From assembly GCA_021156365.1 (NCBI GenBank), contig JAJNDK010000011.1, forward strand, positions 62,001 through 126,000: DNA of 64,000 nucleotides, read 5' to 3'. Below the pieces are notes generated by a model, which was given only the letters and a program-made list of their open reading frames with translations, was not told the origin of the DNA and made no database searches. Source of the DNA: Bacteroidota bacterium. GTDB lineage: Bacteria; Bacteroidota; Bacteroidia; B-17B0; Aurantibacillaceae. Positions 1 through 64,000 of the stretch are shown here, piece after piece. The position numbers and the translations under genes are program-made. Position 1 is the first letter of the stretch, and each line of letters starts with the position of its first letter.

Positions 1-3000
1 TATTTGTTAGGTCTTCCTACCAAAAAACTGGATATGATCATTTACTACGAACGTTATGTAGTGATCAATGCAGGTGTTGCCGGTGAAAAAGGTGTTAGCT
101 ACTTAGACTTCTTAACTGAGGAAGAGTACCTGAACTTACTGGATACATTGCCAAAAGATAATCAACTGTTGGATGATACGGATCCGAACAAATTCATCGC
201 CAAAATGGGTGCTGAAGCATTGAACGATCTGTTACACCGTTTGGATCTGGATACGCTGTCTTACGACCTGCGTCACAAAGCAAACAACGAAACATCACAG
301 CAACGTAAAAACGAAGCATTGAAACGTCTTCAGGTGATCGAAGCGTTCCGTAATGCAAACGGGCACATTGAAAATCGTCCGGAATGGATGATCGTAAAAG
401 TGGTTCCTGTTATTCCACCTGAATTGCGTCCACTCGTTCCATTGGATGGTGGTCGTTTCGCTACTTCGGATTTGAATGACTTATACCGTCGTGTTATTAT
501 CCGTAACAACCGTTTAAAAAGACTGATCGAGATCAAAGCTCCGGATGTTATCTTACGTAACGAAAAACGTATGTTGCAGGAAGCTGTTGACTCCTTGTTC
601 GATAACTCACGTAAGGCAAACGCTGTGAAAACAGAAAGTAACCGTGCGTTGAAATCATTATCCGATTCATTAAAAGGTAAACAAGGACGTTTCCGTCAGA
701 ACTTACTCGGTAAGCGTGTTGATTATTCTGCACGTTCCGTAATTGTTGTAGGACCTGAAATGAAACTGCACGAGTGTGGTCTGCCAAAAGAAATGGCAGC
801 TGAGCTCTTCAAACCATTTATCATCCGCAAGCTGATCGAAAGAGGTATTGTGAAAACGGTTAAATCTGCAAAGAAGATCGTTGACCGCAAAGAGCCTGTA
901 GTTTGGGATATTTTAGAGAACGTACTGAAAGGACATCCGATCCTTCTCAACCGTGCCCCTACACTCCATAGGTTAGGTATCCAGGCTTTCCAGCCGAAAC
1001 TGATCGAAGGAAAAGCGATCCAGTTGCATCCATTGGTGTGTACTGCGTTCAACGCCGATTTCGATGGTGATCAGATGGCCGTTCACGTTCCTCTTGGAAA
1101 CGCGGCTGTATTGGAAGCACAGATCTTAATGCTCGCGGCGCATAATATTCTGAATCCATCCAACGGTGCACCGGTAGCGGTACCATCTCAGGACATGGTT
1201 CTTGGATTGTACTACCTGACCAAAGCAAAACGCAATTTACCGAATGATGCGGTAAAAGGTGAAGGAATGAAATTCTACTCTGCCGATGAGGTAGTGATTG
1301 CATACAACGAAAAACAAGTGGACCTGCACGCGATGATCAAGATCAAAATTGAGAATCATGTGGAAGGTGAGAACCTGGTACCGAAAGTGATCGACACTAC
1401 TGTTGGTCGTGTATTGTTCAACCAGGTGGTTCCGTTTGAAGTTGGTTATATCAACGAATTATTGACTAAAAAATCACTTCGCGATATCATCGGATTTGTA
1501 GTGAAGAAAACAGGTATGGCAAAAACTGCCAAGTTCCTGGATGATATCAAAGATCTTGGGTTCAAGACGGCATTCAAAGGAGGTTTATCATTCAACCTGG
1601 GTGATATTCAAATTCCACCTGAAAAAGCTACATTGATCGAAGATGCAAACGAACAGGTTGTTGAAGTAATGGCAAACTACAACATGGGTTTCATTACCAA
1701 CAACGAGCGTTACAATCAGATCATCGACATCTGGACGCATACGAACTCAAAAGTGACCAAAAAAGTACTGGATCAGCTGAGCAACGATAAACAAGGTTTC
1801 AACTCTGTTTACATGATGCTTGATTCCGGTGCCCGTGGTTCCAAAGAGCAGATCAAACAGCTGAGTGGTATGCGTGGTCTGATGGCAAAACCTCAGAAAG
1901 CAGGTAGCTCCGGTTCCGAGATCATCGAGAACCCGGTACTATCTAACTTCCGCGAAGGTCTGTCCATCTTAGAGTACTTTATTTCTACTCACGGTGCGCG
2001 TAAAGGTTTGGCCGATACGGCTCTTAAAACGGCTGATGCCGGTTACTTAACACGTCGTTTGGTTGATGTTGCACAGGATGTGATAATTACAGAAGCTGAC
2101 TGCGGTACGCTTCGTGGACTGTCTTGTTCAGCGCTGAAGAAAAATGATGAAGAAGTAGAGTCATTGTCTGATCGTATTTTAGGACGTGTTTCCTTAAATG
2201 ATATTTATCATCCGATCACAGGAGAGATCCTTGCGAACTCTGGTGACATGGTAGACGAAAAAATTGCGGAAGCAGTTAAAAAATCGCCGATCGAAACAGT
2301 AGATATCCGCTCGGTATTGACCTGCGAATCACGCCAGGGTGTATGCTCTAAATGTTACGGACGAAATCTTGCTAACGGCCGTTTGGTTCAGTTAGGAGAA
2401 GCTGTAGGTGTTATTGCTGCACAGTCTATCGGTGAGCCGGGTACACAGCTTACACTTCGTACTTTCCACGTTGGGGGTACTGCATCTAACATCGCTGTTG
2501 CTTCTGCAGTAACTGCGAAACACGATGGTATTGCTGAGATCGATGAGTTACGTACTGTTGAGCGTGTAAATTCCGACGGTAAAAAAGTAAATGTTGTGAT
2601 CGGCCGTTCTACAGAGGTTCGTATCGTAGACGTTAACACAGGTATTACACTTACAACAGGTAATATCCCTTACGGTTCTCAATTGTACATCAAACCAGGT
2701 GCTACCGTTAAGAAAGGTGAGATGATCTGTGAGTGGGATCCGTACAATGCGGTGATCGTTTCCGAGTTCGGGGGTAAAGTTGAATTCGAATCGATCAAGG
2801 AAAATATCACCTTCCGCGAAGAGTCCGATGAGCAAACAGGATTTAAAGAAAAAGTAATTATCGAGAGTAAGGATAAAACCCTGAGCCCGTTGATCAAGAT
2901 CGTGAGCAAAGGTGGCGATATCCTGAAAACATACAACATCCCGGTTGGTGCACATATCGTAACGAATGAAGATTCGAAGATCGAACCAGGCCAGATCCTT

Positions 3001-3930
3001 GTGAAGATCCCTCGTGTTACAGGTAAGACAGGTGATATCACCGGTGGTCTTCCTCGTGTAACGGAGTTATTCGAAGCACGTAACCCTAGCAACCCTGCTG
3101 TGGTAGCGGAGATCGACGGTATCGTAACATTCGGTAAGATCAAACGTGGTAACCGTGAGGTAATGGTAGAGGCGAAAACAGGTGAGAAAAGAACCTACCT
3201 CGTTCCATTGTCGAAACATATCCTGATCCAGGAAAACGATTATATCAAAGCCGGTGATTCATTGTCCGACGGTGCTATCAGCCCTGGTGACATCCTTGCG
3301 ATCAAAGGCCCTACTGCAGTTCAGGAATACATTGTGAACGAGATCCAGGAGGTTTACCGTTTACAGGGTCAGAAACTGAACGACAAACACTTCGAAACTA
3401 TTGTGCGTCAGATGATGCGTAAGGTGGAGATCGTGGATGCAGGTGATTCTATCTTCCTTGAAAAACAGATCATCAACAAAGGTGATTTTATGAAAGAGAA
3501 TGATGAATTATTCGGTAAAAAAGTAATTACTGATATCGGGGATTCTGATGAAGTGAAAGCCGGACAGATCGTTACTGCACGTAGATTGCGTGATATCAAT
3601 TCCAGCCTGAAACGTAAGGCGATGAAGCTGGTAGAATCGAGAGATGCAGTTCCTGCAACATCCGAGTCGATCCTGCAAGGTATCACAAGAGCATCTTTGC
3701 AAACAAGTAGCTGGATCTCTGCAGCATCCTTCCAGGAAACTACCAAAGTACTGAACGAAGCAGCAGTGAACGGAAAAGTGGATACATTGATGGGACTGAA
3801 AGAAAACGTAATCGTTGGACATTTGATCCCTGCAGGTACCGGTATCCGCCAGTACGAAAAGCTGATCGTAGGTTCGAAAGAAGAATACGACCGACTGATG
3901 GCATCGAAAGAGGAAAGCGTAGAAGCTTAA
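1..3930 (+). CDS. rpoC: DNA-directed RNA polymerase subunit beta' (5' truncated by window edge)
   Basis: This is the largest catalytic subunit of RNA polymerase. The reading frame is open from base 1, so the true start lies upstream; about 130 N-terminal residues, including the first zinc ribbon, are missing. The absolutely conserved Mg-binding motif NADFDGD is at codons 351-357 of the window. The second zinc site is seen as Cys701, Cys775, Cys782 and Cys785 (the last three in [11 protein letters not shown]). The trigger-loop region follows ([20 protein letters not shown]), and the gene ends with a normal RpoC C-terminus. The gene is intact apart from the window edge. A perfect intrinsic terminator lies 40 bases downstream, so the transcription unit ends here. 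The identification is certain. Confidence 0.99.
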
Positions 3931-3970
3931 CTTCGTCGACAAGCTCAGTTTGACGCTTATAGCAAAATGA

Positions 3971-3998
3971 AAGCCCCGGTATTACTACCGGGGCTTTT
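3971..3998 (+). terminator. Intrinsic terminator of rpoC
   Basis: There is an 11-bp perfect stem (AAGCCCCGGTA at 3971-3981 with TACCGGGGCTT at 3986-3996) around a 4-nt TTAC loop, followed by a T-rich tail. It is GC-rich at the core and placed just after the rpoC stop codon. Confidence 0.93.
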
Positions 3999-4030
3999 TG
4001 TTTTGGTATGGTGGCTTCGATTTTTCTTAT

Positions 4031-4050
4031 TTTACTTTACTTTACTTTAC
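4031..4050 (+). repeat. Pentanucleotide tandem repeat (TTTAC)x4
   Basis: Four exact copies of TTTAC lie between the rpoC terminator and the start of the TPR-SpoIIE gene, 70 bases upstream of its likely ATG. Copy number in such a short tract can change by slippage. Here it would alter spacing upstream of the gene and not its frame. Confidence 0.85.
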
Positions 4051-4120
4051 GATGAGTAGTATTGTCTTTAGTACTTGTTCTGATTTGTTTAAACCGGCAT
4101 ATTTCGTATTTTTATACCTC

Positions 4121-6343
4121 ATGCAGGTAAAACCAGCCATTGCACAATTGATACACCCGAAAGGAGCAATCCGTATCCTGTTACTGATCTTGTCTGTATC
4201 CTGCAAAATAGCTTTTGCTCAAACCGGCATTTCCGACTCCTTACGATCGATCTTAAAAAATGCACCAAATGATACGACGCGTTGTGGAATCCTGTACAGA
4301 ATGATAGAGGATGAGAACGATGTTACCATATGGCCTGCTTATAACGATTTGCTGACAGAGCTGTGTAATAAGAACCTGGCCGAAACCAGGCCGGGACAAG
4401 CTGAACACAAAACATTCCTCAAATATTACGGTGAAGCTATGAACAATACCGGCTACCTGGCAAGCAGCAGGGGTGATCATGTACATGCACTGGAATATTA
4501 TGAGAAATCACTTAAAATACGGGAAGAACAAGGAGACCTTGAAGGTGTTGCCAGCTCTTTCAATAATATTGGTTTTATATACAAGAACCTGGGTGATATT
4601 CCGAAAGCGCTTGAATATTATGAGGAAAGCTTAAAGATAAGAGAGAAGATGGGTGAGAAGGCAGGGATTGCATCCACGCTGGTCAATCTTGCATCTATAT
4701 ATGCAGATCAGGGCGATGAGCAAAAATCGCTTGAGTATTGCGCAAGAAGCCTGAAATTAAGTGAAGGAATAAATAATAAGGAGATGATGACCGCCGCCCT
4801 CATCAACATGGCAGTTACTTACAAGGGTCTGGGAGATACGTCGAAGGCCCTGGAATATTTTTCAAGAGCTTTATCGATCAGCGAACAGGCTGGCTATAAG
4901 GATAGAATTGCCTTTTCGCTTAATAATATCGGAACTATATATCTGGACAGGCATGATTATAAGAATGCCATGGATTATTTCAACAAAAGTTTACAAACGG
5001 CAGAGAAAAGCGGAAGCAAAAGAGCAATTGTCCTTGTATTGGATAATATGGCCAATGTGTTTCAGCAACAGAAGAAGTACAGTACAGCACTTGCGTATGC
5101 GGATAAAAGCCTGCGGCTGAGTAAAGAAATGGGCTACCCTGATTGTATCCGTGATGTATCCAGAATATTGGTAAGTATTTACAAGGCCACCGGCAATTAC
5201 CAAAAAGCCCTGGAAAGTTATGAGACCTATGTGCTGATGCGTGACAGTGTCAATAATAAAAAAGCACGTGAGTCAAGCATCAAATCACAGTTGAAATACG
5301 GCTACGAAAAAAAAGCGGCAGCAGACAGTGTGAGAGTAGCAGCAGAAAAAGAAGTAGTGGATGCGCAGCTGCGGCAGGAAAAAACACAGCGCCGTGCTTT
5401 GTATGGTGGATTGGCTTTGGTTGCACTCTTTGCGGTTTTTATGTTTAACCGCTTCAGGGTTACCCGCAAACAGAAAAAGATCATCGAACTGAAAGAGCAG
5501 CAAACAAAAGAACAAAATGTTATCATAACGCAGCAAAAGCATATAGTAGAAGAGAAGCATAAGGAGATCACCGACAGCATCAACTATGCCGAACGTATCC
5601 AGCGTAGCTTTCTTGCCACCAAAGAACTACTGGACGAAAATCTCGGTGAATATTTTATTTTGTTTAAGCCGAAGGATGTGGTAAGCGGTGATTTTTATTG
5701 GGCGGCTTCGAGAGCCTCAGCCACCCAAAATCTATTCTATCTGTGTACGGCGGACAGTACAGGACATGGTGTTCCGGGAGCTATTATGAGCCTGTTGAAT
5801 ATTACCAGTATAGAAGGAGCTATCCGGGAAGGACATACATCACCGGCCGATATATTGAATGAAACGCGAAAAACAATTATCGAACGATTGAAAAAGGACG
5901 GCAGTGCAGAAGGAGGAAAGGATGGAATGGACTGCAGCCTTTGTGTCTTTGATTTCACAAACATGAAATTATATATTGCTGCAGCTAACAATCCTGTTTG
6001 GATTGTACGAAAAGGAGAGGGTGTCACACCGGGCGTAGTTGAGGTGAAACCTGATAAAATGCCGGTTGGTAAGCATGATAAACAGCAGGTTTCATTTGCC
6101 CGGCAGGAATTCGACCTGCAGAAGGGAGATGTTGTTTACACCCTCACAGATGGTTTCCCTGATCAGTTTGGAGGAAGTAATGGAAAGAAATTCATGAGTA
6201 AGAATCTGCGCGAACTGCTGGCAGCCAACGCACATTTGCCAATGCAGCAACAAAAAGAATTGTTAGAAAGCACATTTAAGAATTGGATATCAAGTCTGGA
6301 ACAAGTAGATGATGTAACAGTGATCGGAGTACGTATTAGTTAG
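4121..6343 (+). CDS. TPR-repeat membrane protein with SpoIIE/PP2C-type phosphatase domain
   Basis: This is probably a membrane-anchored serine/threonine phosphatase acting in partner-switching or two-component signalling. I chose the ATG at 4121 (740 aa) over an upstream in-frame TTG at 3998, because it gives a clean signal peptide ending in AFAQ near residue 32 and does not overlap the rpoC terminator. From about residue 115 there are at least six TPR units of about 40 residues (for example ALEYYEKSLKIRE). A transmembrane helix is at about 426-446 and a Lys/Glu-rich coiled coil at about 447-490. A SpoIIE domain follows, with metal-site motifs VVSGDFYW (near 523) and DGFPDQFGG (near 677). This architecture is common in Bacteroidota next to LytTR genes, and a LytTR regulator starts 21 bases downstream. 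The ligand and substrate are unknown. Confidence 0.88.
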   Translation: MQVKPAIAQLIHPKGAIRILLLILSVSCKIAFAQTGISDSLRSILKNAPNDTTRCGILYRMIEDENDVTIWPAYNDLLTELCNKNLAETRPGQAEHKTFLKYYGEAMNNTGYLASSRGDHVHALEYYEKSLKIREEQGDLEGVASSFNNIGFIYKNLGDIPKALEYYEESLKIREKMGEKAGIASTLVNLASIYADQGDEQKSLEYCARSLKLSEGINNKEMMTAALINMAVTYKGLGDTSKALEYFSRALSISEQAGYKDRIAFSLNNIGTIYLDRHDYKNAMDYFNKSLQTAEKSGSKRAIVLVLDNMANVFQQQKKYSTALAYADKSLRLSKEMGYPDCIRDVSRILVSIYKATGNYQKALESYETYVLMRDSVNNKKARESSIKSQLKYGYEKKAAADSVRVAAEKEVVDAQLRQEKTQRRALYGGLALVALFAVFMFNRFRVTRKQKKIIELKEQQTKEQNVIITQQKHIVEEKHKEITDSINYAERIQRSFLATKELLDENLGEYFILFKPKDVVSGDFYWAASRASATQNLFYLCTADSTGHGVPGAIMSLLNITSIEGAIREGHTSPADILNETRKTIIERLKKDGSAEGGKDGMDCSLCVFDFTNMKLYIAAANNPVWIVRKGEGVTPGVVEVKPDKMPVGKHDKQQVSFARQEFDLQKGDVVYTLTDGFPDQFGGSNGKKFMSKNLRELLAANAHLPMQQQKELLESTFKNWISSLEQVDDVTVIGVRIS

Positions 6344-6364
6344 GGTTGAACTAAAAATAATTTT

Positions 6365-7126
6365 ATGAATTTGCGGGCAGTTATTATTGATGACGAGATC
6401 GATGGGATCAAAAGTTTGAAATTGTTGATCGAAAAGTTTGTGAGTGGAGTGAATGTGATCGCAGAAAGCACCGATCCTGCGCAGGGACTTACCTGTATTG
6501 AGAATTACCGTCCGGATGTGGTTTTCCTGGACATCAGCATGCCGGGAATGAGCGGCATAGAGTTGATCGAAAGACTTTCTTTTCGTGGTTTCCAATTGGT
6601 GTATACAACTGCTCATAAAGAGTATGCATTAAAAGCCCTGAAATTGGGAACCACTGATTACCTGCTGAAACCAATCGATGCTGACGATCTGATCGCGGCA
6701 GTAAAAAGAGTGAGAGAAAAGCTCCAAAAGAACGATCCCACTGCTCTTTCAGAAGAAAAACTGAAACAAGCGCTTGCTCAGGCCAGTCAAAAAAGCAAAA
6801 TACTTATTTCCGATAAAGAGATCACTGAATATTGTGATCCCGATGATATTATTCGCCTGGAGGCAAATTCTAACTACACCTGGGTTGTCTTCCGAATAAA
6901 AAAGACCATGCTGGTGTCCAAAACACTCAAGGATTTCGAAAAGCAGCTTGATTTTCCGGGAAGCCCTTTTATGCGGGTTCACCAATCACATATCGTTAAT
7001 ATAAATCATTGTGTGCGGTATAAAAAAGAAGAAGGTGGTCTGCTGGAAATGACCGATGAAAGTCGCCTGCCTTTATCGCCCAATCGGAAAGACGAATTTC
7101 TGAAAAGGATCAATTACTCCGGGTAA
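6365..7126 (+). CDS. LytTR-family response regulator
   Basis: This is a DNA-binding response regulator of 253 aa. The receiver domain spans residues 1-120, with the acidic pair Asp9/Asp10, phospho-acceptor Asp56 in VVFLDISMPGMSG, and the conserved Lys in YLLKP. A linker precedes a LytTR DNA-binding domain (about 145-250, ending in HIVNINHC and MTDESRLPLSPNRK). Its likely partner is the LytS-type kinase at 10328-13300, since those kinases pair with LytTR regulators, although a decayed gene and a secreted protein now lie between them. It could instead act with the TPR-SpoIIE protein just upstream. Its C-terminal coding sequence has a degenerate copy at 7565-7687. Confidence 0.93.
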   Translation: MNLRAVIIDDEIDGIKSLKLLIEKFVSGVNVIAESTDPAQGLTCIENYRPDVVFLDISMPGMSGIELIERLSFRGFQLVYTTAHKEYALKALKLGTTDYLLKPIDADDLIAAVKRVREKLQKNDPTALSEEKLKQALAQASQKSKILISDKEITEYCDPDDIIRLEANSNYTWVVFRIKKTMLVSKTLKDFEKQLDFPGSPFMRVHQSHIVNINHCVRYKKEEGGLLEMTDESRLPLSPNRKDEFLKRINYSG

Positions 7127-7373
7127 CCCATTCATTTCAGGGTATTCTGCTTTGGGAAGTAGGCATTTACGTTTGCCTGTGTAATTAAGTATAATCCTGT
7201 TATACAATGCATTGCTTCATTCAGAACGTTTTTTGAGAGTTCTTGCGGAAATATAGACTCACATGAAAGCCTTCATCAATTAGGCATAGAACACTCTGAG
7301 TATGCCAGCTGATGGAGGAGAATTAGAGTACAAAGATGTAAAACATATGGGAGACTCTTATTGAAAGCAATCC
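7127..7373. other. Non-coding stretch, nothing recognised
   Basis: These 247 bases follow the LytTR gene. I see no convincing gene, terminator hairpin, RNA gene or consensus promoter here. With the following pseudogene it forms a 675-base stretch without an intact gene. Confidence 0.6.
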
Positions 7374-7687
7374 ATGCCGTACACTAAATACCTATATGTA
7401 AGAAATGGGCTCTTGCAGGTTTTGCTTTTTTGTTGCCGAAGCATCAGCGCCCAATCTCCCATCCTTAAAAATTTCACCATCAAGGATTGCTTACCCGGCA
7501 ATGAGATCTATACCATGTGTCTGGATTCAAAAGGATTTATCTGGATCTACGTGGATGCCGGCCGCATATCGTTAACATCAACCACTGTACCGGTACAGAA
7601 AGAAGAAGGCGGTTTGGTAGAAATGACCGATGAAAGCAGTGTTTCTTTGTCTCCTGATAAAAGGAAGATTTTAAAAAAAGGATCAAT
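7374..7687 (+). pseudogene. Chimeric remnant: propeller-kinase N-terminus joined to LytTR C-terminus
   Basis: The first part matches the start of the kinase gene at 10328. It includes 37 identical bases (7498-7534 = 10452-10488), and the encoded peptides are near identical (SPILKNFTIKDCLPGNEIYT against SPVLKNFTIKDGLPSNEIYT). At about 7562 the homology switches abruptly. Bases 7565-7687 match the end of the LytTR gene (6989-7115), with HIVNINHC readable in one frame and EEGGLVEMTDES in another because two bases are lost in between. The frame stays open from 7374 to a stop at 7766 (130 codons) but lacks every catalytic or receiver element. This is best read as a duplicated kinase-regulator pair that collapsed by a deletion of several kilobases and then decayed. 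Confidence 0.85.
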
Positions 7688-7801
7688 CTGGTTTGAGCAC
7701 TGCTCACAGATACTGACCACTTGCAAGGTCATATTCCATGTACACTCAAACGCCGGAGGGAATTGATTTCGTTCTTTATACTTTCATGAAAATTATAAAG
7801 C

Positions 7802-10156
7802 ATGAAAAAAACAGTCCTTTTTGCCCTACTGACTTTGGGTACATGTACCGAAAAAGCAGTCGCACAATGTAGTGGTTCACCGGGTTTTACGGAAACTTTT
7901 ACCAGTACAAGCGGATGGACCACGGATAACTACACCAATCATCCCGCCACCCCGTATTTTGAAATATCAGGAGGAGCGTTTAGGTATGGCAATGCGAACA
8001 GCCCTTCTACCAGGTGTGGACGGATCCAAAGGGTGTACCGCAGCCTGCCAGGCACATTGAATAACCAGGAATGGACCGCCGAATGTAAATTTGCGATTAC
8101 CGGCGGCAATTGCCCTGCGCACATTATCATGTCTTTTACTGCAGGAAATCTGGATACCTGGTATTCACAAACCGGAACAGATACCGAGTGCGCCTCCTTT
8201 GCGGGCGGGGTGACCAATCAGGATGCGATATATGCCTGGCTGAATGGCCCTGTTCCAACCTCGGCAATCAGCGGTCCTGTCACTGGTGGATGGTCGATCT
8301 ACGCGGGTTATAAGGATGGTACTACTATTACTGACTACGCTTCCGGAGCCATACCTATAAATGCGAATGGTACTTATTACGTGAGGCTGCAGCGGACACA
8401 TTTAGATAAGGGACTTATCAGTGTGTTTTCCAACGCAGCAATGACAACGCATGTTCCGGGTTCTCCCCAGTGTTTTGATATTACTCCAAGCACGGCTTTG
8501 TCCGGTCTAACACACCTGCAACATGGTGTTAGCGCGACGGGATATTGTGCCCGTATGCTTGCCGCAACTATAGACGATGTGAAAATATATGACGGCCCAT
8601 CTCCATGCCTGCCGGGTCTGACATCTATTATCACCGGAAATTCACAATTCTGCTATGGCGATCCTGTTACGCTCAATGGTTCTTCCAGCTTTTCCAGCTC
8701 ACCTTTGCCGATTCAGTACCATGTCTGGATCATAGATGAATGTGATGCAGGTGGTTTTAATATTCCCGGGACTACGGTATGGTTGCCGTGGCAGTTTGGA
8801 GCGCCAACAGGTAATTACATAATTCCGGATCAGTACCTGGAGTGCGATAAATACTATAATATCAAGCTTGCTGTACAAAACTGCGGAAACGTATGGGCAG
8901 AGTCAGTGAAAAAAATCCATGTACCTTGCAAACCTTTATTCAGGTCTACAGGAAACTCTGCATATTGTGAAGGTTCTACCGTCCATATAGGGATGAATGG
9001 CTTTACCGGAGGCGGGCCGTATTCATATACCTGGGTTTCCACTGTTCCGACCTATTCCGTTATTGTATCAAATTCTTCAAACGGGCAGATCTCTACTACT
9101 CCGTCGGTAAACACTACTTATGTTGGAACAATATCGAATACAAACGGCTGCACATTGAGCGTTACAAGACCGATCATCATAACGCCGCAAAACCTGAGTC
9201 TGAATATAACAACAGGTAAAGATGCTGCCAACAATTTTATTGCGTATCAGAGCCAGGATGATGACTGGAAAATCTCTAATTTTCCGGGACAAACGGTTTA
9301 TACTACTCCCTCTTCTGTACCGGTTGTTCAGGCAGCATCTGTTGATCCGAACTCTATGGCCAATGGCTGGGCCACAAGCCCGAATGCACGTTGGCTCACT
9401 CCTAATTCGTATGGCGATGGTCCGAGCTTTTTGTCACCTGCTACAGTATATCCTGCTCCGGGCGCAAAAAACAGCCGCTATTATTATGAATACCTGTTTA
9501 ATCTTCCGGTAGCATACTCCAACCTGCAGCTGCATTTAGATGAAATAGCAGCTGATAATACTGCTGATGTTTATATAAATACAGATGCGCTGACAACCGG
9601 TGACTGGACGAATAACAGATTGTATGAACTGGATGGTACCAATACATTTCCCACCAGTTGTTTTACCACGATCCATAATCCGGTTTCCAGTCCATATACG
9701 ATCTCTACGTCTGATTATTTTGTCGGGACTAATAAGCTGAATATTGTAGTTCAGAATGGCGGTGGCCCCAGCGGGAATTATTCGTATTCCGGCCTCCTGG
9801 TCAAAGGCTCGCTTACTGCTCAGTGTACACCTACATTCCGGCTGGCACAACCCGGGATGGTGGATGAAGACGTGGCAGAAGCAATAGGAAAAGGCCAGGA
9901 TATTGTATCGGTGTATAGCTTTTATCCGAATCCGGCTACCGACCAGCTAAATATCAACTATTACGCAAAACCGGAAGATATTACTAAGGTTGTTTTCCTC
10001 GACATGCGTGGGACGGTGGTATTTACCGAAACCCTGGATCCAGCATCAACCAACATAGCCCTTAACACCAAAGATTTTCCTTCCGGCCTTTATCTCGTTT
10101 GCGTCGAAAAAAACGGGGCTGTTGTGAGAACAGAAAAAATAATCGTTAACCACTAA
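7802..10156 (+). CDS. Secreted protein with T9SS type A sorting domain
   Basis: This is a 784-aa exported protein of unknown specific function. It has an N-terminal signal peptide (cleavage near KAVAQ, residue 21-22). The following region (about 22-265) is rich in Gly, Thr and aromatic residues and resembles a beta-sandwich/lectin-like domain. Ig- or PKD-like stretches follow (about 270-470), then a second beta-rich module. The last ~80 residues carry a type A T9SS sorting domain, recognised by YPNPATDQLNI and by FPSGLYLVCVEKNG near the end. By family knowledge it crosses the outer membrane through PorU/V-type machinery and is anchored or released at the surface. It lies between the decayed chimera and the propeller kinase. 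A strong terminator follows, so it ends its own transcript. Confidence 0.88.
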   Translation: MKKTVLFALLTLGTCTEKAVAQCSGSPGFTETFTSTSGWTTDNYTNHPATPYFEISGGAFRYGNANSPSTRCGRIQRVYRSLPGTLNNQEWTAECKFAITGGNCPAHIIMSFTAGNLDTWYSQTGTDTECASFAGGVTNQDAIYAWLNGPVPTSAISGPVTGGWSIYAGYKDGTTITDYASGAIPINANGTYYVRLQRTHLDKGLISVFSNAAMTTHVPGSPQCFDITPSTALSGLTHLQHGVSATGYCARMLAATIDDVKIYDGPSPCLPGLTSIITGNSQFCYGDPVTLNGSSSFSSSPLPIQYHVWIIDECDAGGFNIPGTTVWLPWQFGAPTGNYIIPDQYLECDKYYNIKLAVQNCGNVWAESVKKIHVPCKPLFRSTGNSAYCEGSTVHIGMNGFTGGGPYSYTWVSTVPTYSVIVSNSSNGQISTTPSVNTTYVGTISNTNGCTLSVTRPIIITPQNLSLNITTGKDAANNFIAYQSQDDDWKISNFPGQTVYTTPSSVPVVQAASVDPNSMANGWATSPNARWLTPNSYGDGPSFLSPATVYPAPGAKNSRYYYEYLFNLPVAYSNLQLHLDEIAADNTADVYINTDALTTGDWTNNRLYELDGTNTFPTSCFTTIHNPVSSPYTISTSDYFVGTNKLNIVVQNGGGPSGNYSYSGLLVKGSLTAQCTPTFRLAQPGMVDEDVAEAIGKGQDIVSVYSFYPNPATDQLNINYYAKPEDITKVVFLDMRGTVVFTETLDPASTNIALNTKDFPSGLYLVCVEKNGAVVRTEKIIVNH

Positions 10157-10171
10157 TTCATTCCGGAATCT

Positions 10172-10211
10172 AAAAGGGCGATGTTTACACCTGGTAAACA
10201 TCGCCCTTTTT
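10172..10211 (+). terminator. Intrinsic terminator of the T9SS cargo gene
   Basis: A 17-bp perfect stem (AAAAGGGCGATGTTTAC at 10172-10188 with its complement at 10194-10210) surrounds a 5-nt loop, with flanking A and T tracts. It lies 15 bases after the stop codon. Its A/T-flanked symmetry could also stop transcription from the other side. Confidence 0.93.
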
Positions 10212-10327
10212 CATAGAGCCCGCCCGGCTCCAACCGGGCAGTATTGTTTATAAAAGACCCAATGATCCATGCGGGTATAACCCGATTATCCTTAGTATAT
10301 TTACCTGTCTGAAACCGAAACCTTTTT

Positions 10328-13300
10328 TTGAAGAACCTATTTGAAATAAAAAATTGTTGGTATATAATTATATGCCTGCTACTGATAAGTAAGGTTGCTA
10401 TTTCACAATCCCCCGTCCTTAAAAACTTCACTATCAAAGACGGCTTGCCCAGCAATGAGATCTATACCATGTGTCTGGATTCAAAAGGTTTTATCTGGAT
10501 CTGTACGGATGCGGGCCTGGTGAAATACGATGCCAATACGTTTAAGATCTTCAATTCTTCGGATGGTCTTGCGGATAATACGGTCTTCCAGGTAAAGGAA
10601 GATAAGAAAGGAAGGATCTGGTACCGTACGTATTCGGGCAATATCGGTTATATTTCAAATGATACTGTTTTTAATATCGGAGCCAATGACTCCATTATCC
10701 GGTACCTTGTCGAAGGTATTGTGTGCTCCTTCCATATCGATGAGCAGAATACACTTTTCCTCGGCAGGCAATCCATGGGCAGGATCTCTTTTCTCAAAAT
10801 AAAACCTCCATATACGGCGGAAGATATAGAGGAAGTGTATCTGCAACAAGATCCCAATGCATGGATGGATATTATACTTTTTCCCGATGGAGACTTTGTC
10901 TATTCTGAAACCCGTTTTAGAGCCGGAACAGAAAAAAGGGAGATCAATTTTTATAACAGCCGGCATATTTTAGTGCTGAAGGACAGTCTGCCGGTAAAAG
11001 CAGGTCTCAGCTCTTCCCTTACCCGGACAGCATACAGGAACGGGCATTTTGCATTGGGAAACGGACACATTGTGAAAGAGTATGATCTTAAAACAAAACA
11101 TGTAAAACAAAGAGAGGTGGAAGGAGAAGTAATAAATGTTTATATCTCCAGAAAAAACGAGATCGTCATAGGTTTTCGGGACAAAGGAATAAAAATGCTC
11201 AGCGTAGACACGGTCAATCACCCGGATTACCTGATCTTAAAAGGTTTCTCGAGTTCGGATATATTGGAGGACAACAATAATATCTGGTACGCCACATTGA
11301 AAAACGGTTTATTCTTTACCGGTAATTCAAAATACATCCGTTATGATATTTCCAATCACCAATCCAAGCCGGTACGTTTTCTCCGGCCTTTGGGCAAGGA
11401 CCAGTTTGTGATCGGCTACGAAAGGGACGGATGTTTTTTATACCGGCTGGAAAATGAGAACATGAACCTGCAGACAGATCTTGGCGGACCTTTCCAAAAT
11501 ACAAAGGTCGCCTGGAACGTTTTTCAGCAAAGTCCGGAATTGCTCTTTTTAAGTTATACTGCTCATAGCCATCTTTACCATTGTGCCTCGCAAAAGGTCA
11601 TCCGGATAAGTAATCCGGCTATCAGTAATGCTGCATTCTCGGGGGTGCATTTTTATAAGTCCGATCTGATCGGGTATAGTTATTCAAGGGCTGTCGTGTT
11701 CGATCCGCTTGATTATTCTACAAAGATCGTGGTAAGCTCGGACGATCGCCTCACTTCCTTTGCCTGTGATCCTGTTACCGGCAAAGCGTTTTTCGGCGCC
11801 ATACATGGTTTGTATACCTTTTACGGACAGGAGGAGATCGTAGAGAAAGACCGGTTGCATACATTCCGGGTAAAGGATCTCCGGTTCCTGGATAGTAAAC
11901 TTTACATCGCTACTAAAGGTATAGGTCTTGTGGTAATGTCGGATACACTTCTCGACACGATCACCAGTAACAAGGGATTGATCAGCAACGTATGCGAAAA
12001 GATCTTTATAAGCGGAAAGGATTGCTGGGTGAGCTCTAATCTCGGCCTGAGCAAAGTCACGTATTCCGGATACGGGAAATATGAGGTTGTAAACTATCCC
12101 CTCAAGGATTTTGAAACGCCTTCACTCATCCAGGATTTTTTTGTTCGCGACAGCACGCTGTATTTTGCATCCGGTCCTATTGTGTATGCTTATCCTCTGG
12201 CAGAGCAGGAGGAACGTAGAGTGCCTTTTTATATCTATAGCCTGGAGGCAAACAACCAGCTGATCCAGGATCGTAAAGACGTAGAACTGTCTTCCGAACA
12301 ATCCAATATCAGGATCTGTTTCGCTGCTTTATATTACAATTTTAAGGGAAGTGTTCGCTATCGCTATAAATTATTACCGAATGATGAAGGATGGATCTAC
12401 ACAAATGAAAATATGCTGCTCTTTCCCAATCTGTCCCCCGGCTCTTATTCTATTGTGCTGCAGGCACAAAAAAACAATGGAAGCTGGATCGAATGCCGGG
12501 AGAAATTACAATTCACTATACAAAAACCATTCTGGAGGAAATGGTGGTTTATCCTGGCACTGTCGCTGGCCGGTGGAACAGCAGCAGCTTACCTTACTTA
12601 TGTGTTGTACAAAAAGAAAGTAGGAAGAGAATTAACCGAAAACAAACTGAAGATCCGTTTATATAATCTTGAAATTAAAGCGATGAAAGCGCAGATGAAT
12701 CCGCATTTTATTTTCAATTCGCTTAATTCCATTCAGTATCTTATCCTTGCCAATGAAAACGATAATGCCTACCGGTACCTTACAAAATTTTCGAAGCTGG
12801 TACGGATGCTGCTCGAAAGCAATGAAAAAGAAACCCTTCCGGTGGATACGGAAGTAGAGATACTGAAAAGATACCTGGAGATAGAAGCATTGCGTCTGAA
12901 GGATTCGTTTTCGTATGAAATAAACATACATCCTTCCGTAGAAATAACGAAAAAGATCCCGCACATGATGATCCAGCCTTTTGTGGAGAATGCCATCTGG
13001 CACGGTTTGATGTTTACAAAAGTGGATCGCCGGTTGAGTATTTCCTTCTCTCAGAAAAATGAGTGGGAAATCGAATGTATAGTAGAAGACAATGGAATTG
13101 GGATCAATAAAAATGCAGAGATGAAAAAGGAAAGCCGGGCAGAAAAATCACTGGCAACGGAATTTATAAGGGAGCGTCTTCAGCTGTTTTCTAACACAAT
13201 GGGCCGTTCATATAGCTTTTCGATAACGGATAAAAGTGAAAGTGGCCTAGGAGAAACGGGCACTGTTGTGAGGATCTGTCTGCCTTTATTCGATAACTAA
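10328..13300 (+). CDS. Two-component propeller sensor histidine kinase (LytS-type)
   Basis: This is a 990-aa membrane sensor. The start is a TTG at 10328: an in-frame stop sits at 10310, and only this start keeps the signal peptide (WYIIICLLLISKVAIS). Residues ~30-640 form a periplasmic beta-propeller of Reg_prop type (for example GLPSNEIYTMCLDSKGFIWI), followed by a Y_Y_Y domain (about 660-735) and a transmembrane helix (about 739-761). A His_kinase domain follows, with the phospho-acceptor His793 in MNPHFIFNSLNS. The HATPase part has Asn888 in PFVENAIWHG and the G box DNGIGI. It should phosphorylate a LytTR regulator, most likely the one at 6365-7126. Its 5' end is duplicated in the decayed gene at 7374. 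Confidence 0.93.
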   Translation: MKNLFEIKNCWYIIICLLLISKVAISQSPVLKNFTIKDGLPSNEIYTMCLDSKGFIWICTDAGLVKYDANTFKIFNSSDGLADNTVFQVKEDKKGRIWYRTYSGNIGYISNDTVFNIGANDSIIRYLVEGIVCSFHIDEQNTLFLGRQSMGRISFLKIKPPYTAEDIEEVYLQQDPNAWMDIILFPDGDFVYSETRFRAGTEKREINFYNSRHILVLKDSLPVKAGLSSSLTRTAYRNGHFALGNGHIVKEYDLKTKHVKQREVEGEVINVYISRKNEIVIGFRDKGIKMLSVDTVNHPDYLILKGFSSSDILEDNNNIWYATLKNGLFFTGNSKYIRYDISNHQSKPVRFLRPLGKDQFVIGYERDGCFLYRLENENMNLQTDLGGPFQNTKVAWNVFQQSPELLFLSYTAHSHLYHCASQKVIRISNPAISNAAFSGVHFYKSDLIGYSYSRAVVFDPLDYSTKIVVSSDDRLTSFACDPVTGKAFFGAIHGLYTFYGQEEIVEKDRLHTFRVKDLRFLDSKLYIATKGIGLVVMSDTLLDTITSNKGLISNVCEKIFISGKDCWVSSNLGLSKVTYSGYGKYEVVNYPLKDFETPSLIQDFFVRDSTLYFASGPIVYAYPLAEQEERRVPFYIYSLEANNQLIQDRKDVELSSEQSNIRICFAALYYNFKGSVRYRYKLLPNDEGWIYTNENMLLFPNLSPGSYSIVLQAQKNNGSWIECREKLQFTIQKPFWRKWWFILALSLAGGTAAAYLTYVLYKKKVGRELTENKLKIRLYNLEIKAMKAQMNPHFIFNSLNSIQYLILANENDNAYRYLTKFSKLVRMLLESNEKETLPVDTEVEILKRYLEIEALRLKDSFSYEINIHPSVEITKKIPHMMIQPFVENAIWHGLMFTKVDRRLSISFSQKNEWEIECIVEDNGIGINKNAEMKKESRAEKSLATEFIRERLQLFSNTMGRSYSFSITDKSESGLGETGTVVRICLPLFDN

Positions 13301-13340
13301 GCCTTCTTTAAATCCTGTCCTGAAAAAAAATTCTTAAGGA

Positions 13341-14288
13341 TCAAAACCCGATCGCATTCAAACGCGCTATAGTTTGTTTGCAATCATCCATCAGCTCTTT
13401 TACAATCTCTGCAGCCGGTTTTATCGCAGTGATCGCTCCCGACACCTGTCCTATTTCCAGTTCCCCTTCGCTGAGATCGCCTTCGAACATACCCTTTTTG
13501 GCACGTGCCCGGCCCAACAATGTTGTCAGCTCTTCTTTGGAAGCGCCTGTTTGTTCGGCAGCTAATACCTTGTTGCAAAAATCATTTTTAATAAGGCGCA
13601 CAGGTGTCAGCTGTTTCAGGGTAAGGATCGTATCACCTTCCTGAGCTTTCACCACCGTGTCTTTGAATGCCTGGTGAGCCGATGACTCGGGAGTGGCCAC
13701 AAAACGGCTCCCTACCTGCACGGCATCCGCTCCCAATGCGAGGCAGGCAGCCATCGCCTGGCCGGATCCGATACCTCCCGCTGCGATCAGAGGAATGTTG
13801 ATCGCTTTTTTAACCTGTGGGATCAACACCAGTGTTGTCGTTTCTTCCCGTCCATTGTGCCCTCCGGCTTCAAAACCTTCTGCCACTACTGCATTTACAC
13901 CTGCTTCCTGGCTTTTCAGTGCGAATTTCACATTAGAGACCACATGAACCACAGTTATGCCCTTTTCCTGCAGGTGTCCTGTCCAGGTTTTCGGATTTCC
14001 GGCCGAAGTAAAAACGATCTTAACGCCTTCCTCCACGATCACCTTCATGTGTTCCTCGATATTGGGATAGAGTAGGGGAACATTTACCCCGAAAGGCTTA
14101 TCGGTGGCTTTTTTACATTTTTGTATGTGTTCGCGCAATATCTCCGGGTACATCGAGCCGGCTCCTATCAATCCCAGGCCGCCTGCATTGCTCACTGCAG
14201 ATGCCAGCTCCCAGCCGCTGCACCAGATCATCCCGGCCTGTATGATCGGGTATTCAATTTGAAAGAGCTTACAAATGGCGTTGTTCAT
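13341..14288 (-). CDS. Nitronate monooxygenase / FabK-like FMN enzyme
   Basis: This is a TIM-barrel flavoenzyme of the 2-nitropropane dioxygenase family, 315 aa. I chose the ATG at 14288 because the fold begins there (FQIEYPIIQAGM); an in-frame upstream start at 14381 would add 31 unrelated residues. Family features are the N-terminal PIIQAGM strand, EAGGHNG with the catalytic-site His, and the FMN phosphate-binding segments AAGGIGSGQAM and GADAVQVGSRF. It may oxidise alkyl nitronates or act as an enoyl-ACP reductase; the sequence alone does not decide between these. It is divergent from the outer-membrane gene at 14382, with 93 bases between the starts, and convergent with the kinase gene. 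Confidence 0.85.
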   Translation of the reverse strand: MNNAICKLFQIEYPIIQAGMIWCSGWELASAVSNAGGLGLIGAGSMYPEILREHIQKCKKATDKPFGVNVPLLYPNIEEHMKVIVEEGVKIVFTSAGNPKTWTGHLQEKGITVVHVVSNVKFALKSQEAGVNAVVAEGFEAGGHNGREETTTLVLIPQVKKAINIPLIAAGGIGSGQAMAACLALGADAVQVGSRFVATPESSAHQAFKDTVVKAQEGDTILTLKQLTPVRLIKNDFCNKVLAAEQTGASKEELTTLLGRARAKKGMFEGDLSEGELEIGQVSGAITAIKPAAEIVKELMDDCKQTIARLNAIGF

Positions 14289-14321
14289 AAGGGAATATGT
14301 TAAATTCGTCTGATAAATGGA

Positions 14322-14352
14322 TTTGTACGAAAGTATAAATTTTTTATATTTG
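14322..14352 (+). promoter_or_regulatory. Bacteroidota-type promoter for the 14382 gene
   Basis: A TTTG (14322-14325) and TATATTTG (14345-14352) are separated by 19 bases. This matches the TTTG-N19-TAnnTTTG consensus of the Bacteroidota primary sigma factor. The -7 box lies 29 bases upstream of the ATG. Confidence 0.75.
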
Positions 14353-14381
14353 TAGTTGCTAATTAGAATAATATCACCCAA

Positions 14382-15323
14382 ATGGTAGGAAAATTACGTT
14401 TAATAACCATAGCTATTCTGGCTCTTATCAGCTTTAATAGTTATTCTCAATATTTGTTTGAATACGGCGGAAGCGTTGGTATTGCAAACTACCTGGGCGA
14501 GATAGGCGGTAAGGAAAAGACCCGCCGTGATTTTGTGGCGGATATGAAAATGTCCAAAACCCGCCAGTCGGCATCCGGTTTTTTACGTTATAAGTTCCAT
14601 CCTCATTTCTATGCAAAGGCTGAATTGATGTATATGAGGATCTCCGGCGATGACAAATTGTCTACAAATCCTGCGCGTAATGCCCGTAACCTGAGCTTTA
14701 CCAACGATATGTTCGACCTTTGTGCTACGGGTCAGTTCGTTTTTTATGAAAATACCGATCTTGGTTCCGATTACCGTTTCCGCCTGGCTTTCAGAGCCTA
14801 TGTAGGTGGTGGTATCGGTGGTTTCTACAGCAATCCAAAAGCAAAATACAATGGCTCCATGGTTGCACTTCGCCCCCTGGAAACAGAAGGAGTTACCTAC
14901 AAAGCCATCGGCCTTACAGTACCTGCTACCATTGGGTTTCATTTTACCTACCGGAAAAAACACCGTTTTGGCTGGGAGCTGAACTGGAGAACAACATTTA
15001 CCGATTACCTTGATGATGTATCACAGGGTTGGGGCGATCCTTCCAAAATGACGGCTACAGGTGCTGCATTGTCCAACAGGACAACAGAGCTGGATCCGGA
15101 TCAGTTTGAAGATCTCGGGTACCTGAATAATTTCGGTTATGATCCCGTACACAACCCTACCAACAAAAGAGGAGATCCTACTCACAATGATTCGTACCTG
15201 ACCATGAATTTTTCTTACAGTTATGTAATAAGAGGAAAAAGTAGTTTCTACCGTTCCCGCTACGGATCCTTTTTCAACAAAAGAGGAAGAAGCAAGATCC
15301 GTAAGATCAGAGCGAAATTCTAA
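14382..15323 (+). CDS. Outer-membrane beta-barrel protein (DUF6089-like)
   Basis: This is a 313-aa protein with a signal peptide (residues 1-22, ending FNSYS). A beta-barrel-type sequence follows, with alternating aromatic/hydrophobic strands, for example FEYGGSVGIANYLGEIGG at the N-terminus and SYLTMNFSYSYVIRGK near the C-terminus. The Bacteroidota family it resembles is annotated only as DUF6089/outer-membrane protein, with no proven role. It ends in a very basic tail (RSRYGSFFNKRGRSKIRKIR). It is a single-gene unit with a consensus promoter upstream and a terminator 22 bases after the stop. Confidence 0.8.
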   Translation: MVGKLRLITIAILALISFNSYSQYLFEYGGSVGIANYLGEIGGKEKTRRDFVADMKMSKTRQSASGFLRYKFHPHFYAKAELMYMRISGDDKLSTNPARNARNLSFTNDMFDLCATGQFVFYENTDLGSDYRFRLAFRAYVGGGIGGFYSNPKAKYNGSMVALRPLETEGVTYKAIGLTVPATIGFHFTYRKKHRFGWELNWRTTFTDYLDDVSQGWGDPSKMTATGAALSNRTTELDPDQFEDLGYLNNFGYDPVHNPTNKRGDPTHNDSYLTMNFSYSYVIRGKSSFYRSRYGSFFNKRGRSKIRKIRAKF

Positions 15324-15345
15324 AGAATTTAAACGTATACGAATG

Positions 15346-15382
15346 AACCCTTTCTCCCTGATCCGGGATGAAAGGGTTTTTT
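15346..15382 (+). terminator. Intrinsic terminator of the 14382 gene
   Basis: AACCCTTTC (15346-15354) pairs with GAAAGGGTT (15370-15378), with an inner TCCC/GGGA pairing, and a run of six T ends at 15382. Confidence 0.88.
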
Positions 15383-15419
15383 ATTTCCGCTATGCTGCCG
15401 TTCTATTCTATAAACAAAT

Positions 15420-15427
15420 TACCTTTG
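15420..15427 (+). promoter_or_regulatory. Possible -7 box TACCTTTG close to the arginase-family start
   Basis: TACCTTTG fits TAnnTTTG exactly and ends 7 bases before the ATG at 15435. No TTTG is visible at the expected upstream spacing. If used, the transcript would be leaderless or nearly so. Confidence 0.35.
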
Positions 15428-15434
15428 TACTTCT

Positions 15435-16496
15435 ATGAGTCTTTTTCCATATCTCAAATTATACAACGATACGCATATCCGTGAGATCACCCGTAAACGT
15501 TCGCAGGAAACCAGGGCGGGAGAAAAAGTGCGAACCATTAAAAATTTTCCGGAAGATCTGGCAGGAGATCCGGCCACTTTTGTATTACTGGGCCTGCCTG
15601 AAGACGTTGGAGTGAGAGCCAACTACGGAAGGGGTGGAACACAGACTGCCTGGAAACCTGCATTGGAAAATATCCTGAACCTGCAGAGCAATGGTTTCTT
15701 CAGCGGCGAAGAATTGCTGGTATTGGGACATATCGATTTTGAGGATATCCTGAAGAAATCAGAGCAGTTGAAGACAAAAGAAAAGGGTGATATCGAATAC
15801 CTCCGCAAACTGGTTGAATTCATCGATTCGAGGGTTTTCGAGATCGTACGGAACATCGTATCGGCAGGTAAAATACCGATCATTATCGGCGGGGGGCACA
15901 ACAATGCGTATCCGAATATCAAAGCAGCCAACGAAGGACTGAAACAGTCCGAGAAAATAAAACAGAAAGGCATCAATGTGATCAACTGCGATCCGCATTC
16001 GGATTTCCGCCCTTTGGAAGGAAGACACAGTGGCAATGGTTTCAGCTATGCCTATGAGGAAAATATCCTGAAAAAATATGCTGTGTTGGGACTGCACGAA
16101 TCATACAATACACAGCAGGTGCTCAATAAATTCGAATCAGACAAAGAATTTTTATTCTACACCACCTTCGAAGATATGTTTATCCGTGAGCGGATCACGT
16201 ATGAGGAATCACTGAATGCCTGTATCGGTTTTTGTAAGGATAATTATTGTGGAGTGGAGCTGGATCTGGATGCGATCACCAATGTTCCTTCCAGTGCAAA
16301 AACATCCAGCGGGCTCTCACCTGTTCAGGCCCGGAGATATGTGTACCAGGCGGCCAAACAGCTGAAGTGTTGTTATTTCCATATTGCAGAAGGTGCGCCT
16401 GTATTGGCCCATATAAAGGCAGATAATAAAACGGGTAAGCTGATCTCCTACCTGGTGACCGATTTTATCAAAGGATACCGCGAAAAAGAAGTTTAG
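15435..16496 (+). CDS. Arginase/formimidoylglutamase-family hydrolase
   Basis: This is a binuclear-manganese ureohydrolase of 353 aa that splits a guanidino or formimino group from a substrate such as formimidoylglutamate or agmatine. Metal-binding motifs appear in the family order: GGGHNNAYP (first His; classic arginases have GGGHD), CDPHSDFR (Asp-His-Asp), and ELDLDAI (the last Asp pair). The first ~60 residues are a longer N-terminal segment than in classical arginase. Such Bacteroidota proteins are usually annotated as formimidoylglutamase, but no hut genes lie nearby, so the substrate is open. It stands alone between a terminator and purA. Confidence 0.85.
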   Translation: MSLFPYLKLYNDTHIREITRKRSQETRAGEKVRTIKNFPEDLAGDPATFVLLGLPEDVGVRANYGRGGTQTAWKPALENILNLQSNGFFSGEELLVLGHIDFEDILKKSEQLKTKEKGDIEYLRKLVEFIDSRVFEIVRNIVSAGKIPIIIGGGHNNAYPNIKAANEGLKQSEKIKQKGINVINCDPHSDFRPLEGRHSGNGFSYAYEENILKKYAVLGLHESYNTQQVLNKFESDKEFLFYTTFEDMFIRERITYEESLNACIGFCKDNYCGVELDLDAITNVPSSAKTSSGLSPVQARRYVYQAAKQLKCCYFHIAEGAPVLAHIKADNKTGKLISYLVTDFIKGYREKEV

Positions 16497-16680
16497 CCAT
16501 TGCTGGTGTTGTTATCAACAGTTCAATCGCTTTTCCGGTGATCAGAACCAGCAAAGACACCGTAAAAGAAGCCTGAATAGCCTTTCTTTACTACACTTTT
16601 ACTTTTTAACAACTTATCAGATTTTTTCTGCCAACCCTTATTTTTTTAGTAATTTTAGCCCTTTCAAAAATAACAGAATC

Positions 16681-17964
16681 ATGAGCGCAGATGTATTGTT
16701 AGGATTGCAGTGGGGAGATGAGGGCAAAGGAAAGATCGTAGATGTTCTTACGCCTAAATACGATATTATTGCCCGTTTTCAGGGCGGACCGAATGCAGGT
16801 CACACACTCGAGTTCAACGGCATCAAACACGTGTTGCATACGATCCCCAGTGGAATTTTTCACGATACCAATATCAATGTTGTCGGTAATGGTGTAGTGA
16901 TCGATCCGGTGATCTTCAAAAAAGAGATCGATGCCCTGAAGCAAATGGGCGTTGACGTGAAAAATAAACTACTGATCTCCAAACGCGCACATCTGATCCT
17001 TCCTACACACCGCTTGCTGGATGCGGCCTCCGAAGCTGCCAAAGGCAAAGACAAGATCGGTTCCACCCTGAAAGGGATCGGGCCGGCCTATATGGACAAA
17101 ACGGGGCGGAACGGACTTCGTGTAGGTGATATCAGCTCAACAGCTTTTAAACAAAAATACGATGCATTGGTGGCCAAGCACAGACAGCTGCTGGCCTTCC
17201 ATAATTTCGAATACAATTTGTCCGAACTGGAGCCTGCCTTCTTTGAGGGGATCGAAGTGCTGAAACAATTAGAGCATATCGACAGTGAATTGTATATCAA
17301 TAACGCTCTCCGCTCAGGTAAAAAAGTACTTGCAGAAGGTGCGCAAGGCTCTTTGCTCGATATCGATTTCGGGACCTATCCATTTGTCACTTCCTCCAAT
17401 ACGGTAACAGCCGGTGCCTGCACGGGACTTGGTGTGGCGCCTAACAGGATCGGAAATGTGATCGGGATTTTCAAAGCGTATTGTACCCGTGTGGGTAGCG
17501 GACCTTTCCCTACCGAGCTGGACAATGCTGTTGGGGAGAAGATCCGTATGGTAGGACGCGAATTTGGTGCTACCACAGGCCGTCCACGGAGATGTGGCTG
17601 GCTGGATCTTCCGGCTCTGAATTACGCGATCATGATCAACGGGGTTACGGAACTGATGATGATGAAAGCGGATATACTGAGCGAATTTGATGAAATCAGC
17701 ATCTGTACACATTACAAATACAAAGGTGAGACCATCGATTACCTTCCGTATGATATTATCGATAACGATGTAGAACCTGTATACACTAAACTAAAAGGAT
17801 GGAAGTGCGATCTCACAAAAATGGAAAATGTGGATCAGCTCCCGGCTGAATTAAAAGAGTACATTCGTTATATTGAAAAACAGACCGGCGTTCCCATAAG
17901 TATTGTTTCCCTCGGCCCCGACAGGAAACAAACGATCTTTATGGAACCGGCCCTGGTAAAATAA
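16681..17964 (+). CDS. purA: Adenylosuccinate synthetase
   Basis: This enzyme joins IMP and aspartate, using GTP, to give adenylosuccinate in AMP synthesis. The 427-aa length is normal for the family. The N-terminal P-loop QWGDEGKGKIVD, the IMP-binding GGPNAGHT, KGIGPAYMDK, the ATTGRPRRCGWLD segment and the C-terminal SLGPDRKQTI are all present. The gene is complete, preceded by 184 bases without a gene and followed 31 bases later by the sulfatase-type membrane protein. That spacing allows co-transcription but does not prove it. Confidence 0.98.
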   Translation: MSADVLLGLQWGDEGKGKIVDVLTPKYDIIARFQGGPNAGHTLEFNGIKHVLHTIPSGIFHDTNINVVGNGVVIDPVIFKKEIDALKQMGVDVKNKLLISKRAHLILPTHRLLDAASEAAKGKDKIGSTLKGIGPAYMDKTGRNGLRVGDISSTAFKQKYDALVAKHRQLLAFHNFEYNLSELEPAFFEGIEVLKQLEHIDSELYINNALRSGKKVLAEGAQGSLLDIDFGTYPFVTSSNTVTAGACTGLGVAPNRIGNVIGIFKAYCTRVGSGPFPTELDNAVGEKIRMVGREFGATTGRPRRCGWLDLPALNYAIMINGVTELMMMKADILSEFDEISICTHYKYKGETIDYLPYDIIDNDVEPVYTKLKGWKCDLTKMENVDQLPAELKEYIRYIEKQTGVPISIVSLGPDRKQTIFMEPALVK

Positions 17965-17995
17965 GCTGTATCGAAGCACCGTTTATTTAATTGAT

Positions 17996-19894
17996 ATGCA
18001 CATGCAGGTTTATCTTGGCAGGATCAAATTTCTATTACTGGTTCTTGCACTGGTTTTGTTCTGCTATGCAGATTGCCGGCTTCTTTTTTACCTGTTCAAC
18101 CGGGAAGCCTTCCCGGGCATGAGCTTTACAGAGCTGGTGTATGCTTTCCTGGTTGGTTTGCGTTTCGATATATCCGCAGCCTTGTACATGAATGTACTTC
18201 TTATATTCATCATAGCGCTGCCTTTCAACCTCTTCAGGTATAAGCTTACCCGCGGCATCGCAAAAACGTATTTCCTTATTGCCAATGGGATCTCCATGCT
18301 GGCCAATTGTGCGGATTTCGCTTATTTCGGCTTCATTCACAAACGGACCACTATCGATGTATTTTCGCTGATGACGAAGCAAACCGACATGGGTGAGCTT
18401 CTTCCTTTATTCCTGCGCGATTTCTGGTATGTATTTGTTATAACGATCGCATTTATCGTTGTATTGAATTTCGGTTACAACAAATTGTTTAAGCGTTTTG
18501 TAGTGTACAACGAAACGGAAGCGTTTGTATGGAAGCCGATGCTCTATCGCTCCCTTTTGTTTGTCCTGATGGGTGGTCTTACTGTGTTGGGAATGCGCGG
18601 CGGATTGCAGCTGCGGCCATTAGGAATGGTGAACGCCGGCGACAACGTGAAAGCAGAAGAGATACCTTTGGTGATCAACACACCTTTCAGCATCATGGCA
18701 TCCATAGAGTTGAGCGGCCTCGAAGAAAAAAACTATTTCTCCGAAGCGGAGAGCAAACGTTTGTTCGATCCCTGCAAAAAAACTGCGGATACAGTTGCCT
18801 TCAAACCTTTGAATGTAGTGATCATTATCCTTGAGAGCTTTTCGAAAGAGTACACAGGGCTTTCGGGAAAAACATCCTGCACACCCTTCCTGGATTCGCT
18901 GATGAATGAAAGTCATAATTTTGTAAATGCATATGCAAACGGGAAACGCTCTATCGAAGGCATTCCTGCCGTCCTGTCGGGCATTCCTTCCATGCAGGAA
19001 GCCTATCTTCATACCCTGTACAATAATAACAGGATAAGCAGTATTGCGAAAGTACTGAAGTCAGAAGGATACAACTCATCTTTTTATCATGGTGGCACCA
19101 ACGGGACGATGAGCTTTGATTCGTATTGCAAGCTGGCCGGTTTCGACCGGTATTATGGCAGGAAAGAATATGCCAACGAAGCGGATTACGACGGCAGCTG
19201 GGGCATCTGGGACGAACCCTTTTTCGAACGCTACGGACAGGAACTCGATAAAATGAAACCACCTTTTGTCAGTGCGGTGTTTTCACTCAGTTCGCATCAT
19301 CCTTTTATTGTTCCGGATAAATACAAGACTGTATTCATAGAAGACAGTCTGCCTATTCACAAATGTGTCCGTTATACGGATCATGCTTTGCGTAAATTTT
19401 TTAATACGGCAAAAACAAAAAGCTGGTTCAAAAACACCTTGTTTGTTATCACGGCGGACCATACGGGGCCGAGCCTGGACTGGAGCCGTTCGGGGAATTT
19501 CCAGGTGCCGCTTCTTTTCTACCAGCAGGGCTCCGGTTTAAAGGCTACAGACTCCACGCTCACACAGCAGATCGATATTATGAACGGGATATTACATTAC
19601 CTGAGCTACGATAAGCCGTATTTTTCGTTTGGGAATGATCCTTTTGCGAAGGAGGAGCTGCATTACTCCGTCAGCTACGACAATAACTGCCCGCAGATAT
19701 TTTGGGACCAATACATGATCATGTTCAATGAAGCAGCCAATAAAGAAACTGTACTGAAGATCAAGGGGAGGGCAATAACAGAAATGCCCGATCCTTCTTC
19801 TGTCAGGGGATTTAAAGAGGCAAGGGAAAAGCTAAGAGCATTTATCCAGGTTTATAACAGCAGGCTTATCAATAATAAGATGACCTGCGAATAA
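17996..19894 (+). CDS. LTA-synthase-family membrane sulfatase/phosphoglycerol transferase-like protein
   Basis: This is a 632-aa protein with about five N-terminal transmembrane helices (residues ~10-200) and an extracytoplasmic alkaline-phosphatase-fold domain (about 270-560). In the LtaS family such domains transfer phosphoglycerol or phosphoethanolamine groups to envelope lipids or glycans. Visible family elements are IIILESFSKEY (metal-binding Glu), NGKRSIEGIPAVLSGIPSMQ around the nucleophile position, and ITADHTGPS (metal-binding Asp-His). Bacteroidota lack lipoteichoic acid, so the true acceptor is unknown. ATG 17996 and ATG 18002 are both plausible starts. It is convergent with the PorP/SprF gene. 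Confidence 0.85.
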   Translation: MHMQVYLGRIKFLLLVLALVLFCYADCRLLFYLFNREAFPGMSFTELVYAFLVGLRFDISAALYMNVLLIFIIALPFNLFRYKLTRGIAKTYFLIANGISMLANCADFAYFGFIHKRTTIDVFSLMTKQTDMGELLPLFLRDFWYVFVITIAFIVVLNFGYNKLFKRFVVYNETEAFVWKPMLYRSLLFVLMGGLTVLGMRGGLQLRPLGMVNAGDNVKAEEIPLVINTPFSIMASIELSGLEEKNYFSEAESKRLFDPCKKTADTVAFKPLNVVIIILESFSKEYTGLSGKTSCTPFLDSLMNESHNFVNAYANGKRSIEGIPAVLSGIPSMQEAYLHTLYNNNRISSIAKVLKSEGYNSSFYHGGTNGTMSFDSYCKLAGFDRYYGRKEYANEADYDGSWGIWDEPFFERYGQELDKMKPPFVSAVFSLSSHHPFIVPDKYKTVFIEDSLPIHKCVRYTDHALRKFFNTAKTKSWFKNTLFVITADHTGPSLDWSRSGNFQVPLLFYQQGSGLKATDSTLTQQIDIMNGILHYLSYDKPYFSFGNDPFAKEELHYSVSYDNNCPQIFWDQYMIMFNEAANKETVLKIKGRAITEMPDPSSVRGFKEAREKLRAFIQVYNSRLINNKMTCE

Positions 19895-19968
19895 TCCTTC
19901 TTTTTCTTGTTGTATAGAAAGGTTGAATTCTTTTAACCTATCGCTGACAGGTCTAAAGGAGTGCCGCT

Positions 19969-19984
19969 CCCGATAGCTATCGGG
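19969..19984. repeat. 16-bp perfect palindrome in a convergent intergenic gap
   Basis: CCCGATAGCTATCGGG is a perfect palindrome, followed by further GC-rich self-complementary bits (TTCGCGAA, CTCGCGAG) up to about 20012. It lies between two converging genes. From memory, this palindrome recurs in intergenic DNA of other Bacteroidota, so it may be an interspersed repeat, possibly acting as a bidirectional terminator. Confidence 0.6.
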
Positions 19985-20031
19985 GCGCGGTGTTCGCGAA
20001 GCCTCGCGAGAGACCCATGTAATATCCCTCT

Positions 20032-21096
20032 TTACTGAAGAGAAGAGTGAGAGCTTCCCCACCAGGATCCACCGATCATTTTACCATAACCAGGGCTCCA
20101 GTTATAGCGGAGGCTAAACTCAAAACCACCTTTTGCTTTGCTGGCAGTAGTAAGATTGGAAAGGTTGATGTCATAGGCCAGTCCCAATGCATATTTATCA
20201 TATTCGATAAGGCAGGTAGGGATCAGGGCGTCTTTGAAACGATACTGGAACCCACCGGAAACAGCAAACGGTTTTTCTTTATCGGTATGTACGGATTGCT
20301 GGTTGATGATGAATTTCAGCAAAGCCGAACCAACGACCTCTTTGGCAGATCCCTGGCTTTGATAAATAAGTCCCGGTGCAAAACACAGGTTGCTTCCTTT
20401 TTTGCAGAACACTGCAGTTGCATATCCGCTCATACGCATATTTTGTTTATCATTCCCAAAACCATAGAATGAATTCTCCGGCGAATTGAAATGATAAAAA
20501 GAAGCACCGAGGTCAAAACGCGAGCCATTATTGGAGCTCAGGTACAGGTTACTTTCACTGTAATGCCAGTTGATACCTCCTCCGAAATCTGCACGGGTAA
20601 AAGTAGTGTTCTGATCGTATTCGCCGCTTGGTAATGCCTGCTGATACTGGAATCCATCGTATTGGTTCTCCCATGTCAGGGCCTCAATTGTTTTTAATGT
20701 ACGGGTGGTGGCTCCACCGGTCAGGCCTACGGAGAACTTACTGTTCTTTCCGGTAGCAATGATCGTAGCGAGGTTGAGGTTGAAGCTGGTCGTTCCGAAT
20801 TTACCGTCACCCGCCACATCCCTGTAAAAATTGAAACCTGCTGCTAAATAAGCCTTGTTCAGCTTTTGATGTTTAAAAGCTGTTTCAAAATTAGCCGCGT
20901 ATGTTCTGTACGCAGAGTTGAGGCTTTTCCACTGACCTTTGTAGTTAAGGTTGGCTCTGAAATCGTAGGCAACACCGGTTAAAGCCGGGTTGATTACCGA
21001 CGGCGCCTCTCCATACAAAGAGAAATGCACATCCTGAGAAATAATGGCTGTTGAGGTGAGCAACATCGCCACGATTGAAACTATATGTTTTTTCAT
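20032..21096 (-). CDS. PorP/SprF-family type IX secretion-associated outer-membrane protein
   Basis: This is a 354-aa outer-membrane beta-barrel protein. The signal peptide is about residues 1-20. The family start motif follows directly (DVHFSLYGEAPSVINPALTG), and the body is barrel-like (for example FRANLNYKGQWKS, AGFNFYRDVAGDGKFG). In Flavobacterium, SprF is needed for surface delivery of the adhesin SprB. Paralogues are typically encoded next to the type B cargo they serve, exactly as here: the gene lies 27 bases downstream of a type B cargo gene in the same operon. Confidence 0.93.
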   Translation of the reverse strand: MKKHIVSIVAMLLTSTAIISQDVHFSLYGEAPSVINPALTGVAYDFRANLNYKGQWKSLNSAYRTYAANFETAFKHQKLNKAYLAAGFNFYRDVAGDGKFGTTSFNLNLATIIATGKNSKFSVGLTGGATTRTLKTIEALTWENQYDGFQYQQALPSGEYDQNTTFTRADFGGGINWHYSESNLYLSSNNGSRFDLGASFYHFNSPENSFYGFGNDKQNMRMSGYATAVFCKKGSNLCFAPGLIYQSQGSAKEVVGSALLKFIINQQSVHTDKEKPFAVSGGFQYRFKDALIPTCLIEYDKYALGLAYDINLSNLTTASKAKGGFEFSLRYNWSPGYGKMIGGSWWGSSHSSLQ

Positions 21097-21123
21097 AATA
21101 CTGATTCCCTGTTAATTGTTGGT

Positions 21124-23889
21124 TTATCGGACGAGTGTTATATTACCCTTCTGGCTGACTGTTGTATTGTCGCTTAATACGGCATCTACATAGAATACAA
21201 ACACGCCCGCATCCATTGCTTTTCCTTTATAGGTTCCATCCCATCCGATCGATTTCGGATCTTCGGTGTAGAACACTTTTTCTCCCCATCTGTCGAAAAT
21301 AGAGAACACAAGGCTCCGGATACAATTGTTGTTTTTCACAAGTGCATGATCATTTATATTGTCACCGTTCGGTGAGAAAGCGGTTGGCACAAAGACGTCT
21401 CCGCATATCTTCTCGACCCGTACAAGTATGGTATCATAATCATAACAGCCAAAGCCATTCGTCGCTTTTACAACGTAGACGGTATTTTGCTGCGGCGAGA
21501 CTTCTATCACACTACACGACGGGCATTCCATACCGACGGAAGGTATCCATGAGTAATACAATGCCCCACTCGAATACGTTGCATTGAGTGTGGTAGAGGT
21601 ACCCAGCTCAATAGTGGTGTAAGTTTGGTTATTGTTTATGTTTGCGATCGGTGAAATATCCACTTTGATACTGTCGATCATGGTGTCTTTATCGCCCTGG
21701 AGATTGGTAACGATGAGTGTAACATAGTACATACCGTTTCCGGCCGGTGAATTGGCGCTTTCCACAGGATAACATACCGTTGGATTTTGTTCGTGTGAGC
21801 TATCCGGAACACCACCCTGGAAATACCATTGGTACTGGAGAGGGGCAAATTTACTGGTGTCGGTGTAGGTAATGCAGCTGTAGCGGCAGATAACCGTATC
21901 CGATGGAACGAAGCCTGCAACAGGTGGCCCGCAAACTACACCGTAAATGATCACCGTATCACTTGTATTGGAAAAACATTGTCCCGTTACGGTTACCGTA
22001 TAGATCGTTGTGTCCGAAGCTGTAACAATAGGGTTACCGCAATTGGTACAGGACAGTCCGGTAGAAGGTGTCCAGGAGTAGGAGAGGGCTGCCGGTGCGC
22101 TGGTCGTAATGGAAGTTGTGCTACCGAGACAAACATAATTGGAAAGAGCTGTTGCCACCACCGGGCTCACTACAAGCGCAGTGATCTGTGAAGAGGCAGT
22201 GCTTGAACAACCATTTGTAGTACCTGTAACGATGTACGTAGTATTGCTCGTCGGATTTGCATTTACGACAGTTCCTGTAGTAGCGCTAAGGCCGGTTGCA
22301 GGTGTCCAGCTGTATGTTGATGCACCGCTGGCTATTAAAGTTGTTCCCGTTCCGCCAAGACATACCGTATCGGCACTTGGGGTTACACCTACAGTTGGTG
22401 TAGCAGATATGGTCAAAGTCGTGGTAGTCTGCGCATTACCCGGTGTAACCGTTAAAGTAACGGTGTAGCTACCTGGCGTAGCTGCCGTGAAAGTTGTATT
22501 TTGTCCGGCAGGAGCGCTGAAGGTTGCTGTAGCAGGGCTGGAAGTCCATGCCCAGGTACTTACAGCACCGCTGCTTGGCGAAGCGCTTCCCGAAAGACTG
22601 ATCGGCTGGTTTACACAACCGTTGAGGGTGGCGCTCGTAATGGAAGGAGTGGGGTTAACAGAGCAGTTTACAGCTGTCAGTGTATTGGAATTAGCCGTAG
22701 TCGGGCTTGCACAGGCAGAGTTGGAGGTCATCGTACAGGTAACCAGATCGCCCACAGCAAGAGTGGACGTGGTAAAGGTTGCACCCGTTGAATTAGGAGT
22801 TCCGTTCACAAACCATTGGTAGGTCGGTGCAGCACCCCCGTTTGTCGGAACTGGTGTTATGGTAACGCTTTGTGCAGCACAAGGTCCGGCTGGTCCGATG
22901 GAAACGGCTGGTACCTGGTTGGCTGAAACGGTTACAACTATTGTATTTGATCCTATTGGTGGAGCGGCTCCGCTTCCGTTATCAGCGAGGCAGCCTATGG
23001 TGTAGGTTCCTGCAGTTGGGAAAGAATAATTAATTGTACAGGTAGTAGTTCCGTTTGCCTGCCCGGTTGCACTTCCTCCCGCAGGTAAAGCTGACCAGGT
23101 CCAGGTGTTGATAGGAGCACCGGCAGTTGCAGTTGCAGTATACGTTCCTGCCTGACCGATACAAAGGGTGGTTGGGCCTGTGATGTTGATCACAGGATTT
23201 ACAACAGCCGTAGAAGATAGTGTGATGTCATCAATTGCAACGGAAGGATCAGCGCCTGTGCCTGAATCATCGTTTACCCATTGGAATCCTATTCTTACGT
23301 TCGGATTATTATCAGCAGAAGCCGGAAGAGTAACAGTGTATACAGCATAAATACCGTTATCAGTTCCACAAACCACTGTTTGTCCCGGTGTTCCCAAAGT
23401 AGACCATGTAGCTCCGTCATTATACCATACTGTTAAAAAATCGGCACCTGGAACACCCCCCAAAATATAAGTAAATTTGAGTGTTATAGAAGTTTCTCCG
23501 GTGCAATTGATTACAGGCGACTCCATTCTTCTGTCGGTAATAGAACCGGTAAAGCTAAGATAAGAAGCACCACAATCATCTACACAGAATAATCCACCGA
23601 GGCCGGCAGGATCTGCTGTAATATGAAGGGTAGGATTACTGCCGGGACTGTTCGAACAGGCTCCTACTCCAGCACCATTTTCAGCGTAACTCACCATCCA
23701 AACATTGGCATCTGTATCATTAAAGCCATCTGTTGCAGTCCAGGCACCATTGGCGCCGGCATACCCTAAAGCAGGGCAATTGTTAGGGCAGGCATTACTG
23801 AAATCCTCTGTCCAGAAGACCTGTGCGTTCAACCCGAATCCAAACAGCAGGAGAATTGATAAAAAAGCGTAATTTTTTAGCTTTTGCAT
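21124..23889 (-). CDS. Large secreted PKD/Ig-like protein with T9SS type B (gliding-motility) C-terminal domain
   Basis: This is a 921-aa surface protein and probable adhesin. A signal peptide (about 1-22, ending GLNA) precedes a jelly-roll-like N-terminal domain (about 23-230) with several Cys residues. Successive PKD/Ig-like repeats of about 80-90 residues run to ~830 (for example YSWTPATGLSATTG and YSWTPSTGLSCTNC). The last ~90 residues form the CHU_C/type B sorting domain: FVPTAFSPNGDNIND, FSIFDRWGEKVF, GWDGTYKGK, GVFVFYVDA. Export should need the adjacent PorP/SprF partner. The low-complexity Thr/Ser/Ala composition gives long false reading frames on the other strand. Confidence 0.93.
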   Translation of the reverse strand: MQKLKNYAFLSILLLFGFGLNAQVFWTEDFSNACPNNCPALGYAGANGAWTATDGFNDTDANVWMVSYAENGAGVGACSNSPGSNPTLHITADPAGLGGLFCVDDCGASYLSFTGSITDRRMESPVINCTGETSITLKFTYILGGVPGADFLTVWYNDGATWSTLGTPGQTVVCGTDNGIYAVYTVTLPASADNNPNVRIGFQWVNDDSGTGADPSVAIDDITLSSTAVVNPVINITGPTTLCIGQAGTYTATATAGAPINTWTWSALPAGGSATGQANGTTTCTINYSFPTAGTYTIGCLADNGSGAAPPIGSNTIVVTVSANQVPAVSIGPAGPCAAQSVTITPVPTNGGAAPTYQWFVNGTPNSTGATFTTSTLAVGDLVTCTMTSNSACASPTTANSNTLTAVNCSVNPTPSITSATLNGCVNQPISLSGSASPSSGAVSTWAWTSSPATATFSAPAGQNTTFTAATPGSYTVTLTVTPGNAQTTTTLTISATPTVGVTPSADTVCLGGTGTTLIASGASTYSWTPATGLSATTGTVVNANPTSNTTYIVTGTTNGCSSTASSQITALVVSPVVATALSNYVCLGSTTSITTSAPAALSYSWTPSTGLSCTNCGNPIVTASDTTIYTVTVTGQCFSNTSDTVIIYGVVCGPPVAGFVPSDTVICRYSCITYTDTSKFAPLQYQWYFQGGVPDSSHEQNPTVCYPVESANSPAGNGMYYVTLIVTNLQGDKDTMIDSIKVDISPIANINNNQTYTTIELGTSTTLNATYSSGALYYSWIPSVGMECPSCSVIEVSPQQNTVYVVKATNGFGCYDYDTILVRVEKICGDVFVPTAFSPNGDNINDHALVKNNNCIRSLVFSIFDRWGEKVFYTEDPKSIGWDGTYKGKAMDAGVFVFYVDAVLSDNTTVSQKGNITLVR

Positions 23890-24002
23890 AGTTTACAAAA
23901 TTTAGCACGATTTTACGAATAATTAACGATAAAAACAAATCAAATTCACTGCTGTATTTGCATTTAACATCAGATGTAGGCATTGAAAAACAGGTAATTG
24001 CC

Positions 24003-24034
24003 AAAAAAGAAAAAGCCCGTTCATTGAACGGGCT
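24003..24034 (-). terminator. Intrinsic terminator of lemA
   Basis: A 9-bp stem (AGCCCGTTC at 24014-24022 with GAACGGGCT at 24026-24034) has a 3-nt loop. On the minus strand it is followed by a long T-rich run (plus-strand A tract 24003-24013). It lies about 24 bases past the lemA stop codon. Confidence 0.9.
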
Positions 24035-24057
24035 CACTTTAACTGGTAAAAAAGGGC

Positions 24058-24651
24058 TTACTTAATATCAAATTTCACTTTCGGTGCTTTTTCCGCCCCC
24101 GCCTCTGCTTCGAAATACGCAGACTTTTCAAAGCCCCCGGCAAATAAGCTGGCCGGGAATTTCTGGATCTCCGTATTGTATTCTCTTGCCGCATTGTTGT
24201 AGTTCATTCGCTCCGTAGCGATCCGGTTCTCACAGCCTTCCAGCTCCACGCGCAGCTCTGAAAATGCCTGGCTCGACTTCAGGTTCGGGTAATTTTCCGT
24301 AACCATCAGTAAACGCCCCAATGCTGCGGACAGCTGGCCTTGTGCCGCTTTGTATTTGTTCATCGAAGCTTCGTCCAGGTTATCCACGTCCACTTTTACC
24401 TGTGTAGCGCTCGCTCTTGCTTCTGTTACTTCTTTTAGTGTCGATTTTTCGAAATTAGCTTCTGCTTCCACCGAGGCAACGATATTCGGGATCAGGTCCA
24501 AACGACGCTGGTACTGGTTTTCCACCTGGTGCCATTGCGCTTTTACCTTCTCACGCATTTCTACAAAACTATTCCGTTTATTACAGCCATAGAAGCCGAA
24601 CATCGCCAGCACGGCTACTAATGCTATTGCTATTATTGAACCTTTTCCCAT
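24058..24651 (-). CDS. LemA family protein
   Basis: This is a 197-aa membrane-anchored protein. An N-terminal hydrophobic helix (about residues 5-22) ends in a Cys (FYGC), which could be a transmembrane anchor or a weak lipobox. A long alpha-helical extracytoplasmic region follows, with the hallmark LemA sequence: YQRRLDLIPNIVASVEAEA, ALGRLLMVTENYPNLKSSQ and NNAAREYNTEIQKFPASLFA. The molecular role of LemA is unsettled. The ATG at 24651 is the only sensible start, and a terminator lies immediately downstream. It stands between htpG and the type B cargo operon on the same strand. Confidence 0.93.
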   Translation of the reverse strand: MGKGSIIAIALVAVLAMFGFYGCNKRNSFVEMREKVKAQWHQVENQYQRRLDLIPNIVASVEAEANFEKSTLKEVTEARASATQVKVDVDNLDEASMNKYKAAQGQLSAALGRLLMVTENYPNLKSSQAFSELRVELEGCENRIATERMNYNNAAREYNTEIQKFPASLFAGGFEKSAYFEAEAGAEKAPKVKFDIK

Positions 24652-24723
24652 ATTATTCTGTTTTTTATTGCAGCTAATTTACGCTAATATTTGAATCGGC
24701 GACTGCATATTGTTTGTTTATGT

Positions 24724-26604
24724 TTAATTGATAAGATCGACACTGCGTTTAATGAACTTCGTCAGTTCTTCGCCCTTTAGCAATCCTTGTGAAAGTAAGG
24801 CCAGGTCGGCTGTTTGTTTGGCCAGCTGTTTTTGTTTGTCGGCATCTTTTTCCGCCAGTATTTTAGATACAAGAGGATGATTGCTGTTTACCACTAACTG
24901 ATACATATCCGGCATGCTGCCATAGAATCCCATACCACCGCCCATAGCGCTCATGTCTTTCATCCTGCGCATAAATTCGGGCTGTGTGATGAGCATCGGA
25001 TTATCCGTTTCGCTCATGCTTTCGAACACCACTGTAAATTTCTCTTTCGGCACCACACTTTCGATCACCGGCTGCAGGGCTTTTTTCTCGTCTTCGTTCA
25101 GCTTCGAGATCTCCGGCTCGTCTTTTTTGATCAGCTTATCTATGGTATCTGCATCCACACGCACAAAAGAAGTGTCCTGCAGTTTGCTCTCCATATGGTT
25201 GATATAATGCGCGCTCAAAGGCCCGTCCATCAACAATACATCGTATCCGCGGTCTTTGGCAGCCACGATAAAGCCGTGTTGCTCTTCCGCATTATTTGTG
25301 TACAGGTAAACGATCCTTTTGTCTACATTGGTTTGCAGGGCGCTTACCTGGTTCTGGTATTCTTCCAGCGTGAAATACTTGCCATCTGTGTTTTTTACCA
25401 ATGCAAATTTCTGCGCTTTCTCATAGAATTTTTCATCGCTGATCATCCCGTATTCTACAAACACACGGATATCATCCCATTTTTTCTCGAAATCGGCACG
25501 GTCTTTTTTGAATAATTCTTCCAGCTTATCCGCTACTTTTTTGGTGATATGCGAAGAGATCTTTTTTACATTCCCGTCGGCCTGCAGATAGCTGCGGCTC
25601 ACATTCAGCGGGATATCCGGGCTGTCGATCACACCGCGCAGGAGCGTTAGGAAATCAGGAACGATGTTCTCTACATTATCCGTCACAAACACCTGGTTGG
25701 AGTACAATTGAATGCGGTCTTTCGGGGTCTCGAATTTATTGGAGATCTTCGGGAAATACAGGATCCCTGTGAGGTTGAACGGGTAATCCACGTTGAGGTG
25801 AATGTGGAATAACGGTTCTTCAAACGTCATCGGGTACAATTCGCGGTAGAAAGCTTTATAATCTTCATCTTTCAAATCGACCGGTTTTTTTGTCCAGGCC
25901 GGGTTTGGATTATTGATGATATTATCAACTTCGATCTCTGTTTCTTTTTCTTCACCTTCTGCTTTGGTAAAGTCTTTTTTCGTTCCGAATTTGATCTCTA
26001 CCGGCAGGAATTTGCAATACTTTTTCAATAAAGTATCGATGCGGCTTTGCTCAAGGAACTCTTCGCTGTCTTCAGCAATATGCAGAACGATATGGGTTCC
26101 GCGATCGGTTTTTGTGTCGATCTCTTCTATAGCGTATTCAGGGCTTCCATCGCAGGTCCAGTGTACAGCTTTTGCACCCGGCTGGTGAGACAGGGAGAAG
26201 ATCTCCACTTTTTTTGCCACCATAAATGCCGAATAAAAACCCAGACCGAAATGCCCGATCATGGCGTTTGCCTCTGATTTGTCTTTGTATTTCTGAACGA
26301 ATTCTTCCGCGCCGCTGAATGCGATCTGCGTAATGTATTTTTCTACTTCGTCTTTAGTAAGACCAATACCTTTATCTTTAATAGTAAGGGTTTTAGCTGT
26401 TTGATCCAGCTCGATCTCTATTTTCAGATCACCTAACTCACCTTTAAATTCCCCTAAGGCAGCCAGCGTTTTCAGTTTTTGTGTAGCATCGGTTGCATTA
26501 CTCACCAGCTCACGCATGAAAATTTCGTGGTCGCTGTAAAGGAATTTTTTGATGATCGGGAAGATATTCTCCGTTTGAACATTGATTTTACCGGTTGAAC
26601 TCAT
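24724..26604 (-). CDS. htpG: Molecular chaperone HtpG (Hsp90)
   Basis: This is an ATP-dependent cytosolic chaperone. I chose the ATG at 26604 (626 aa) because conserved sequence begins there (STGKINVQTENIFPIIKKF). The frame is open upstream to 26715, but those 37 residues are unrelated to Hsp90. The N-terminal GHKL ATPase shows RELVSNATDATQK (ATP-binding Asn, catalytic Glu) and GHFGLGFYSAFMV. Middle-domain motifs include IPLNVSRSYLQ. The C-terminal part is shorter than in eukaryotic Hsp90 and has no MEEVD tail, as expected for bacteria. Confidence 0.98.
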   Translation of the reverse strand: MSSTGKINVQTENIFPIIKKFLYSDHEIFMRELVSNATDATQKLKTLAALGEFKGELGDLKIEIELDQTAKTLTIKDKGIGLTKDEVEKYITQIAFSGAEEFVQKYKDKSEANAMIGHFGLGFYSAFMVAKKVEIFSLSHQPGAKAVHWTCDGSPEYAIEEIDTKTDRGTHIVLHIAEDSEEFLEQSRIDTLLKKYCKFLPVEIKFGTKKDFTKAEGEEKETEIEVDNIINNPNPAWTKKPVDLKDEDYKAFYRELYPMTFEEPLFHIHLNVDYPFNLTGILYFPKISNKFETPKDRIQLYSNQVFVTDNVENIVPDFLTLLRGVIDSPDIPLNVSRSYLQADGNVKKISSHITKKVADKLEELFKKDRADFEKKWDDIRVFVEYGMISDEKFYEKAQKFALVKNTDGKYFTLEEYQNQVSALQTNVDKRIVYLYTNNAEEQHGFIVAAKDRGYDVLLMDGPLSAHYINHMESKLQDTSFVRVDADTIDKLIKKDEPEISKLNEDEKKALQPVIESVVPKEKFTVVFESMSETDNPMLITQPEFMRRMKDMSAMGGGMGFYGSMPDMYQLVVNSNHPLVSKILAEKDADKQKQLAKQTADLALLSQGLLKGEELTKFIKRSVDLIN

Positions 26605-26668
26605 ATGGATATTTGGATTTTTTGATTGACGACATAGCTTTTCAAAGCACATGCCATCCCTGTTTTGG

Positions 26669-26684
26669 TGACAAAATGACAAAA
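26669..26684. repeat. Tandem octamer (TGACAAAA)x2 upstream of htpG
   Basis: Two adjacent identical 8-mers lie about 65 bases upstream of the htpG start codon (on the htpG strand, TTTTGTCA twice). They may be a regulator half-site pair for the heat-shock gene. No known operator is recognised. Confidence 0.55.
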
Positions 26685-26766
26685 TTTCGAGCAAAAAACG
26701 ATAAAATTGTCTCAAAAAATCAAATTTAGGTCTTCCTCTGCTAAAAAGCAGGTTTCAACGATTTAA

Positions 26767-26797
26767 TTTGGATTTATAAAGAGATTGAGTAATTTTG
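26767..26797 (+). promoter_or_regulatory. Bacteroidota-type promoter of the winged-helix regulator
   Basis: TTTG (26767-26770), 19 bases, then TAATTTTG (26790-26797) is a full match to TTTG-N19-TAnnTTTG. Transcription would start near 26803, a few bases before the ATG at 26809. This rules out the upstream in-frame TTG at 26785 as the start. Confidence 0.82.
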
Positions 26798-26806
26798 TTA
26801 CTCAAT
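26784..26806. promoter_or_regulatory. Operator-like inverted repeat over the -7 box
   Basis: ATTGAGTAA (26784-26792) and TTACTCAAT (26798-26806) are perfect 9-bp arms around a 5-base TTTTG centre. The repeat covers the -7 element completely. A protein bound here would block RNA polymerase. The gene directly downstream encodes a winged-helix protein, so autorepression is the simplest reading. Confidence 0.75.
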
Positions 26807-26808
26807 TT

Positions 26809-27342
26809 ATGATTGAAACGCTGATATCATCCAAAACACGTATCAAACTGTTGATGAAGTTTTTTCTCAACAGTCAGAATACGGCTTATCTCCGAAACCT
26901 GGAGGAAGAATTTGGAGAGTCAACGAACGGTATCCGGCTCGAGTTGAACAAGTTCGAAAAAGCAGGCTTCCTCGAATCTTTCAGTAAAGGCAATAAAAAG
27001 CTGTTTACGGTAAACACCAAACATCCGTTATTTAAAGACATCAACCGGATCATTCTGAAAATGACCGGGCTCGAATATGTTGTTGACTATGTATTGCAAC
27101 GAATCGGCGACCTCGAAAAGGTGTATCTCGTGGGCAAGCTGGCAAAAGGACAGGACACGGATATCATCGACCTCGTATTGGTAGGAAGCGATCTGAATAA
27201 ACCCTTCCTGCTGGAGCAAATAGAAAAAGCAGAAAAGAAAATAGATAAGAAGATACGGTATGTGCATTATTCGGCAGAAGAATTTGATCTCAAAAAGATC
27301 GTTGAGCCGGGAATGCATCCGCTGTTGTTGTGGAGTAAGTAA
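26809..27342 (+). CDS. Winged-helix (ArsR-like) protein with nucleotidyltransferase-like domain, probable regulator of the polysaccharide locus
   Basis: This is a 177-aa protein starting at ATG 26809, fixed by the promoter position. Residues ~5-70 look like a winged helix-turn-helix: SSKTRIKLLMKFFLN, then LRNLEEEFGESTNGIRLELNKFEKAGFLE. The C-terminal half (about 90-175) resembles a minimal nucleotidyltransferase fold (KVYLVGKLAKGQDTDIIDLVLVG), but the usual GSxxxG..DxD pattern is degenerate, so catalysis is doubtful. In several Bacteroidota a protein of this kind precedes an UpxY gene and a polysaccharide cluster, as here. An operator-like palindrome lies over its promoter. The regulator role is inferred. 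Confidence 0.72.
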   Translation: MIETLISSKTRIKLLMKFFLNSQNTAYLRNLEEEFGESTNGIRLELNKFEKAGFLESFSKGNKKLFTVNTKHPLFKDINRIILKMTGLEYVVDYVLQRIGDLEKVYLVGKLAKGQDTDIIDLVLVGSDLNKPFLLEQIEKAEKKIDKKIRYVHYSAEEFDLKKIVEPGMHPLLLWSK

Positions 27343-27359
27343 AATAATTAGGAAGTTAG

Positions 27360-27393
27360 AATTTAAAAGAATTCCGCTCACTTTTAAATTTTT
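27360..27393 (+). terminator. AT-rich terminator-like hairpin after the regulator gene
   Basis: AATTTAAAAG (27360-27369) and CTTTTAAATT (27381-27390) form a perfect 10-bp stem with an 11-base loop, followed by TTT. It lies 17 bases after the stop. The low GC content makes it a weak terminator. Confidence 0.45.
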
Positions 27394-27417
27394 ACTTTAA
27401 ACTTGAAAACTTGGTCT

Positions 27418-27543
27418 ATGGGACTGAGGAGGCAGGACAGCGCGTAAAGAAAATGTCCGGTGGACATTTTTAGCGATGGGCCGGACTGTGGCGCGGGAAA
27501 ATAAGAACGATCAACTTAGTAATGTGACTGAGGAGGCGGAGCC
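27418..27543 (+). promoter_or_regulatory. Leader of the polysaccharide operon with direct repeat, hairpin and strong Shine-Dalgarno
   Basis: A 12-base direct repeat GACTGAGGAGGC occurs at 27422-27433 and 27526-27537, within a longer ~20-base similarity. Between the copies, AAAATGTCC (27450-27458) pairs with GGACATTTT (27462-27470) around a GGT loop and continues into a T run, giving a pause or terminator-like hairpin. The second repeat supplies AGGAGG (27531-27536), 7 bases before the UpxY ATG; such canonical sites are uncommon in Bacteroidota. The stretch looks GC-rich compared with its surroundings. I could not identify the promoter. Confidence 0.5.
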
Positions 27544-28059
27544 ATGAAAAGCGAAGTACAAAATAAAAAATGGCATGCACTCTACGTTAGTTCACGTGCG
27601 GAGAAAAAAATAATGGACACCTTGCTGGCAAAAGGCATAGAAGCGTATGTTCCTCTTGTGAGAACGATGCGGCAGTGGAGCGATCGAAAAAAAATGGTAG
27701 AGCTTCCTTTAATGAATGGATATGTGTTTGTTCATATCCTTCCCACTGAAAATGACCGGACCTTGCAAACACAGGGGGTCGTTAATTTTGTAAGACTGGA
27801 AAGAAAGATTGCTATAGTACGTGATGTGGAAATAGAGCGCTTGAAACAACTGGTAGAGCTTGGTTATCACCTCGAAGCAATGGGCCTGAAACGGAATTAT
27901 GCGGAAGGTGATAAAGTGAAAATAACTTCCGGCGCATTGAAAAACGTGGAAGGTTACGTAATAAAGAACGAGCAGGGCCGGTTCATTGATGTATTGCTGG
28001 AAAGCATTGGACAAAGCATAAGAGTGAAATTACCGGAGGAAATATTATTACCAGCATAA
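27544..28059 (+). CDS. UpxY-family transcription antiterminator (NusG-like)
   Basis: This is a 171-aa specialised NusG paralogue. In Bacteroides, UpxY proteins load onto RNA polymerase at the leader of their own capsule operon and prevent early termination. The N-terminal NGN domain covers about residues 9-105 (KKWHALYVSSRAEKKI, MNGYVFVHI, GVVNFVRLE). A KOW segment is at about 120-165 (YAEGDKVKITSGALKNVEG). It is the first gene of the surface-polysaccharide locus and lies directly after a leader hairpin, which fits the antitermination model. A strong AGGAGG sits 7 bases upstream of the ATG. Confidence 0.92.
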   Translation: MKSEVQNKKWHALYVSSRAEKKIMDTLLAKGIEAYVPLVRTMRQWSDRKKMVELPLMNGYVFVHILPTENDRTLQTQGVVNFVRLERKIAIVRDVEIERLKQLVELGYHLEAMGLKRNYAEGDKVKITSGALKNVEGYVIKNEQGRFIDVLLESIGQSIRVKLPEEILLPA

Positions 28060-28065
28060 ATGGCA

Positions 28066-28140
28066 CGCAGAGACGCCAAGAGCGCAGAGGAGCCAGTTAA
28101 AATATTGTAATAAGCATCGCGCAGAGAAGCCAGCTGAAAA
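28066..28140. repeat. Upstream repeat of the GxxExxY cassette
   Basis: CGCAGAGACGCCAAGAGCGC (28066-28085) is, apart from one base, the reverse complement of the core of the tandem repeats downstream of the GxxExxY gene (28560-28697). A second partial unit (GCGCAGAGAAGCCAG, 28119-28133) repeats 28082-28096 with one mismatch. The repeats start 7 bases after the UpxY stop codon and run up to the ATG of the GxxExxY gene. Confidence 0.75.
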
Positions 28141-28141
28141 C

Positions 28142-28552
28142 ATGAATGAGGAAGAGGCTACACAGGGAAGAAGGATGACCGAAAATGAGATCTCAAAAAC
28201 ACTCGTGGATGTATTTATAAGAGTTCATTCTCAGTTAGGGCCTGGCCTACTCGAAAGCGTTTATGAAACTGCTATTTGTTATGAACTCGATAAAAGGGCT
28301 CTAAACTATAAAAGACAACAGGGTATAGCTGTGTATTATGATAGTATGAAAATGGATCTTGGCTTTCGTGCAGATATTATAGTTGAAGAAAAAGTAATTG
28401 TTGAGATAAAGTCAATAGAAAGCGTTTTGCCGGTGCATCATAAAACATTGTTAACCTATCTGAAACTCACTAATAAAAAACTGGGACTCATGGTGAACTT
28501 TAATGTAAATCTGGTAAAGGACAGAATAACGAGAATAGTAAATAACTTATGA
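28142..28552 (+). CDS. GxxExxY family protein (PD-(D/E)XK nuclease fold)
   Basis: This is a 136-aa protein of a widespread family with no proven function. The naming motif is GLLESVY (Gly35, Glu38, Tyr41). The nuclease-fold core follows: Asp78 in GFRADIIVE, and Glu88-x-Lys90 in IVEIKS, so the predicted metal site is complete. It is unrelated to polysaccharide synthesis and is bracketed by short repeats in inverted orientation, upstream at 28066-28140 and downstream at 28560-28697. This suggests a small mobile or repeat-associated cassette inserted between the antiterminator and the exporter genes. Whether it cuts DNA is unknown. Confidence 0.88.
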   Translation: MNEEEATQGRRMTENEISKTLVDVFIRVHSQLGPGLLESVYETAICYELDKRALNYKRQQGIAVYYDSMKMDLGFRADIIVEEKVIVEIKSIESVLPVHHKTLLTYLKLTNKKLGLMVNFNVNLVKDRITRIVNNL

Positions 28553-28559
28553 GGTCTAA

Positions 28560-28697
28560 CAACTTAGCGTTCTTCCCGTCTTTGCGAGAAAATAGCAAAT
28601 ACCAACCAACACGCTTAGCGCTCTTTGCGTCTCTGCGAGCAAAATAGTAAACACCAACCAAACGCTTAGCGCTCTTTGCGTCTCTGCGAGCAAAATG
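28560..28697 (+). repeat. Three ~51-bp tandem repeats downstream of the GxxExxY gene
   Basis: Units begin at about 28560, 28611 and 28662. The second and third share 35 identical bases (28611-28645 and 28662-28696), while the first is diverged and one base shorter. The core GCGCTCTTTGCGTCTCTGCG is the near-exact inverse of the upstream repeat. The last unit ends inside the start codon of the Wzm gene. This is not a CRISPR array: the 16-base gaps are themselves conserved. Confidence 0.85.
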
Positions 28698-29561
28698 GAA
28701 AAACACATGCAACAGGAAGAAAAATGGGACTTAGTGGTTAAACCGCAGTCCTCTTTATTCGATATAAATTTTAAAGAAGTCTGGCGATACCGGGATCTCT
28801 TAGTGCTTTTTGTGAAGCGCGATATTGTTGCCGTATACAAACAAACGATCCTTGGTCCTATCTGGTTTGTACTACAGCCATTGGTACAAACCATTGTGTT
28901 TAATTTTGCGTTTTCCAGCTCCTTTTCAAAAGAAATAAGTGGTTGTCCGTATTTCCTGTTTACTTTTTGTGGTTTAACGTGCTGGAATTATTTTGCCGAA
29001 TGCCTTAATAACACTTCCAATACCTTTATAAACAATGCCAGCATCTTTGGTAAGGTATATTTCCCAAGACTGATAACACCTTTGTCGATCGTTACTTCTT
29101 CTGTGATCAAATTCCTGATCCAGTTTGTATTCTTCCTCGCGCTTCTTGTTTATTTCGTTGCAAGCGGCAGATCCGGTTTTGAAATGAGCTGGTATGTGTT
29201 ACTTGTTCCTTTCCTGATCATCCTGATGGCCTTTCTCGGATTGAGCATCGGGATCATTATTTCTTCCATGACCACCAAATACCGCGACTTACGATTCCTC
29301 ATCGCATTTGGAGTACAGTTACTGATGTTCCTTTCGCCGGTACTAATGCGGGTATCCGAAAACCCGCGCATACATTTCCTGCAGATGCTGAACCCGATGA
29401 GCTCTATCCTCGAAACATTCAAATTTGTTTTCCTCGGAAGCGGCGCCGGCACTATAAGCTGGATGGGACTGTTGTATTCAACTGTCTTTACCATCGTCAG
29501 CTTCTTTGTAGCGGTGGTTATTTTCAATAAGGTCGAAAAATCATTTATGGATACTGTGTAA
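28695..29561 (+). CDS. Polysaccharide ABC exporter permease (Wzm-like)
   Basis: This is a 288-aa inner-membrane permease of the ABC-2 type with about six transmembrane helices. The family N-terminus is visible (WRYRDLLVLFVKRDIVAVYK, then QTILGPIWFVLQPLVQTIVF). It should export a completed glycan or O-antigen-type chain together with the ATPase encoded next. The first ATG (28695) lies at the edge of the upstream tandem repeat; a second in-frame ATG is at 28707, and either could be used. The stop is one base before the ATPase start, so the two are translationally linked. Confidence 0.93.
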   Translation: MEKHMQQEEKWDLVVKPQSSLFDINFKEVWRYRDLLVLFVKRDIVAVYKQTILGPIWFVLQPLVQTIVFNFAFSSSFSKEISGCPYFLFTFCGLTCWNYFAECLNNTSNTFINNASIFGKVYFPRLITPLSIVTSSVIKFLIQFVFFLALLVYFVASGRSGFEMSWYVLLVPFLIILMAFLGLSIGIIISSMTTKYRDLRFLIAFGVQLLMFLSPVLMRVSENPRIHFLQMLNPMSSILETFKFVFLGSGAGTISWMGLLYSTVFTIVSFFVAVVIFNKVEKSFMDTV

Positions 29562-29562
29562 T

Positions 29563-30846
29563 ATGAGCCTGGTAATTAAAGTAGAAGATTTAGGAAAACT
29601 GTATCGCCTGGGGAAAGTAGGCACCGGAACGATCTCGCATGATCTCAACAGGTGGTTTGCAAAAATGCGTGGGAAAGAAGATCCGACCTTGAAATTAGGA
29701 TCTACCAACGACCGCACACAGAAAGCAGATTCGGATTATGTATGGGCTTTGAAAAACATCAATTTCGAAGTGAACCAGGGCGATGTATTAGGGATCATCG
29801 GAAGGAACGGAGCCGGGAAATCCACCCTGCTCAAAATACTTTCACGTACCACTTCTCCTTCTACCGGTTCTTATAAAACAAGAGGCAGGATTGCCTCCCT
29901 GCTCGAAGTAGGTACAGGATTCCACCCGGAGCTGAGTGGTCGGGAGAATGTATTCCTGAATGGTGCTATTCTCGGCATGACCAAGCAGGAGATAAAAAGA
30001 AATTTTGATGAGATCGTTGCATTCAGCGGCGTGGAAAGATATATCGATACGCCCGTAAAAAGATACAGCAGCGGGATGTACGTTCGTCTTGCATTTGCCG
30101 TAGCAGCACATTTAGAGCCGGAGATCCTGATCGTGGATGAAGTGCTTGCCGTAGGTGACCAGGAATTCCAGGATAAGTGCATCGGCAAGATGAAAGATGT
30201 GGCAGGCCAGGGCAGAACGGTTTTATTTGTAAGCCACAACATGGTCGCAATAAAAAATCTCTGTACCCGTGGATTGTTTATGCGGAACGGGCAGATCGAA
30301 TTTGACGGAACCTCTCAGCAGGCTATCGATGCGTATTTTTCGTCTATGCCGAAGACAAGCGAAAAGGGTATCATTCCCGATGATTATCCGCGCGAATACA
30401 ATACAGGCAAAGTATTCATGCGGAAGATCCAGCTGATGAACAATGCAGACGCAGTGATCGATGAGGTCTTTTTCGAAAGCAAAATAAAGATCCGGATGAC
30501 GCTTTTTGTGATTGAAGAAATAAAAGATGCTGTTATCGATGTCACCTTCACTTCGCGTGATGGCATACAGATCACGCATTCAACCAATCTTTTCGACGAT
30601 AAAACATTTTTTCAACTAAGCAAAGGCGAGCATGAATTTGAGATCACGATGGACAATCATTTTCAGCCGGGCAATTACAGTATCACCACCGGCGTTCATT
30701 TGGAGAACGGGCTTACACTCGAGTACCTGGAAAATATTTTCGACTTCTCCGTGCTTCGCAGTGCGGGAAGCGATAAGGAAGATTTTAAATATGACTGGGC
30801 GCACGGATGGATCCGCGTGCCTGCCACCTGGAAACAATTAAGCTAA
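29563..30846 (+). CDS. Polysaccharide ABC exporter ATPase with C-terminal sugar-binding domain (Wzt-like)
   Basis: This is a 427-aa ATP-binding subunit. The Walker A motif is GRNGAGKS (residues 80-87), the signature YSSGM (168-172), Walker B ILIVDE (188-193), and the switch His is in FVSHNM. Residues ~285-427 form an extra beta-rich domain of Wzt C-terminal type. In E. coli O8/O9a such a domain recognises the modified non-reducing end of the glycan before export. This implies that export depends on the finished sugar chain and that no Wzy polymerase is needed. The stop codon shares one base with the next start (TAATG). Confidence 0.94.
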   Translation: MSLVIKVEDLGKLYRLGKVGTGTISHDLNRWFAKMRGKEDPTLKLGSTNDRTQKADSDYVWALKNINFEVNQGDVLGIIGRNGAGKSTLLKILSRTTSPSTGSYKTRGRIASLLEVGTGFHPELSGRENVFLNGAILGMTKQEIKRNFDEIVAFSGVERYIDTPVKRYSSGMYVRLAFAVAAHLEPEILIVDEVLAVGDQEFQDKCIGKMKDVAGQGRTVLFVSHNMVAIKNLCTRGLFMRNGQIEFDGTSQQAIDAYFSSMPKTSEKGIIPDDYPREYNTGKVFMRKIQLMNNADAVIDEVFFESKIKIRMTLFVIEEIKDAVIDVTFTSRDGIQITHSTNLFDDKTFFQLSKGEHEFEITMDNHFQPGNYSITTGVHLENGLTLEYLENIFDFSVLRSAGSDKEDFKYDWAHGWIRVPATWKQLS

Positions 30847-31955
30847 TGGAAATAACACGGAATATACCTCTAATGTCGCCTGATATAACAGATCAGGACA
30901 TTGCGGCTGTAACAGAAGTGCTGAAAAGCGGCATGCTGGTGCAGGGCAAAAAAGTAGCGGAGCTGGAAGAAACGCTTGCTGCTTATCTCGGAGCAGAGCA
31001 TGCTATAGCACTCAGTAACGGAACCTCTACTTTGCACCTGGCCCTGATCGCTCTCGGAGTTGGCCCCGGTGATGAGGTCATTGTTCCTGCATTCTCTTAT
31101 ATTGCAACAGCGAATGTAGTAGAACTTGTTGGAGCTGCACCCATATTTGTGGATATCGATATCCGGACTTTCAATATCGATGTTGCACAGATCGAAAAAC
31201 ACATTACTGCCAAAACAAAAGCGATCATGCCTGTGAATGAATTCGGGCTGGCAGCTGATCTGTCAATGATCACAGCGATCGCACAAAAATACAGGATCCC
31301 GGTGATAGAAGATTCTGCCTGCGCTTTGGGAGCAAAAGAAGGAACTAAATTCACAGGTACTTATGGAACATTGGGCTCTTTCTCTTTCCATCCGCGCAAG
31401 GCGATTACTTCAGGAGAAGGAGGGGTGCTGGTGACAAACGATAAAGCGCTCGCTGATAAGATCCGCATTCTCAGGAATCATGGAATCGAAATGCAGAACG
31501 GCATGATGGAATTTGTAGCAGCAGGTTTTAATTACCGGATGACAGATTTCCAGGCGGCTATGTTGTGCAGCCAATTGAAACGCCTCGATACAATCATTGA
31601 AAAAAGACAAAAGCTGGCGGCAGTGTATGGAAGGGAGCTGAAAAACCCAAAATTCAGCAAGCCGTATATTCCGGAAGGTAAGCTGCATACCTGGCAAACC
31701 TATCATGTGGTAGTGGACAGCTCACTTGATCGGAATGAACTGATCGCACAATTAAAAGCGCAGGGTATCGGTACCAATTACGGGGCACAATGCATGCCAT
31801 ATCAGCAGTTCTTTAAAAACAAATACAAGCTCGACTGCGAAAAATTATTCCCGAATGCTATGCTCGCATATACTAATGGGCTGGCACTCCCGCTTTATGA
31901 AAAACTGAACGAAGAAGACATCATATATATTTCTAACATAATAAATAATCTATAA
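30846..31955 (+). CDS. DegT/DnrJ/EryC1/StrS sugar aminotransferase
   Basis: This is a PLP-dependent enzyme that places an amino group on a keto-sugar nucleotide, 369 aa. The ATG at 30846 overlaps the stop of the Wzt gene by one base; a longer frame from 30807 would run into that gene. Lys185 in [14 protein letters not shown] is the expected PLP lysine, Asp156 in [11 protein letters not shown] binds the pyridine nitrogen, and [11 protein letters not shown] is the phosphate-binding part. The exact sugar is unknown. The epimerase/dehydratase gene follows after 4 bases and may supply its substrate. Confidence 0.92.
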
Positions 31956-31959
31956 TCAC

Positions 31960-32919
31960 ATGAAAGGCAAAAAAATATTCATTACCGGAGGCGCAGGATT
32001 CATCGCCAATACCCTGATCAAACATTATATCAATGATAATCACATTACAGTATATGATAATTTTCACCGCGATACATTAAGCGGAAGCGATATAGCCAAT
32101 CATCCCAATCTGAAGATCGTGAAGGGTGATGTGCTCGATGCAACCGCTCTTACCGAAGCCATGAAAGGTGCAGAGATCGTGATCCATGCTGCAGGTATTG
32201 CAGGTATTGACACGGTAGTGAAATCGCCGGTGCGCACCATGCAGGTAAATATGATCGGTACGGCCAATGCATTGGAAGCCGCAAAGGTAAATGGTATCAA
32301 AGATCGTTTCATTGATTTTTCCACTTCCGAAGTGTTCGGCTCTATGGCATTCAAATCAAGCGAAAGTGATTCTACCGTTTCGGGCTCAGCCGGTGAAGCA
32401 CGCTGGACCTATGCGGTAAGTAAGCTTGCCGGAGAACATCTGGCGCATGCCTATTTCAAACAATACCAATTGCCGGTGGTAACAGTGCGCCCTTTCAATG
32501 TATATGGCCCGGGCCAGACAGGTGAAGGAGCGATCCAGATCTTCATCAAAAAAGCATTGAAGAACGAAGAGATCCACATTGATGGAGATGGTTCGCAGAT
32601 CAGGGCCTGGTGCTTTGTAGACGATTTTGTGAATTGCCTGATCCGTTGCGTGGAAAATCCGAAAGCGATCGGTGAAAGTTTCAATATCGGGAATGCCCGT
32701 GCTGTTATCACCATCCTTGGTCTTGCACAGCTGGTATGTCGCGTATTAAAATCCGATTCGAAGATCGTGTTCGATCCGCCTTTGTCTGCCGATATTGCCA
32801 TCCGTATCCCAAGTGTGGAAAAAACCAAAGAGATCCTGGATTTCAAAGCACAGGTGGACCTCGAAGAAGGCGTGTTGAGAACAGCAGAGTGGATGAAAAG
32901 CAGCGGCTTCATAAAATAA
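31960..32919 (+). CDS. NAD-dependent sugar-nucleotide epimerase/dehydratase (extended SDR)
   Basis: This is a 319-aa Rossmann-fold enzyme acting on a nucleotide sugar. The NAD-binding motif is TGGAGFIA (residues 9-16), and the catalytic pair is Tyr151/Lys155 in [10 protein letters not shown]. The substrate-domain segment [15 protein letters not shown] is typical of GalE/WbpP-like members. It could be a 4-epimerase or a 4,6-dehydratase, and the sequence does not settle this. It sits between two aminotransferase genes in the same operon. Confidence 0.9.
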
Positions 32920-32934
32920 ACGATTCCTATTCAG

Positions 32935-33960
32935 GTGATCCCGCATTCAAAACCATATATCGGAGAACTGGAAAAACAGTATGTCAATGAGTCACTGGCA
33001 TCACCTGTCATTACCGATGGTGCCTTTTCGAAACAGTTCAGCAGCGGGATACGTACCTATCTTCAGAGCAAACATTTCTTTTTTGCCAATTCAGGAACTG
33101 AATCACTTTATGTGATATTGAAGGCATTGGGAATAAAGAACGGTGATGAAGTCATCCTGCCATCCTATGTTTGCGACAGTGTATATTATGCTGTACAAAA
33201 TGCCGGGGCAATTCCCGTATTGGCAGATATAAACGAGAACTGGGTAGCGGGCCCGGAAGAAATAAAAGCAAGGATCACCGATAAAACAAAAGCGATCATT
33301 GTAGTGTATACATTCGGTTTGCCCTGTGATATTAAAACGATCGTAGATTTCGGAATACCTGTTATCGAAGACATTTGCCAGGCAATGGGCCTGGAAATAA
33401 ATGAAAAAAAGGCAGGTTCTTTCGGTATTGCCTCTTTTGTTTCGTTTGCAGCTATCAAATGTATGACAATGGCAGGTGAAGGTGGTGGTATTCTGACAAA
33501 CAGCGATGAATTGGCAGATAAGATAACTGAATTGAAAAAGCGTTCTGTATTTACGAATAGAGTAACCGAAACCCAGGCTGCATTCGGATGCGCGCAATTA
33601 AAACAGTATGATGTCTTTTTAGAAAAAAGAAAAAAGCAGGCTGAGGCGTATCAGAAATTATTGGGTAATTCAGAACAAGTGCTAAAAACATCTTACGGAA
33701 CAGGAATGAATTACCGTTTCGTCATCCAGACTAACCAGGATGTGGAAGATACCATGAAACGTTTTGCAGAAAAAGGTATCAGTCTCCGCAGAGGTGTGGA
33801 TAGTCTGCTGCATAAGACCTTTGATATAAAAGGCGGTTTTTCGGTAACGGAACGAATGTTCAGTACTACGGTTTCTTTCCCCATCTATCCTGCGCTTACC
33901 GATGCCGAACTGGAAACAATAGGTACTGCTATTAAACAAACTTATAATGTCAGGAATTAA
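32935..33960 (+). CDS. Second DegT/DnrJ/EryC1/StrS sugar aminotransferase
   Basis: This is a 341-aa PLP enzyme. The start is GTG (32935): conserved sequence begins at once (IPHSKPYIGELEKQYV) and no ATG is near. The expected PLP lysine is Lys175 (FAAIKCMTMAGEGG), with Asp146 in VIEDICQAMG and NSGTESLYVIL for phosphate binding. It is only distantly similar to the enzyme at 30846, so it is not a recent duplicate, and a second amino sugar or a second position is likely. It overlaps the next gene by 14 bases. Confidence 0.9.
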   Translation: MIPHSKPYIGELEKQYVNESLASPVITDGAFSKQFSSGIRTYLQSKHFFFANSGTESLYVILKALGIKNGDEVILPSYVCDSVYYAVQNAGAIPVLADINENWVAGPEEIKARITDKTKAIIVVYTFGLPCDIKTIVDFGIPVIEDICQAMGLEINEKKAGSFGIASFVSFAAIKCMTMAGEGGGILTNSDELADKITELKKRSVFTNRVTETQAAFGCAQLKQYDVFLEKRKKQAEAYQKLLGNSEQVLKTSYGTGMNYRFVIQTNQDVEDTMKRFAEKGISLRRGVDSLLHKTFDIKGGFSVTERMFSTTVSFPIYPALTDAELETIGTAIKQTYNVRN

Positions 33961-35014
33961 AATTTATACATTTTCAGATTTGCATCCATTCGGATTGGAG
34001 CAATTCCTGCTTTCCGATCCATTGAATATTATTTATTGCACACCCAATTATATTTCCCTGTTGGAAAGGATCACAGGTGCGCCACATAAAGTACTGGCCA
34101 AAATAGAGAATGCTCAGATCAAAGGATTCCTGCCTTTTATGGAAAAGGCCGGGCCTTTCGGAAAAGTGATCAATTCCCTGCCATATTACGGAAGTCACGG
34201 CGGAGCTATTACGGGTGATCTGCAAACCGAAAAGGAATTGATGGAAGCATTCGTTAACTATTGCCAGGATAATTCAGTGATCTCTGCGACACTGATCCCT
34301 TCGTTCTTCAAAGAGAACACAGAATTGTATTCGGGATTTTTTGCCCCGGATTTCGAAGATGAACGGATCGGGCAGTTTGTAAATATGTCGGAGATCAAAG
34401 GCTCATCAAAGCAGGAAATAGCTGACTGCCTGATGGAAAAATTCCACAGTAAGACCCGTGGACACATCCGCAAAGCCATCAAGAGTGATGTGACTGTGAG
34501 AGTGGACGCAGGTAAAGAGGCACTCGGATTTTTAAAACATACGCACGAAGTAAATTGCAAAGCGATCAATATTGTCGCTAAGACCGATTCCTTCTTTTAC
34601 GGCCTGCACGAAGTATTCGAGGAAGGGAAGGATTTTAATATCTACACTGCCTGGCACGAAGACAAACCCATTGCAGCCATGTTGTGTTTATATTACAACA
34701 AAACCATAGAATATTATTGCCCTGCAACCATTGAAGAGTTCCGTGTGCTGCAACCACTTTCATTACTTGCATACAGTGCCATGATTGATGGGGTGGACAA
34801 TGGATATACCTATTGGAACTGGGGAGGTACCAGCTTGTCTGCGCAGGGAGTATATGACTTTAAAGCAAGGTGGGGCACTACCGATAAAAATTACAAGTAC
34901 TTCACCCGTGTTTTTGACAAAAGCATTTACAAACTGAAGAAGGAGGATATCATGGCGAACTATCCGTATTTTTTTGTCATCCCTTTTAATAAGATACAAC
35001 ATGAAATTATCTGA
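33947..35014 (+). CDS. GNAT/FemAB-like N-acyltransferase
   Basis: This is a 355-aa protein resembling the FemAB/Acetyltransf_6 group of double-GNAT enzymes, which move acyl or aminoacyl groups onto amino sugars or peptides. Visible family-like segments are KVINSLPYYGSHGG, KTRGHIRKAIKSDVTVRV, AAMLCLYYNKTIEYY and YTYWNWGGTS near the C-terminus. In this setting it may acylate the amino group added by the neighbouring aminotransferase. It overlaps the genes on both sides by 14 bases. Confidence 0.75.
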   Translation: MSGIKIYTFSDLHPFGLEQFLLSDPLNIIYCTPNYISLLERITGAPHKVLAKIENAQIKGFLPFMEKAGPFGKVINSLPYYGSHGGAITGDLQTEKELMEAFVNYCQDNSVISATLIPSFFKENTELYSGFFAPDFEDERIGQFVNMSEIKGSSKQEIADCLMEKFHSKTRGHIRKAIKSDVTVRVDAGKEALGFLKHTHEVNCKAINIVAKTDSFFYGLHEVFEEGKDFNIYTAWHEDKPIAAMLCLYYNKTIEYYCPATIEEFRVLQPLSLLAYSAMIDGVDNGYTYWNWGGTSLSAQGVYDFKARWGTTDKNYKYFTRVFDKSIYKLKKEDIMANYPYFFVIPFNKIQHEII

Positions 35015-35519
35015 GCAGATCAATAGCATCTTTTTTGATTTTGCCGATCACAGCCAGGAAGAGATCGAGCGGATCAGTAAAAGCTTTCCGAACAAAATGC
35101 TTCGCTGGCTGGGCTCCAACCATCCTGATAACAGAACACGGAAGATCTTCTTCCGTTTGACCAATGTAACGATCGGCGAAGATACCATCATCAATCAGAA
35201 TTTTATTGTCTCCGACGGATACCATCCATTGCTTACGATCGGGAACAGAGTAGCTATCTCCCCGAATGTAACCGTGATCTGTCAGTCCGACCCCAATTAT
35301 TCCGATCTGCAGAAACATTCCTATGTAAAAGAGGTGCTGATGGTCAACAAACCGGTAGTGATCGGTGATGATGTGTGGATAGGGACCAATGCTGTGATCC
35401 TGCCGGGTGTAACGATTGGCAAACATTCTATTATTGCAGCCGGTTCGGTTGTGAGCCGGGATGTTCCGGATAACTCCATCTATGGAGGAGTGCCGGCAAA
35501 ACTGATGCGTAAATTGTAA
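35001..35519 (+). CDS. Left-handed beta-helix acyltransferase
   Basis: This is a 172-aa hexapeptide-repeat O- or N-acetyltransferase starting at ATG 35001, inside the end of the previous gene; an upstream in-frame start at 34974 has nothing to support it. The hexapeptide turns are clear in the second half: VVIGDDVWIGTNAVILPGV, then IIAAGSVVSRDVP and the family end GGVPAKLMRKL. It should use acetyl-CoA to modify a sugar of the glycan. Confidence 0.9.
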   Translation: MKLSEQINSIFFDFADHSQEEIERISKSFPNKMLRWLGSNHPDNRTRKIFFRLTNVTIGEDTIINQNFIVSDGYHPLLTIGNRVAISPNVTVICQSDPNYSDLQKHSYVKEVLMVNKPVVIGDDVWIGTNAVILPGVTIGKHSIIAAGSVVSRDVPDNSIYGGVPAKLMRKL

Positions 35520-35544
35520 AACAAAAAAACACATTATAACAGAA

Positions 35545-36699
35545 ATGGAAAATAAAAATTCTGAATTGCAGGTTTGTACCCGTTGTATTTATGATACCAC
35601 GCTGCCTTCCATCAGCTTTGATGAGCAGGGAGTTTGCAATTATTGCCGGATGCTGGATGACCTGCAGGCCGAATATCATGCAGGAGAGCCGGAGGGTGAA
35701 GCAACTCTGGATAAGCTTGTGGAAGAGATCAAACAGTCGGGCAAAGGAAAAAAATATGACTGTATCATCGGAGTGAGTGGAGGAACCGATTCTTCGTATA
35801 TGATGCATTGGGCTATACAAAAAGGATTGAGGCCATTAGCAGCCCATTTTGATAATACTTATAATACATCCATTGCCACGCAGAATATCCAGAAGATCAC
35901 ACAGAAATTAGGGATTGATCTGTACACACATGTGGTGGACAATAAAGAAATGGATGATATTTACCGCGCATTTATTCTTTCGGATGTCACGGAGATCGAT
36001 TGTGCAACGGATATTGCACTTGCAGAAGTGCTGTACAGGGCGGCAGCGAAATATAAAGTGAAATATGTACTGGAAGGGCATTCCTTCCTGGAGGAAGGAA
36101 TAACCCCATTGGGGAAAGGGTACTTTGACGGGAAATACATTTCAGGGATCCATAAGAAATTCGGAAAAATGAAAATGAAGACGTTTCCCAATATGCCTTT
36201 CTGGAGCTTTATTAAATGGATCGCCTTTCTGCGGATCAAAAAGATCAGGCCTTACTGGTATACACATTATAAAAAAACGGAAGCAAAAGCTTTTATGACA
36301 AAGGAGTATGGCTGGGAAGACTATGGAGGGCATCACCTGGAAAACCGCTTGTCAGCATTTGCCCACAGTTATTATTTGCCGCATAAATTTAATATTGATT
36401 ACCGGAATAAGACATTGGGAGCACAAATACGAAATGGATATATGAACAGGGAAGAAGCGCTGAAGGAATATGCTTCCGAACCGTATCTTGAACAGGGCCT
36501 TATCGATCACATAAAGAAACGTTTGGGCTTCAGCGATGAAGAATTTGACCGTATCATGAAAGCCACACCGAAATACTGGACGGATTATCCAACCTATAAA
36601 AAACGGTTCGAGCTCATGCGCCCTTTCTTCTACCTGATGTACAAGTCAAACCTGGTACCGAAGAGCTTTTATATGAAATATTGTTTCCCCGTAAAATAA
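35545..36699 (+). CDS. N-acetyl sugar amidotransferase (WbpG/PtmG/PseA-like)
   Basis: This 384-aa PP-loop ATPase activates the acetamido group of a sugar and replaces its oxygen with ammonia, giving an acetamidino group. Two CxxC pairs (Cys11/14 and Cys31/34) probably bind zinc. The PP-loop SGGTDSS is at residues 78-84. Family segments include FVLEGHSFLEEGI-like (VLEGHSFLEEG) and GWEDYGGHHLENR. The glutaminase and its HisF-like partner follow immediately (36705, 37317), completing the triad known from Pseudomonas O-antigen (WbpG-HisH2-HisF2) and from Campylobacter pseudaminic and legionaminic acid loci. The substrate is not proven. The downstream legionaminic genes make a nonulosonic acid plausible; a ManNAc3NAcA-type sugar is the alternative. 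Confidence 0.9.
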   Translation: MENKNSELQVCTRCIYDTTLPSISFDEQGVCNYCRMLDDLQAEYHAGEPEGEATLDKLVEEIKQSGKGKKYDCIIGVSGGTDSSYMMHWAIQKGLRPLAAHFDNTYNTSIATQNIQKITQKLGIDLYTHVVDNKEMDDIYRAFILSDVTEIDCATDIALAEVLYRAAAKYKVKYVLEGHSFLEEGITPLGKGYFDGKYISGIHKKFGKMKMKTFPNMPFWSFIKWIAFLRIKKIRPYWYTHYKKTEAKAFMTKEYGWEDYGGHHLENRLSAFAHSYYLPHKFNIDYRNKTLGAQIRNGYMNREEALKEYASEPYLEQGLIDHIKKRLGFSDEEFDRIMKATPKYWTDYPTYKKRFELMRPFFYLMYKSNLVPKSFYMKYCFPVK

Positions 36700-36704
36700 A
36701 ACAG

Positions 36705-37316
36705 ATGATCACGATCATAAATTACGGAATGGGAAACCTTGGCTCGATTGTAAACATGTTCAAAAAAATTGGCGTGGAAGCAAAGGTCACGGGCGATATC
36801 AAAGAAATAGAACAAGCAGACAAGATATTGTTGCCGGGAGTAGGCGCGTTTGATGCAGCCATGAGCAGGATCAAAGCAAATGGGCTCACGGAAGTACTGA
36901 ATTACAAAGCAACCGAACAGAAAGTACCGGTGCTGGGAATTTGTCTCGGGATGCAATTGCTTACAGATAGCAGTGAAGAAGGAATGTTGCCTGGTCTTGG
37001 CTGGATCCCTGCTAAAACGATCAAATTCAATTTCACCAAAGAATCGGGCCTCAAAGTGCCGCACATGGGATGGAATATGGTAAAAGAAAACAGACCAAGC
37101 CAGCTTACAAAAGACTTCGAAGAAGAATCGCGCTTTTATTTTGTGCATTCCTATTATGTGAAATGTGAGAACGATGAAAACTCCGTTCTGAAAACGAATT
37201 ATGGACTGGAATTCGATTCGGCCATTCAGAAAGACAATATTTACGGGGCACAGTTTCACCCCGAAAAAAGCCACAAATTTGGCATGAAATTATTGAAGAA
37301 TTTTGATGCGATATAA
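36705..37316 (+). CDS. hisH: HisH-like glutamine amidotransferase of the amidination triad
   Basis: This is a 203-aa class I glutaminase that releases ammonia from glutamine. The nucleophile is Cys80 (GICLGMQLL) and the catalytic His185/Glu187 are in QFHPEKSH. The ATG at 36705 begins the fold (ITIINYGMGNLGS). It ends exactly where the HisF-like gene begins. No other his genes are present, and the partner lacks a cyclase residue, so its job is to feed ammonia to the sugar amidotransferase and not to make histidine. Confidence 0.92.
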   Translation: MITIINYGMGNLGSIVNMFKKIGVEAKVTGDIKEIEQADKILLPGVGAFDAAMSRIKANGLTEVLNYKATEQKVPVLGICLGMQLLTDSSEEGMLPGLGWIPAKTIKFNFTKESGLKVPHMGWNMVKENRPSQLTKDFEEESRFYFVHSYYVKCENDENSVLKTNYGLEFDSAIQKDNIYGAQFHPEKSHKFGMKLLKNFDAI

Positions 37317-38078
37317 ATGCTACAAACACGCGTAATACCCTGCCTATTACTGAAGGACGATGGTCTCGTAAAGACTGTTCAATTCAAAAATTCGGCTTAT
37401 GTAGGTGATCCGATCAATACGGTGCGGATCTTTAATGAGAAGGAAGTGGACGAGCTGATTTTTCTGGATATCCAGGCCAGCCCGCTCCACAAAGAACCGG
37501 ATTTCAAATTACTTGCAGAGATCGCCAACGAGTGTTTCATGCCGCTTGCTTATGGCGGTGGATTACGCAATATAGAACAGGTAAAAAGGATCTTCAATAT
37601 TGGCATAGAAAAAGTAGCGATCAATACACACGCGCATGAGAATCCTGCTTTTGTAACGGAGATTGCAGAATTATATGGTTCACAGGCAGTGATTGCATCC
37701 ATCGATGTTAAAAAGAATTTCTGGAAAAAGGCAGAAGTTGTTTCTTCATCCGCATCCAAAAAACATAAATACAGCCCGGTGGAATGGGCAAAAGAAATGC
37801 AGGAGAGGGGAGCCGGCGAGATCCTGCTTACATCCGTGGATAAAGAAGGCACATGGGATGGCTATGATCTGGACCTGATCAAATCCGTTACGTCAGTGGT
37901 GGATATCCCTGTGATCGCACATGGCGGAGCCGGAATGCTCAGTGATTTCACTGCAGCAAAAAAAACAGCGAATGCCTCGGCGATGGGCATTGGAAGCATG
38001 GTGGTTTATCAAAAGAAGGACATGGGTGTGCTCATTAATTTCCCCGATAGGAAAAAACTGGAGGCAGCACTTAATTAG
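37317..38078 (+). CDS. HisF-like acetamidino-modification protein (WbuZ/HisF2 type)
   Basis: This is a 253-aa TIM-barrel protein that pairs with the HisH-like glutaminase. The start is RVIPCLLLKDDG, where true HisF has a catalytic Asp in CLDVKDG. Here the residue is Leu11, so imidazole-glycerol-phosphate cyclisation should not work. The later Asp (VIASIDVKK) and the phosphate-binding loops (YGGGLRN, AHGGAGM) remain. It therefore most likely serves as an ammonia channel for the amidotransferase at 35545. It begins on the base after the HisH stop codon. Confidence 0.9.
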   Translation: MLQTRVIPCLLLKDDGLVKTVQFKNSAYVGDPINTVRIFNEKEVDELIFLDIQASPLHKEPDFKLLAEIANECFMPLAYGGGLRNIEQVKRIFNIGIEKVAINTHAHENPAFVTEIAELYGSQAVIASIDVKKNFWKKAEVVSSSASKKHKYSPVEWAKEMQERGAGEILLTSVDKEGTWDGYDLDLIKSVTSVVDIPVIAHGGAGMLSDFTAAKKTANASAMGIGSMVVYQKKDMGVLINFPDRKKLEAALN

Positions 38079-38080
38079 GT

Positions 38081-39319
38081 ATGCAGATCAAACGTATTTT
38101 AATAGGCTCGGAAGAAATTTGTGGTGTAATAGGCCAATTCACTGCCCATTATCGCAGCAAAGGTTATAAAGTAGTTAACATTGCAGCAAAAACCTCTTTC
38201 TTTACGCATACTTATGACATCGACCCTAATGATTTTATGAGAGGGTGGAAAGCTCATTCGAAAAAAAGTGGTTTGCGAAAATCACTTGTTTCTCTTTTGT
38301 ACGCGATGGTACCCGTGCGTATAAAAAATGCCATTGAGTGGAGAGTGAAACGGAGCTTCCTGAAAGAATTTGACTTATATATAAACATCTGGAAATGTTT
38401 CCTGGATGAAGAGATCGCTTTCAAAGCAGCCAAAGAAGGAAATGTAAAATGGATGACCATTTGCATGGGCGATGATTTCAGGAATCGTTGGGCTTTCCAG
38501 CACAATTTTGATGTGAACGACGAGCTGTTGCCAGGTGTAAAAAAAGACCTGCCGCACCTGATTAGCCGTATGAGCAGGATCCGTGCACATGAGAAAAATG
38601 CAAACATTATATTCTCCGGTCCAGATCAATCTTCTTTGTCGCTGCGCCCGTATTTCCATGCACATGTGCCCGTGGATCTGAGTGAAGCTACTTTTCGGAT
38701 ACCGGAGAATAAAAAACTAAAACTTGTTCATTGTCCGTCTGATGCCAATGCAAAAGGAACGAAGATCATCGAAACAGTAATAAAGGAATTGCAGGAGGAG
38801 GGAATGGATATAGAGTTTCTGAGCTTACGGAAGGTTCCGCACCGGGAGCTCATGAATGTATTGAGTGAGTCCGATATATTGGTGGATGAGCTGGTGTTTC
38901 ATGGCCCCGGGTATTTGTCGATAGAAGCGATGGCCAGTGGATGTGCGGTACTTACCAAATACTACGAAAATTCGCCCGCCAGCTTCCGCCCGCCGGTTGT
39001 TTCTGTCACCAAAGATAATCTAAAAGAAAAATTACGCGACATACTCAACGACCGGAAACGTATAGTAGAGCTGGCAAATGAGGGCAGGAAATATGTAGAG
39101 AAAAATAACTCACTGGAGCTTATCGCCGATTATTACCTCGATTGCCTGATGAACAGAACAGACTTCGATTATTACCCGGACTATTTCCGGAACGAATTTG
39201 ATCCTGTGGTTTTCAGCATCGAACCGAAAACAGTGAACGATATTACGGAATTGGTTACGAATGAAGCCTGGTATAAGGAACATGTAAAAACAGGAGAAAG
39301 GACGGGACTGAAATTCTGA
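38081..39319 (+). CDS. Glycosyltransferase, GT-B type
   Basis: This is a 412-aa probable sugar transferase. The C-terminal half looks like a GT4-type donor-binding domain (LKLVHCPSDANAKGTKII, then DELVFHGPGYLSIEAMASGCAVLT), in which the Glu of LSIEAMASG corresponds to the conserved EX7E region. The N-terminal half is divergent (ICGVIGQFTAHYRSKGYKVV). Donor and acceptor are unknown. It starts 2 bases after the HisF-like gene, and its stop overlaps the asparagine synthase start (TGATG). Confidence 0.75.
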   Translation: MQIKRILIGSEEICGVIGQFTAHYRSKGYKVVNIAAKTSFFTHTYDIDPNDFMRGWKAHSKKSGLRKSLVSLLYAMVPVRIKNAIEWRVKRSFLKEFDLYINIWKCFLDEEIAFKAAKEGNVKWMTICMGDDFRNRWAFQHNFDVNDELLPGVKKDLPHLISRMSRIRAHEKNANIIFSGPDQSSLSLRPYFHAHVPVDLSEATFRIPENKKLKLVHCPSDANAKGTKIIETVIKELQEEGMDIEFLSLRKVPHRELMNVLSESDILVDELVFHGPGYLSIEAMASGCAVLTKYYENSPASFRPPVVSVTKDNLKEKLRDILNDRKRIVELANEGRKYVEKNNSLELIADYYLDCLMNRTDFDYYPDYFRNEFDPVVFSIEPKTVNDITELVTNEAWYKEHVKTGERTGLKF

Positions 39320-41061
39320 TGTGTGGCATTGCTGGCATAGTGAAATTTGAAGGCTTTGTTTCTGAACAGGAACTGAGATCCATGACGGATGTTATCGCGC
39401 ATCGTGGCCCCGATGGAGAAGGTTTCTGGACGAGTGAGAAAAGGAATGCAGGTCTCGCGCACAGGCGTTTGTCCATTATCGATCTTTCGGCAGATGGCAA
39501 ACAGCCAATGCACTCTGTAGATGAGCGCTATACGATCACCTTCAATGGAGAGATCTATAATTATATTGAGCTGAAAGAACAATTGATCCGGGAAGGCTGT
39601 AAATTTCATACGGCAACCGATACGGAAGTGATCCTTGCCTTATACGATCTGAAAAAAGAAAAATGCCTGCAGGACCTGGACGGCATGTTTGCTTTTGCGA
39701 TCTGGGATGAAAAAGAGAAGCAGCTTTTCTGTGCGAGGGATCGCTTCGGTGAAAAACCTTTTCACTACTATAAAGATGAGAAGCAATTTGTCTTTGCCTC
39801 CGAGCTCAAACAGTTCTGGCCGCATGGGATTCGTAAAAAAATGTCGGATCAGCGCCTGAATGCTTTTATTAAAACCGGACAGATCGACAATCCTTCTGAT
39901 ATAAGTGAAACATTTTATGAAGGAATAAAACGTCTCGACGCCTCTCATTATATGTTGGTGAAGACAGATGGCCGTACGGAGATAAAAAGATACTGGCAGA
40001 TCGATCCGGCTGTTATCTATACGGGAAGCTTCGAAAGTGCAACAGAAGAATTCCTGCGGCTATTTACCAAATCGGTCAGTATTCGTCTTCGTTCGGATGT
40101 GCCTGTTGGTACAAGTCTTTCCGGTGGACTGGATTCATCCTCGATTGTAATGATCATTGACAAGCTCAAAGGAAAAGAGCAGCAACAAACTTCTTTTTCG
40201 GCCCGCTTTAAAGATTTTGACAAGGACGAAGGTACACATATTGATGCAGTGGTAAACGCTTGTAAGAATATCCAGTCCAACGAAGCCTGGCCGGATACAA
40301 ATTATTTTTTCGATAATTTTAAATCCATCTGTCATCACCAGGACGAACCGTTTGGATCTACAAGTATTGTGGCCCAGTATGCTGTGATGGAGCTTGCAAA
40401 ACAAAAAGGTGTTACCGTGCTGATTGACGGGCAGGGAGCAGATGAATACCTGGCTGGCTACTTGCCTTATTACAAGCTTTACCTGAACCAGCTATTTTAT
40501 ACTGATAAAGCCTTGTATGCAAAAGAATACGCTGCATATAATTTGTTGCATGGGAAAACAAGGAAATTTGTTGGTCCCGATGAGAATGAAACACTCCGTA
40601 TGAAATTAGGAAGGTTGAAAGGATCCCTGTTGAATGCCCCGAAACCCTATCCTGCCGGTTCTTTACAAAAACAATTGGTAGCTGATACAACTTCATCGGG
40701 TTTGAAAGCGCTGTTGAGATATGCCGATCGCAATTCAATGGCGCATTCGAGGGAAGTGCGTTTGCCTTTTCTCAGTCATGAATTGGTGGAGTTTGTCTTT
40801 TCGCTTCCGGATGATTTTAAATTACGACTGGGTTGGACCAAATACATCCTTCGCAAATCAATGGAATCCATGCTTCCGGCTTCCATTTGCTGGAGATCGG
40901 ATAAAGTAGGTTACGCATCGCCACAGCAAAAGTGGATGAATAGCCAGGCTGCACAGGAAGAGATCCGGAAAGCAGTTAAAAATCTGGATCTTGATACAAA
41001 AAGTATAACAGACACAGAAGCATTGAACTGGCGGGCATTGGTAGCTCAACAGTATTACTAA
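39319..41061 (+). CDS. asnB: Glutamine-hydrolysing asparagine synthase-like amidotransferase
   Basis: This is a 580-aa two-domain enzyme. Cys2 (MCGIAG) is the glutaminase nucleophile, and RGPDGEG and FNGEIYNY are class II amidotransferase motifs. The synthetase domain has the PP-loop SGGLDSSSIVMI (about 270) and DGQGADEYLAGY. In surface-glycan loci such proteins may convert a uronic acid to its uronamide instead of making asparagine. Here it lies between two glycosyltransferases, which favours a glycan role, but the normal role in asparagine supply cannot be excluded. Confidence 0.9.
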   Translation: MCGIAGIVKFEGFVSEQELRSMTDVIAHRGPDGEGFWTSEKRNAGLAHRRLSIIDLSADGKQPMHSVDERYTITFNGEIYNYIELKEQLIREGCKFHTATDTEVILALYDLKKEKCLQDLDGMFAFAIWDEKEKQLFCARDRFGEKPFHYYKDEKQFVFASELKQFWPHGIRKKMSDQRLNAFIKTGQIDNPSDISETFYEGIKRLDASHYMLVKTDGRTEIKRYWQIDPAVIYTGSFESATEEFLRLFTKSVSIRLRSDVPVGTSLSGGLDSSSIVMIIDKLKGKEQQQTSFSARFKDFDKDEGTHIDAVVNACKNIQSNEAWPDTNYFFDNFKSICHHQDEPFGSTSIVAQYAVMELAKQKGVTVLIDGQGADEYLAGYLPYYKLYLNQLFYTDKALYAKEYAAYNLLHGKTRKFVGPDENETLRMKLGRLKGSLLNAPKPYPAGSLQKQLVADTTSSGLKALLRYADRNSMAHSREVRLPFLSHELVEFVFSLPDDFKLRLGWTKYILRKSMESMLPASICWRSDKVGYASPQQKWMNSQAAQEEIRKAVKNLDLDTKSITDTEALNWRALVAQQYY

Positions 41062-41068
41062 AACAGGA

Positions 41069-42259
41069 ATGAAGATCTGCTATCTATATCTATCGGGTTA
41101 TTCAGCCGTGAAAAGCGGGGTGGATAATAAAGTAGCAGGCAAATGCAATGAATTAAAAAGGATGTTTCCCGGTAGCGCCTTTGTTCGTTTTTCGACACAG
41201 AAATCAGACCCGGATGATTTTTTCGAATCGGTTCCTGTGAAACCCGCACACCAAAAATATTTCAAAAGCTCACGGCAGGCTAAAAACCTGTTTGCTGCAG
41301 TGGATCAGTTGATCAACAGCCACAAGGGCTCCTACGATTTTTACCTGGTACGTTATCCTTTTGCCAGCAAACCCTTGCTCAATTTATTGAAAGCACATCC
41401 CGGAAAGATCATATTCGAGCATAACACCAATGAGCGCGCAGAAAAAGAAGTGATCGTAAATGCCAATAAAAAGAAGATCCCTTTTTCGCTGAGTCCAAGC
41501 GTACTGGTCTATTATGCAGAAAGTATCTGGAATGCAAATGTGAAGGAACGAAACCTTGGAACACAGTGCCTGAAACTGGCAGCAGGTGGTGTAGCAGTTA
41601 CACCCGAAATAGAAAGGATAGAAAAAGCAGTTTATCCTGCATACAAGACGGTAGTTATCACAAACGGGATCGTACCGGATAAAGCACCTGCTGAAAATAA
41701 AACAAAAGATCTTTCTGTGCTGAACGGGGTTTTTCTGGCAGGTACCAACGCAGAGTGGAATGGTATCGAACGGATCATCAGAAGCTTTACTGCAAGTGGA
41801 ACAGAAGGAATGCACTTGTATTTCGTTGGAAGGATAGAAGAGAGTTTAAAAAAAAAATATATCTCTTCATCCGTTCATTTTTTGGAGTACATGAGCAAAG
41901 AGGAATTGAAAACCTTTCTCGGAAAAATGCATTTTGCCATTGGTACCTGCGCCATTCATAAAAAAGGCCTGACAGAGGGTGCAGTGTTGAAAGTTCGGGA
42001 ATGCCTGGCAGCAGGGCTTCCCATCGTGTTAGGGCATATTGATCCCTACATTGATCAGATTCCGGAACTGAAAAACTATTGCATCGCATTTCCACCCGAC
42101 GATAGTTTGATGGATTTTAACCTGGTATCGGTACGATTGAAAGAGATGTACAAAGAAGAAGGAATAAACGACCGGATCAAAGAGCTGGCGAATACATTCT
42201 TCTCCTGGGAAATGGTATTGGAGCCTCTAAAAGGTTTTCTGAACGCTTTGAAAAACTAA
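41069..42259 (+). CDS. Glycosyltransferase, probably GT4-like
   Basis: This is a 396-aa protein with a GT-B-like layout. The N-terminal acceptor half begins ICYLYLSGYSAVKSGV and contains IIFEHNTNERAEKEV. The C-terminal donor half shows GVFLAGTNAEWNGIERIIRS, LYFVGRIEESL and KVRECLAAGLPIVLG, where the Glu of VRECLAAGLP fits the GT4 EX7E pattern. The sugar is unknown. It lies 7 bases after the asparagine synthase and 16 before legB. Confidence 0.8.
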   Translation: MKICYLYLSGYSAVKSGVDNKVAGKCNELKRMFPGSAFVRFSTQKSDPDDFFESVPVKPAHQKYFKSSRQAKNLFAAVDQLINSHKGSYDFYLVRYPFASKPLLNLLKAHPGKIIFEHNTNERAEKEVIVNANKKKIPFSLSPSVLVYYAESIWNANVKERNLGTQCLKLAAGGVAVTPEIERIEKAVYPAYKTVVITNGIVPDKAPAENKTKDLSVLNGVFLAGTNAEWNGIERIIRSFTASGTEGMHLYFVGRIEESLKKKYISSSVHFLEYMSKEELKTFLGKMHFAIGTCAIHKKGLTEGAVLKVRECLAAGLPIVLGHIDPYIDQIPELKNYCIAFPPDDSLMDFNLVSVRLKEMYKEEGINDRIKELANTFFSWEMVLEPLKGFLNALKN

Positions 42260-42275
42260 ATTTATATTTGACTGA

Positions 42276-43274
42276 ATGTTAGCAAAATCAAAAAAAATAC
42301 TGGTCACGGGAGCAGATGGCTTTATCGGCAGTCACCTCGTAGAAACATTGGTAGACGAAGGCTATGATGTAAGAGCATTCGTGTATTACAATTCTTTCAA
42401 TTCCTGGGGATGGCTGGATTCCTTCCCGGCAGACAAACTAAAGAAGATCGAGATCTTTGCCGGTGATATCCGTGATCCGAACGGGGTACGCACGGCAATG
42501 AAAGATGTGAACATTGTTTTTCATCTTGCAGCATTGATCGCTATTCCTTTTTCTTATCACTCACCTGACAATTATGTAGACACAAACATAAAAGGTACGC
42601 TGAACATTTTGCAGGTAGCGAGAGATTACAATGTAGAGCGTGTATTGGTTACATCCACTTCCGAAGTATACGGAACAGCTTTGTATGTACCGATCGACGA
42701 AAAACATCCAAAACAGGGGCAATCACCTTACTCAGCAACTAAAATAGGTGCTGATTACCTTACGGATTCTTTTTACAGGAGTTTCAATCTGCCGGTTACG
42801 ATCGTCCGGCCATTTAATACTTATGGACCTCGCCAGTCGGCCAGAGCGGTGATCCCGACGATCATTACCCAGTTGCTGAATGGAAAGAAAGAAATAAAAT
42901 TAGGAGCCCTGCATCCGACCCGCGATCTTTTGTTTGTGAAGGATACGGTGCGTGGATTTATGGAGATCGCCTCTTCTCCTGATGTGATCGGCGAGGAAGT
43001 GAATATTGCCACCAACTCCGAGATAACGATTGGCGACCTCGCACAGAAACTGATCAATACTATTCTTCCGGATGCGAAGATAATCAGTGATGATGTGCGT
43101 TTACGCCCGGAAAAAAGTGAAGTGGAACGGCTGTTTGGCGACAACAAAAAGATCATTTCAAAAACGAATTGGAAACAACAGGTATCGCTGGATGAAGGCC
43201 TGCAACTGACCATCGATTGGTTCAGACAAAAAGAAAACCTGAACAGGTACAAAGCCGATATATACAATGTATAA
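42276..43274 (+). CDS. legB: LegB-type sugar-nucleotide 4,6-dehydratase
   Basis: This is a 332-aa extended SDR. In the legionaminic acid pathway it turns a (GDP- or UDP-)GlcNAc into the 4-keto-6-deoxy sugar with retained configuration. The NAD motif is TGADGFIGSH (about residues 11-20), the active-site segment TSTSEVYGTA is followed by SPYSATKIGAD with the Tyr-x3-Lys pair, and PFNTYGPRQSARAVIPT is the substrate region. The next gene is the matching LegC aminotransferase, overlapping by 8 bases, which supports the assignment. Confidence 0.9.
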   Translation: MLAKSKKILVTGADGFIGSHLVETLVDEGYDVRAFVYYNSFNSWGWLDSFPADKLKKIEIFAGDIRDPNGVRTAMKDVNIVFHLAALIAIPFSYHSPDNYVDTNIKGTLNILQVARDYNVERVLVTSTSEVYGTALYVPIDEKHPKQGQSPYSATKIGADYLTDSFYRSFNLPVTIVRPFNTYGPRQSARAVIPTIITQLLNGKKEIKLGALHPTRDLLFVKDTVRGFMEIASSPDVIGEEVNIATNSEITIGDLAQKLINTILPDAKIISDDVRLRPEKSEVERLFGDNKKIISKTNWKQQVSLDEGLQLTIDWFRQKENLNRYKADIYNV

Positions 43275-44409
43275 CGATATAATTAGCAAAATAAAATCTC
43301 TGTATCCCGGGCAGGACTTCATTCCTCTTCATGAGCCACGGTTCAATGAAAAGGACAAGGCCTATGTGATGGATGCGATCGATTCTACTTTCGTTTCTTC
43401 AGTGGGAAAGTATGTAGATAAATTTGAGGACATGATGCGTGACTATACCGGCGCTTCCTACGCGATCGCCGCCGTGAATGGTACTGCTGCTCTGCACATG
43501 TCATTATTGATAGCCGGAGTGGAACGCAACGATATGGTGATCACGCAGGCGCTTTCTTTTATTGCGACTTGCAACGCCATCAGTTATATAGGTGCAGAGC
43601 CTGTTTTTGTGGATGTGGCATTGAACACCCTCGGGATGTGCCCGGACAAGCTGAAAGATTTTTTGAAAAATGAAACAGAACTGAAAAGCGGTGTTTGTTA
43701 TCATAAGAAAACAGGAAAACGTATTTCTGCCTGTGTGCCTATGCATACTTTCGGGCATCCGGTTGCGATCGAAGCTATTATGGAGCTTTGCGCGGAATAT
43801 GGAATTAAATTAGTGGAAGACGCCGCAGAGTCTATCGGAAGCACATACAAAGGTAAGCACACCGGCACTTTCGGTTTGATCGGGGCTTTCAGTTTCAACG
43901 GGAATAAAACCATTACCTGTGGTGGCGGTGGCGCTATTGTTACGAACGATCCCGTATTGGCAAAGCACTGTAAGCATCTGACCACACAGGCAAAGATCCC
44001 ACACCGCTGGGAATTTAATCACGATCACGTGGGATATAATTACCGCCTGCCGAATCTGAACGCGGCAATGGCCTGTGCACAGATGGAGCAACTGGACGGT
44101 TTTATTGCCAACAAACGGGAGCTTGCTGCTATCTACAAAGAGTTTTTTGCCCCGCAGCCAATAGAATTTATCGTTGAGCCTGCAGACGCAAAATCCAATT
44201 ACTGGCTCAATGCAGTTTTGGTAAAAGACAGGAAAAAACGCGATGAATTTTTGACCGCTACCAATGAGGCAGGTGTAATGACACGACCGGTGTGGACTTT
44301 GATGACAAAATTAACTATGTTCGAAAAAGCAGTGTGCGGCGATCTTTCTGTATCACAGGAGATCGAAGACAGGCTGGTTAATATTCCAAGCAGCGTAAGA
44401 ATCAACTAG
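43267..44409 (+). CDS. legC: LegC-type PLP aminotransferase
   Basis: This is a 380-aa DegT-family enzyme that aminates C4 of the LegB product. The expected PLP lysine is in SFNGNKTITCGGGG, with EDAAESIGSTYKG before it. The N-terminus (YPGQDFIPLHEPRFN, then STFVSSVGKYVDKFE) is typical of the LegC group and distinguishes it from the two aminotransferases further upstream. The start overlaps the end of legB (ATGTATAA). Confidence 0.93.
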   Translation: MYNDIISKIKSLYPGQDFIPLHEPRFNEKDKAYVMDAIDSTFVSSVGKYVDKFEDMMRDYTGASYAIAAVNGTAALHMSLLIAGVERNDMVITQALSFIATCNAISYIGAEPVFVDVALNTLGMCPDKLKDFLKNETELKSGVCYHKKTGKRISACVPMHTFGHPVAIEAIMELCAEYGIKLVEDAAESIGSTYKGKHTGTFGLIGAFSFNGNKTITCGGGGAIVTNDPVLAKHCKHLTTQAKIPHRWEFNHDHVGYNYRLPNLNAAMACAQMEQLDGFIANKRELAAIYKEFFAPQPIEFIVEPADAKSNYWLNAVLVKDRKKRDEFLTATNEAGVMTRPVWTLMTKLTMFEKAVCGDLSVSQEIEDRLVNIPSSVRIN

Positions 44410-44410
44410 T

Positions 44411-45358
44411 ATGACGGACACAATCAATATACTTTTTCTCGGGGGAGCCAAGCGCGTTTCTGTTGCAGAATCTTTTGTCGCTGCGGGTAAAAGCCTGGGC
44501 AAACAGATTGCTGTTTTCTCATACGAGCTCGATAAATTTGTGCCGATCGGAAGCATGGCAGAGATCATTATCGGTTTGAAATGGAACGATGAAAATGTGA
44601 TCGCACATTTGCAGCAGGTAGTGAAAGAAAAGAATATCCATATCATTTTACCTTTTGTTGATCCTGCAACGGTTTTGGCAGCGAAACTAAAAGATATAGT
44701 ACCGGATGTGTTCATTCCTGTTTCAGATGTGGAAACCTGCCGGATATTTTTTGATAAAGGGATCGCTGATGAATGGTTCAGAAAACAAGGCTTTGCAGTG
44801 CCTTCCGATACTTCCGGATTTCCGTTGATTGCAAAGCCCCGCAAAGGTTCAGCTTCGCAGGGTTTAACGATCATTCGCTCGGCAGAGGAACTGGCGCATT
44901 TTAAGCAAAACAATAAATCCGGCGATTTTTTGATCCAGAAATACCTGGTGGCAAACGAATATTCGGTGGATGCGCATGTTTCCACAAGCGGTGAAGCGAT
45001 CTTTGTTGTTCCCCGCAAACGTCTGGAAGTAGGATCCGGTGAAGTAACTAAATCCGTTACAATAAAAGACAAAGAGATCATAGAAATTTCCAAACGTGTT
45101 ATTTCTCTTGTGAAATTCCGCGGACCGATCACCTTGCAATTTCTTCGTGAAAAGGAAAACAATAGCTTAACGATCATGGAGATCAATCCGCGTTTCGGTG
45201 GCGGAGTGGTTACTTCTATTCATGCAGGGGCAGATTCCTGCCTGATGCTGTTGAAAGAGTACCTGGGACAGCAGATCGAAGTGATAGACAACTGGAAAGA
45301 AAACCTGGTAATGACCAGGGCCTACAGAGAATTTTACTACTATGCAGATAATAATTGA
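44411..45358 (+). CDS. ATP-grasp domain protein
   Basis: This is a 315-aa ligase-type protein that would join a carboxylate and an amine through an acyl-phosphate. The N-terminal pre-ATP-grasp part begins INILFLGGAKRVSVAESF. The nucleotide-binding core shows PLIAKPRKGSASQGL and DFLIQKYLVANEYSVD, and the metal site is in TIMEINPRFGGGV. It resembles CarB-like single-domain ligases found in glycan loci. The product is unknown, and an aminoacyl decoration of a sugar is a guess. It overlaps the HAD gene by 17 bases, and a second ATP-grasp/HAD pair occurs at 61302-62926. Confidence 0.85.
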   Translation: MTDTINILFLGGAKRVSVAESFVAAGKSLGKQIAVFSYELDKFVPIGSMAEIIIGLKWNDENVIAHLQQVVKEKNIHIILPFVDPATVLAAKLKDIVPDVFIPVSDVETCRIFFDKGIADEWFRKQGFAVPSDTSGFPLIAKPRKGSASQGLTIIRSAEELAHFKQNNKSGDFLIQKYLVANEYSVDAHVSTSGEAIFVVPRKRLEVGSGEVTKSVTIKDKEIIEISKRVISLVKFRGPITLQFLREKENNSLTIMEINPRFGGGVVTSIHAGADSCLMLLKEYLGQQIEVIDNWKENLVMTRAYREFYYYADNN

Positions 45359-45671
45359 CATGGACGGTACCATTTGTACCGAAGAAAAAACCTACAGCAG
45401 AAGCATGGCAACACCTAAGGAAGGCGCTGTGGATGCTGTAAACTCCCTCTACGATCAGGGACATACGATCATCATTTACTCCGCTCGTACCTGGATGGAG
45501 TTCGAGATGACCACACACTGGTTAAAGACAAACAACATTAAGTACCACCAGCTGATCCTGGGTAAACCTATTGGCGATCTGTGGATAGACGACCGCGCCC
45601 TTACATTTGACAATTGGGAGAATATGGTAAACAAAGTAAAAGAAAAAGGGAAGAATAAAAAGGATGTTTAA
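45342..45671 (+). CDS. Small capless HAD-like phosphatase
   Basis: This is a 109-aa protein with the HAD nucleophile motif DMDGT (residues 6-10), the second motif in IIIYSARTW (Ser), and a late acidic site WIDDRALTF. No cap domain is present. Similar small proteins are annotated as capsular biosynthesis proteins or phosphoheptose-type phosphatases. It is embedded by overlaps between the ATP-grasp gene and an acyltransferase gene. Confidence 0.85.
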   Translation: MQIIIDMDGTICTEEKTYSRSMATPKEGAVDAVNSLYDQGHTIIIYSARTWMEFEMTTHWLKTNNIKYHQLILGKPIGDLWIDDRALTFDNWENMVNKVKEKGKNKKDV

Positions 45672-46206
45672 GCACCTTAAATTCATATTGTTGTTTCCGA
45701 AGATTGGCCCGGATATGTACTTCACGCACTGGCTCCTGTTCTTCAAACCTTTCAGGATCTGGTTCCAGAAGGCAAAGATCGGCAACATCGGTAAAAACTC
45801 TGAAGTGAGACCGTATTGTACGATCATTGGCACACGCAATATTTTTATCGGTAAGAATGTTATTCTTCCTCCCAATTCCCTGTTTGTGAATTTGCCGGGA
45901 AATAATCAATCGAATATTCACATTGAGGACGATGTGCTCTTCGCTCCAAATGTAGCAGTATACAGTGTAACACATACATTCACCGACGTTAGCCGACCAG
46001 TAAAAGACCAGCCGGTGAAAGTAGCAGAGACCCGTTTGAAAAAAGGTTGTTGGATCGGTATTAATTGTGTGATACTTCCGGGGATCACGATAGGAGAGAA
46101 TAGTGTGGTAGCTGCGAACTCCGTAGTAACAAAAGATGTCCCTGATTTTACATTGGTAGGCGGAACACCTGCCAGGATCATTAAAAATTTAAAAGAAAAT
46201 GGATAA
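45664..46206 (+). CDS. Left-handed beta-helix acetyltransferase
   Basis: This is a 180-aa hexapeptide-repeat acyltransferase: SEVRPYCTIIGTRNIFIGK, then GCWIGINCVILPGITIG, SVVAANSVVTKDVP and the end GGTPARIIKNLKENG. Placed between legC and neuB, it is one candidate for the C4 N-acetylation step (LegH) that is otherwise unassigned here. A maltose/galactoside-type O-acetyltransferase role is equally possible. It overlaps both neighbours by 8 bases. Confidence 0.85.
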   Translation: MFKHLKFILLFPKIGPDMYFTHWLLFFKPFRIWFQKAKIGNIGKNSEVRPYCTIIGTRNIFIGKNVILPPNSLFVNLPGNNQSNIHIEDDVLFAPNVAVYSVTHTFTDVSRPVKDQPVKVAETRLKKGCWIGINCVILPGITIGENSVVAANSVVTKDVPDFTLVGGTPARIIKNLKENG

Positions 46207-47224
46207 TAACGTATTTATTATTGCAGAAGCCGGTGTGAATCACAATGGCAGCATGCAAATGGCGAAACAACTGATCGATGCGGCTGCCGAAGCCAAAGCC
46301 GATGCCGTGAAATTCCAGACATTCATCGCAGAGAATGTAATGTCGAGATACGCTGTAAAAGCCGAATACCAGAAAGAATCAACGGGCGGAGATGAGAGCC
46401 AGCTGGAAATGGTGAAAAAACTGCAGTTAGGTTTTGATGATTTTATCGAGCTGAAAAAATACTGTGAAGGGAAAAATATTCAATTCCTTTCCACGCCTTT
46501 CGATCTCGTGAGTGTAGACTTTCTGAAAACATTGAATATGGGGCTTTGGAAAATTCCTTCGGGTGAGATCACCAATCTTCCGTATCTCACCAAAATCGGT
46601 GGCTACAAAGAGAAAGTGATCTTCTCTACTGGGATGAGCACTTTGGGTGATATTGAAAACGCATTGGGCATTCTTATTGCAGCCGGAACAGCGAAGGAAA
46701 ATATTACTGTTCTGCATTGTAACACGGAGTACCCAACCCCGATGAAGGATGTCAACCTGAAAGCTATGCTGACGATCAAAAATGCATTTGGAATTGATGT
46801 TGGTTATTCCGATCATACACTTGGGATCGAAGTTCCGGTGGCAGCCGTTGCGATGGGAGCAACCGTGATCGAAAAACATTTTACATTGGATAAATCCCTG
46901 CCGGGCCCCGATCATCAGGCTTCTTTGGATCCCACAGAATTAAAACAAATGGTGGCTGCGATCCGCAACATCGAGGCAGCAATGGGTACAGGAACAAAAG
47001 TACCGTCCCCTTCCGAAAAGAAGAATATGGATATTGCAAGGAAGAGCGTGCATCTGACAAGAGATATTAAAAAAGGGGAAGTGTTGACAGCTGCTGACCT
47101 TACTATAAAACGTCCGGGTAATGGCATCAGCCCGATGATGATCAATGAGATCATTGGTTGCGTAGCCATGAAAGACCTGAAAGAAGATTATTTGTTGCAT
47201 CTCAACGACTTTGCATGGAAATAG
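46199..47224 (+). CDS. neuB: N-acetylneuraminate/legionaminate synthase (NeuB/LegI)
   Basis: This is a 341-aa enzyme that condenses a hexosamine with phosphoenolpyruvate to form the nine-carbon acid. The TIM-barrel motifs are present: IAEAGVNHNGSM, DAVKFQTF, LSTPFD, KIPSGEITNLP, LHCNTEYPTP and GYSDHTLG. The C-terminal SAF antifreeze-like domain (about 280-341) contains VLTAADLTIKRPGNGI. With LegB and LegC upstream the product is more likely legionaminic acid than sialic acid. It overlaps the genes on both sides. Confidence 0.95.
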   Translation: MDNNVFIIAEAGVNHNGSMQMAKQLIDAAAEAKADAVKFQTFIAENVMSRYAVKAEYQKESTGGDESQLEMVKKLQLGFDDFIELKKYCEGKNIQFLSTPFDLVSVDFLKTLNMGLWKIPSGEITNLPYLTKIGGYKEKVIFSTGMSTLGDIENALGILIAAGTAKENITVLHCNTEYPTPMKDVNLKAMLTIKNAFGIDVGYSDHTLGIEVPVAAVAMGATVIEKHFTLDKSLPGPDHQASLDPTELKQMVAAIRNIEAAMGTGTKVPSPSEKKNMDIARKSVHLTRDIKKGEVLTAADLTIKRPGNGISPMMINEIIGCVAMKDLKEDYLLHLNDFAWK

Positions 47225-48324
47225 CCATCCTCACCAGCTCCAGGGCTGATTACGGTTTATATCGTCCGCTCATGAATGAGCTGAAAAAACAAAAGACGGT
47301 AAAAGCGGGCTTTGTTGTATTCGGGACTCATTTGTCTTCGAAGCATGGCAATACTGTTGATCAGATCAAAGCGGACGGTTACAAAATCTGGAAAGAGATC
47401 AAAACCTTAATGAAAGGCGATTCTCCGGAAGTCATTGCAAAAACGATCGGGCAGGTGCATGAAAAGTTTGCATCGTATTGGGCAAAAACAAAATTCGACC
47501 TGGTGATCTGCCTCGGTGACCGCTATGAAATGTACGGAGCTGTTTCAGCTTCTGTACCTTTCAATATTCCCGTAGTGCACATCAGCGGAGGCGAAGAGAC
47601 GCTCGGAGCTATTGATAATTACTACCGGCATGCACTTACTCTGATGTCTGCGTATCATTTTACGAATACAAAAAATAATGCGCGAAGGGTGGCACAGATC
47701 CTGAACTCGGATAAAAACGTGTTCTTCACCGGCTCACTTACCGTTGATAATATCAATGGTACAAAGCTCCTGTCATCCAAAGAATTTAAAAAAAAATTTC
47801 AATTCGATATTTCAGAGCCTTTTGTGCTCTTTACGTTCCATCCGGAGACTGTGAACTACAAACAGAATGTTGCATTCGGCCGGACGATCCGGAAAGTGTT
47901 GGGCGCGCAAAAGATGAATGTACTGGTGACCATGCCGAATGCCGATACAATGGGTGATACGATCCGCAAAGAATTATTCGCAGTTGCAAAAGAGAACAAA
48001 CATATTCACCTGGTCGAGTCGCTTGGTTCACGGGGATACTATACGGCGATGAAAAAATGCCTGTATGTAATGGGCAATTCTTCCAGCGGTATTGTGGAAG
48101 CAGCTTCCTTCGGAAAGTATGTGATCAATATGGGCGACAGGCAGAAGGGCAGGGAACAGGGAAAAAACATAGTAAACGTATCCATCAATGAAAAGGAAAT
48201 AGGAAAAGCAATGGAACGGATAAAAACTTTGCCGCAATTAGGCACCCACAATATATATGGTGATGGGAAAGCTGCGGCCCGTATGCAAAAAGTACTAAGT
48301 AAAATAAAAAAAGACAATGGCTAA
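47215..48324 (+). CDS. neuC: Hydrolysing sugar-nucleotide 2-epimerase (NeuC/LegG)
   Basis: This is a 369-aa GT-B-fold enzyme that hydrolyses and epimerises the (GDP or UDP)-diacetamido sugar, giving the free mannosamine-type substrate of NeuB. I chose the ATG at 47215, which overlaps neuB by 10 bases and begins at the first conserved strand (AILTSSRADYGLYRPL). Other conserved segments are HISGGEETLGAIDN, FTFHPETVNY and MGNSSSGIVEAASFG. The longer frame from 47158 lies inside neuB and adds unrelated residues. Confidence 0.94.
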   Translation: MEIAILTSSRADYGLYRPLMNELKKQKTVKAGFVVFGTHLSSKHGNTVDQIKADGYKIWKEIKTLMKGDSPEVIAKTIGQVHEKFASYWAKTKFDLVICLGDRYEMYGAVSASVPFNIPVVHISGGEETLGAIDNYYRHALTLMSAYHFTNTKNNARRVAQILNSDKNVFFTGSLTVDNINGTKLLSSKEFKKKFQFDISEPFVLFTFHPETVNYKQNVAFGRTIRKVLGAQKMNVLVTMPNADTMGDTIRKELFAVAKENKHIHLVESLGSRGYYTAMKKCLYVMGNSSSGIVEAASFGKYVINMGDRQKGREQGKNIVNVSINEKEIGKAMERIKTLPQLGTHNIYGDGKAAARMQKVLSKIKKDNG

Positions 48325-49369
48325 TTTAGACAACAGCACGATCAGTCCGAATGGTAAACTAAAGGATGCCATGGAAAAGATCAATTTTGTTCCTGCCGGC
48401 TCCACCTTATTCGTGATCGACGATTCCAGCCAAAAGGTGGTTGGAACGCTCACTGATGGTGACATCCGCCGGGGCCTGCTGAAAGGCATAACCATAGAGG
48501 ATGAAGTTCACAAAGTGATGAAGACCTCTTTCAGGTACCTCACCAAAGGAAATTATTACAACGATAAGATCAATAATTTCCTGAGCCTGAAATTAAAGAC
48601 CATTCCTTTATTGGACGATGATGGAAAGTTGCTGAAGATCTATGATCTTACCATTCTGAAAAGCGTATTGCCGATCGATGTGGTTTTTATGGCAGGAGGA
48701 AAGGGCGAACGCCTCTACCCGATGACACAAAATACCCCCAAGCCTTTACTTCCTATAGGTAACAAACCGATACTCGAGCACAACCTGGACCGCCTTTTGC
48801 TGAACGGAGTGGAAAATTTTTACATTTCGGTAAATTACCTGGGGCATATGATCAAGGATCATTTTAAGGATGGAAGTCATAAAAATGCGCGGATCAGTTA
48901 TATTGACGAGGATCGCCCGCTCGGTACGATCGGCGCGGTTTCCAAGATCGATGATTTTCGGAATGAAACAGTGCTGATCATGAACTCCGACCTGCTGACC
49001 AATATCGATTTTGCCGGCTTTTACAAAGAATTTATTACGCAGAATGCAGATGTGGCCATTGCGGCTATTCCGTATAAAGTAAGCATTCCATATGCTGTAA
49101 TGGAAACAAAGGATAACATTGTGAGTGAGCTGAAAGAGAAGCCAACGTATACCTATTACTCGAATGCAGGTATGTACCTGATAAAACGAAAATTGCTGGA
49201 AACAATTCCACGTGACACCTTTTATAATGCAACCGAATTTTTGGATCAGGCAATTGAACGCTCTGATAAAGTAATTTCCTACCCGATGATTGAGTACTGG
49301 CTGGACATTGGCCGTCCTGATGATTACCTGAAAGCCCAGGAAGACATTAAACACCTGAATTTTTTGTAA
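48317..49369 (+). CDS. CBS-nucleotidyltransferase fusion (PtmE-like sugar-1-phosphate guanylyltransferase)
   Basis: This is a 350-aa protein. Residues ~1-120 hold a CBS-domain pair (TLFVIDDSSQKVVGTLTDGD, then IPLLDDDGKLLKIYDL). Residues ~123-350 are a nucleotidyltransferase with FMAGGKGERLYPMT, TPKPLLPIG and LIMNSDLLT. In Campylobacter, PtmE has this architecture and makes GDP-glucosamine at the head of the legionaminic pathway. The position between NeuC/LegG and NeuA/LegF supports the same role. Nucleotide preference cannot be read from the sequence. Confidence 0.88.
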   Translation: MANLDNSTISPNGKLKDAMEKINFVPAGSTLFVIDDSSQKVVGTLTDGDIRRGLLKGITIEDEVHKVMKTSFRYLTKGNYYNDKINNFLSLKLKTIPLLDDDGKLLKIYDLTILKSVLPIDVVFMAGGKGERLYPMTQNTPKPLLPIGNKPILEHNLDRLLLNGVENFYISVNYLGHMIKDHFKDGSHKNARISYIDEDRPLGTIGAVSKIDDFRNETVLIMNSDLLTNIDFAGFYKEFITQNADVAIAAIPYKVSIPYAVMETKDNIVSELKEKPTYTYYSNAGMYLIKRKLLETIPRDTFYNATEFLDQAIERSDKVISYPMIEYWLDIGRPDDYLKAQEDIKHLNFL

Positions 49370-49375
49370 GCTGCA

Positions 49376-50098
49376 ATGAATATTTTAATTACCATATGTG
49401 CACGTGGCGGTTCCAAAGGGATACCGGGAAAGAATATCAAGCCTATTGATCACAAGCCCCTGGTCGCATACAGTATTCTGTGTGCAAAAGAGTTTGCAAA
49501 ACATCACCATTCAAAGCTTACCCTGTCTACCGATGATGCAGCTATTAGAAAAGCGGCCGCTGAATTCGGATTGGAAACTACCTATACCCGTGGTGAAGAG
49601 CTTGCGGGAGATACTGCAGGAAAGATCGATGTGATCAAAGACATCCTTTACTATGAGGAAGGATTGCTGAAAGCTAAGTACGATCTGGTATTGGATCTGG
49701 ATGTTACTTCCCCTTTGCGCAGTGTAAGCGATCTCAATAAGGCATTTAAGATATTAATGGATGATCCGGAATGTATTACCCTTTTTTCAGTGAACCCTGC
49801 TAACCGCAATCCTTACTTTAATATGGTGGAAGAACGAGGAGACGGATATATTCACTTAAGCAAAAAGCTGGAAGGTACTCTGCTCACGCGTCAGTCAGCT
49901 CCTAAAGTGTATGACGTAAATGCTTCTTTTTATTTTTATAAGCGTCGTTTTTTCGATCTGGGTTTAAAATCACCGATTACGAATGCAACAAAAGTATACG
50001 TAATGGATCATATCTGTTTCGATCTCGATCACCCGATCGATTTTGAATTTATGGAATACCTGATCGTAAATAAGAAACTTGATTTTGATCTGGCATAA
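49376..50098 (+). CDS. CMP-nonulosonate (acylneuraminate) cytidylyltransferase (NeuA/LegF)
   Basis: This is a 240-aa enzyme that activates the nonulosonic acid with CTP. The nucleotide-binding start ICARGGSKGIPGKNIK, LSTDDAAIRKAAAEFG and DLDVTSPLRSVSDL are characteristic of the family. It lies 6 bases after the PtmE-like gene. Its product is the donor for a nonulosonate transferase; the candidate is the gene at 51760. Confidence 0.93.
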   Translation: MNILITICARGGSKGIPGKNIKPIDHKPLVAYSILCAKEFAKHHHSKLTLSTDDAAIRKAAAEFGLETTYTRGEELAGDTAGKIDVIKDILYYEEGLLKAKYDLVLDLDVTSPLRSVSDLNKAFKILMDDPECITLFSVNPANRNPYFNMVEERGDGYIHLSKKLEGTLLTRQSAPKVYDVNASFYFYKRRFFDLGLKSPITNATKVYVMDHICFDLDHPIDFEFMEYLIVNKKLDFDLA

Positions 50099-50101
50099 AA
50101 T

Positions 50102-51025
50102 ATGAAATTCGGTTTTGTAGGATACGGTTCCATTGCTAAAAAGCACATTAAGGCCATCAACAGCCTGTTCCCGGATGCTTCCTGTCTCATTGTACGCAGG
50201 GCAGAGGACGGAAAAGGTATGGATGCGGAAAACGCAAATTGCACTATCTCCACTAATATGATGGATCTGCTGGAGGTGGATTTTATTTTCATTACCAATC
50301 CCACTTTCCTTCATGTGGAAACGATCGAAATGGTACTGAAATTCCAAAAGCCGCTTTTTATAGAAAAACCACTGGCCTCGTCTCTTGATCTTGTACCGGA
50401 AATGATAAGGGCTCTGGATAGATTACGTATACCAAATTATGTAGCCTGTAATATGCGTTTTCATATATGCATGAACTTTTTGAAAAAGGAATTGCTACCC
50501 GGACTGAGAATAAATGAAGTGAATGTATACTGCGGATCGTATCTGCCCGATTGGCGCCCTGGAACGGACTTCCGGAAATCCTATAGCTCCAATGAAAACA
50601 TGGGTGGAGGTGTGCATCTCGATCTGATCCATGAGCTTGATTATTGTTATTACCTGTTCGGGGCACCGAAACAGCATTTCAATGTGCTGACGAAAAAATC
50701 CGCCTTAGAGATAAATGCAATTGATTATGCTCATTATCATTGGCAGTACAAAGATTTCTCTGCACAGATCACTTTGAATTATTTTCGTAGGGATTACAAA
50801 CGAACGCTGGAGATCGTGGCAGAAGATGCTACTTATCTGGTTGATTTCAAGAACGGAAAAGTGGAAAGGAACGGTGAAGTGATTTTCTCCGATGACCCGG
50901 ATGTAAACGTGATGTATCAACGGCAGATCAGCTATTTTGTAAATTGCGTAAAAGAAAAGAAAAAATGTTTTAATGATGTTCAGGAAGCATACAACGTTTT
51001 AAAATTGTGTTTAAATGGATCTTAA
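50102..51025 (+). CDS. Gfo/Idh/MocA-family oxidoreductase (PtmF-like)
   Basis: This is a 307-aa NAD(P)-dependent sugar oxidoreductase. The Rossmann start is FGFVGYGSIAKKHIKAI, followed by FIEKPLASSLDL and the C-terminal-domain hallmark GGGVHLDLIHELDY. Position and family match PtmF of the Campylobacter legionaminic locus, where PtmF and PtmA are thought to help supply the glucosamine precursor. The equivalence is by analogy only. It overlaps the next gene by 11 bases. Confidence 0.85.
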   Translation: MKFGFVGYGSIAKKHIKAINSLFPDASCLIVRRAEDGKGMDAENANCTISTNMMDLLEVDFIFITNPTFLHVETIEMVLKFQKPLFIEKPLASSLDLVPEMIRALDRLRIPNYVACNMRFHICMNFLKKELLPGLRINEVNVYCGSYLPDWRPGTDFRKSYSSNENMGGGVHLDLIHELDYCYYLFGAPKQHFNVLTKKSALEINAIDYAHYHWQYKDFSAQITLNYFRRDYKRTLEIVAEDATYLVDFKNGKVERNGEVIFSDDPDVNVMYQRQISYFVNCVKEKKKCFNDVQEAYNVLKLCLNGS

Positions 51026-51752
51026 AGGAAAAATAATTGTAGTGACCGGTGGTCTCGGTCTCCTTGGAAAAGCGTATGTGGCGCATCTTACTGAAAAGGG
51101 AGCGACTGCTATATGCGCAGATATTAATTGTAAGGATGACCTCGCAGCCAATCAGCTCTATCTTGACATTACGAATGAGAAAGGCGTAAAAGATGTTGTT
51201 GCAAAACTTGTGGAGACCTATGGCAAAATAGATGGCTGGATCAATAATGCCTATCCGCGTACTGCTGATTGGGGCAAATGGATCGATGAGCTGCCCTTCG
51301 AATCCTGGAGAAAAAATATAGACATGCACCTGAACGGTTATTTTCTGTGCTGCCAGAATGTGCTGGAGCAGATGAAAAAACAACAGAGCGGTTCCTTCAT
51401 TAATATGGCATCCATTTATGGTATAGTCGGGCCGGACTTCACTGTCTATGAAGGCACACAGATGGGCAATGCGGTTGGCTATGCAGCTATCAAAGGCGGA
51501 CTGATCAATCTTACAAGATATCTTGCTTCCTATTATGGAAAATTCAATGTTCGTGTGAATTGTATTTCACCGGGCGGAATCTTTGACAATCAACCCGAAC
51601 CGTTTTTATCGAACTACAATAAGAAAGTGCCCCTGAAACGAATGGGCACGCCTGCAGATATTGCTCCTTCCGTATCATTCCTGATGTCGGACGAAGCGGC
51701 TTATATCACCGGGCATAACCTGGTAATAGACGGAGGCTGGACAGCTATTTAA
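51015..51752 (+). CDS. Classical SDR oxidoreductase (PtmA-like)
   Basis: This is a 245-aa short-chain dehydrogenase. The cofactor motif is TGGLGLLGKAYV, the structural segment is WINNAYPRT, the active site is INMASIYG with GYAAIKGG (Tyr-x3-Lys), followed by VNCISPGGI. It pairs with the Gfo/Idh gene just upstream, as PtmA pairs with PtmF in Campylobacter. The substrate is unproven. Confidence 0.88.
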   Translation: MDLKGKIIVVTGGLGLLGKAYVAHLTEKGATAICADINCKDDLAANQLYLDITNEKGVKDVVAKLVETYGKIDGWINNAYPRTADWGKWIDELPFESWRKNIDMHLNGYFLCCQNVLEQMKKQQSGSFINMASIYGIVGPDFTVYEGTQMGNAVGYAAIKGGLINLTRYLASYYGKFNVRVNCISPGGIFDNQPEPFLSNYNKKVPLKRMGTPADIAPSVSFLMSDEAAYITGHNLVIDGGWTAI

Positions 51753-51759
51753 GCTTGGG

Positions 51760-53337
51760 ATGAAAATTGCAGTTGTAAAAAAGATAACACAAAGTATACT
51801 GCCGGAGCTTGCGGCAAAAAAGATCGATACGGTTATTTTTTGTCAGCTGGATACGAAGGTGAATTACATGTCCTTGTCTTCGGATTATAAACTGGTCAAT
51901 GCATTCGATGATACTTCCAACGCAAATTGGTATAATTTCGAGCTGACTGCAGCGAAGCTTGGGTATTTATCTAAGGAAGTTCCTTCACTCTTTACTTACA
52001 AAGGAATAGATCTCCTGCCTGCTCTGAATAAGGATCTGTTCTGGTCTTTGCTGATCGAGCACAGTTTATTGTTCCAGATTGAAAAATATAAGTCGAAAGA
52101 AAATACCATTCTTTTTTTTGGAGAGCGCTCTTCTTTCATAAAAAAACTGGCACTGCTCCGGAAAGTATTCCTGAACAAAGACAGTTCCTATACGATCCAG
52201 TCCGATGTCTTTAAAGAAGAAAGAACCGGAAAGATCGCATTCCGGGTAAATGATCTGGCATTGCTCACTATGTACGGGAACCTACTGGAAACACTGGGAA
52301 AACAAAACCTTATTTCTTTTCAATCGAAAACAGTAAAAGCCCCAAAGGAATTGTCTGCAGGTTTAGCAAAGAATTTCAATGAAAATATAGCTTCACTGCC
52401 TTCCACTAAGAAGCACTTGAAAATGGGTTTTCCAACAAAGCTAAAATTATTATTTCTGAAAGAAGATGCTGATTTCCTGATCAATTTTGTACATGTATTG
52501 GGAAAGCTATATAATCATGTGGAGGAGTATGAAAAGCTGTTCAAAGCTGGTGTTCGGAAAATAATTCTGAACGCAGGCGAGAACGAAGGAGAAGGAAATG
52601 TGGTATGTGCGCTTGCGAAAAAGTATGACGCAAAGACATTCAACTACATGAACGGTACCAAGGCACGTGATCCACAAAATATGAATTCCTTCTTTGATTT
52701 TTGGTTCATGCCCGATATTCAAACGCAGGAGCTTATCCTTTCCTATTGCAAAGTGGATAAAGACCAGGTGCCGGTTACAGGACACTTGCTGCAGGAGTTT
52801 GCTGAAAAGCATCAATATGGCGGAACACTGGATAGCCTGACCAATAAGCTGGAGAATAAAAAAATAATTTCACTTTTCACTTCAAAGATATTTGCTGGAG
52901 AAATAAATTCGGTGCTTGAGTTTTTGCCTCGATATCTGGATCTGCATCCGGAGCTTGTGGTGCTCATCCGTCAGCATCCGGCCGAAACAGCACCTTACTC
53001 ACTTTCGCATGACCGTATCATTCAATTGCCAAAATTTACCGGCGATCTTTCACAGGTCAGTCTTTTCGATCTGCTTTCAAAAGCGGCTGTTACGATTGCT
53101 TTTTCTTCTACTGTTTCGTACCAGTCTTCCTGGTTTGGTATTCCTTCCATTAATTACGAAGTGGCAGAAAAATCCAGACTTACCTTTGTGGACGGAGAAA
53201 AAGTAGTGCATATCAATAGCATTGAAAAACTGGAAAAGAGCCTGAATGGATATTTGTTTGAAGGGGCTAATTCTTCCGCCGGTAGGAAAGCATTGAACAC
53301 ATCAGCAGAAATGGCTGCTATTATGCAACAGGCATAG
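51760..53337 (+). CDS. Uncharacterised GT-B-like protein, candidate nonulosonic acid transferase
   Basis: This is a 525-aa cytosolic-looking protein; I do not recognise a named family. The C-terminal half resembles capsule-type GT-B transferases. It has IILNAGENEGEGN, later LVVLIRQHPAET (an HP motif), then TIAFSSTVSYQSSWFGIPSIN (cut here to its key part: FSSTVSYQSS). HP and Ser-Ser motifs of this kind occur in bacterial sialyltransferase families and Kdo-type transferases. It follows directly after the CMP-nonulosonate genes (7 bases after the SDR), which is why I propose it transfers the activated nonulosonic acid. The N-terminal ~200 residues have no visible motif. Confidence 0.55.
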   Translation: MKIAVVKKITQSILPELAAKKIDTVIFCQLDTKVNYMSLSSDYKLVNAFDDTSNANWYNFELTAAKLGYLSKEVPSLFTYKGIDLLPALNKDLFWSLLIEHSLLFQIEKYKSKENTILFFGERSSFIKKLALLRKVFLNKDSSYTIQSDVFKEERTGKIAFRVNDLALLTMYGNLLETLGKQNLISFQSKTVKAPKELSAGLAKNFNENIASLPSTKKHLKMGFPTKLKLLFLKEDADFLINFVHVLGKLYNHVEEYEKLFKAGVRKIILNAGENEGEGNVVCALAKKYDAKTFNYMNGTKARDPQNMNSFFDFWFMPDIQTQELILSYCKVDKDQVPVTGHLLQEFAEKHQYGGTLDSLTNKLENKKIISLFTSKIFAGEINSVLEFLPRYLDLHPELVVLIRQHPAETAPYSLSHDRIIQLPKFTGDLSQVSLFDLLSKAAVTIAFSSTVSYQSSWFGIPSINYEVAEKSRLTFVDGEKVVHINSIEKLEKSLNGYLFEGANSSAGRKALNTSAEMAAIMQQA

Positions 53338-53348
53338 GCAGAATAGAA

Positions 53349-54563
53349 ATGAAAAAAAAGGAAGTTTGTTTTTTTGTAAGTGATCTGAATACAACTTTTG
53401 TAGTGGACGAAGTAAAGAATCTTTCCGACAGATTTGAAAAGGTGAATGTGTATGTATTTGATAATTCAGTGTCCTATACATTCAAAGGAAATGTGATCGT
53501 AAAGGCTTTTGATTTCAAAACATACCGTACTTCTGCGACGCTTAAGCGACATATATTCACTTTTCTTGGAATTGTTCTTTCGGAGCTTATTGTTTTCCCG
53601 AAATACTTGTTGCACATGAAGCAATTTCAAAGGGCTGTTAGTGAATTACTCCGTTCCTTTCATGTAATGGATCAATTGCAGCAGGTAAAAATAGTTGAAA
53701 AGAATGCCTTGTATTATACTTATTGGTTCAACCAATGGGCAACGGTGCTTGTCATAGCAAAAAAGAAAAAACTGATATCGTCTTTCATTACCCGTGCGCA
53801 TGGAACGGATCTGTATGAATACCGGGTTCCCGTAACAAAACATATTCCCTTCCGGAGATTTCAGCTGAAAAATGCAGCACATGTATTTTCTGTTTCCGAA
53901 ACAGGAGCAAAGTATCTTTCGCAGAAGTACCCTGTTTATAAGAACAAAATCCATACATCGTATCTGGGCTCGGAAGACAATGGGGAAGGCTTTTTCGATC
54001 CTCAGGGTATTTTTACGATCGTTTCCTGCGCACATGTACGGAATATCAAACGGATCCATATGATCCCGGAGATCCTGATGCATGCAGATTTTCCTGTACG
54101 CTGGATCCACATAGGTGGTATGGCCAAGAACGATCCAACCTGCGATATGTTAGTGAAGAACATTGCAGAAGTGGAAACACAGAACAAGCTGGTAAGCGTG
54201 GAAATGAAAGGAAATTTATTGCCGGAACAGGTAGTTGATTTTTACAAAATAACTTCTGTCAATTTGTTCCTGAGTGTAAGTGTTACGGAAGGATTGCCAG
54301 TAAGTATGATGGAAGCTATCAGTTATGGCATCCCTATACTGGCAACAGATGTGGGGGGCTGCAAAGAGATCGCAACAAATAACACAGGCCGCCTGATCCC
54401 TTCTGATTTTAATACAAAGCAGGTAGCAGACGTAATTGCAGAAATAAAAGATTCATCACTCAATACAATTCAGGGAAGAAAAGAGATCCGTGAATTCTGG
54501 CGTTCCGTATTTGAAGTACAGGGTAATTTTTCAGCTTTTCTAAAAACAGCGATGGGTAGCTAA
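53349..54563 (+). CDS. Glycosyltransferase family 4 protein
   Basis: This is a 404-aa GT-B glycosyltransferase. The acceptor half contains SFITRAHGTDLYEYRVP. The donor half has FSVSETGAKYL, FTIVSCAHVRNIKRIHMI and the hallmark EX7E segment VTEGLPVSMMEAISYGIP, followed by ATDVGGCKEI. It transfers an unknown sugar with retention of configuration. It lies 11 bases after the 51760 gene and 3 before the next glycosyltransferase. Confidence 0.92.
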   Translation: MKKKEVCFFVSDLNTTFVVDEVKNLSDRFEKVNVYVFDNSVSYTFKGNVIVKAFDFKTYRTSATLKRHIFTFLGIVLSELIVFPKYLLHMKQFQRAVSELLRSFHVMDQLQQVKIVEKNALYYTYWFNQWATVLVIAKKKKLISSFITRAHGTDLYEYRVPVTKHIPFRRFQLKNAAHVFSVSETGAKYLSQKYPVYKNKIHTSYLGSEDNGEGFFDPQGIFTIVSCAHVRNIKRIHMIPEILMHADFPVRWIHIGGMAKNDPTCDMLVKNIAEVETQNKLVSVEMKGNLLPEQVVDFYKITSVNLFLSVSVTEGLPVSMMEAISYGIPILATDVGGCKEIATNNTGRLIPSDFNTKQVADVIAEIKDSSLNTIQGRKEIREFWRSVFEVQGNFSAFLKTAMGS

Positions 54564-54566
54564 GGT

Positions 54567-55904
54567 ATGGGGAAGAAACTGTTTTTTATTTCCTACTATT
54601 TTCCACCGATCGGCGGTCCCGGCACCATGAGGCCGTATTATTTTGTCAGCAATCTGCAGGATACATTTGATTCTATAAAAATATTCGCTGCTTCAGAAGA
54701 TGCTATGTATGGACTGGATAACAGTTATCCGGTTATTCAGAACCCTAAAGTGAAGTTCTTCCGTTTTGATAATTCCGGACTGGATGGGTTTAAGAGAGCG
54801 ATGGGAAAGATAAAATTGTTGCCTTTTTTTAATTTTTTCTTTTTTCCATGGTTCTGGGAACGGCAGCTACCATGGTCAAGAAAGCTGTATAAACAACTTC
54901 GTGAACAGGCAAAAGAATCCCGCCCGGATATGGTATATGTAACGAGCGGGCCTTTTTCACAGGTTATTTCGGCTTATAAGATCTGCCGTGCTTTTAACAT
55001 ACCTTTTGTAGTGGACCTGCGTGATCCTTTCTCCGAAAGCCCCGGCAGAACCTGGATGTCATACTGGCACCAGCGTTATTTCAAAAAGAAAGAAAAAAAG
55101 ATCCTGGATGCCTGTGTTAAAGTAATCGTTGCCACTCCCGGAATGAAACGGGATTATATTGCTGCGCAAAACATTCCTGCGGACAAGATCGAAGTGATCT
55201 TAAATGGTATACATGTATTCGATCCGGCAAAGGTCAAAAAAACAACAGAGATCCTTCCGGGGAAAACAACAGAGCTGGTTTATACCGGTTCCCTGATCGA
55301 CTGGGATGGGCATTTCAACCCGGTCACAAAAAAGACAGCTATTCCGTTTAAATTCCATACGTATAATTCAAATACCCGCTCCCTGTATTTTTATATGCAT
55401 GCTATTGCTGCCCTGAAGAGAGCAGGAAAAGAACCGAAGGCGGTATTTTCTATTTATGGAGGCTCAGATCTGCCAAAGACGAAAACTTTCATTGCTTCAA
55501 ACAAATTGGAGGAGGATATTGTTTTTAAAGGAAAAGTACCCTTTACCCAACTGAATGCTGTATATGAAAAATGCGATATTCTGGTATTGCTTATGGAAGA
55601 GCGTGTAGATGGCAAAGGGAAATCCTGTTTTATGACGGGGAAGATCTACGAATATATTTCTTCCGGAAAACCTATCATCTGTATTGGCAGCCCGAATGAT
55701 GCGACCGATCTGCTTGATGAGCTTTCTTATCCATATATCCGTTGGGACAACAACGCAGAGAAAATAATGCAGGGCCTGGAAGAGCTGGCAGAAAACGGTC
55801 TCAGGCATGAAATGAATATGGAAGCATTCAATTCTTCTATAACGAAATGTTTACGATCTGCCCAGGCACAGCAATTAGCCAATATCCTGCAAAAAAATGT
55901 TTAA
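54567..55904 (+). CDS. Glycosyltransferase family 4-like protein
   Basis: This is a 445-aa GT-B protein. The N-terminus is LFFISYYFPPIGGPGTMRPY, typical of GT4-like transferases. Later segments are VYVTSGPFSQVISAYKIC, VVDLRDPFSESPGRT, VEVILNGIH-like (KIEVILNGIH), LVYTGSLIDWDGHF and CFMTGKIYEYISSGKPII, where the last Glu fits the donor site. It overlaps the AAC(3)-like gene by 8 bases. Confidence 0.88.
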   Translation: MGKKLFFISYYFPPIGGPGTMRPYYFVSNLQDTFDSIKIFAASEDAMYGLDNSYPVIQNPKVKFFRFDNSGLDGFKRAMGKIKLLPFFNFFFFPWFWERQLPWSRKLYKQLREQAKESRPDMVYVTSGPFSQVISAYKICRAFNIPFVVDLRDPFSESPGRTWMSYWHQRYFKKKEKKILDACVKVIVATPGMKRDYIAAQNIPADKIEVILNGIHVFDPAKVKKTTEILPGKTTELVYTGSLIDWDGHFNPVTKKTAIPFKFHTYNSNTRSLYFYMHAIAALKRAGKEPKAVFSIYGGSDLPKTKTFIASNKLEEDIVFKGKVPFTQLNAVYEKCDILVLLMEERVDGKGKSCFMTGKIYEYISSGKPIICIGSPNDATDLLDELSYPYIRWDNNAEKIMQGLEELAENGLRHEMNMEAFNSSITKCLRSAQAQQLANILQKNV

Positions 55905-56799
55905 TCCCGTAAGAGCCATACAGCAGCGATGGAAAAAGCTGAACAGGCGGATGAACAAAGTCAGCCTGGAACAGATCAAAAAAGATATTGCAAACCTGCC
56001 GATCAATAAGGGAGATACTGTTTTTGTGCATTCGGCGCTGAGCAGCCTGGGTTATTTTGACTTTGATCCGGAACGCCTGATCGAATTATTACTGGACAAA
56101 GTAGGAACGGAAGGTAATTTACTGATGCCGGGTTTCCCGATCAATGGGTATACTATCGATTACCTGAAAGCCAATCCTGTATTTGATGTGCAGAAAACGC
56201 CTTCCCGAATGGGAATGTTCACAGAAAAGTTCCGGACAAAATTCAAAGCGGAACGATCCCTGCATCCTTCTCACAGTGTTTTGGCGGTAGGCCCTTTAGC
56301 AAAAGAAATAACAGCGGAACATCATTTGAGTCCCAATCCCTTTGGAACACATTCACCGTTTTATAAATTCCTGCAGCTCAAGAACAGCAAAGTATTGGGA
56401 CTCGGAACCACCATATTTCCTTTTACGGTGTTCAGGGTATACGAGTCGATGAATTATGAAAGCTATCCGGTGCAGGTATTTAACGAAGAGAAAATGGATA
56501 CGGAAATAATTGACAGAGACGGTAAACGGTTTTTCTATACCACTTTTGTCCATAATCCGCAAGCCAGTAACCTTCGCAGGAACATGCTTTTTGAAAATTA
56601 TTTTATAAAAAAAGGCATGCTGAAAAAATACAAAACCGGGAGAACGGATTCGTATCTGCTAAGCGCCGGTGAATTCCTGAAAGAAATGGAAGAAAATTAC
56701 AAACAGGGAAATCTTCCGTACCTCGGGCATTACAGGGATTTTGAGCTGAATAAAGTCGATCAGTCCCGCTTATTCAAAAAGACAGATGCAGAAGCGTGA
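55897..56799 (+). CDS. AAC(3)-fold N-acetyltransferase
   Basis: This is a 300-aa acetyl-CoA-dependent enzyme with the aminoglycoside 3-N-acetyltransferase fold. Motifs are GDTVFVHSALSSLGYF near the N-terminus, GTEGNLLMPGFP, ERSLHPSHSVLAVG (catalytic His region) and FGTHSPFYKF. In glycan loci such proteins probably acetylate an amino sugar of the polymer or its precursor, and nothing suggests an antibiotic-resistance role. It overlaps a NodB-type deacetylase by 14 bases. Confidence 0.88.
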   Translation: MFNPVRAIQQRWKKLNRRMNKVSLEQIKKDIANLPINKGDTVFVHSALSSLGYFDFDPERLIELLLDKVGTEGNLLMPGFPINGYTIDYLKANPVFDVQKTPSRMGMFTEKFRTKFKAERSLHPSHSVLAVGPLAKEITAEHHLSPNPFGTHSPFYKFLQLKNSKVLGLGTTIFPFTVFRVYESMNYESYPVQVFNEEKMDTEIIDRDGKRFFYTTFVHNPQASNLRRNMLFENYFIKKGMLKKYKTGRTDSYLLSAGEFLKEMEENYKQGNLPYLGHYRDFELNKVDQSRLFKKTDAEA

Positions 56800-57820
56800 C
56801 CTCCTGCTTACCTTCGATTACGAATTGTTCCTTGGGGCAAAAAGTGGCTCTGTGAAAAAATGCCTGCTGGAACCTACAGATCTGCTCCTGAATTTGTTTG
56901 ATGCGCATGGAATAAAGAATGCCATCTTTTTTGTTGACACTACTTACCTGATCCGGTTAAAGGAACAAAACAATGATACCTGCAAAGTCGATTTTGAATC
57001 CATCAGCGCGCAGATCCGAACATTGATCCGCAAAGGGCATTATGTATTCCCGCATATTCACCCGCATTGGATAGATGCGGTTTATGATGCAGATGCGAAT
57101 CAATGGTCATTAAAAGATTATTCCAAATACCGTTTTCACCATGCCTCAGCGGCGGAGAAGGAAGAGTTGTTTGCTAAATCTGTATCTGTCTTAAAAGAAA
57201 TAATAGAACCTGAAAACCCCGGTTATAAACTGAGTGGATACAGGGCAGGGGGCTGGTCTCTGCAACCGTTTGAAGATTTCAGACCTTTTTTCGAAAGGTA
57301 CGGTATAACGAAGGAATTTTCGGTAGTGCCCGGCTTCAAAAATCTGTCCGACGCTCAGTACTTTGATTTCAGTGGATGTCCTGCAAAAAAAGTATACACA
57401 TTTTCGGATGATCCGCTGGAAGAAGCAACAAACGGAAAGTACACGGAATATACTATTTCGAAGCTACCCGTCACAGGCAGAATGTATTTGCTCGGTAAAG
57501 TATGGGGGAAATACCTCTGGAAAACAGGTCAACGCTCATTGGGCGACGGATCAGGAGTGGTGATCAAGGATACAAGTGTTACGAAGAACAAAGAAGATCT
57601 TCTCGGCTCTGAAAATGAGGAAATGCTCTCTGTCGAATTACTGACAAAAGTAAAATTGCCGCATTACAAGAGATTCCTGCGTAATAATAACTACATGCAT
57701 TTTATTTCCCATCCTAAAATGCTGTCTCTTCATAATATCAATTGTTTCGGACAGTTTTTGAAATGGGCAAAGAAACAATACATTCTTCAAACGGATTTTT
57801 CCGTGGTTGAAATTCAATAA
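56786..57820 (+). CDS. Polysaccharide deacetylase-like (NodB/CE4) protein
   Basis: This is a 344-aa metal-dependent deacetylase-type protein. The first motif LLTFDYELF carries the metal/catalytic Asp, FPHIHPHWID the His pair, GYRAGGWSLQP the third motif, and MHFISHPKM a late His. No signal peptide is present, so it should act in the cytosol on a lipid-linked or nucleotide-linked sugar. The extension beyond residue ~200 is long for the family. Its partner gene upstream is an N-acetyltransferase. Confidence 0.82.
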   Translation: MQKRDLLLTFDYELFLGAKSGSVKKCLLEPTDLLLNLFDAHGIKNAIFFVDTTYLIRLKEQNNDTCKVDFESISAQIRTLIRKGHYVFPHIHPHWIDAVYDADANQWSLKDYSKYRFHHASAAEKEELFAKSVSVLKEIIEPENPGYKLSGYRAGGWSLQPFEDFRPFFERYGITKEFSVVPGFKNLSDAQYFDFSGCPAKKVYTFSDDPLEEATNGKYTEYTISKLPVTGRMYLLGKVWGKYLWKTGQRSLGDGSGVVIKDTSVTKNKEDLLGSENEEMLSVELLTKVKLPHYKRFLRNNNYMHFISHPKMLSLHNINCFGQFLKWAKKQYILQTDFSVVEIQ

Positions 57821-57838
57821 TTTTAAAACTCAAATCAC

Positions 57839-58822
57839 ATGAATACCAATCCTTTTGTAAAAAAGATCATCGATCTCAACAATACGATTGCTGATAGACA
57901 TGCTTTTCATAAAGCCGCTGCTCCTATCCTCATGGAAATGGGCAGGGATAAAAATTTCTGGAACGAAGTGTTCAAACAGAACCTTAGCGACAAAGGATAT
58001 CTCCAACGGAAATGGACGATGTATGAGATCCCTTTCTTTTATGTATTTGAAAACGATGATTTTTATCTGAAAGTGCATTTGTTTGTTCCTTTGCAGTCCT
58101 ATGCACCGCAAATAGCGGCTTCAGCGATCCATCATCACAACAATTACCTGCTTTCCACCTTTGCTGCATACGGGCCCGGCTACGAGACGATGTTGTTCGA
58201 AAAAAACTTTACGGTCGATCCGAAAACAAAAGAAACGAACCTGAAAATAAGAGAACAGTTCACGCAGCAGGAACGTCCCCTGCATTTGGTGGATGCCTGG
58301 GAACCACATGTAGTGATCAACCCGGTTTCCTTATCGGCCACGCTGGTATTGTGGAGCCCTGATAAAAAAAGAGCCACGGATTCCCTGCGCAGCAATCCTT
58401 TGCTGAAAGCGATCAAAATGCCTTTGCGTAAGCTGATCTATGCATTAGGTATGGACCGGAAAGTGGGGATCGCTGCGAAAGAAACCTACCAATTCTACGT
58501 GCAGGATAATAAATTTCATGCAGTGCTGGAAGATGACTTTTTTGCACCTACGCGCGCCCAGGCCGGTTCTGAAGTGGATGATTATTCGATCCAAACGGTT
58601 TTTGCTTTTATGCAGCGAATGGGTTTTGAAGACAAAGCTTTTATCCAATCACTAAAAAGCTCTCCGGATGTTCCTGCCTATTACCACAAATGGATCGATA
58701 TGTTCCTGAAAGGTGAAACGATCCCGGATACTTTTGCAAAAGAAACGATCAATGTTCCCGGTGGAAGGATGACGGTGGAAGATATACAGCGAACCAGTAA
58801 ACACGTGAATTCGGGAGTATGA
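57839..58822 (+). CDS. Uncharacterised protein with cupin-like motifs
   Basis: This is a 327-aa protein without signal peptide or membrane segment, and I cannot name a family. His98-100 in SAIHHHNNYLL, Glu116 in YGPGYE and the pattern His157-x3-Asn161 (EPHVVIN) resemble the metal-binding motifs of cupins (HxH...E and HX3N), so a metal-binding beta-barrel core is possible. The last ~100 residues appear helical. Its start codon lies 18 bases after the deacetylase gene, and its end overlaps the membrane-protein gene by 4 bases (ATGA), which ties it to the glycan locus. Confidence 0.6.
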   Translation: MNTNPFVKKIIDLNNTIADRHAFHKAAAPILMEMGRDKNFWNEVFKQNLSDKGYLQRKWTMYEIPFFYVFENDDFYLKVHLFVPLQSYAPQIAASAIHHHNNYLLSTFAAYGPGYETMLFEKNFTVDPKTKETNLKIREQFTQQERPLHLVDAWEPHVVINPVSLSATLVLWSPDKKRATDSLRSNPLLKAIKMPLRKLIYALGMDRKVGIAAKETYQFYVQDNKFHAVLEDDFFAPTRAQAGSEVDDYSIQTVFAFMQRMGFEDKAFIQSLKSSPDVPAYYHKWIDMFLKGETIPDTFAKETINVPGGRMTVEDIQRTSKHVNSGV

Positions 58823-60477
58823 AGGATTTTGTGAAAAGAAACAAAGGGATTTTACTGGCACTTCTTGTGCTATTGATCTACCTGTCTCCGAATATATTCA
58901 TGGCATACAAGGCACGTTACCTCGTGCATGATAATCTCGATTCGAATGTGGTTTGGTACAAGAACCTCGCAGAATCCGGAAAAATGTTTGCCGATAATAA
59001 GGAGATCGTTCCCAACAGTCTTGCCGGTATTCCAAGAGGTTGTTATCCTTCCGAGCTGAATTTCCTGCATTTGTTCTACCTGTGGTTTTCACCGCTGTTT
59101 GCCTACAACCTGAATATCGTGATCATGCACCTGGTCGCATTTTTCGGGATGTACCTGCTTACCCGTAAATATTTATTCAAGAATGAGCCACAATGGCTTC
59201 CAATAAGTATTTCTTTATTGTTTGCCTTGCTTCCTTTCTGGCCTTCAGGAGCACTTGCTATTACAGGACAACCGTTATTATTATTTGCTTTCCTGAACAT
59301 ACTCAACTACGAGCTGAACTGGAAGAACTGGCTGATCATATTGATCATTCCATTATATTCCGTTCTTATTCTCAGTAATTTCTTTTTCCTGATCCTTATC
59401 GGCTTGGTGTTCCTGGTGTATTCATTTCGGAAACGGAAGATCAATTTCTGGTTCATTGCCTCCATGATCTTATTTGTGTTGACATCGGTTATTGCCGAAC
59501 ACAAATTGTTTGAGATGCAATTCATTGAACATTTCGACAGCCATCGTTCTGCAATGAAACACTTCGGGACACTGAACCTGAAAGGGGTGATCGGGGTTTC
59601 GCTGAAACATTTTATGAAAGGGCAGTATCATTTCCATAGCCTGCAATTCCCGTTTTCCATCCTGCTTGCTGCGACTGCCTTTATTTTTGCAAAACTGAAA
59701 AGGGACAGGTTTATTCTGTTCGGCCTTTTATTGTCGGCGTATTTCATGTCCTTTTTGTTGGTGCTGCCGGACTGGATGCCCATGCAGGCGTTTATGCTGA
59801 AACATAACCTGCTGAAGTCACTTTCCCTTCGGTTCTATTCGCTTTTCCCAATCCTCTGGTTCATTATACTGGCCTATTCTTCCTGGGTACTTGTACAATC
59901 AAGGCCTGTGGCTAAAAAGATCCTTCCCTTCGTATTCGTTGGAATGGGGGCGTTCAGTTTTTTTTCGCTTAATGACACGGATTACAACGGATCGGAGTTT
60001 GCAGAGAATAGTTTTTACCGGACGTATTTTGATAAGGCCAATGTCAATTATAATACCTTTGAAGATCATTATCAGACAACGCTATTCAGCGAAGTAAAGG
60101 CAAAAGTGCCTGCCGGAGATTACAACATTGGTTGTATCGGCTTCGAGCCGGAGATTGCCCAGTACAATGGATACAATACGATTGACGGTTATTTTTTCTA
60201 TTATGCAAAGACATATAATGAATTCATGAACTCAATCAATGAGAAAGAATTGGCAAAAGGAAAAGTAAATGCCGTCTATAGCCGTTGTTACCTCGTAAGT
60301 AATGACCTGGAAAAAGGAAAAAATATAATTGATGATCTGCAGCTTGATTATGATAAAATGAAGGAGATCCGGACAAAATACATTTTCAGCTCCCGGAAGA
60401 TCATTAACGAAAGACTTACCAACGAACAATTTGTTGGAGAAGGGAACAACGGACTGTTTATTTATACGATCCAATAA
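58819..60477 (+). CDS. Polytopic membrane protein, GT-C/YfhO-like (DUF6044-like)
   Basis: This is a 552-aa protein with roughly ten transmembrane helices up to residue ~390 and an extracytoplasmic C-terminal domain. After the first helix there is an acidic loop (LVHDNLDSNVVWYKNLAESG) with Asp residues, as in lipid-linked-sugar glycosyltransferases of the GT-C class. The similarity is to DUF6044/YfhO-type proteins, whose activity is mostly unproven. It may add a sugar on the periplasmic side. The gene starts inside the stop of the previous gene. Confidence 0.72.
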   Translation: MKDFVKRNKGILLALLVLLIYLSPNIFMAYKARYLVHDNLDSNVVWYKNLAESGKMFADNKEIVPNSLAGIPRGCYPSELNFLHLFYLWFSPLFAYNLNIVIMHLVAFFGMYLLTRKYLFKNEPQWLPISISLLFALLPFWPSGALAITGQPLLLFAFLNILNYELNWKNWLIILIIPLYSVLILSNFFFLILIGLVFLVYSFRKRKINFWFIASMILFVLTSVIAEHKLFEMQFIEHFDSHRSAMKHFGTLNLKGVIGVSLKHFMKGQYHFHSLQFPFSILLAATAFIFAKLKRDRFILFGLLLSAYFMSFLLVLPDWMPMQAFMLKHNLLKSLSLRFYSLFPILWFIILAYSSWVLVQSRPVAKKILPFVFVGMGAFSFFSLNDTDYNGSEFAENSFYRTYFDKANVNYNTFEDHYQTTLFSEVKAKVPAGDYNIGCIGFEPEIAQYNGYNTIDGYFFYYAKTYNEFMNSINEKELAKGKVNAVYSRCYLVSNDLEKGKNIIDDLQLDYDKMKEIRTKYIFSSRKIINERLTNEQFVGEGNNGLFIYTIQ

Positions 60478-61329
60478 TTGAAGGCTGAAGAAAACATATT
60501 GATCATTGGATCCAACAGTTTCCTCGCAAAATGTCTGATTGGCAAACTGAAGGACACTGCCAACATTACGGGTGTGTATCACATCTCCACGCATCTTCAT
60601 GAAGCGGGTGTTGAATATATAAATGTTGCAACACTGGATCAGTTGCAGGATGTATTCGAAGTGGTGTATCTGATCAGTGCTTATGTACCCGAGAAAGGAA
60701 ATACGGATTATTACAATTTATATGCAGTGAATGTAGAGCTCGCAGAAAAAGTGTCAAAACAATTCCCTTCAGCGCATATCGTACTGGCATCATCGGTTTC
60801 TGTTTACGGCGAACCGGAAGGTATCATCAATGAAAGGACAGCTTCAATAAAAACAAATCCATATGGTCTGAGTAAATTATGGGCAGAGGAAATGATCAAG
60901 CAACATTCTTCTTATTCGATACACCGGATCTCTTCCATGTATGGCGAGCATATGAAAACAAGTACTTTTTTACCCCTTATCTGTAAAAATGCAATTCAGC
61001 ACGGAAAAATTACTTTACTGGGAACTGGAGAAAGAAAACAGAATTATATACATGTGAACGATGTGGCTGAGTCAATGATCAACGCTGCCAACCGGAAGGG
61101 GAAAGGAATTTTTTTAAGTGTGTATCCACAATCATTTTCGAACCGGGAGATCGCGGGTATGATAAAAGAGCAGATGCCAGGTACACAGATAGAGTTTCAG
61201 GGCACTGATCATTCGCCCTCGTATGTATATGATGCGGAGTTTAGCTATACATCATTGGAATGGAACTGTAAGACAAATATGCAAACGGGAATAAAACAAC
61301 TATGCGAATGGATAAAAAAAGGATCTTAG
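60478..61329 (+). CDS. NAD-dependent epimerase/dehydratase-like SDR
   Basis: This is a 283-aa Rossmann-fold protein. The start is a TTG (60478) placed directly after the previous TAA; no ATG fits before the first strand NILIIGSNSFLAKCL. The active-site part is VLASSVSVYGEPEG with NPYGLSKLWAEEM (Tyr-x3-Lys), and NYIHVNDVAESMINA is a family signature. The glycine motif (GSNSFLAK) is atypical compared with GxxGxxG. It probably makes a keto- or deoxy-sugar nucleotide. It overlaps the ATP-grasp gene by 28 bases. Confidence 0.85.
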   Translation: MKAEENILIIGSNSFLAKCLIGKLKDTANITGVYHISTHLHEAGVEYINVATLDQLQDVFEVVYLISAYVPEKGNTDYYNLYAVNVELAEKVSKQFPSAHIVLASSVSVYGEPEGIINERTASIKTNPYGLSKLWAEEMIKQHSSYSIHRISSMYGEHMKTSTFLPLICKNAIQHGKITLLGTGERKQNYIHVNDVAESMINAANRKGKGIFLSVYPQSFSNREIAGMIKEQMPGTQIEFQGTDHSPSYVYDAEFSYTSLEWNCKTNMQTGIKQLCEWIKKGS

Positions 61330-62267
61330 TTACAGGGATCGGCGGAAACGTAGGACAGGGCATATTGAGAAATATTCTGAGCCTTGAGCTGCCGGTGGAG
61401 CTGTTCGGTTGCAACGTTGTGGAGTTTTCACCGGGTAATTATTTTTGCAAAGAAGTATTCAAAGTTCCTTTTGCCTATGACAAAGAATATATACCTGCGA
61501 TAAAGGACATCGTTGTTTCACAAAAGATCGACCTGGTGATCCCTTCCACCGATTATGAAGTGTATTACCTCGCAAAACACAGAGATGAAATTCCCTGCAC
61601 TGTTGCAACTTCCGGTCCAATTGCTTCCGGACTCTACCTCGATAAATACAAAACATTCCTGCATCATAAAAAATACGATATACCTTTTGCAGATTCAGTA
61701 TTACCCGGCCAATACAAAGGCCAGTTCGGGGATATCATCCTGAAACCAAGAGAGGGAAGAGGCTCAAGGGGCATTTTTATCAACCCGACGAATCTTGACG
61801 GATTTTCGGATGATAAATACATGGTGCAACCGTTGTTGAAAGGGAAAGAGATCACTACTGCCTTTTATGTGGATAAGCAACGGAAATTACATGGAATGAT
61901 AACCATGGAAAGAAGCCTCGAGAATGGCACCACTACTGCCTGCAATGTAATCATGGAGTATGATGCGCAACTCTTGCCTATCCTGAATCGGATCATTTTA
62001 GCAAGTGATGTCGAAGGCGCTGTGAACCTTCAGTCCATTGTGACAGAAGATAGAGCCATTGTTCCTTTTGAAGTGAACTGCCGTATTTCCGGGACCAATT
62101 CCATTCGTTCCAATTTCGGATTCAAAGATGTGTGGTATACACTGCAGGAAAATCTCTATCACACCGCTCCTGATAAAGTGGAAGTAACGAAAGGAAAAGC
62201 GGTCCGTGTATTAATGGATATTATTTACAAAGAAGATCAGTCCGATCAGCAACCCTATATATTTTAA
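61302..62267 (+). CDS. ATP-grasp domain protein (second copy type)
   Basis: This is a 321-aa ligase-type protein. The N-terminal domain is RILVTGIGGNVGQGILRN. The ATP-grasp core has DIILKPREGRGSRGIF, YMVQPLLKGKEITTAFY and the metal-binding end VPFEVNCRISGTNS. Family knowledge predicts formation of an amide or peptide bond, with substrates unknown. Its stop codon shares one base with the start of the HAD gene (TAATG). This repeats the ATP-grasp plus HAD order seen at 44411-45671. Confidence 0.85.
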   Translation: MRMDKKRILVTGIGGNVGQGILRNILSLELPVELFGCNVVEFSPGNYFCKEVFKVPFAYDKEYIPAIKDIVVSQKIDLVIPSTDYEVYYLAKHRDEIPCTVATSGPIASGLYLDKYKTFLHHKKYDIPFADSVLPGQYKGQFGDIILKPREGRGSRGIFINPTNLDGFSDDKYMVQPLLKGKEITTAFYVDKQRKLHGMITMERSLENGTTTACNVIMEYDAQLLPILNRIILASDVEGAVNLQSIVTEDRAIVPFEVNCRISGTNSIRSNFGFKDVWYTLQENLYHTAPDKVEVTKGKAVRVLMDIIYKEDQSDQQPYIF

Positions 62268-62926
62268 TGATAAAAGCACTATTATTTGACGCTGCGAATA
62301 CGCTGATCTATAAACCGGATCTGCTCGATCGTATCGATACTGTATTGAAAAAACATGGATACGAAGTAAATAAGGAATTACTTCGCTCACGGCATAAGCT
62401 GGTATCCGAGATCATTCATTTTCCCGACAGGACCGATAGCAGCTTTTACGAGCATTTCAATAGTGAGTTGCTTTTGTCTTTGGGTATACTTCCAGACAAG
62501 CATCTTCTGGACGATGTGTTTTCTGCCTGCACTTATTTACCCTGGCATTTGTTTGAGGATTGTAAGGAATTAAATGCGCTCGCTTTGCCTAAGTATGTGC
62601 TTTCTAATTTTAATACCGGACTGGATGAATTGATGAATAGGTTGATGCCCGGTTGTTTTGAAGGTTACATTGTTTCGGAAAAAGAAGGATGCAGGAAGCC
62701 CGACACCAGATTTTATGAGCTGGCCATACAGAAACTGGGTGTAAAGCCCGGAGAGATTGCATATGTAGGCGATTCATTGAAGCTGGACATCATTCCCGCC
62801 CGGAAATGCGGGATGAATGCCATTTTAATTGACAGGTTCGGCGATTTTAGTAATTTTGAGCATCGCATGAATTCTTTTGGACAGATGCAGGGCATTATTG
62901 ATACATTAAATAAACAAAGCGCGTGA
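62267..62926 (+). CDS. HAD-superfamily hydrolase
   Basis: This is a 219-aa phosphatase-like protein with an alpha-helical C1 cap. Motif I is LLFDAANTL, where the usual DxD second Asp is replaced (D-A-A-N), so phosphatase activity may be reduced or changed. Motif II is YVLSNF, the Lys is in GCRKPDTRFYELA, and motif IV is YVGDSLKLDIIPA. It is linked by overlap to the ATP-grasp gene upstream and the GT2 gene downstream. Confidence 0.85.
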   Translation: MIKALLFDAANTLIYKPDLLDRIDTVLKKHGYEVNKELLRSRHKLVSEIIHFPDRTDSSFYEHFNSELLLSLGILPDKHLLDDVFSACTYLPWHLFEDCKELNALALPKYVLSNFNTGLDELMNRLMPGCFEGYIVSEKEGCRKPDTRFYELAIQKLGVKPGEIAYVGDSLKLDIIPARKCGMNAILIDRFGDFSNFEHRMNSFGQMQGIIDTLNKQSA

Positions 62927-63858
62927 AAAAAATTTCCCTCGTAGTTCCTGTTTTTTATGAAGAAGATTGTATTCTCCAGTTCATCGCGGAGGTAAAAGCA
63001 GCCTTTGCCGGACTGAATGGTCAATACCAATATGAATTCGTGTTTATCGATGATGGGAGCAAGGACCGTACTACAAGCCTGATCAAAGAAGAAGCTGCGA
63101 AAGATCAGCAGATCAAATTAGTGGAATTCTCCTACAACCATGGGAAACAATGGGCTGTATCAGCGGGCATCAAATACGCAACAGGTGATTATATGATCTA
63201 TATGGATCCGGATCTGCAGGATCCACCGGAGGAGATCCATCGTTTTATTGAAGAGATCGAAAAGGGATATGACCTCGTTTTTGGTATCCGGAGAGAGAAA
63301 AAAGACAGCTTCATCAATATTATGTTCTCTAAGATCTTCTGGTGGGTGCTCGAAAAATTCACCGGACTGAAAATCCCGAAAGGTCTTGCAGTCATGCGGA
63401 TCTTCAACCGGAAATTTGCTGATAAATTCCTGGCTTATCCCGAACAGAACCGCTTCATCGAAGGGATGTTCATGCACGTAGGTCTCAAACAAACTACCAT
63501 AGAGATAACACAGCGGGCACGTTTTGCAGGCGTGAGCAAATTCAATTTCAGGCGAAAAATGAAACTGGCTTTTGACGCGATCTTCGACTTTTCAGAATTG
63601 CCTTTGAAGCAAACCGTTAAATTCGGTTTCTTTATGATGTTCATGGCCTTTTTGTCTTTGCTGACCATCGTTGTCCTGCGGTTATTCTTTATCGACTTCC
63701 AGATCGGCTGGCCATCCATTATTATCACGATCATCGGGGCAACAGGCATCCTGCTTTATTTTATGGGTGTGATAGCAATCTATATAGGCAGGATCTACAA
63801 AGAAGTAAAAGGAAGACCACTCTTCTCCATAAAAGAACTGACTAACATTCATGAGTAA
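62923..63858 (+). CDS. GT2 glycosyltransferase, DPM1/ArnC-like, with two C-terminal membrane helices
   Basis: This is a 311-aa enzyme that most likely moves a sugar from a nucleotide donor to undecaprenyl phosphate. The start is GTG (62923) overlapping the previous stop (GTGA). Motifs are SLVVPVFYEEDCI, FVFIDDGSKDRT, YMDPDLQDPPEEIH (the donor/metal Asp residues) and FIEGMFMHVGLKQ. Two transmembrane helices at about 230-285 are typical of the ArnC/GtrB type. The polyprenyl-linked sugar could serve the GT-C-like membrane protein at 58819. Confidence 0.92.
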   Translation: MKKISLVVPVFYEEDCILQFIAEVKAAFAGLNGQYQYEFVFIDDGSKDRTTSLIKEEAAKDQQIKLVEFSYNHGKQWAVSAGIKYATGDYMIYMDPDLQDPPEEIHRFIEEIEKGYDLVFGIRREKKDSFINIMFSKIFWWVLEKFTGLKIPKGLAVMRIFNRKFADKFLAYPEQNRFIEGMFMHVGLKQTTIEITQRARFAGVSKFNFRRKMKLAFDAIFDFSELPLKQTVKFGFFMMFMAFLSLLTIVVLRLFFIDFQIGWPSIIITIIGATGILLYFMGVIAIYIGRIYKEVKGRPLFSIKELTNIHE

Positions 63859-64000
63859 ACGACTTGCGATCATAGGTTCTTCGGATCTCGGTCAGTTGAT
63901 CGCCCATCACGCTGCAGTGAATTGCGGCTTTGAAATGATGGGATATTACGATGATTTTAATACAAACAAATTGAGTGTGGATCAGTATCCGATCCTTGGC
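63851..64000 (+). CDS. PglD/NeuD-like sugar O/N-acyltransferase, N-terminal fragment (cut by window end)
   Basis: The first 50 codons are visible and run off the window. The sequence SKRLAIIGSSDLGQLIAHHA, then FEMMGYYDDF, resembles the Rossmann-like N-terminal domain of PglD/NeuD acyltransferases. The hexapeptide domain that would prove this lies outside. If correct, it is another candidate for an acetylation step such as LegH. The start overlaps the GT2 stop by 8 bases (ATGAGTAA). Confidence 0.65.
   Translation, partial: MSKRLAIIGSSDLGQLIAHHAAVNCGFEMMGYYDDFNTNKLSVDQYPILG

Follow-up and report, generated by a model that had tools for sequence, protein, structure and literature searches.

How is the 4-amino group acylated in a legionaminic-type gene cluster in which no dedicated LegH is obvious? 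The question is raised by positions 42276-51752 of the window, the 64,000-nucleotide stretch of Bacteroidota DNA that was analysed. The original prediction described a CMP-legionaminic-type pathway with a GDP-precursor branch, encoded by eight contiguous genes. All eight named functions were located at the claimed positions on the + strand, and the LegB, LegC, synthase, and NeuC models were passed. From LegB (42276) to PtmA (51752) the genes form a packed + strand run in which neighbours overlap or are separated by gaps of a few bp. The set is contiguous in this sense, but three genes (44411, 45342, and 45664) lie between LegC and NeuB, and only 45664 had been recorded. The features of the run, and the gene that follows it, are listed below.

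42276..43274, + strand: LegB, nucleotide-sugar 4,6-dehydratase (TIGR04180 500.8 bits, cut-off 475)
43267..44409, + strand: LegC, 4-aminotransferase (TIGR04181 550.8, cut-off 420)
44411..45358, + strand: ATP-grasp protein occupying the LegH slot, a proposed N-acyl ligase (PF15632 and PF02655 above gathering)
45342..45671, + strand: small HAD protein, gene overlapping the ATP-grasp gene, proposed phosphatase (conserved motif residues)
45664..46206, + strand: hexapeptide acyltransferase, perhaps a GDP-GlcN N-acetyltransferase, GlmU/WeiJ-like (PF00132 53.6)
46199..47224, + strand: LegI, nonulosonate synthase (TIGR03569 501, cut-off 399.65)
47221..48324, + strand: LegG (NeuC), hydrolysing 2-epimerase (TIGR03568 388.4, cut-off 235.9)
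48317..49369, + strand: PtmE-type CBS-nucleotidyltransferase (PF00483 132.7; N-terminal CBS 22.6, just under the gathering value of 24)
49376..50098, + strand: LegF, CMP-nonulosonate synthetase (PF02348 54.4, above gathering)
50102..51025, + strand: PtmF-type Gfo/Idh/MocA oxidoreductase (PF01408 49.3)
51015..51752, + strand: PtmA-type SDR (PtmA model NF050062 182, cut-off 350; PRK09186 261.4, cut-off 255)
51760..53337, + strand: possible nonulosonate glycosyltransferase (weak match, NF046086 BFO_1060 25.2, cut-off 200; no match in a Pfam search)

Judged from the sequence, the ATG at 47221 appears to be a better NeuC start than the TTG at 47158.

This gene set very probably makes a legionaminic-type acid. 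The synthase scored 287 against the PseI model, below the cut-off of 340.25, and the LegF cytidylyltransferase scored 94.1 against the PseF model, below the cut-off of 205.7. In a synthase tree whose rows included no characterised Leg protein (LegI among them) from Campylobacter or E. coli, the synthase fell inside a 35-row clade (SH-aLRT 97) with synthases from Leg clusters, apart from a 5-row clade (support 100) that held the meningococcal NeuB. The NeuB phylogeny proposed as a check on the original prediction thus came out in its favour, and a sialic acid synthase identity was rejected on this tree position. That the synthase makes N-acetylneuraminic acid while LegB and LegC serve another sugar is very improbable; it does pass TIGR03569, a model named N-acetylneuraminate synthase, but both the tree and the packing of all genes into one run argue against such a division.

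The gene content also supports a CMP-legionaminic-type set with PtmE, PtmF, and PtmA types. The presence of these three in a Bacteroidota locus had been called notable, and this claim of novelty was dropped. The available parts of PMC6120980 and PMC6388019 describe legBCHIGF with ptmE, and a GDP-GlcNAc route, in T. forsythia, and full-length PtmE types were present in 19 of the 28 LegB loci that were drawn from this phylum. The GDP branch is ordinary in Bacteroidota. Full-length PtmE types were also found in 10 of 11 further loci chosen for their Leg-like synthases; in two or three of these, PtmE had been noticed before the choice was made. Plasmids of Ensifer, Subdoligranulum, and Aestuarium carry LegB, LegC, and PtmE types, and a contig search with a single PtmE protein returned two loci, of which the Hormoscilla locus has LegB, LegC, PtmE, and NeuD types. 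The top NCBIfam models for the 48317 protein, all below cut-off, were mannose-1-P guanylyltransferase (139.9) and then Arch_glmU (137.8). Among solved structures, the closest to it by sequence were a 6-deoxy-manno-heptose pathway protein at 86.2 bits and, at 85.3, a mannose-1-phosphate guanyltransferase beta; a UTP-glucose-1-phosphate uridylyltransferase scored slightly less (80.1 bits).

No NeuD-type LegH was found between LegC and LegI. The earlier statement that LegH is missing was correct for this slot, but the likeliest replacement, the ATP-grasp and HAD genes that stand there, had been overlooked. We compared the slot in 29 clusters carrying LegC and LegI types (two sets of 20 and 9, window cluster included). 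A NeuD-type LegH was present in 16 (in one, G303, together with a formyltransferase), a formyltransferase without NeuD in three, and other arrangements in four. ATP-grasp and HAD genes occupied the slot in six clusters from six genera, the window included, a count that is not a frequency because four of them (G411, G420, G651, and G660) entered the census via an ATP-grasp protein search. NeuD and the ATP-grasp/HAD pair occurred together in the slot in none of the 29 (hypergeometric p 0.0036, with the relatedness of the clusters ignored). The order LegC, ATP-grasp, HAD, LegI was seen in all six, two of which have an extra gene before LegI; the G411 cluster is an 8.5 kb contig, and the G660 ATP-grasp copy contains an in-frame TGA. 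Among clusters other than the window's own, the pair was found in 1 of 14 in the LegB sample and 0 of 9 in the NeuB sample. A sample of 395 genomes of the class gave five ATP-grasp matches of at least 46% identity outside the own genome, and every one sits in this same order.

The two proteins have the features expected of their families. The predicted structure of the 44411 protein (pLDDT 89.2) has 2pn1 as its nearest solved fold (Z 33.7, rmsd 2.0 over 281), and the fold neighbours listed for it include amino-acid ligases such as PylC and RizA. An EINPR motif, which we take to be the ATP-grasp metal site, is invariant in six of six ATP-grasp sequences. The modelled fold and this motif together indicate a member of the ATP-grasp superfamily; the reaction cannot be read from the fold, because biotin carboxylases and PurK match the model as highly as PylC. 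The HAD protein is 67-77% identical to the HADs of the other five clusters, and in an alignment D6, D8, K75, and D83 are invariant in 11 relatives. We take D6 and D8 as the DxD motif, K75 as the lysine, and D83 as the acidic motif IV, so that by its motifs 45342 would qualify as a HAD phosphatase. In a 395-genome phylum sample, HAD scores above 200 bits occurred only in the own genome and in one other (G238), the next score being 76.

An ordinary Leg5Ac7Ac could still be made if LegH were the 45664 protein or the NeuD at 63851 and the ATP-grasp/HAD pair decorated the polysaccharide later. The 45664 gene sits between HAD and LegI, and the NeuD-family protein at window position 63851, the sole NeuD above cut-off in the genome (162.3, cut-off 160.8), could act as LegH from a distance. 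Acyltransferase-type genes are also present at 33947, 34998, and 55897; as LegH candidates these were set low, 33947 having a FemAB-type match of 67.8 bits against 260.35, 55897 being of the AAC(3)/Antibiotic_NAT type, and 34998 giving hexapeptide matches that were all below cut-off. Against this reading, relatives of 45664 were absent from the slot in the other five ATP-grasp/HAD clusters (0/5), and in the fetched loci the two proteins most like it are encoded directly after a PtmA type, although of 14 PtmA loci besides the window's just two have such an acyltransferase there. The 63851 gene is followed after 22 bases by its own DegT aminotransferase gene, and the other five ATP-grasp/HAD loci, as far as fetched, contain no NeuD-type match above 34 bits. 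Across the 29 clusters, moreover, the pair stands in place of LegH and not beside it. We therefore regard an ordinary Leg5Ac7Ac as unlikely.

The reading that we favour, with moderate confidence, is that a CMP-legionaminic-type acid is made by the GDP route with LegH replaced by the ATP-grasp and HAD proteins. Gene content, gene order, the occupant of the slot, conservation, and the repeated pairing and fusion are observed; the individual reactions, the acyltransferase roles, and the identity of the acid are inferred. PtmF and PtmA, with the household GlmM, would supply GlcN-1-P, which PtmE would convert to GDP-GlcN. The 45664 protein may then N-acetylate GDP-GlcN, a step to which it was assigned because its two nearest relatives follow PtmA. 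LegB would dehydrate the sugar and LegC would aminate C4. The usual N4 acylation, by LegH with acetyl-CoA, would here be exchanged for the 44411 protein, which would use ATP to join a carboxylic acid, probably phosphorylated, to the 4-amine; the 45342 HAD would then strip the phosphate. LegG would release and 2-epimerise the sugar, LegI would condense it with PEP, and LegF would add CMP. The N7 group of the finished sugar would then be something other than acetyl; our first guess is N-glyceroyl derived from 3-phosphoglycerate. The assignment of the N4-acylating step to the pair is reasonably probable, whereas glycerate as the acid joined is possible yet doubtful.

The ligase might instead add an amino acid or another unphosphorylated acid, with the HAD working on something else, such as a sugar phosphate. 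The presence of PylC and RizA among the fold neighbours is consistent with this, as are the Leg clusters that have an ATP-grasp gene without a small HAD (G535 and Ensifer). Conserved adjacency and single-frame proteins nevertheless tie the HAD to the ligase, and in Priestia and Segatella, too, ATP-grasp genes recur close to a HAD, there of a larger type, so we consider this alternative improbable as well.

The pair also recurs in other settings with sugar aminotransferase genes close by, and it occurs fused. Six IMG/VR contig pieces have adjacent ATP-grasp and HAD genes with a DegT aminotransferase gene nearby, and a further locus (L151) has both in one frame, flanked by NeuB-family synthases and other sugar genes. 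In L158 and L163, one frame reads ATP-grasp and then HAD. Pfam searches of the L151 and L158 frames found ATP-grasp and no HAD domain; their HAD parts were recognised by phmmer (46.9 and 38.7 bits) and motif alignment. A Rickettsiales plasmid carries gmd, DegT, ATP-grasp (38%), and HAD genes. A viral scan with the ATP-grasp alignment gave no match, nor did a blastn search of E. coli genomes with 42276-46200. These occurrences suggest, tentatively and at somewhat less than even likelihood, that the pair is a general cassette for the N-acylation of 4-amino sugars, in which a phosphorylated acid is ligated and its phosphate then removed, with no CoA thioester involved. If so, the cassette takes turns with NeuD acetyltransferases and formyltransferases in one legionaminic-cluster slot, and is also present in a nonulosonate-like cluster on a contig classed as viral and in a plasmid GDP-6-deoxyhexose cluster. 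Hosts, phages, and antibodies recognise bacterial sialic-acid-like sugars partly by their N-acyl groups, and the genes for the non-acetyl ones are poorly known. The occupant of the LegC-LegI slot (acetyltransferase, formyltransferase, or ATP-grasp with HAD) would then predict the N7 group from sequence.

The Campylobacter jejuni CMP-legionaminic acid pathway, reportedly described by Schoenhofen in 2009, is said to proceed via GDP-linked precursors. Compared by description, it shares LegB, LegC, LegG, and LegI types, and probably also LegF, PtmE, PtmF, and PtmA types, with our locus, whose slot differs in holding ATP-grasp and HAD genes and no LegH. Neisseria PglB2, an ATP-grasp/phosphoglycosyltransferase, offers a parallel. 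In the descriptions available, it has an ATP-grasp in place of the acetyltransferase domain of PglB, is proposed to add glycerate to a 4-amino-trideoxy sugar where PglB adds acetyl, and is linked to a glyceramido-acetamido trideoxyhexose. PglB2 is bifunctional and serves a UDP sugar; in contrast, the 44411 protein (315 aa) has ATP-grasp matches only and is not joined to a phosphoglycosyltransferase of the PglB2 type.

A literature search covering titles, abstract openings, and few subscription papers returned no ATP-grasp/HAD step in nonulosonic acid clusters, and in the part of PMC3765264 that was covered ATP-grasp appears once, within a reference title. The accessible portion of PMC4481668 lists for the P. 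shigelloides flagellar cluster the same PtmA, PtmF, PtmE, LegF, LegI, LegG, LegC, and LegB set, gives homologues in Vibrio fischeri and E. coli, and places a small "GlmU" acyltransferase beside PtmA; unlike our locus, it has a LegH (217 aa) and its table has no ATP-grasp. The T. forsythia UB4-type cluster shares the phylum and probably the pathway, the PtmE type, and the GDP-GlcNAc start with ours, but it has legH, and the ATP-grasp/HAD pair is not mentioned for it in the accessible parts of PMC6120980 and PMC6388019. The same parts report that T. forsythia ATCC 43037 makes Pse5Am7Gra and call the glyceroyl gene "elusive"; a cassette of the proposed kind would be the sort of gene missing for such N-glyceroyl nonulosonic acids. 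An asnB gene lies at 39319 of the window, and asnB is also described in the T. forsythia cluster.

Upstream of LegB, at 35545-38078, a complete WbuX-HisH-HisF module lies side by side, all three proteins scoring above cut-off, and may place an acetamidino group on N5.

35545..36699, + strand: WbuX-type N-acetyl sugar amidotransferase (TIGR03573 231.1, cut-off 203.2)
36705..37316, + strand: HisH-type glutaminase (TIGR01855 248.8, cut-off 105.4)
37317..38078, + strand: HisF2/AglZ-type acetamidino modification protein (NF038364 364.9, cut-off 310)

The genome holding the window (5.3 Mb, 23 contigs) matched TIGR04183, the T9SS sorting domain that marks Bacteroidota, in 150 of 150 scored candidates, and none matched in 14 control genomes. 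The genes from 42276 to 51752 formed a single packed run, and most of them overlapped their neighbours. LegB, LegC, the NeuB-type synthase, and NeuC passed curated cut-offs in the model scan, whereas the CBS-nucleotidyltransferase, cytidylyltransferase, Gfo/Idh, and SDR proteins were matched at family level (the CBS domain just below gathering, the SDR below the PtmA cut-off), confirming the eight-function set claimed in the original prediction. The following genes lie within this run or upstream of it:

28695-30846, ABC-exporter-like pair, from a reading of the window's gene list
35545-38078, WbuX, HisH, and HisF2/AglZ types, upstream of the Leg run, all above cut-off; a set tied to acetamidino groups
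39319, AsnB type, upstream of the Leg run
44411-45358, ATP-grasp protein, between LegC and the synthase
45342-45671, HAD protein of 109 residues, between LegC and the synthase
45664-46206, hexapeptide acyltransferase, between LegC and the synthase

For T. forsythia, asnB has been suggested as an acetamidino gene.

The synthase had been expected to be of LegI type, and a grouping with sialic acid synthases had been named as the refuting outcome. This grouping was absent from a quick IQ-TREE analysis of 58 synthases, for which PseI (8h2c) was chosen as the root and seven rows were left out as second copies of loci already included. The window synthase fell inside a 35-row clade with Leg-cluster synthases (SH-aLRT 97) and meningococcal NeuB (1xuu) in a separate five-row clade (support 100). 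SpsE (1vli), reported to be necessary for legionaminic acid in B. subtilis, branched outside both clades. Contig C8 of the same genome carries a pseudaminic acid cluster in which PseI, PseF, and PseC exceeded their cut-offs, suggesting from gene content that, besides the Leg product, a second kind of nonulosonic acid is probably made. This cluster lies at about 315.9-324.9 kb (L081/L094), and next to it are genes related to the ABC-exporter-like pair at 28695-30846 of the window.

The GDP branch (PtmE, PtmF, and PtmA) had been considered notable for a member of the Bacteroidota. LegB exceeded its cut-off in 25 genomes, including the window's own, of a 395-genome phylum sample, and the 28 best non-own loci were fetched (24 above the cut-off of 475, four below it at 399.5 to 474.3 bits). 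A PtmE relative of at least 100 bits was found in 25 of the 28; the match spanned the CBS part in 19, was CBS-less in six, and was missing in three, in one of which the contig stops just past LegB. PtmA relatives above 120 bits occurred in 9/28. Full-length PtmE types were also present in 10 of 11 further loci, picked out of the NeuB sample because their synthases were Leg-like, and relatives of LegB, LegC, LegG, LegI, and PtmE are encoded on plasmids from Ensifer adhaerens, Subdoligranulum, and Aestuarium. Published accounts describe legBCHIGF plus ptmE in T. forsythia, with Leg made from GDP-GlcNAc (PMC6120980, PMC6388019), and PtmA, PtmF, and PtmE with a small GlmU-like gene in P. shigelloides (PMC4481668). 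With 19 of 28 LegB loci full-length for PtmE and T. forsythia published with the gene, the claim of notability falls; neither the Leg pathway nor its GDP branch is out of the ordinary in this phylum.

Four other genomes, G194, G320, G373, and G083 (L090/L091, L066/L067, L084/L085, L046/L047), have LegB and PtmE clusters, three of them with PtmF and PtmA relatives as well. No LegC type of at least 300 bits was found in their fetched stretches, and their synthases grouped with meningococcal NeuB in the tree; the product may be a fusaminic-acid-like 9-deoxy nonulosonic acid retaining the C7 hydroxyl. In six more (G295, G016, G342, G156, G191, G240), LegB adjoins a CBS-less nucleotidyltransferase of 232-269 residues, and the fetched stretches held no LegC/LegI pair; perhaps a different 6-deoxy sugar is made there via a LegB-like enzyme.

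LegH is the usual N-acetyltransferase of the pathway, and its slot is the gene position between LegC and LegI. The slot was surveyed in 29 fetched genome clusters, each with LegC and LegI types: 14 from the LegB sample, five from the ATP-grasp sample, and the window (20 in all), plus nine from the NeuB sample. NeuD-type LegH occupied the slot in 16 of the 29. Three of four NeuD proteins scanned passed TIGR03570, and that of G535 scored 152.7 versus a cut-off of 160.8; the remaining NeuD calls are by phmmer scores. A formyltransferase was found without NeuD in three clusters (G169, G187, G042) and with NeuD in one (G303), based on Pfam for G169 and G303 and on phmmer for G187 and G042. Four clusters had other arrangements (G078, G231, G147, G195). 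The remaining six (window, G238, G411, G420, G651, G660) carried an ATP-grasp plus HAD cassette, a count that is not a frequency because four of the five non-window cases entered via the ATP-grasp search; among non-own clusters, the cassette appeared in 1/14 of the LegB sample and 0/9 of the NeuB sample. An extra slot gene accompanied it in the window (45664) and in G651, where the product has 252 residues and matched no family. NeuD and the cassette never occurred together in the slot (0/29; random-draw chance 0.0036, uncorrected for relatedness). By LegI phylogeny, five cassette clusters fell together with NeuD-bearing G535, and the sixth, G238, was placed elsewhere; gain or loss of the cassette by exchange is therefore probable.

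The main rival to the cassette for the LegH role in the window is the NeuD-family protein starting at 63851. However, its own DegT gene comes right after it, making another amino sugar its more likely substrate, judged from gene order. The slot acyltransferase 45664 may instead be a GDP-GlcN acetyltransferase: its nearest two relatives in the fetched loci (126 and 128 bits) both directly follow a PtmA type. A 45664-like neighbour was absent from 12 of 14 non-window PtmA loci, and 45664 itself stands apart from PtmA. In P. shigelloides, the small GlmU-like gene is tabulated beside ptmA (PMC4481668).

The ATP-grasp protein had matches at 1e-20 or better in 12 non-own genomes of a 395-genome class sample. 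Five showed at least 46% identity, all with the order LegC, ATP-grasp, HAD, LegI. Three of the weaker seven were inspected: in G535 the match lies within the Leg cluster, after LegI, and in G708 and G122 a DegT aminotransferase lies within 3 kb. The G660 copy is broken by a TGA. Across the other five cassettes, identity to the window was higher for HAD (67-77%) than for ATP-grasp (46-59%), and in the phylum sample only the own genome and G238 exceeded 200 bits for the HAD subfamily.

The predicted structure of 44411 (pLDDT 89.2) has an ATP-grasp fold nearest to 2pn1, followed at similar scores by PylC, biotin carboxylases, and PurK, with amino-acid ligases also listed. This modelled fold fits an amide ligase, but with neighbours scoring so alike it cannot single out one reaction. 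In this class, ligases convert a carboxylate to an acyl phosphate and transfer it to an amine. The predicted ligase would acylate the C4 amine installed by LegC (later N7), a target suggested by a slot common to N-acetyl- and N-formyltransferases, and the coupled HAD 45342 suggests that the acid, or the ligation product, would bear phosphate. Neisseria PglB2, in which an ATP-grasp part reportedly replaces the acetyltransferase part and accompanies a glyceramido sugar, offers a precedent for such a replacement. T. forsythia is described as making Pse5Am7Gra, whose glyceroyl gene is reported to be elusive. By analogy with these two cases, 3-phosphoglycerate is a tentative first guess for the acid. 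As far as the searched literature reaches, the proposed replacement of LegH by this cassette is a new variant.

The pair also occurs outside Leg clusters. A HAD-alignment search of IMG/VR gave 24 loci. In six of these, L145-L150, ATP-grasp adjoins HAD and a DegT aminotransferase follows after about 0.9 to 1.5 kb; the first five scored identically. Both parts share one frame, ATP-grasp then HAD, in L158 and L163; they also share a frame in L151, a piece classed viral in which 5153-10270 holds in series two NeuB-family synthases, SDR, DegT, and the fused gene. Pfam matched only the ATP-grasp part of the L151 and L158 frames, and the HAD part was recognized by phmmer with the window HAD and by conserved motifs. 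Among plasmids, 121 records matched ATP-grasp, and all four loci inspected (H21, H22, H23, H26, from the best 20 of 121) had a DegT type within 3 kb, although DegT genes often occur in loci of this kind. These comprised gmd, DegT, ATP-grasp, and a small HAD in Rickettsiales bacterium Ac37b; DegT, a sugar transferase, ATP-grasp, and a larger HAD in Priestia filamentosa; a sugar transferase, ATP-grasp, HAD, and DegT in Segatella copri; and ATP-grasp with DegT in Phocaeicola. In the Ensifer adhaerens plasmid Leg cluster, an ATP-grasp gene (L170:10923-11906) overlaps LegI, and no small HAD was among the matches. The window itself has a second ATP-grasp/HAD pair at 61302-62926, adjoining a glycosyltransferase. 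Its ATP-grasp protein scored 156.4 bits to PRK12767.1-1, below the cut-off of 218; its HAD protein (219 aa) shows no significant similarity to that of 45342, and a HAD weakly similar to the 219 aa protein comes after an ATP-grasp gene in Priestia filamentosa p3.
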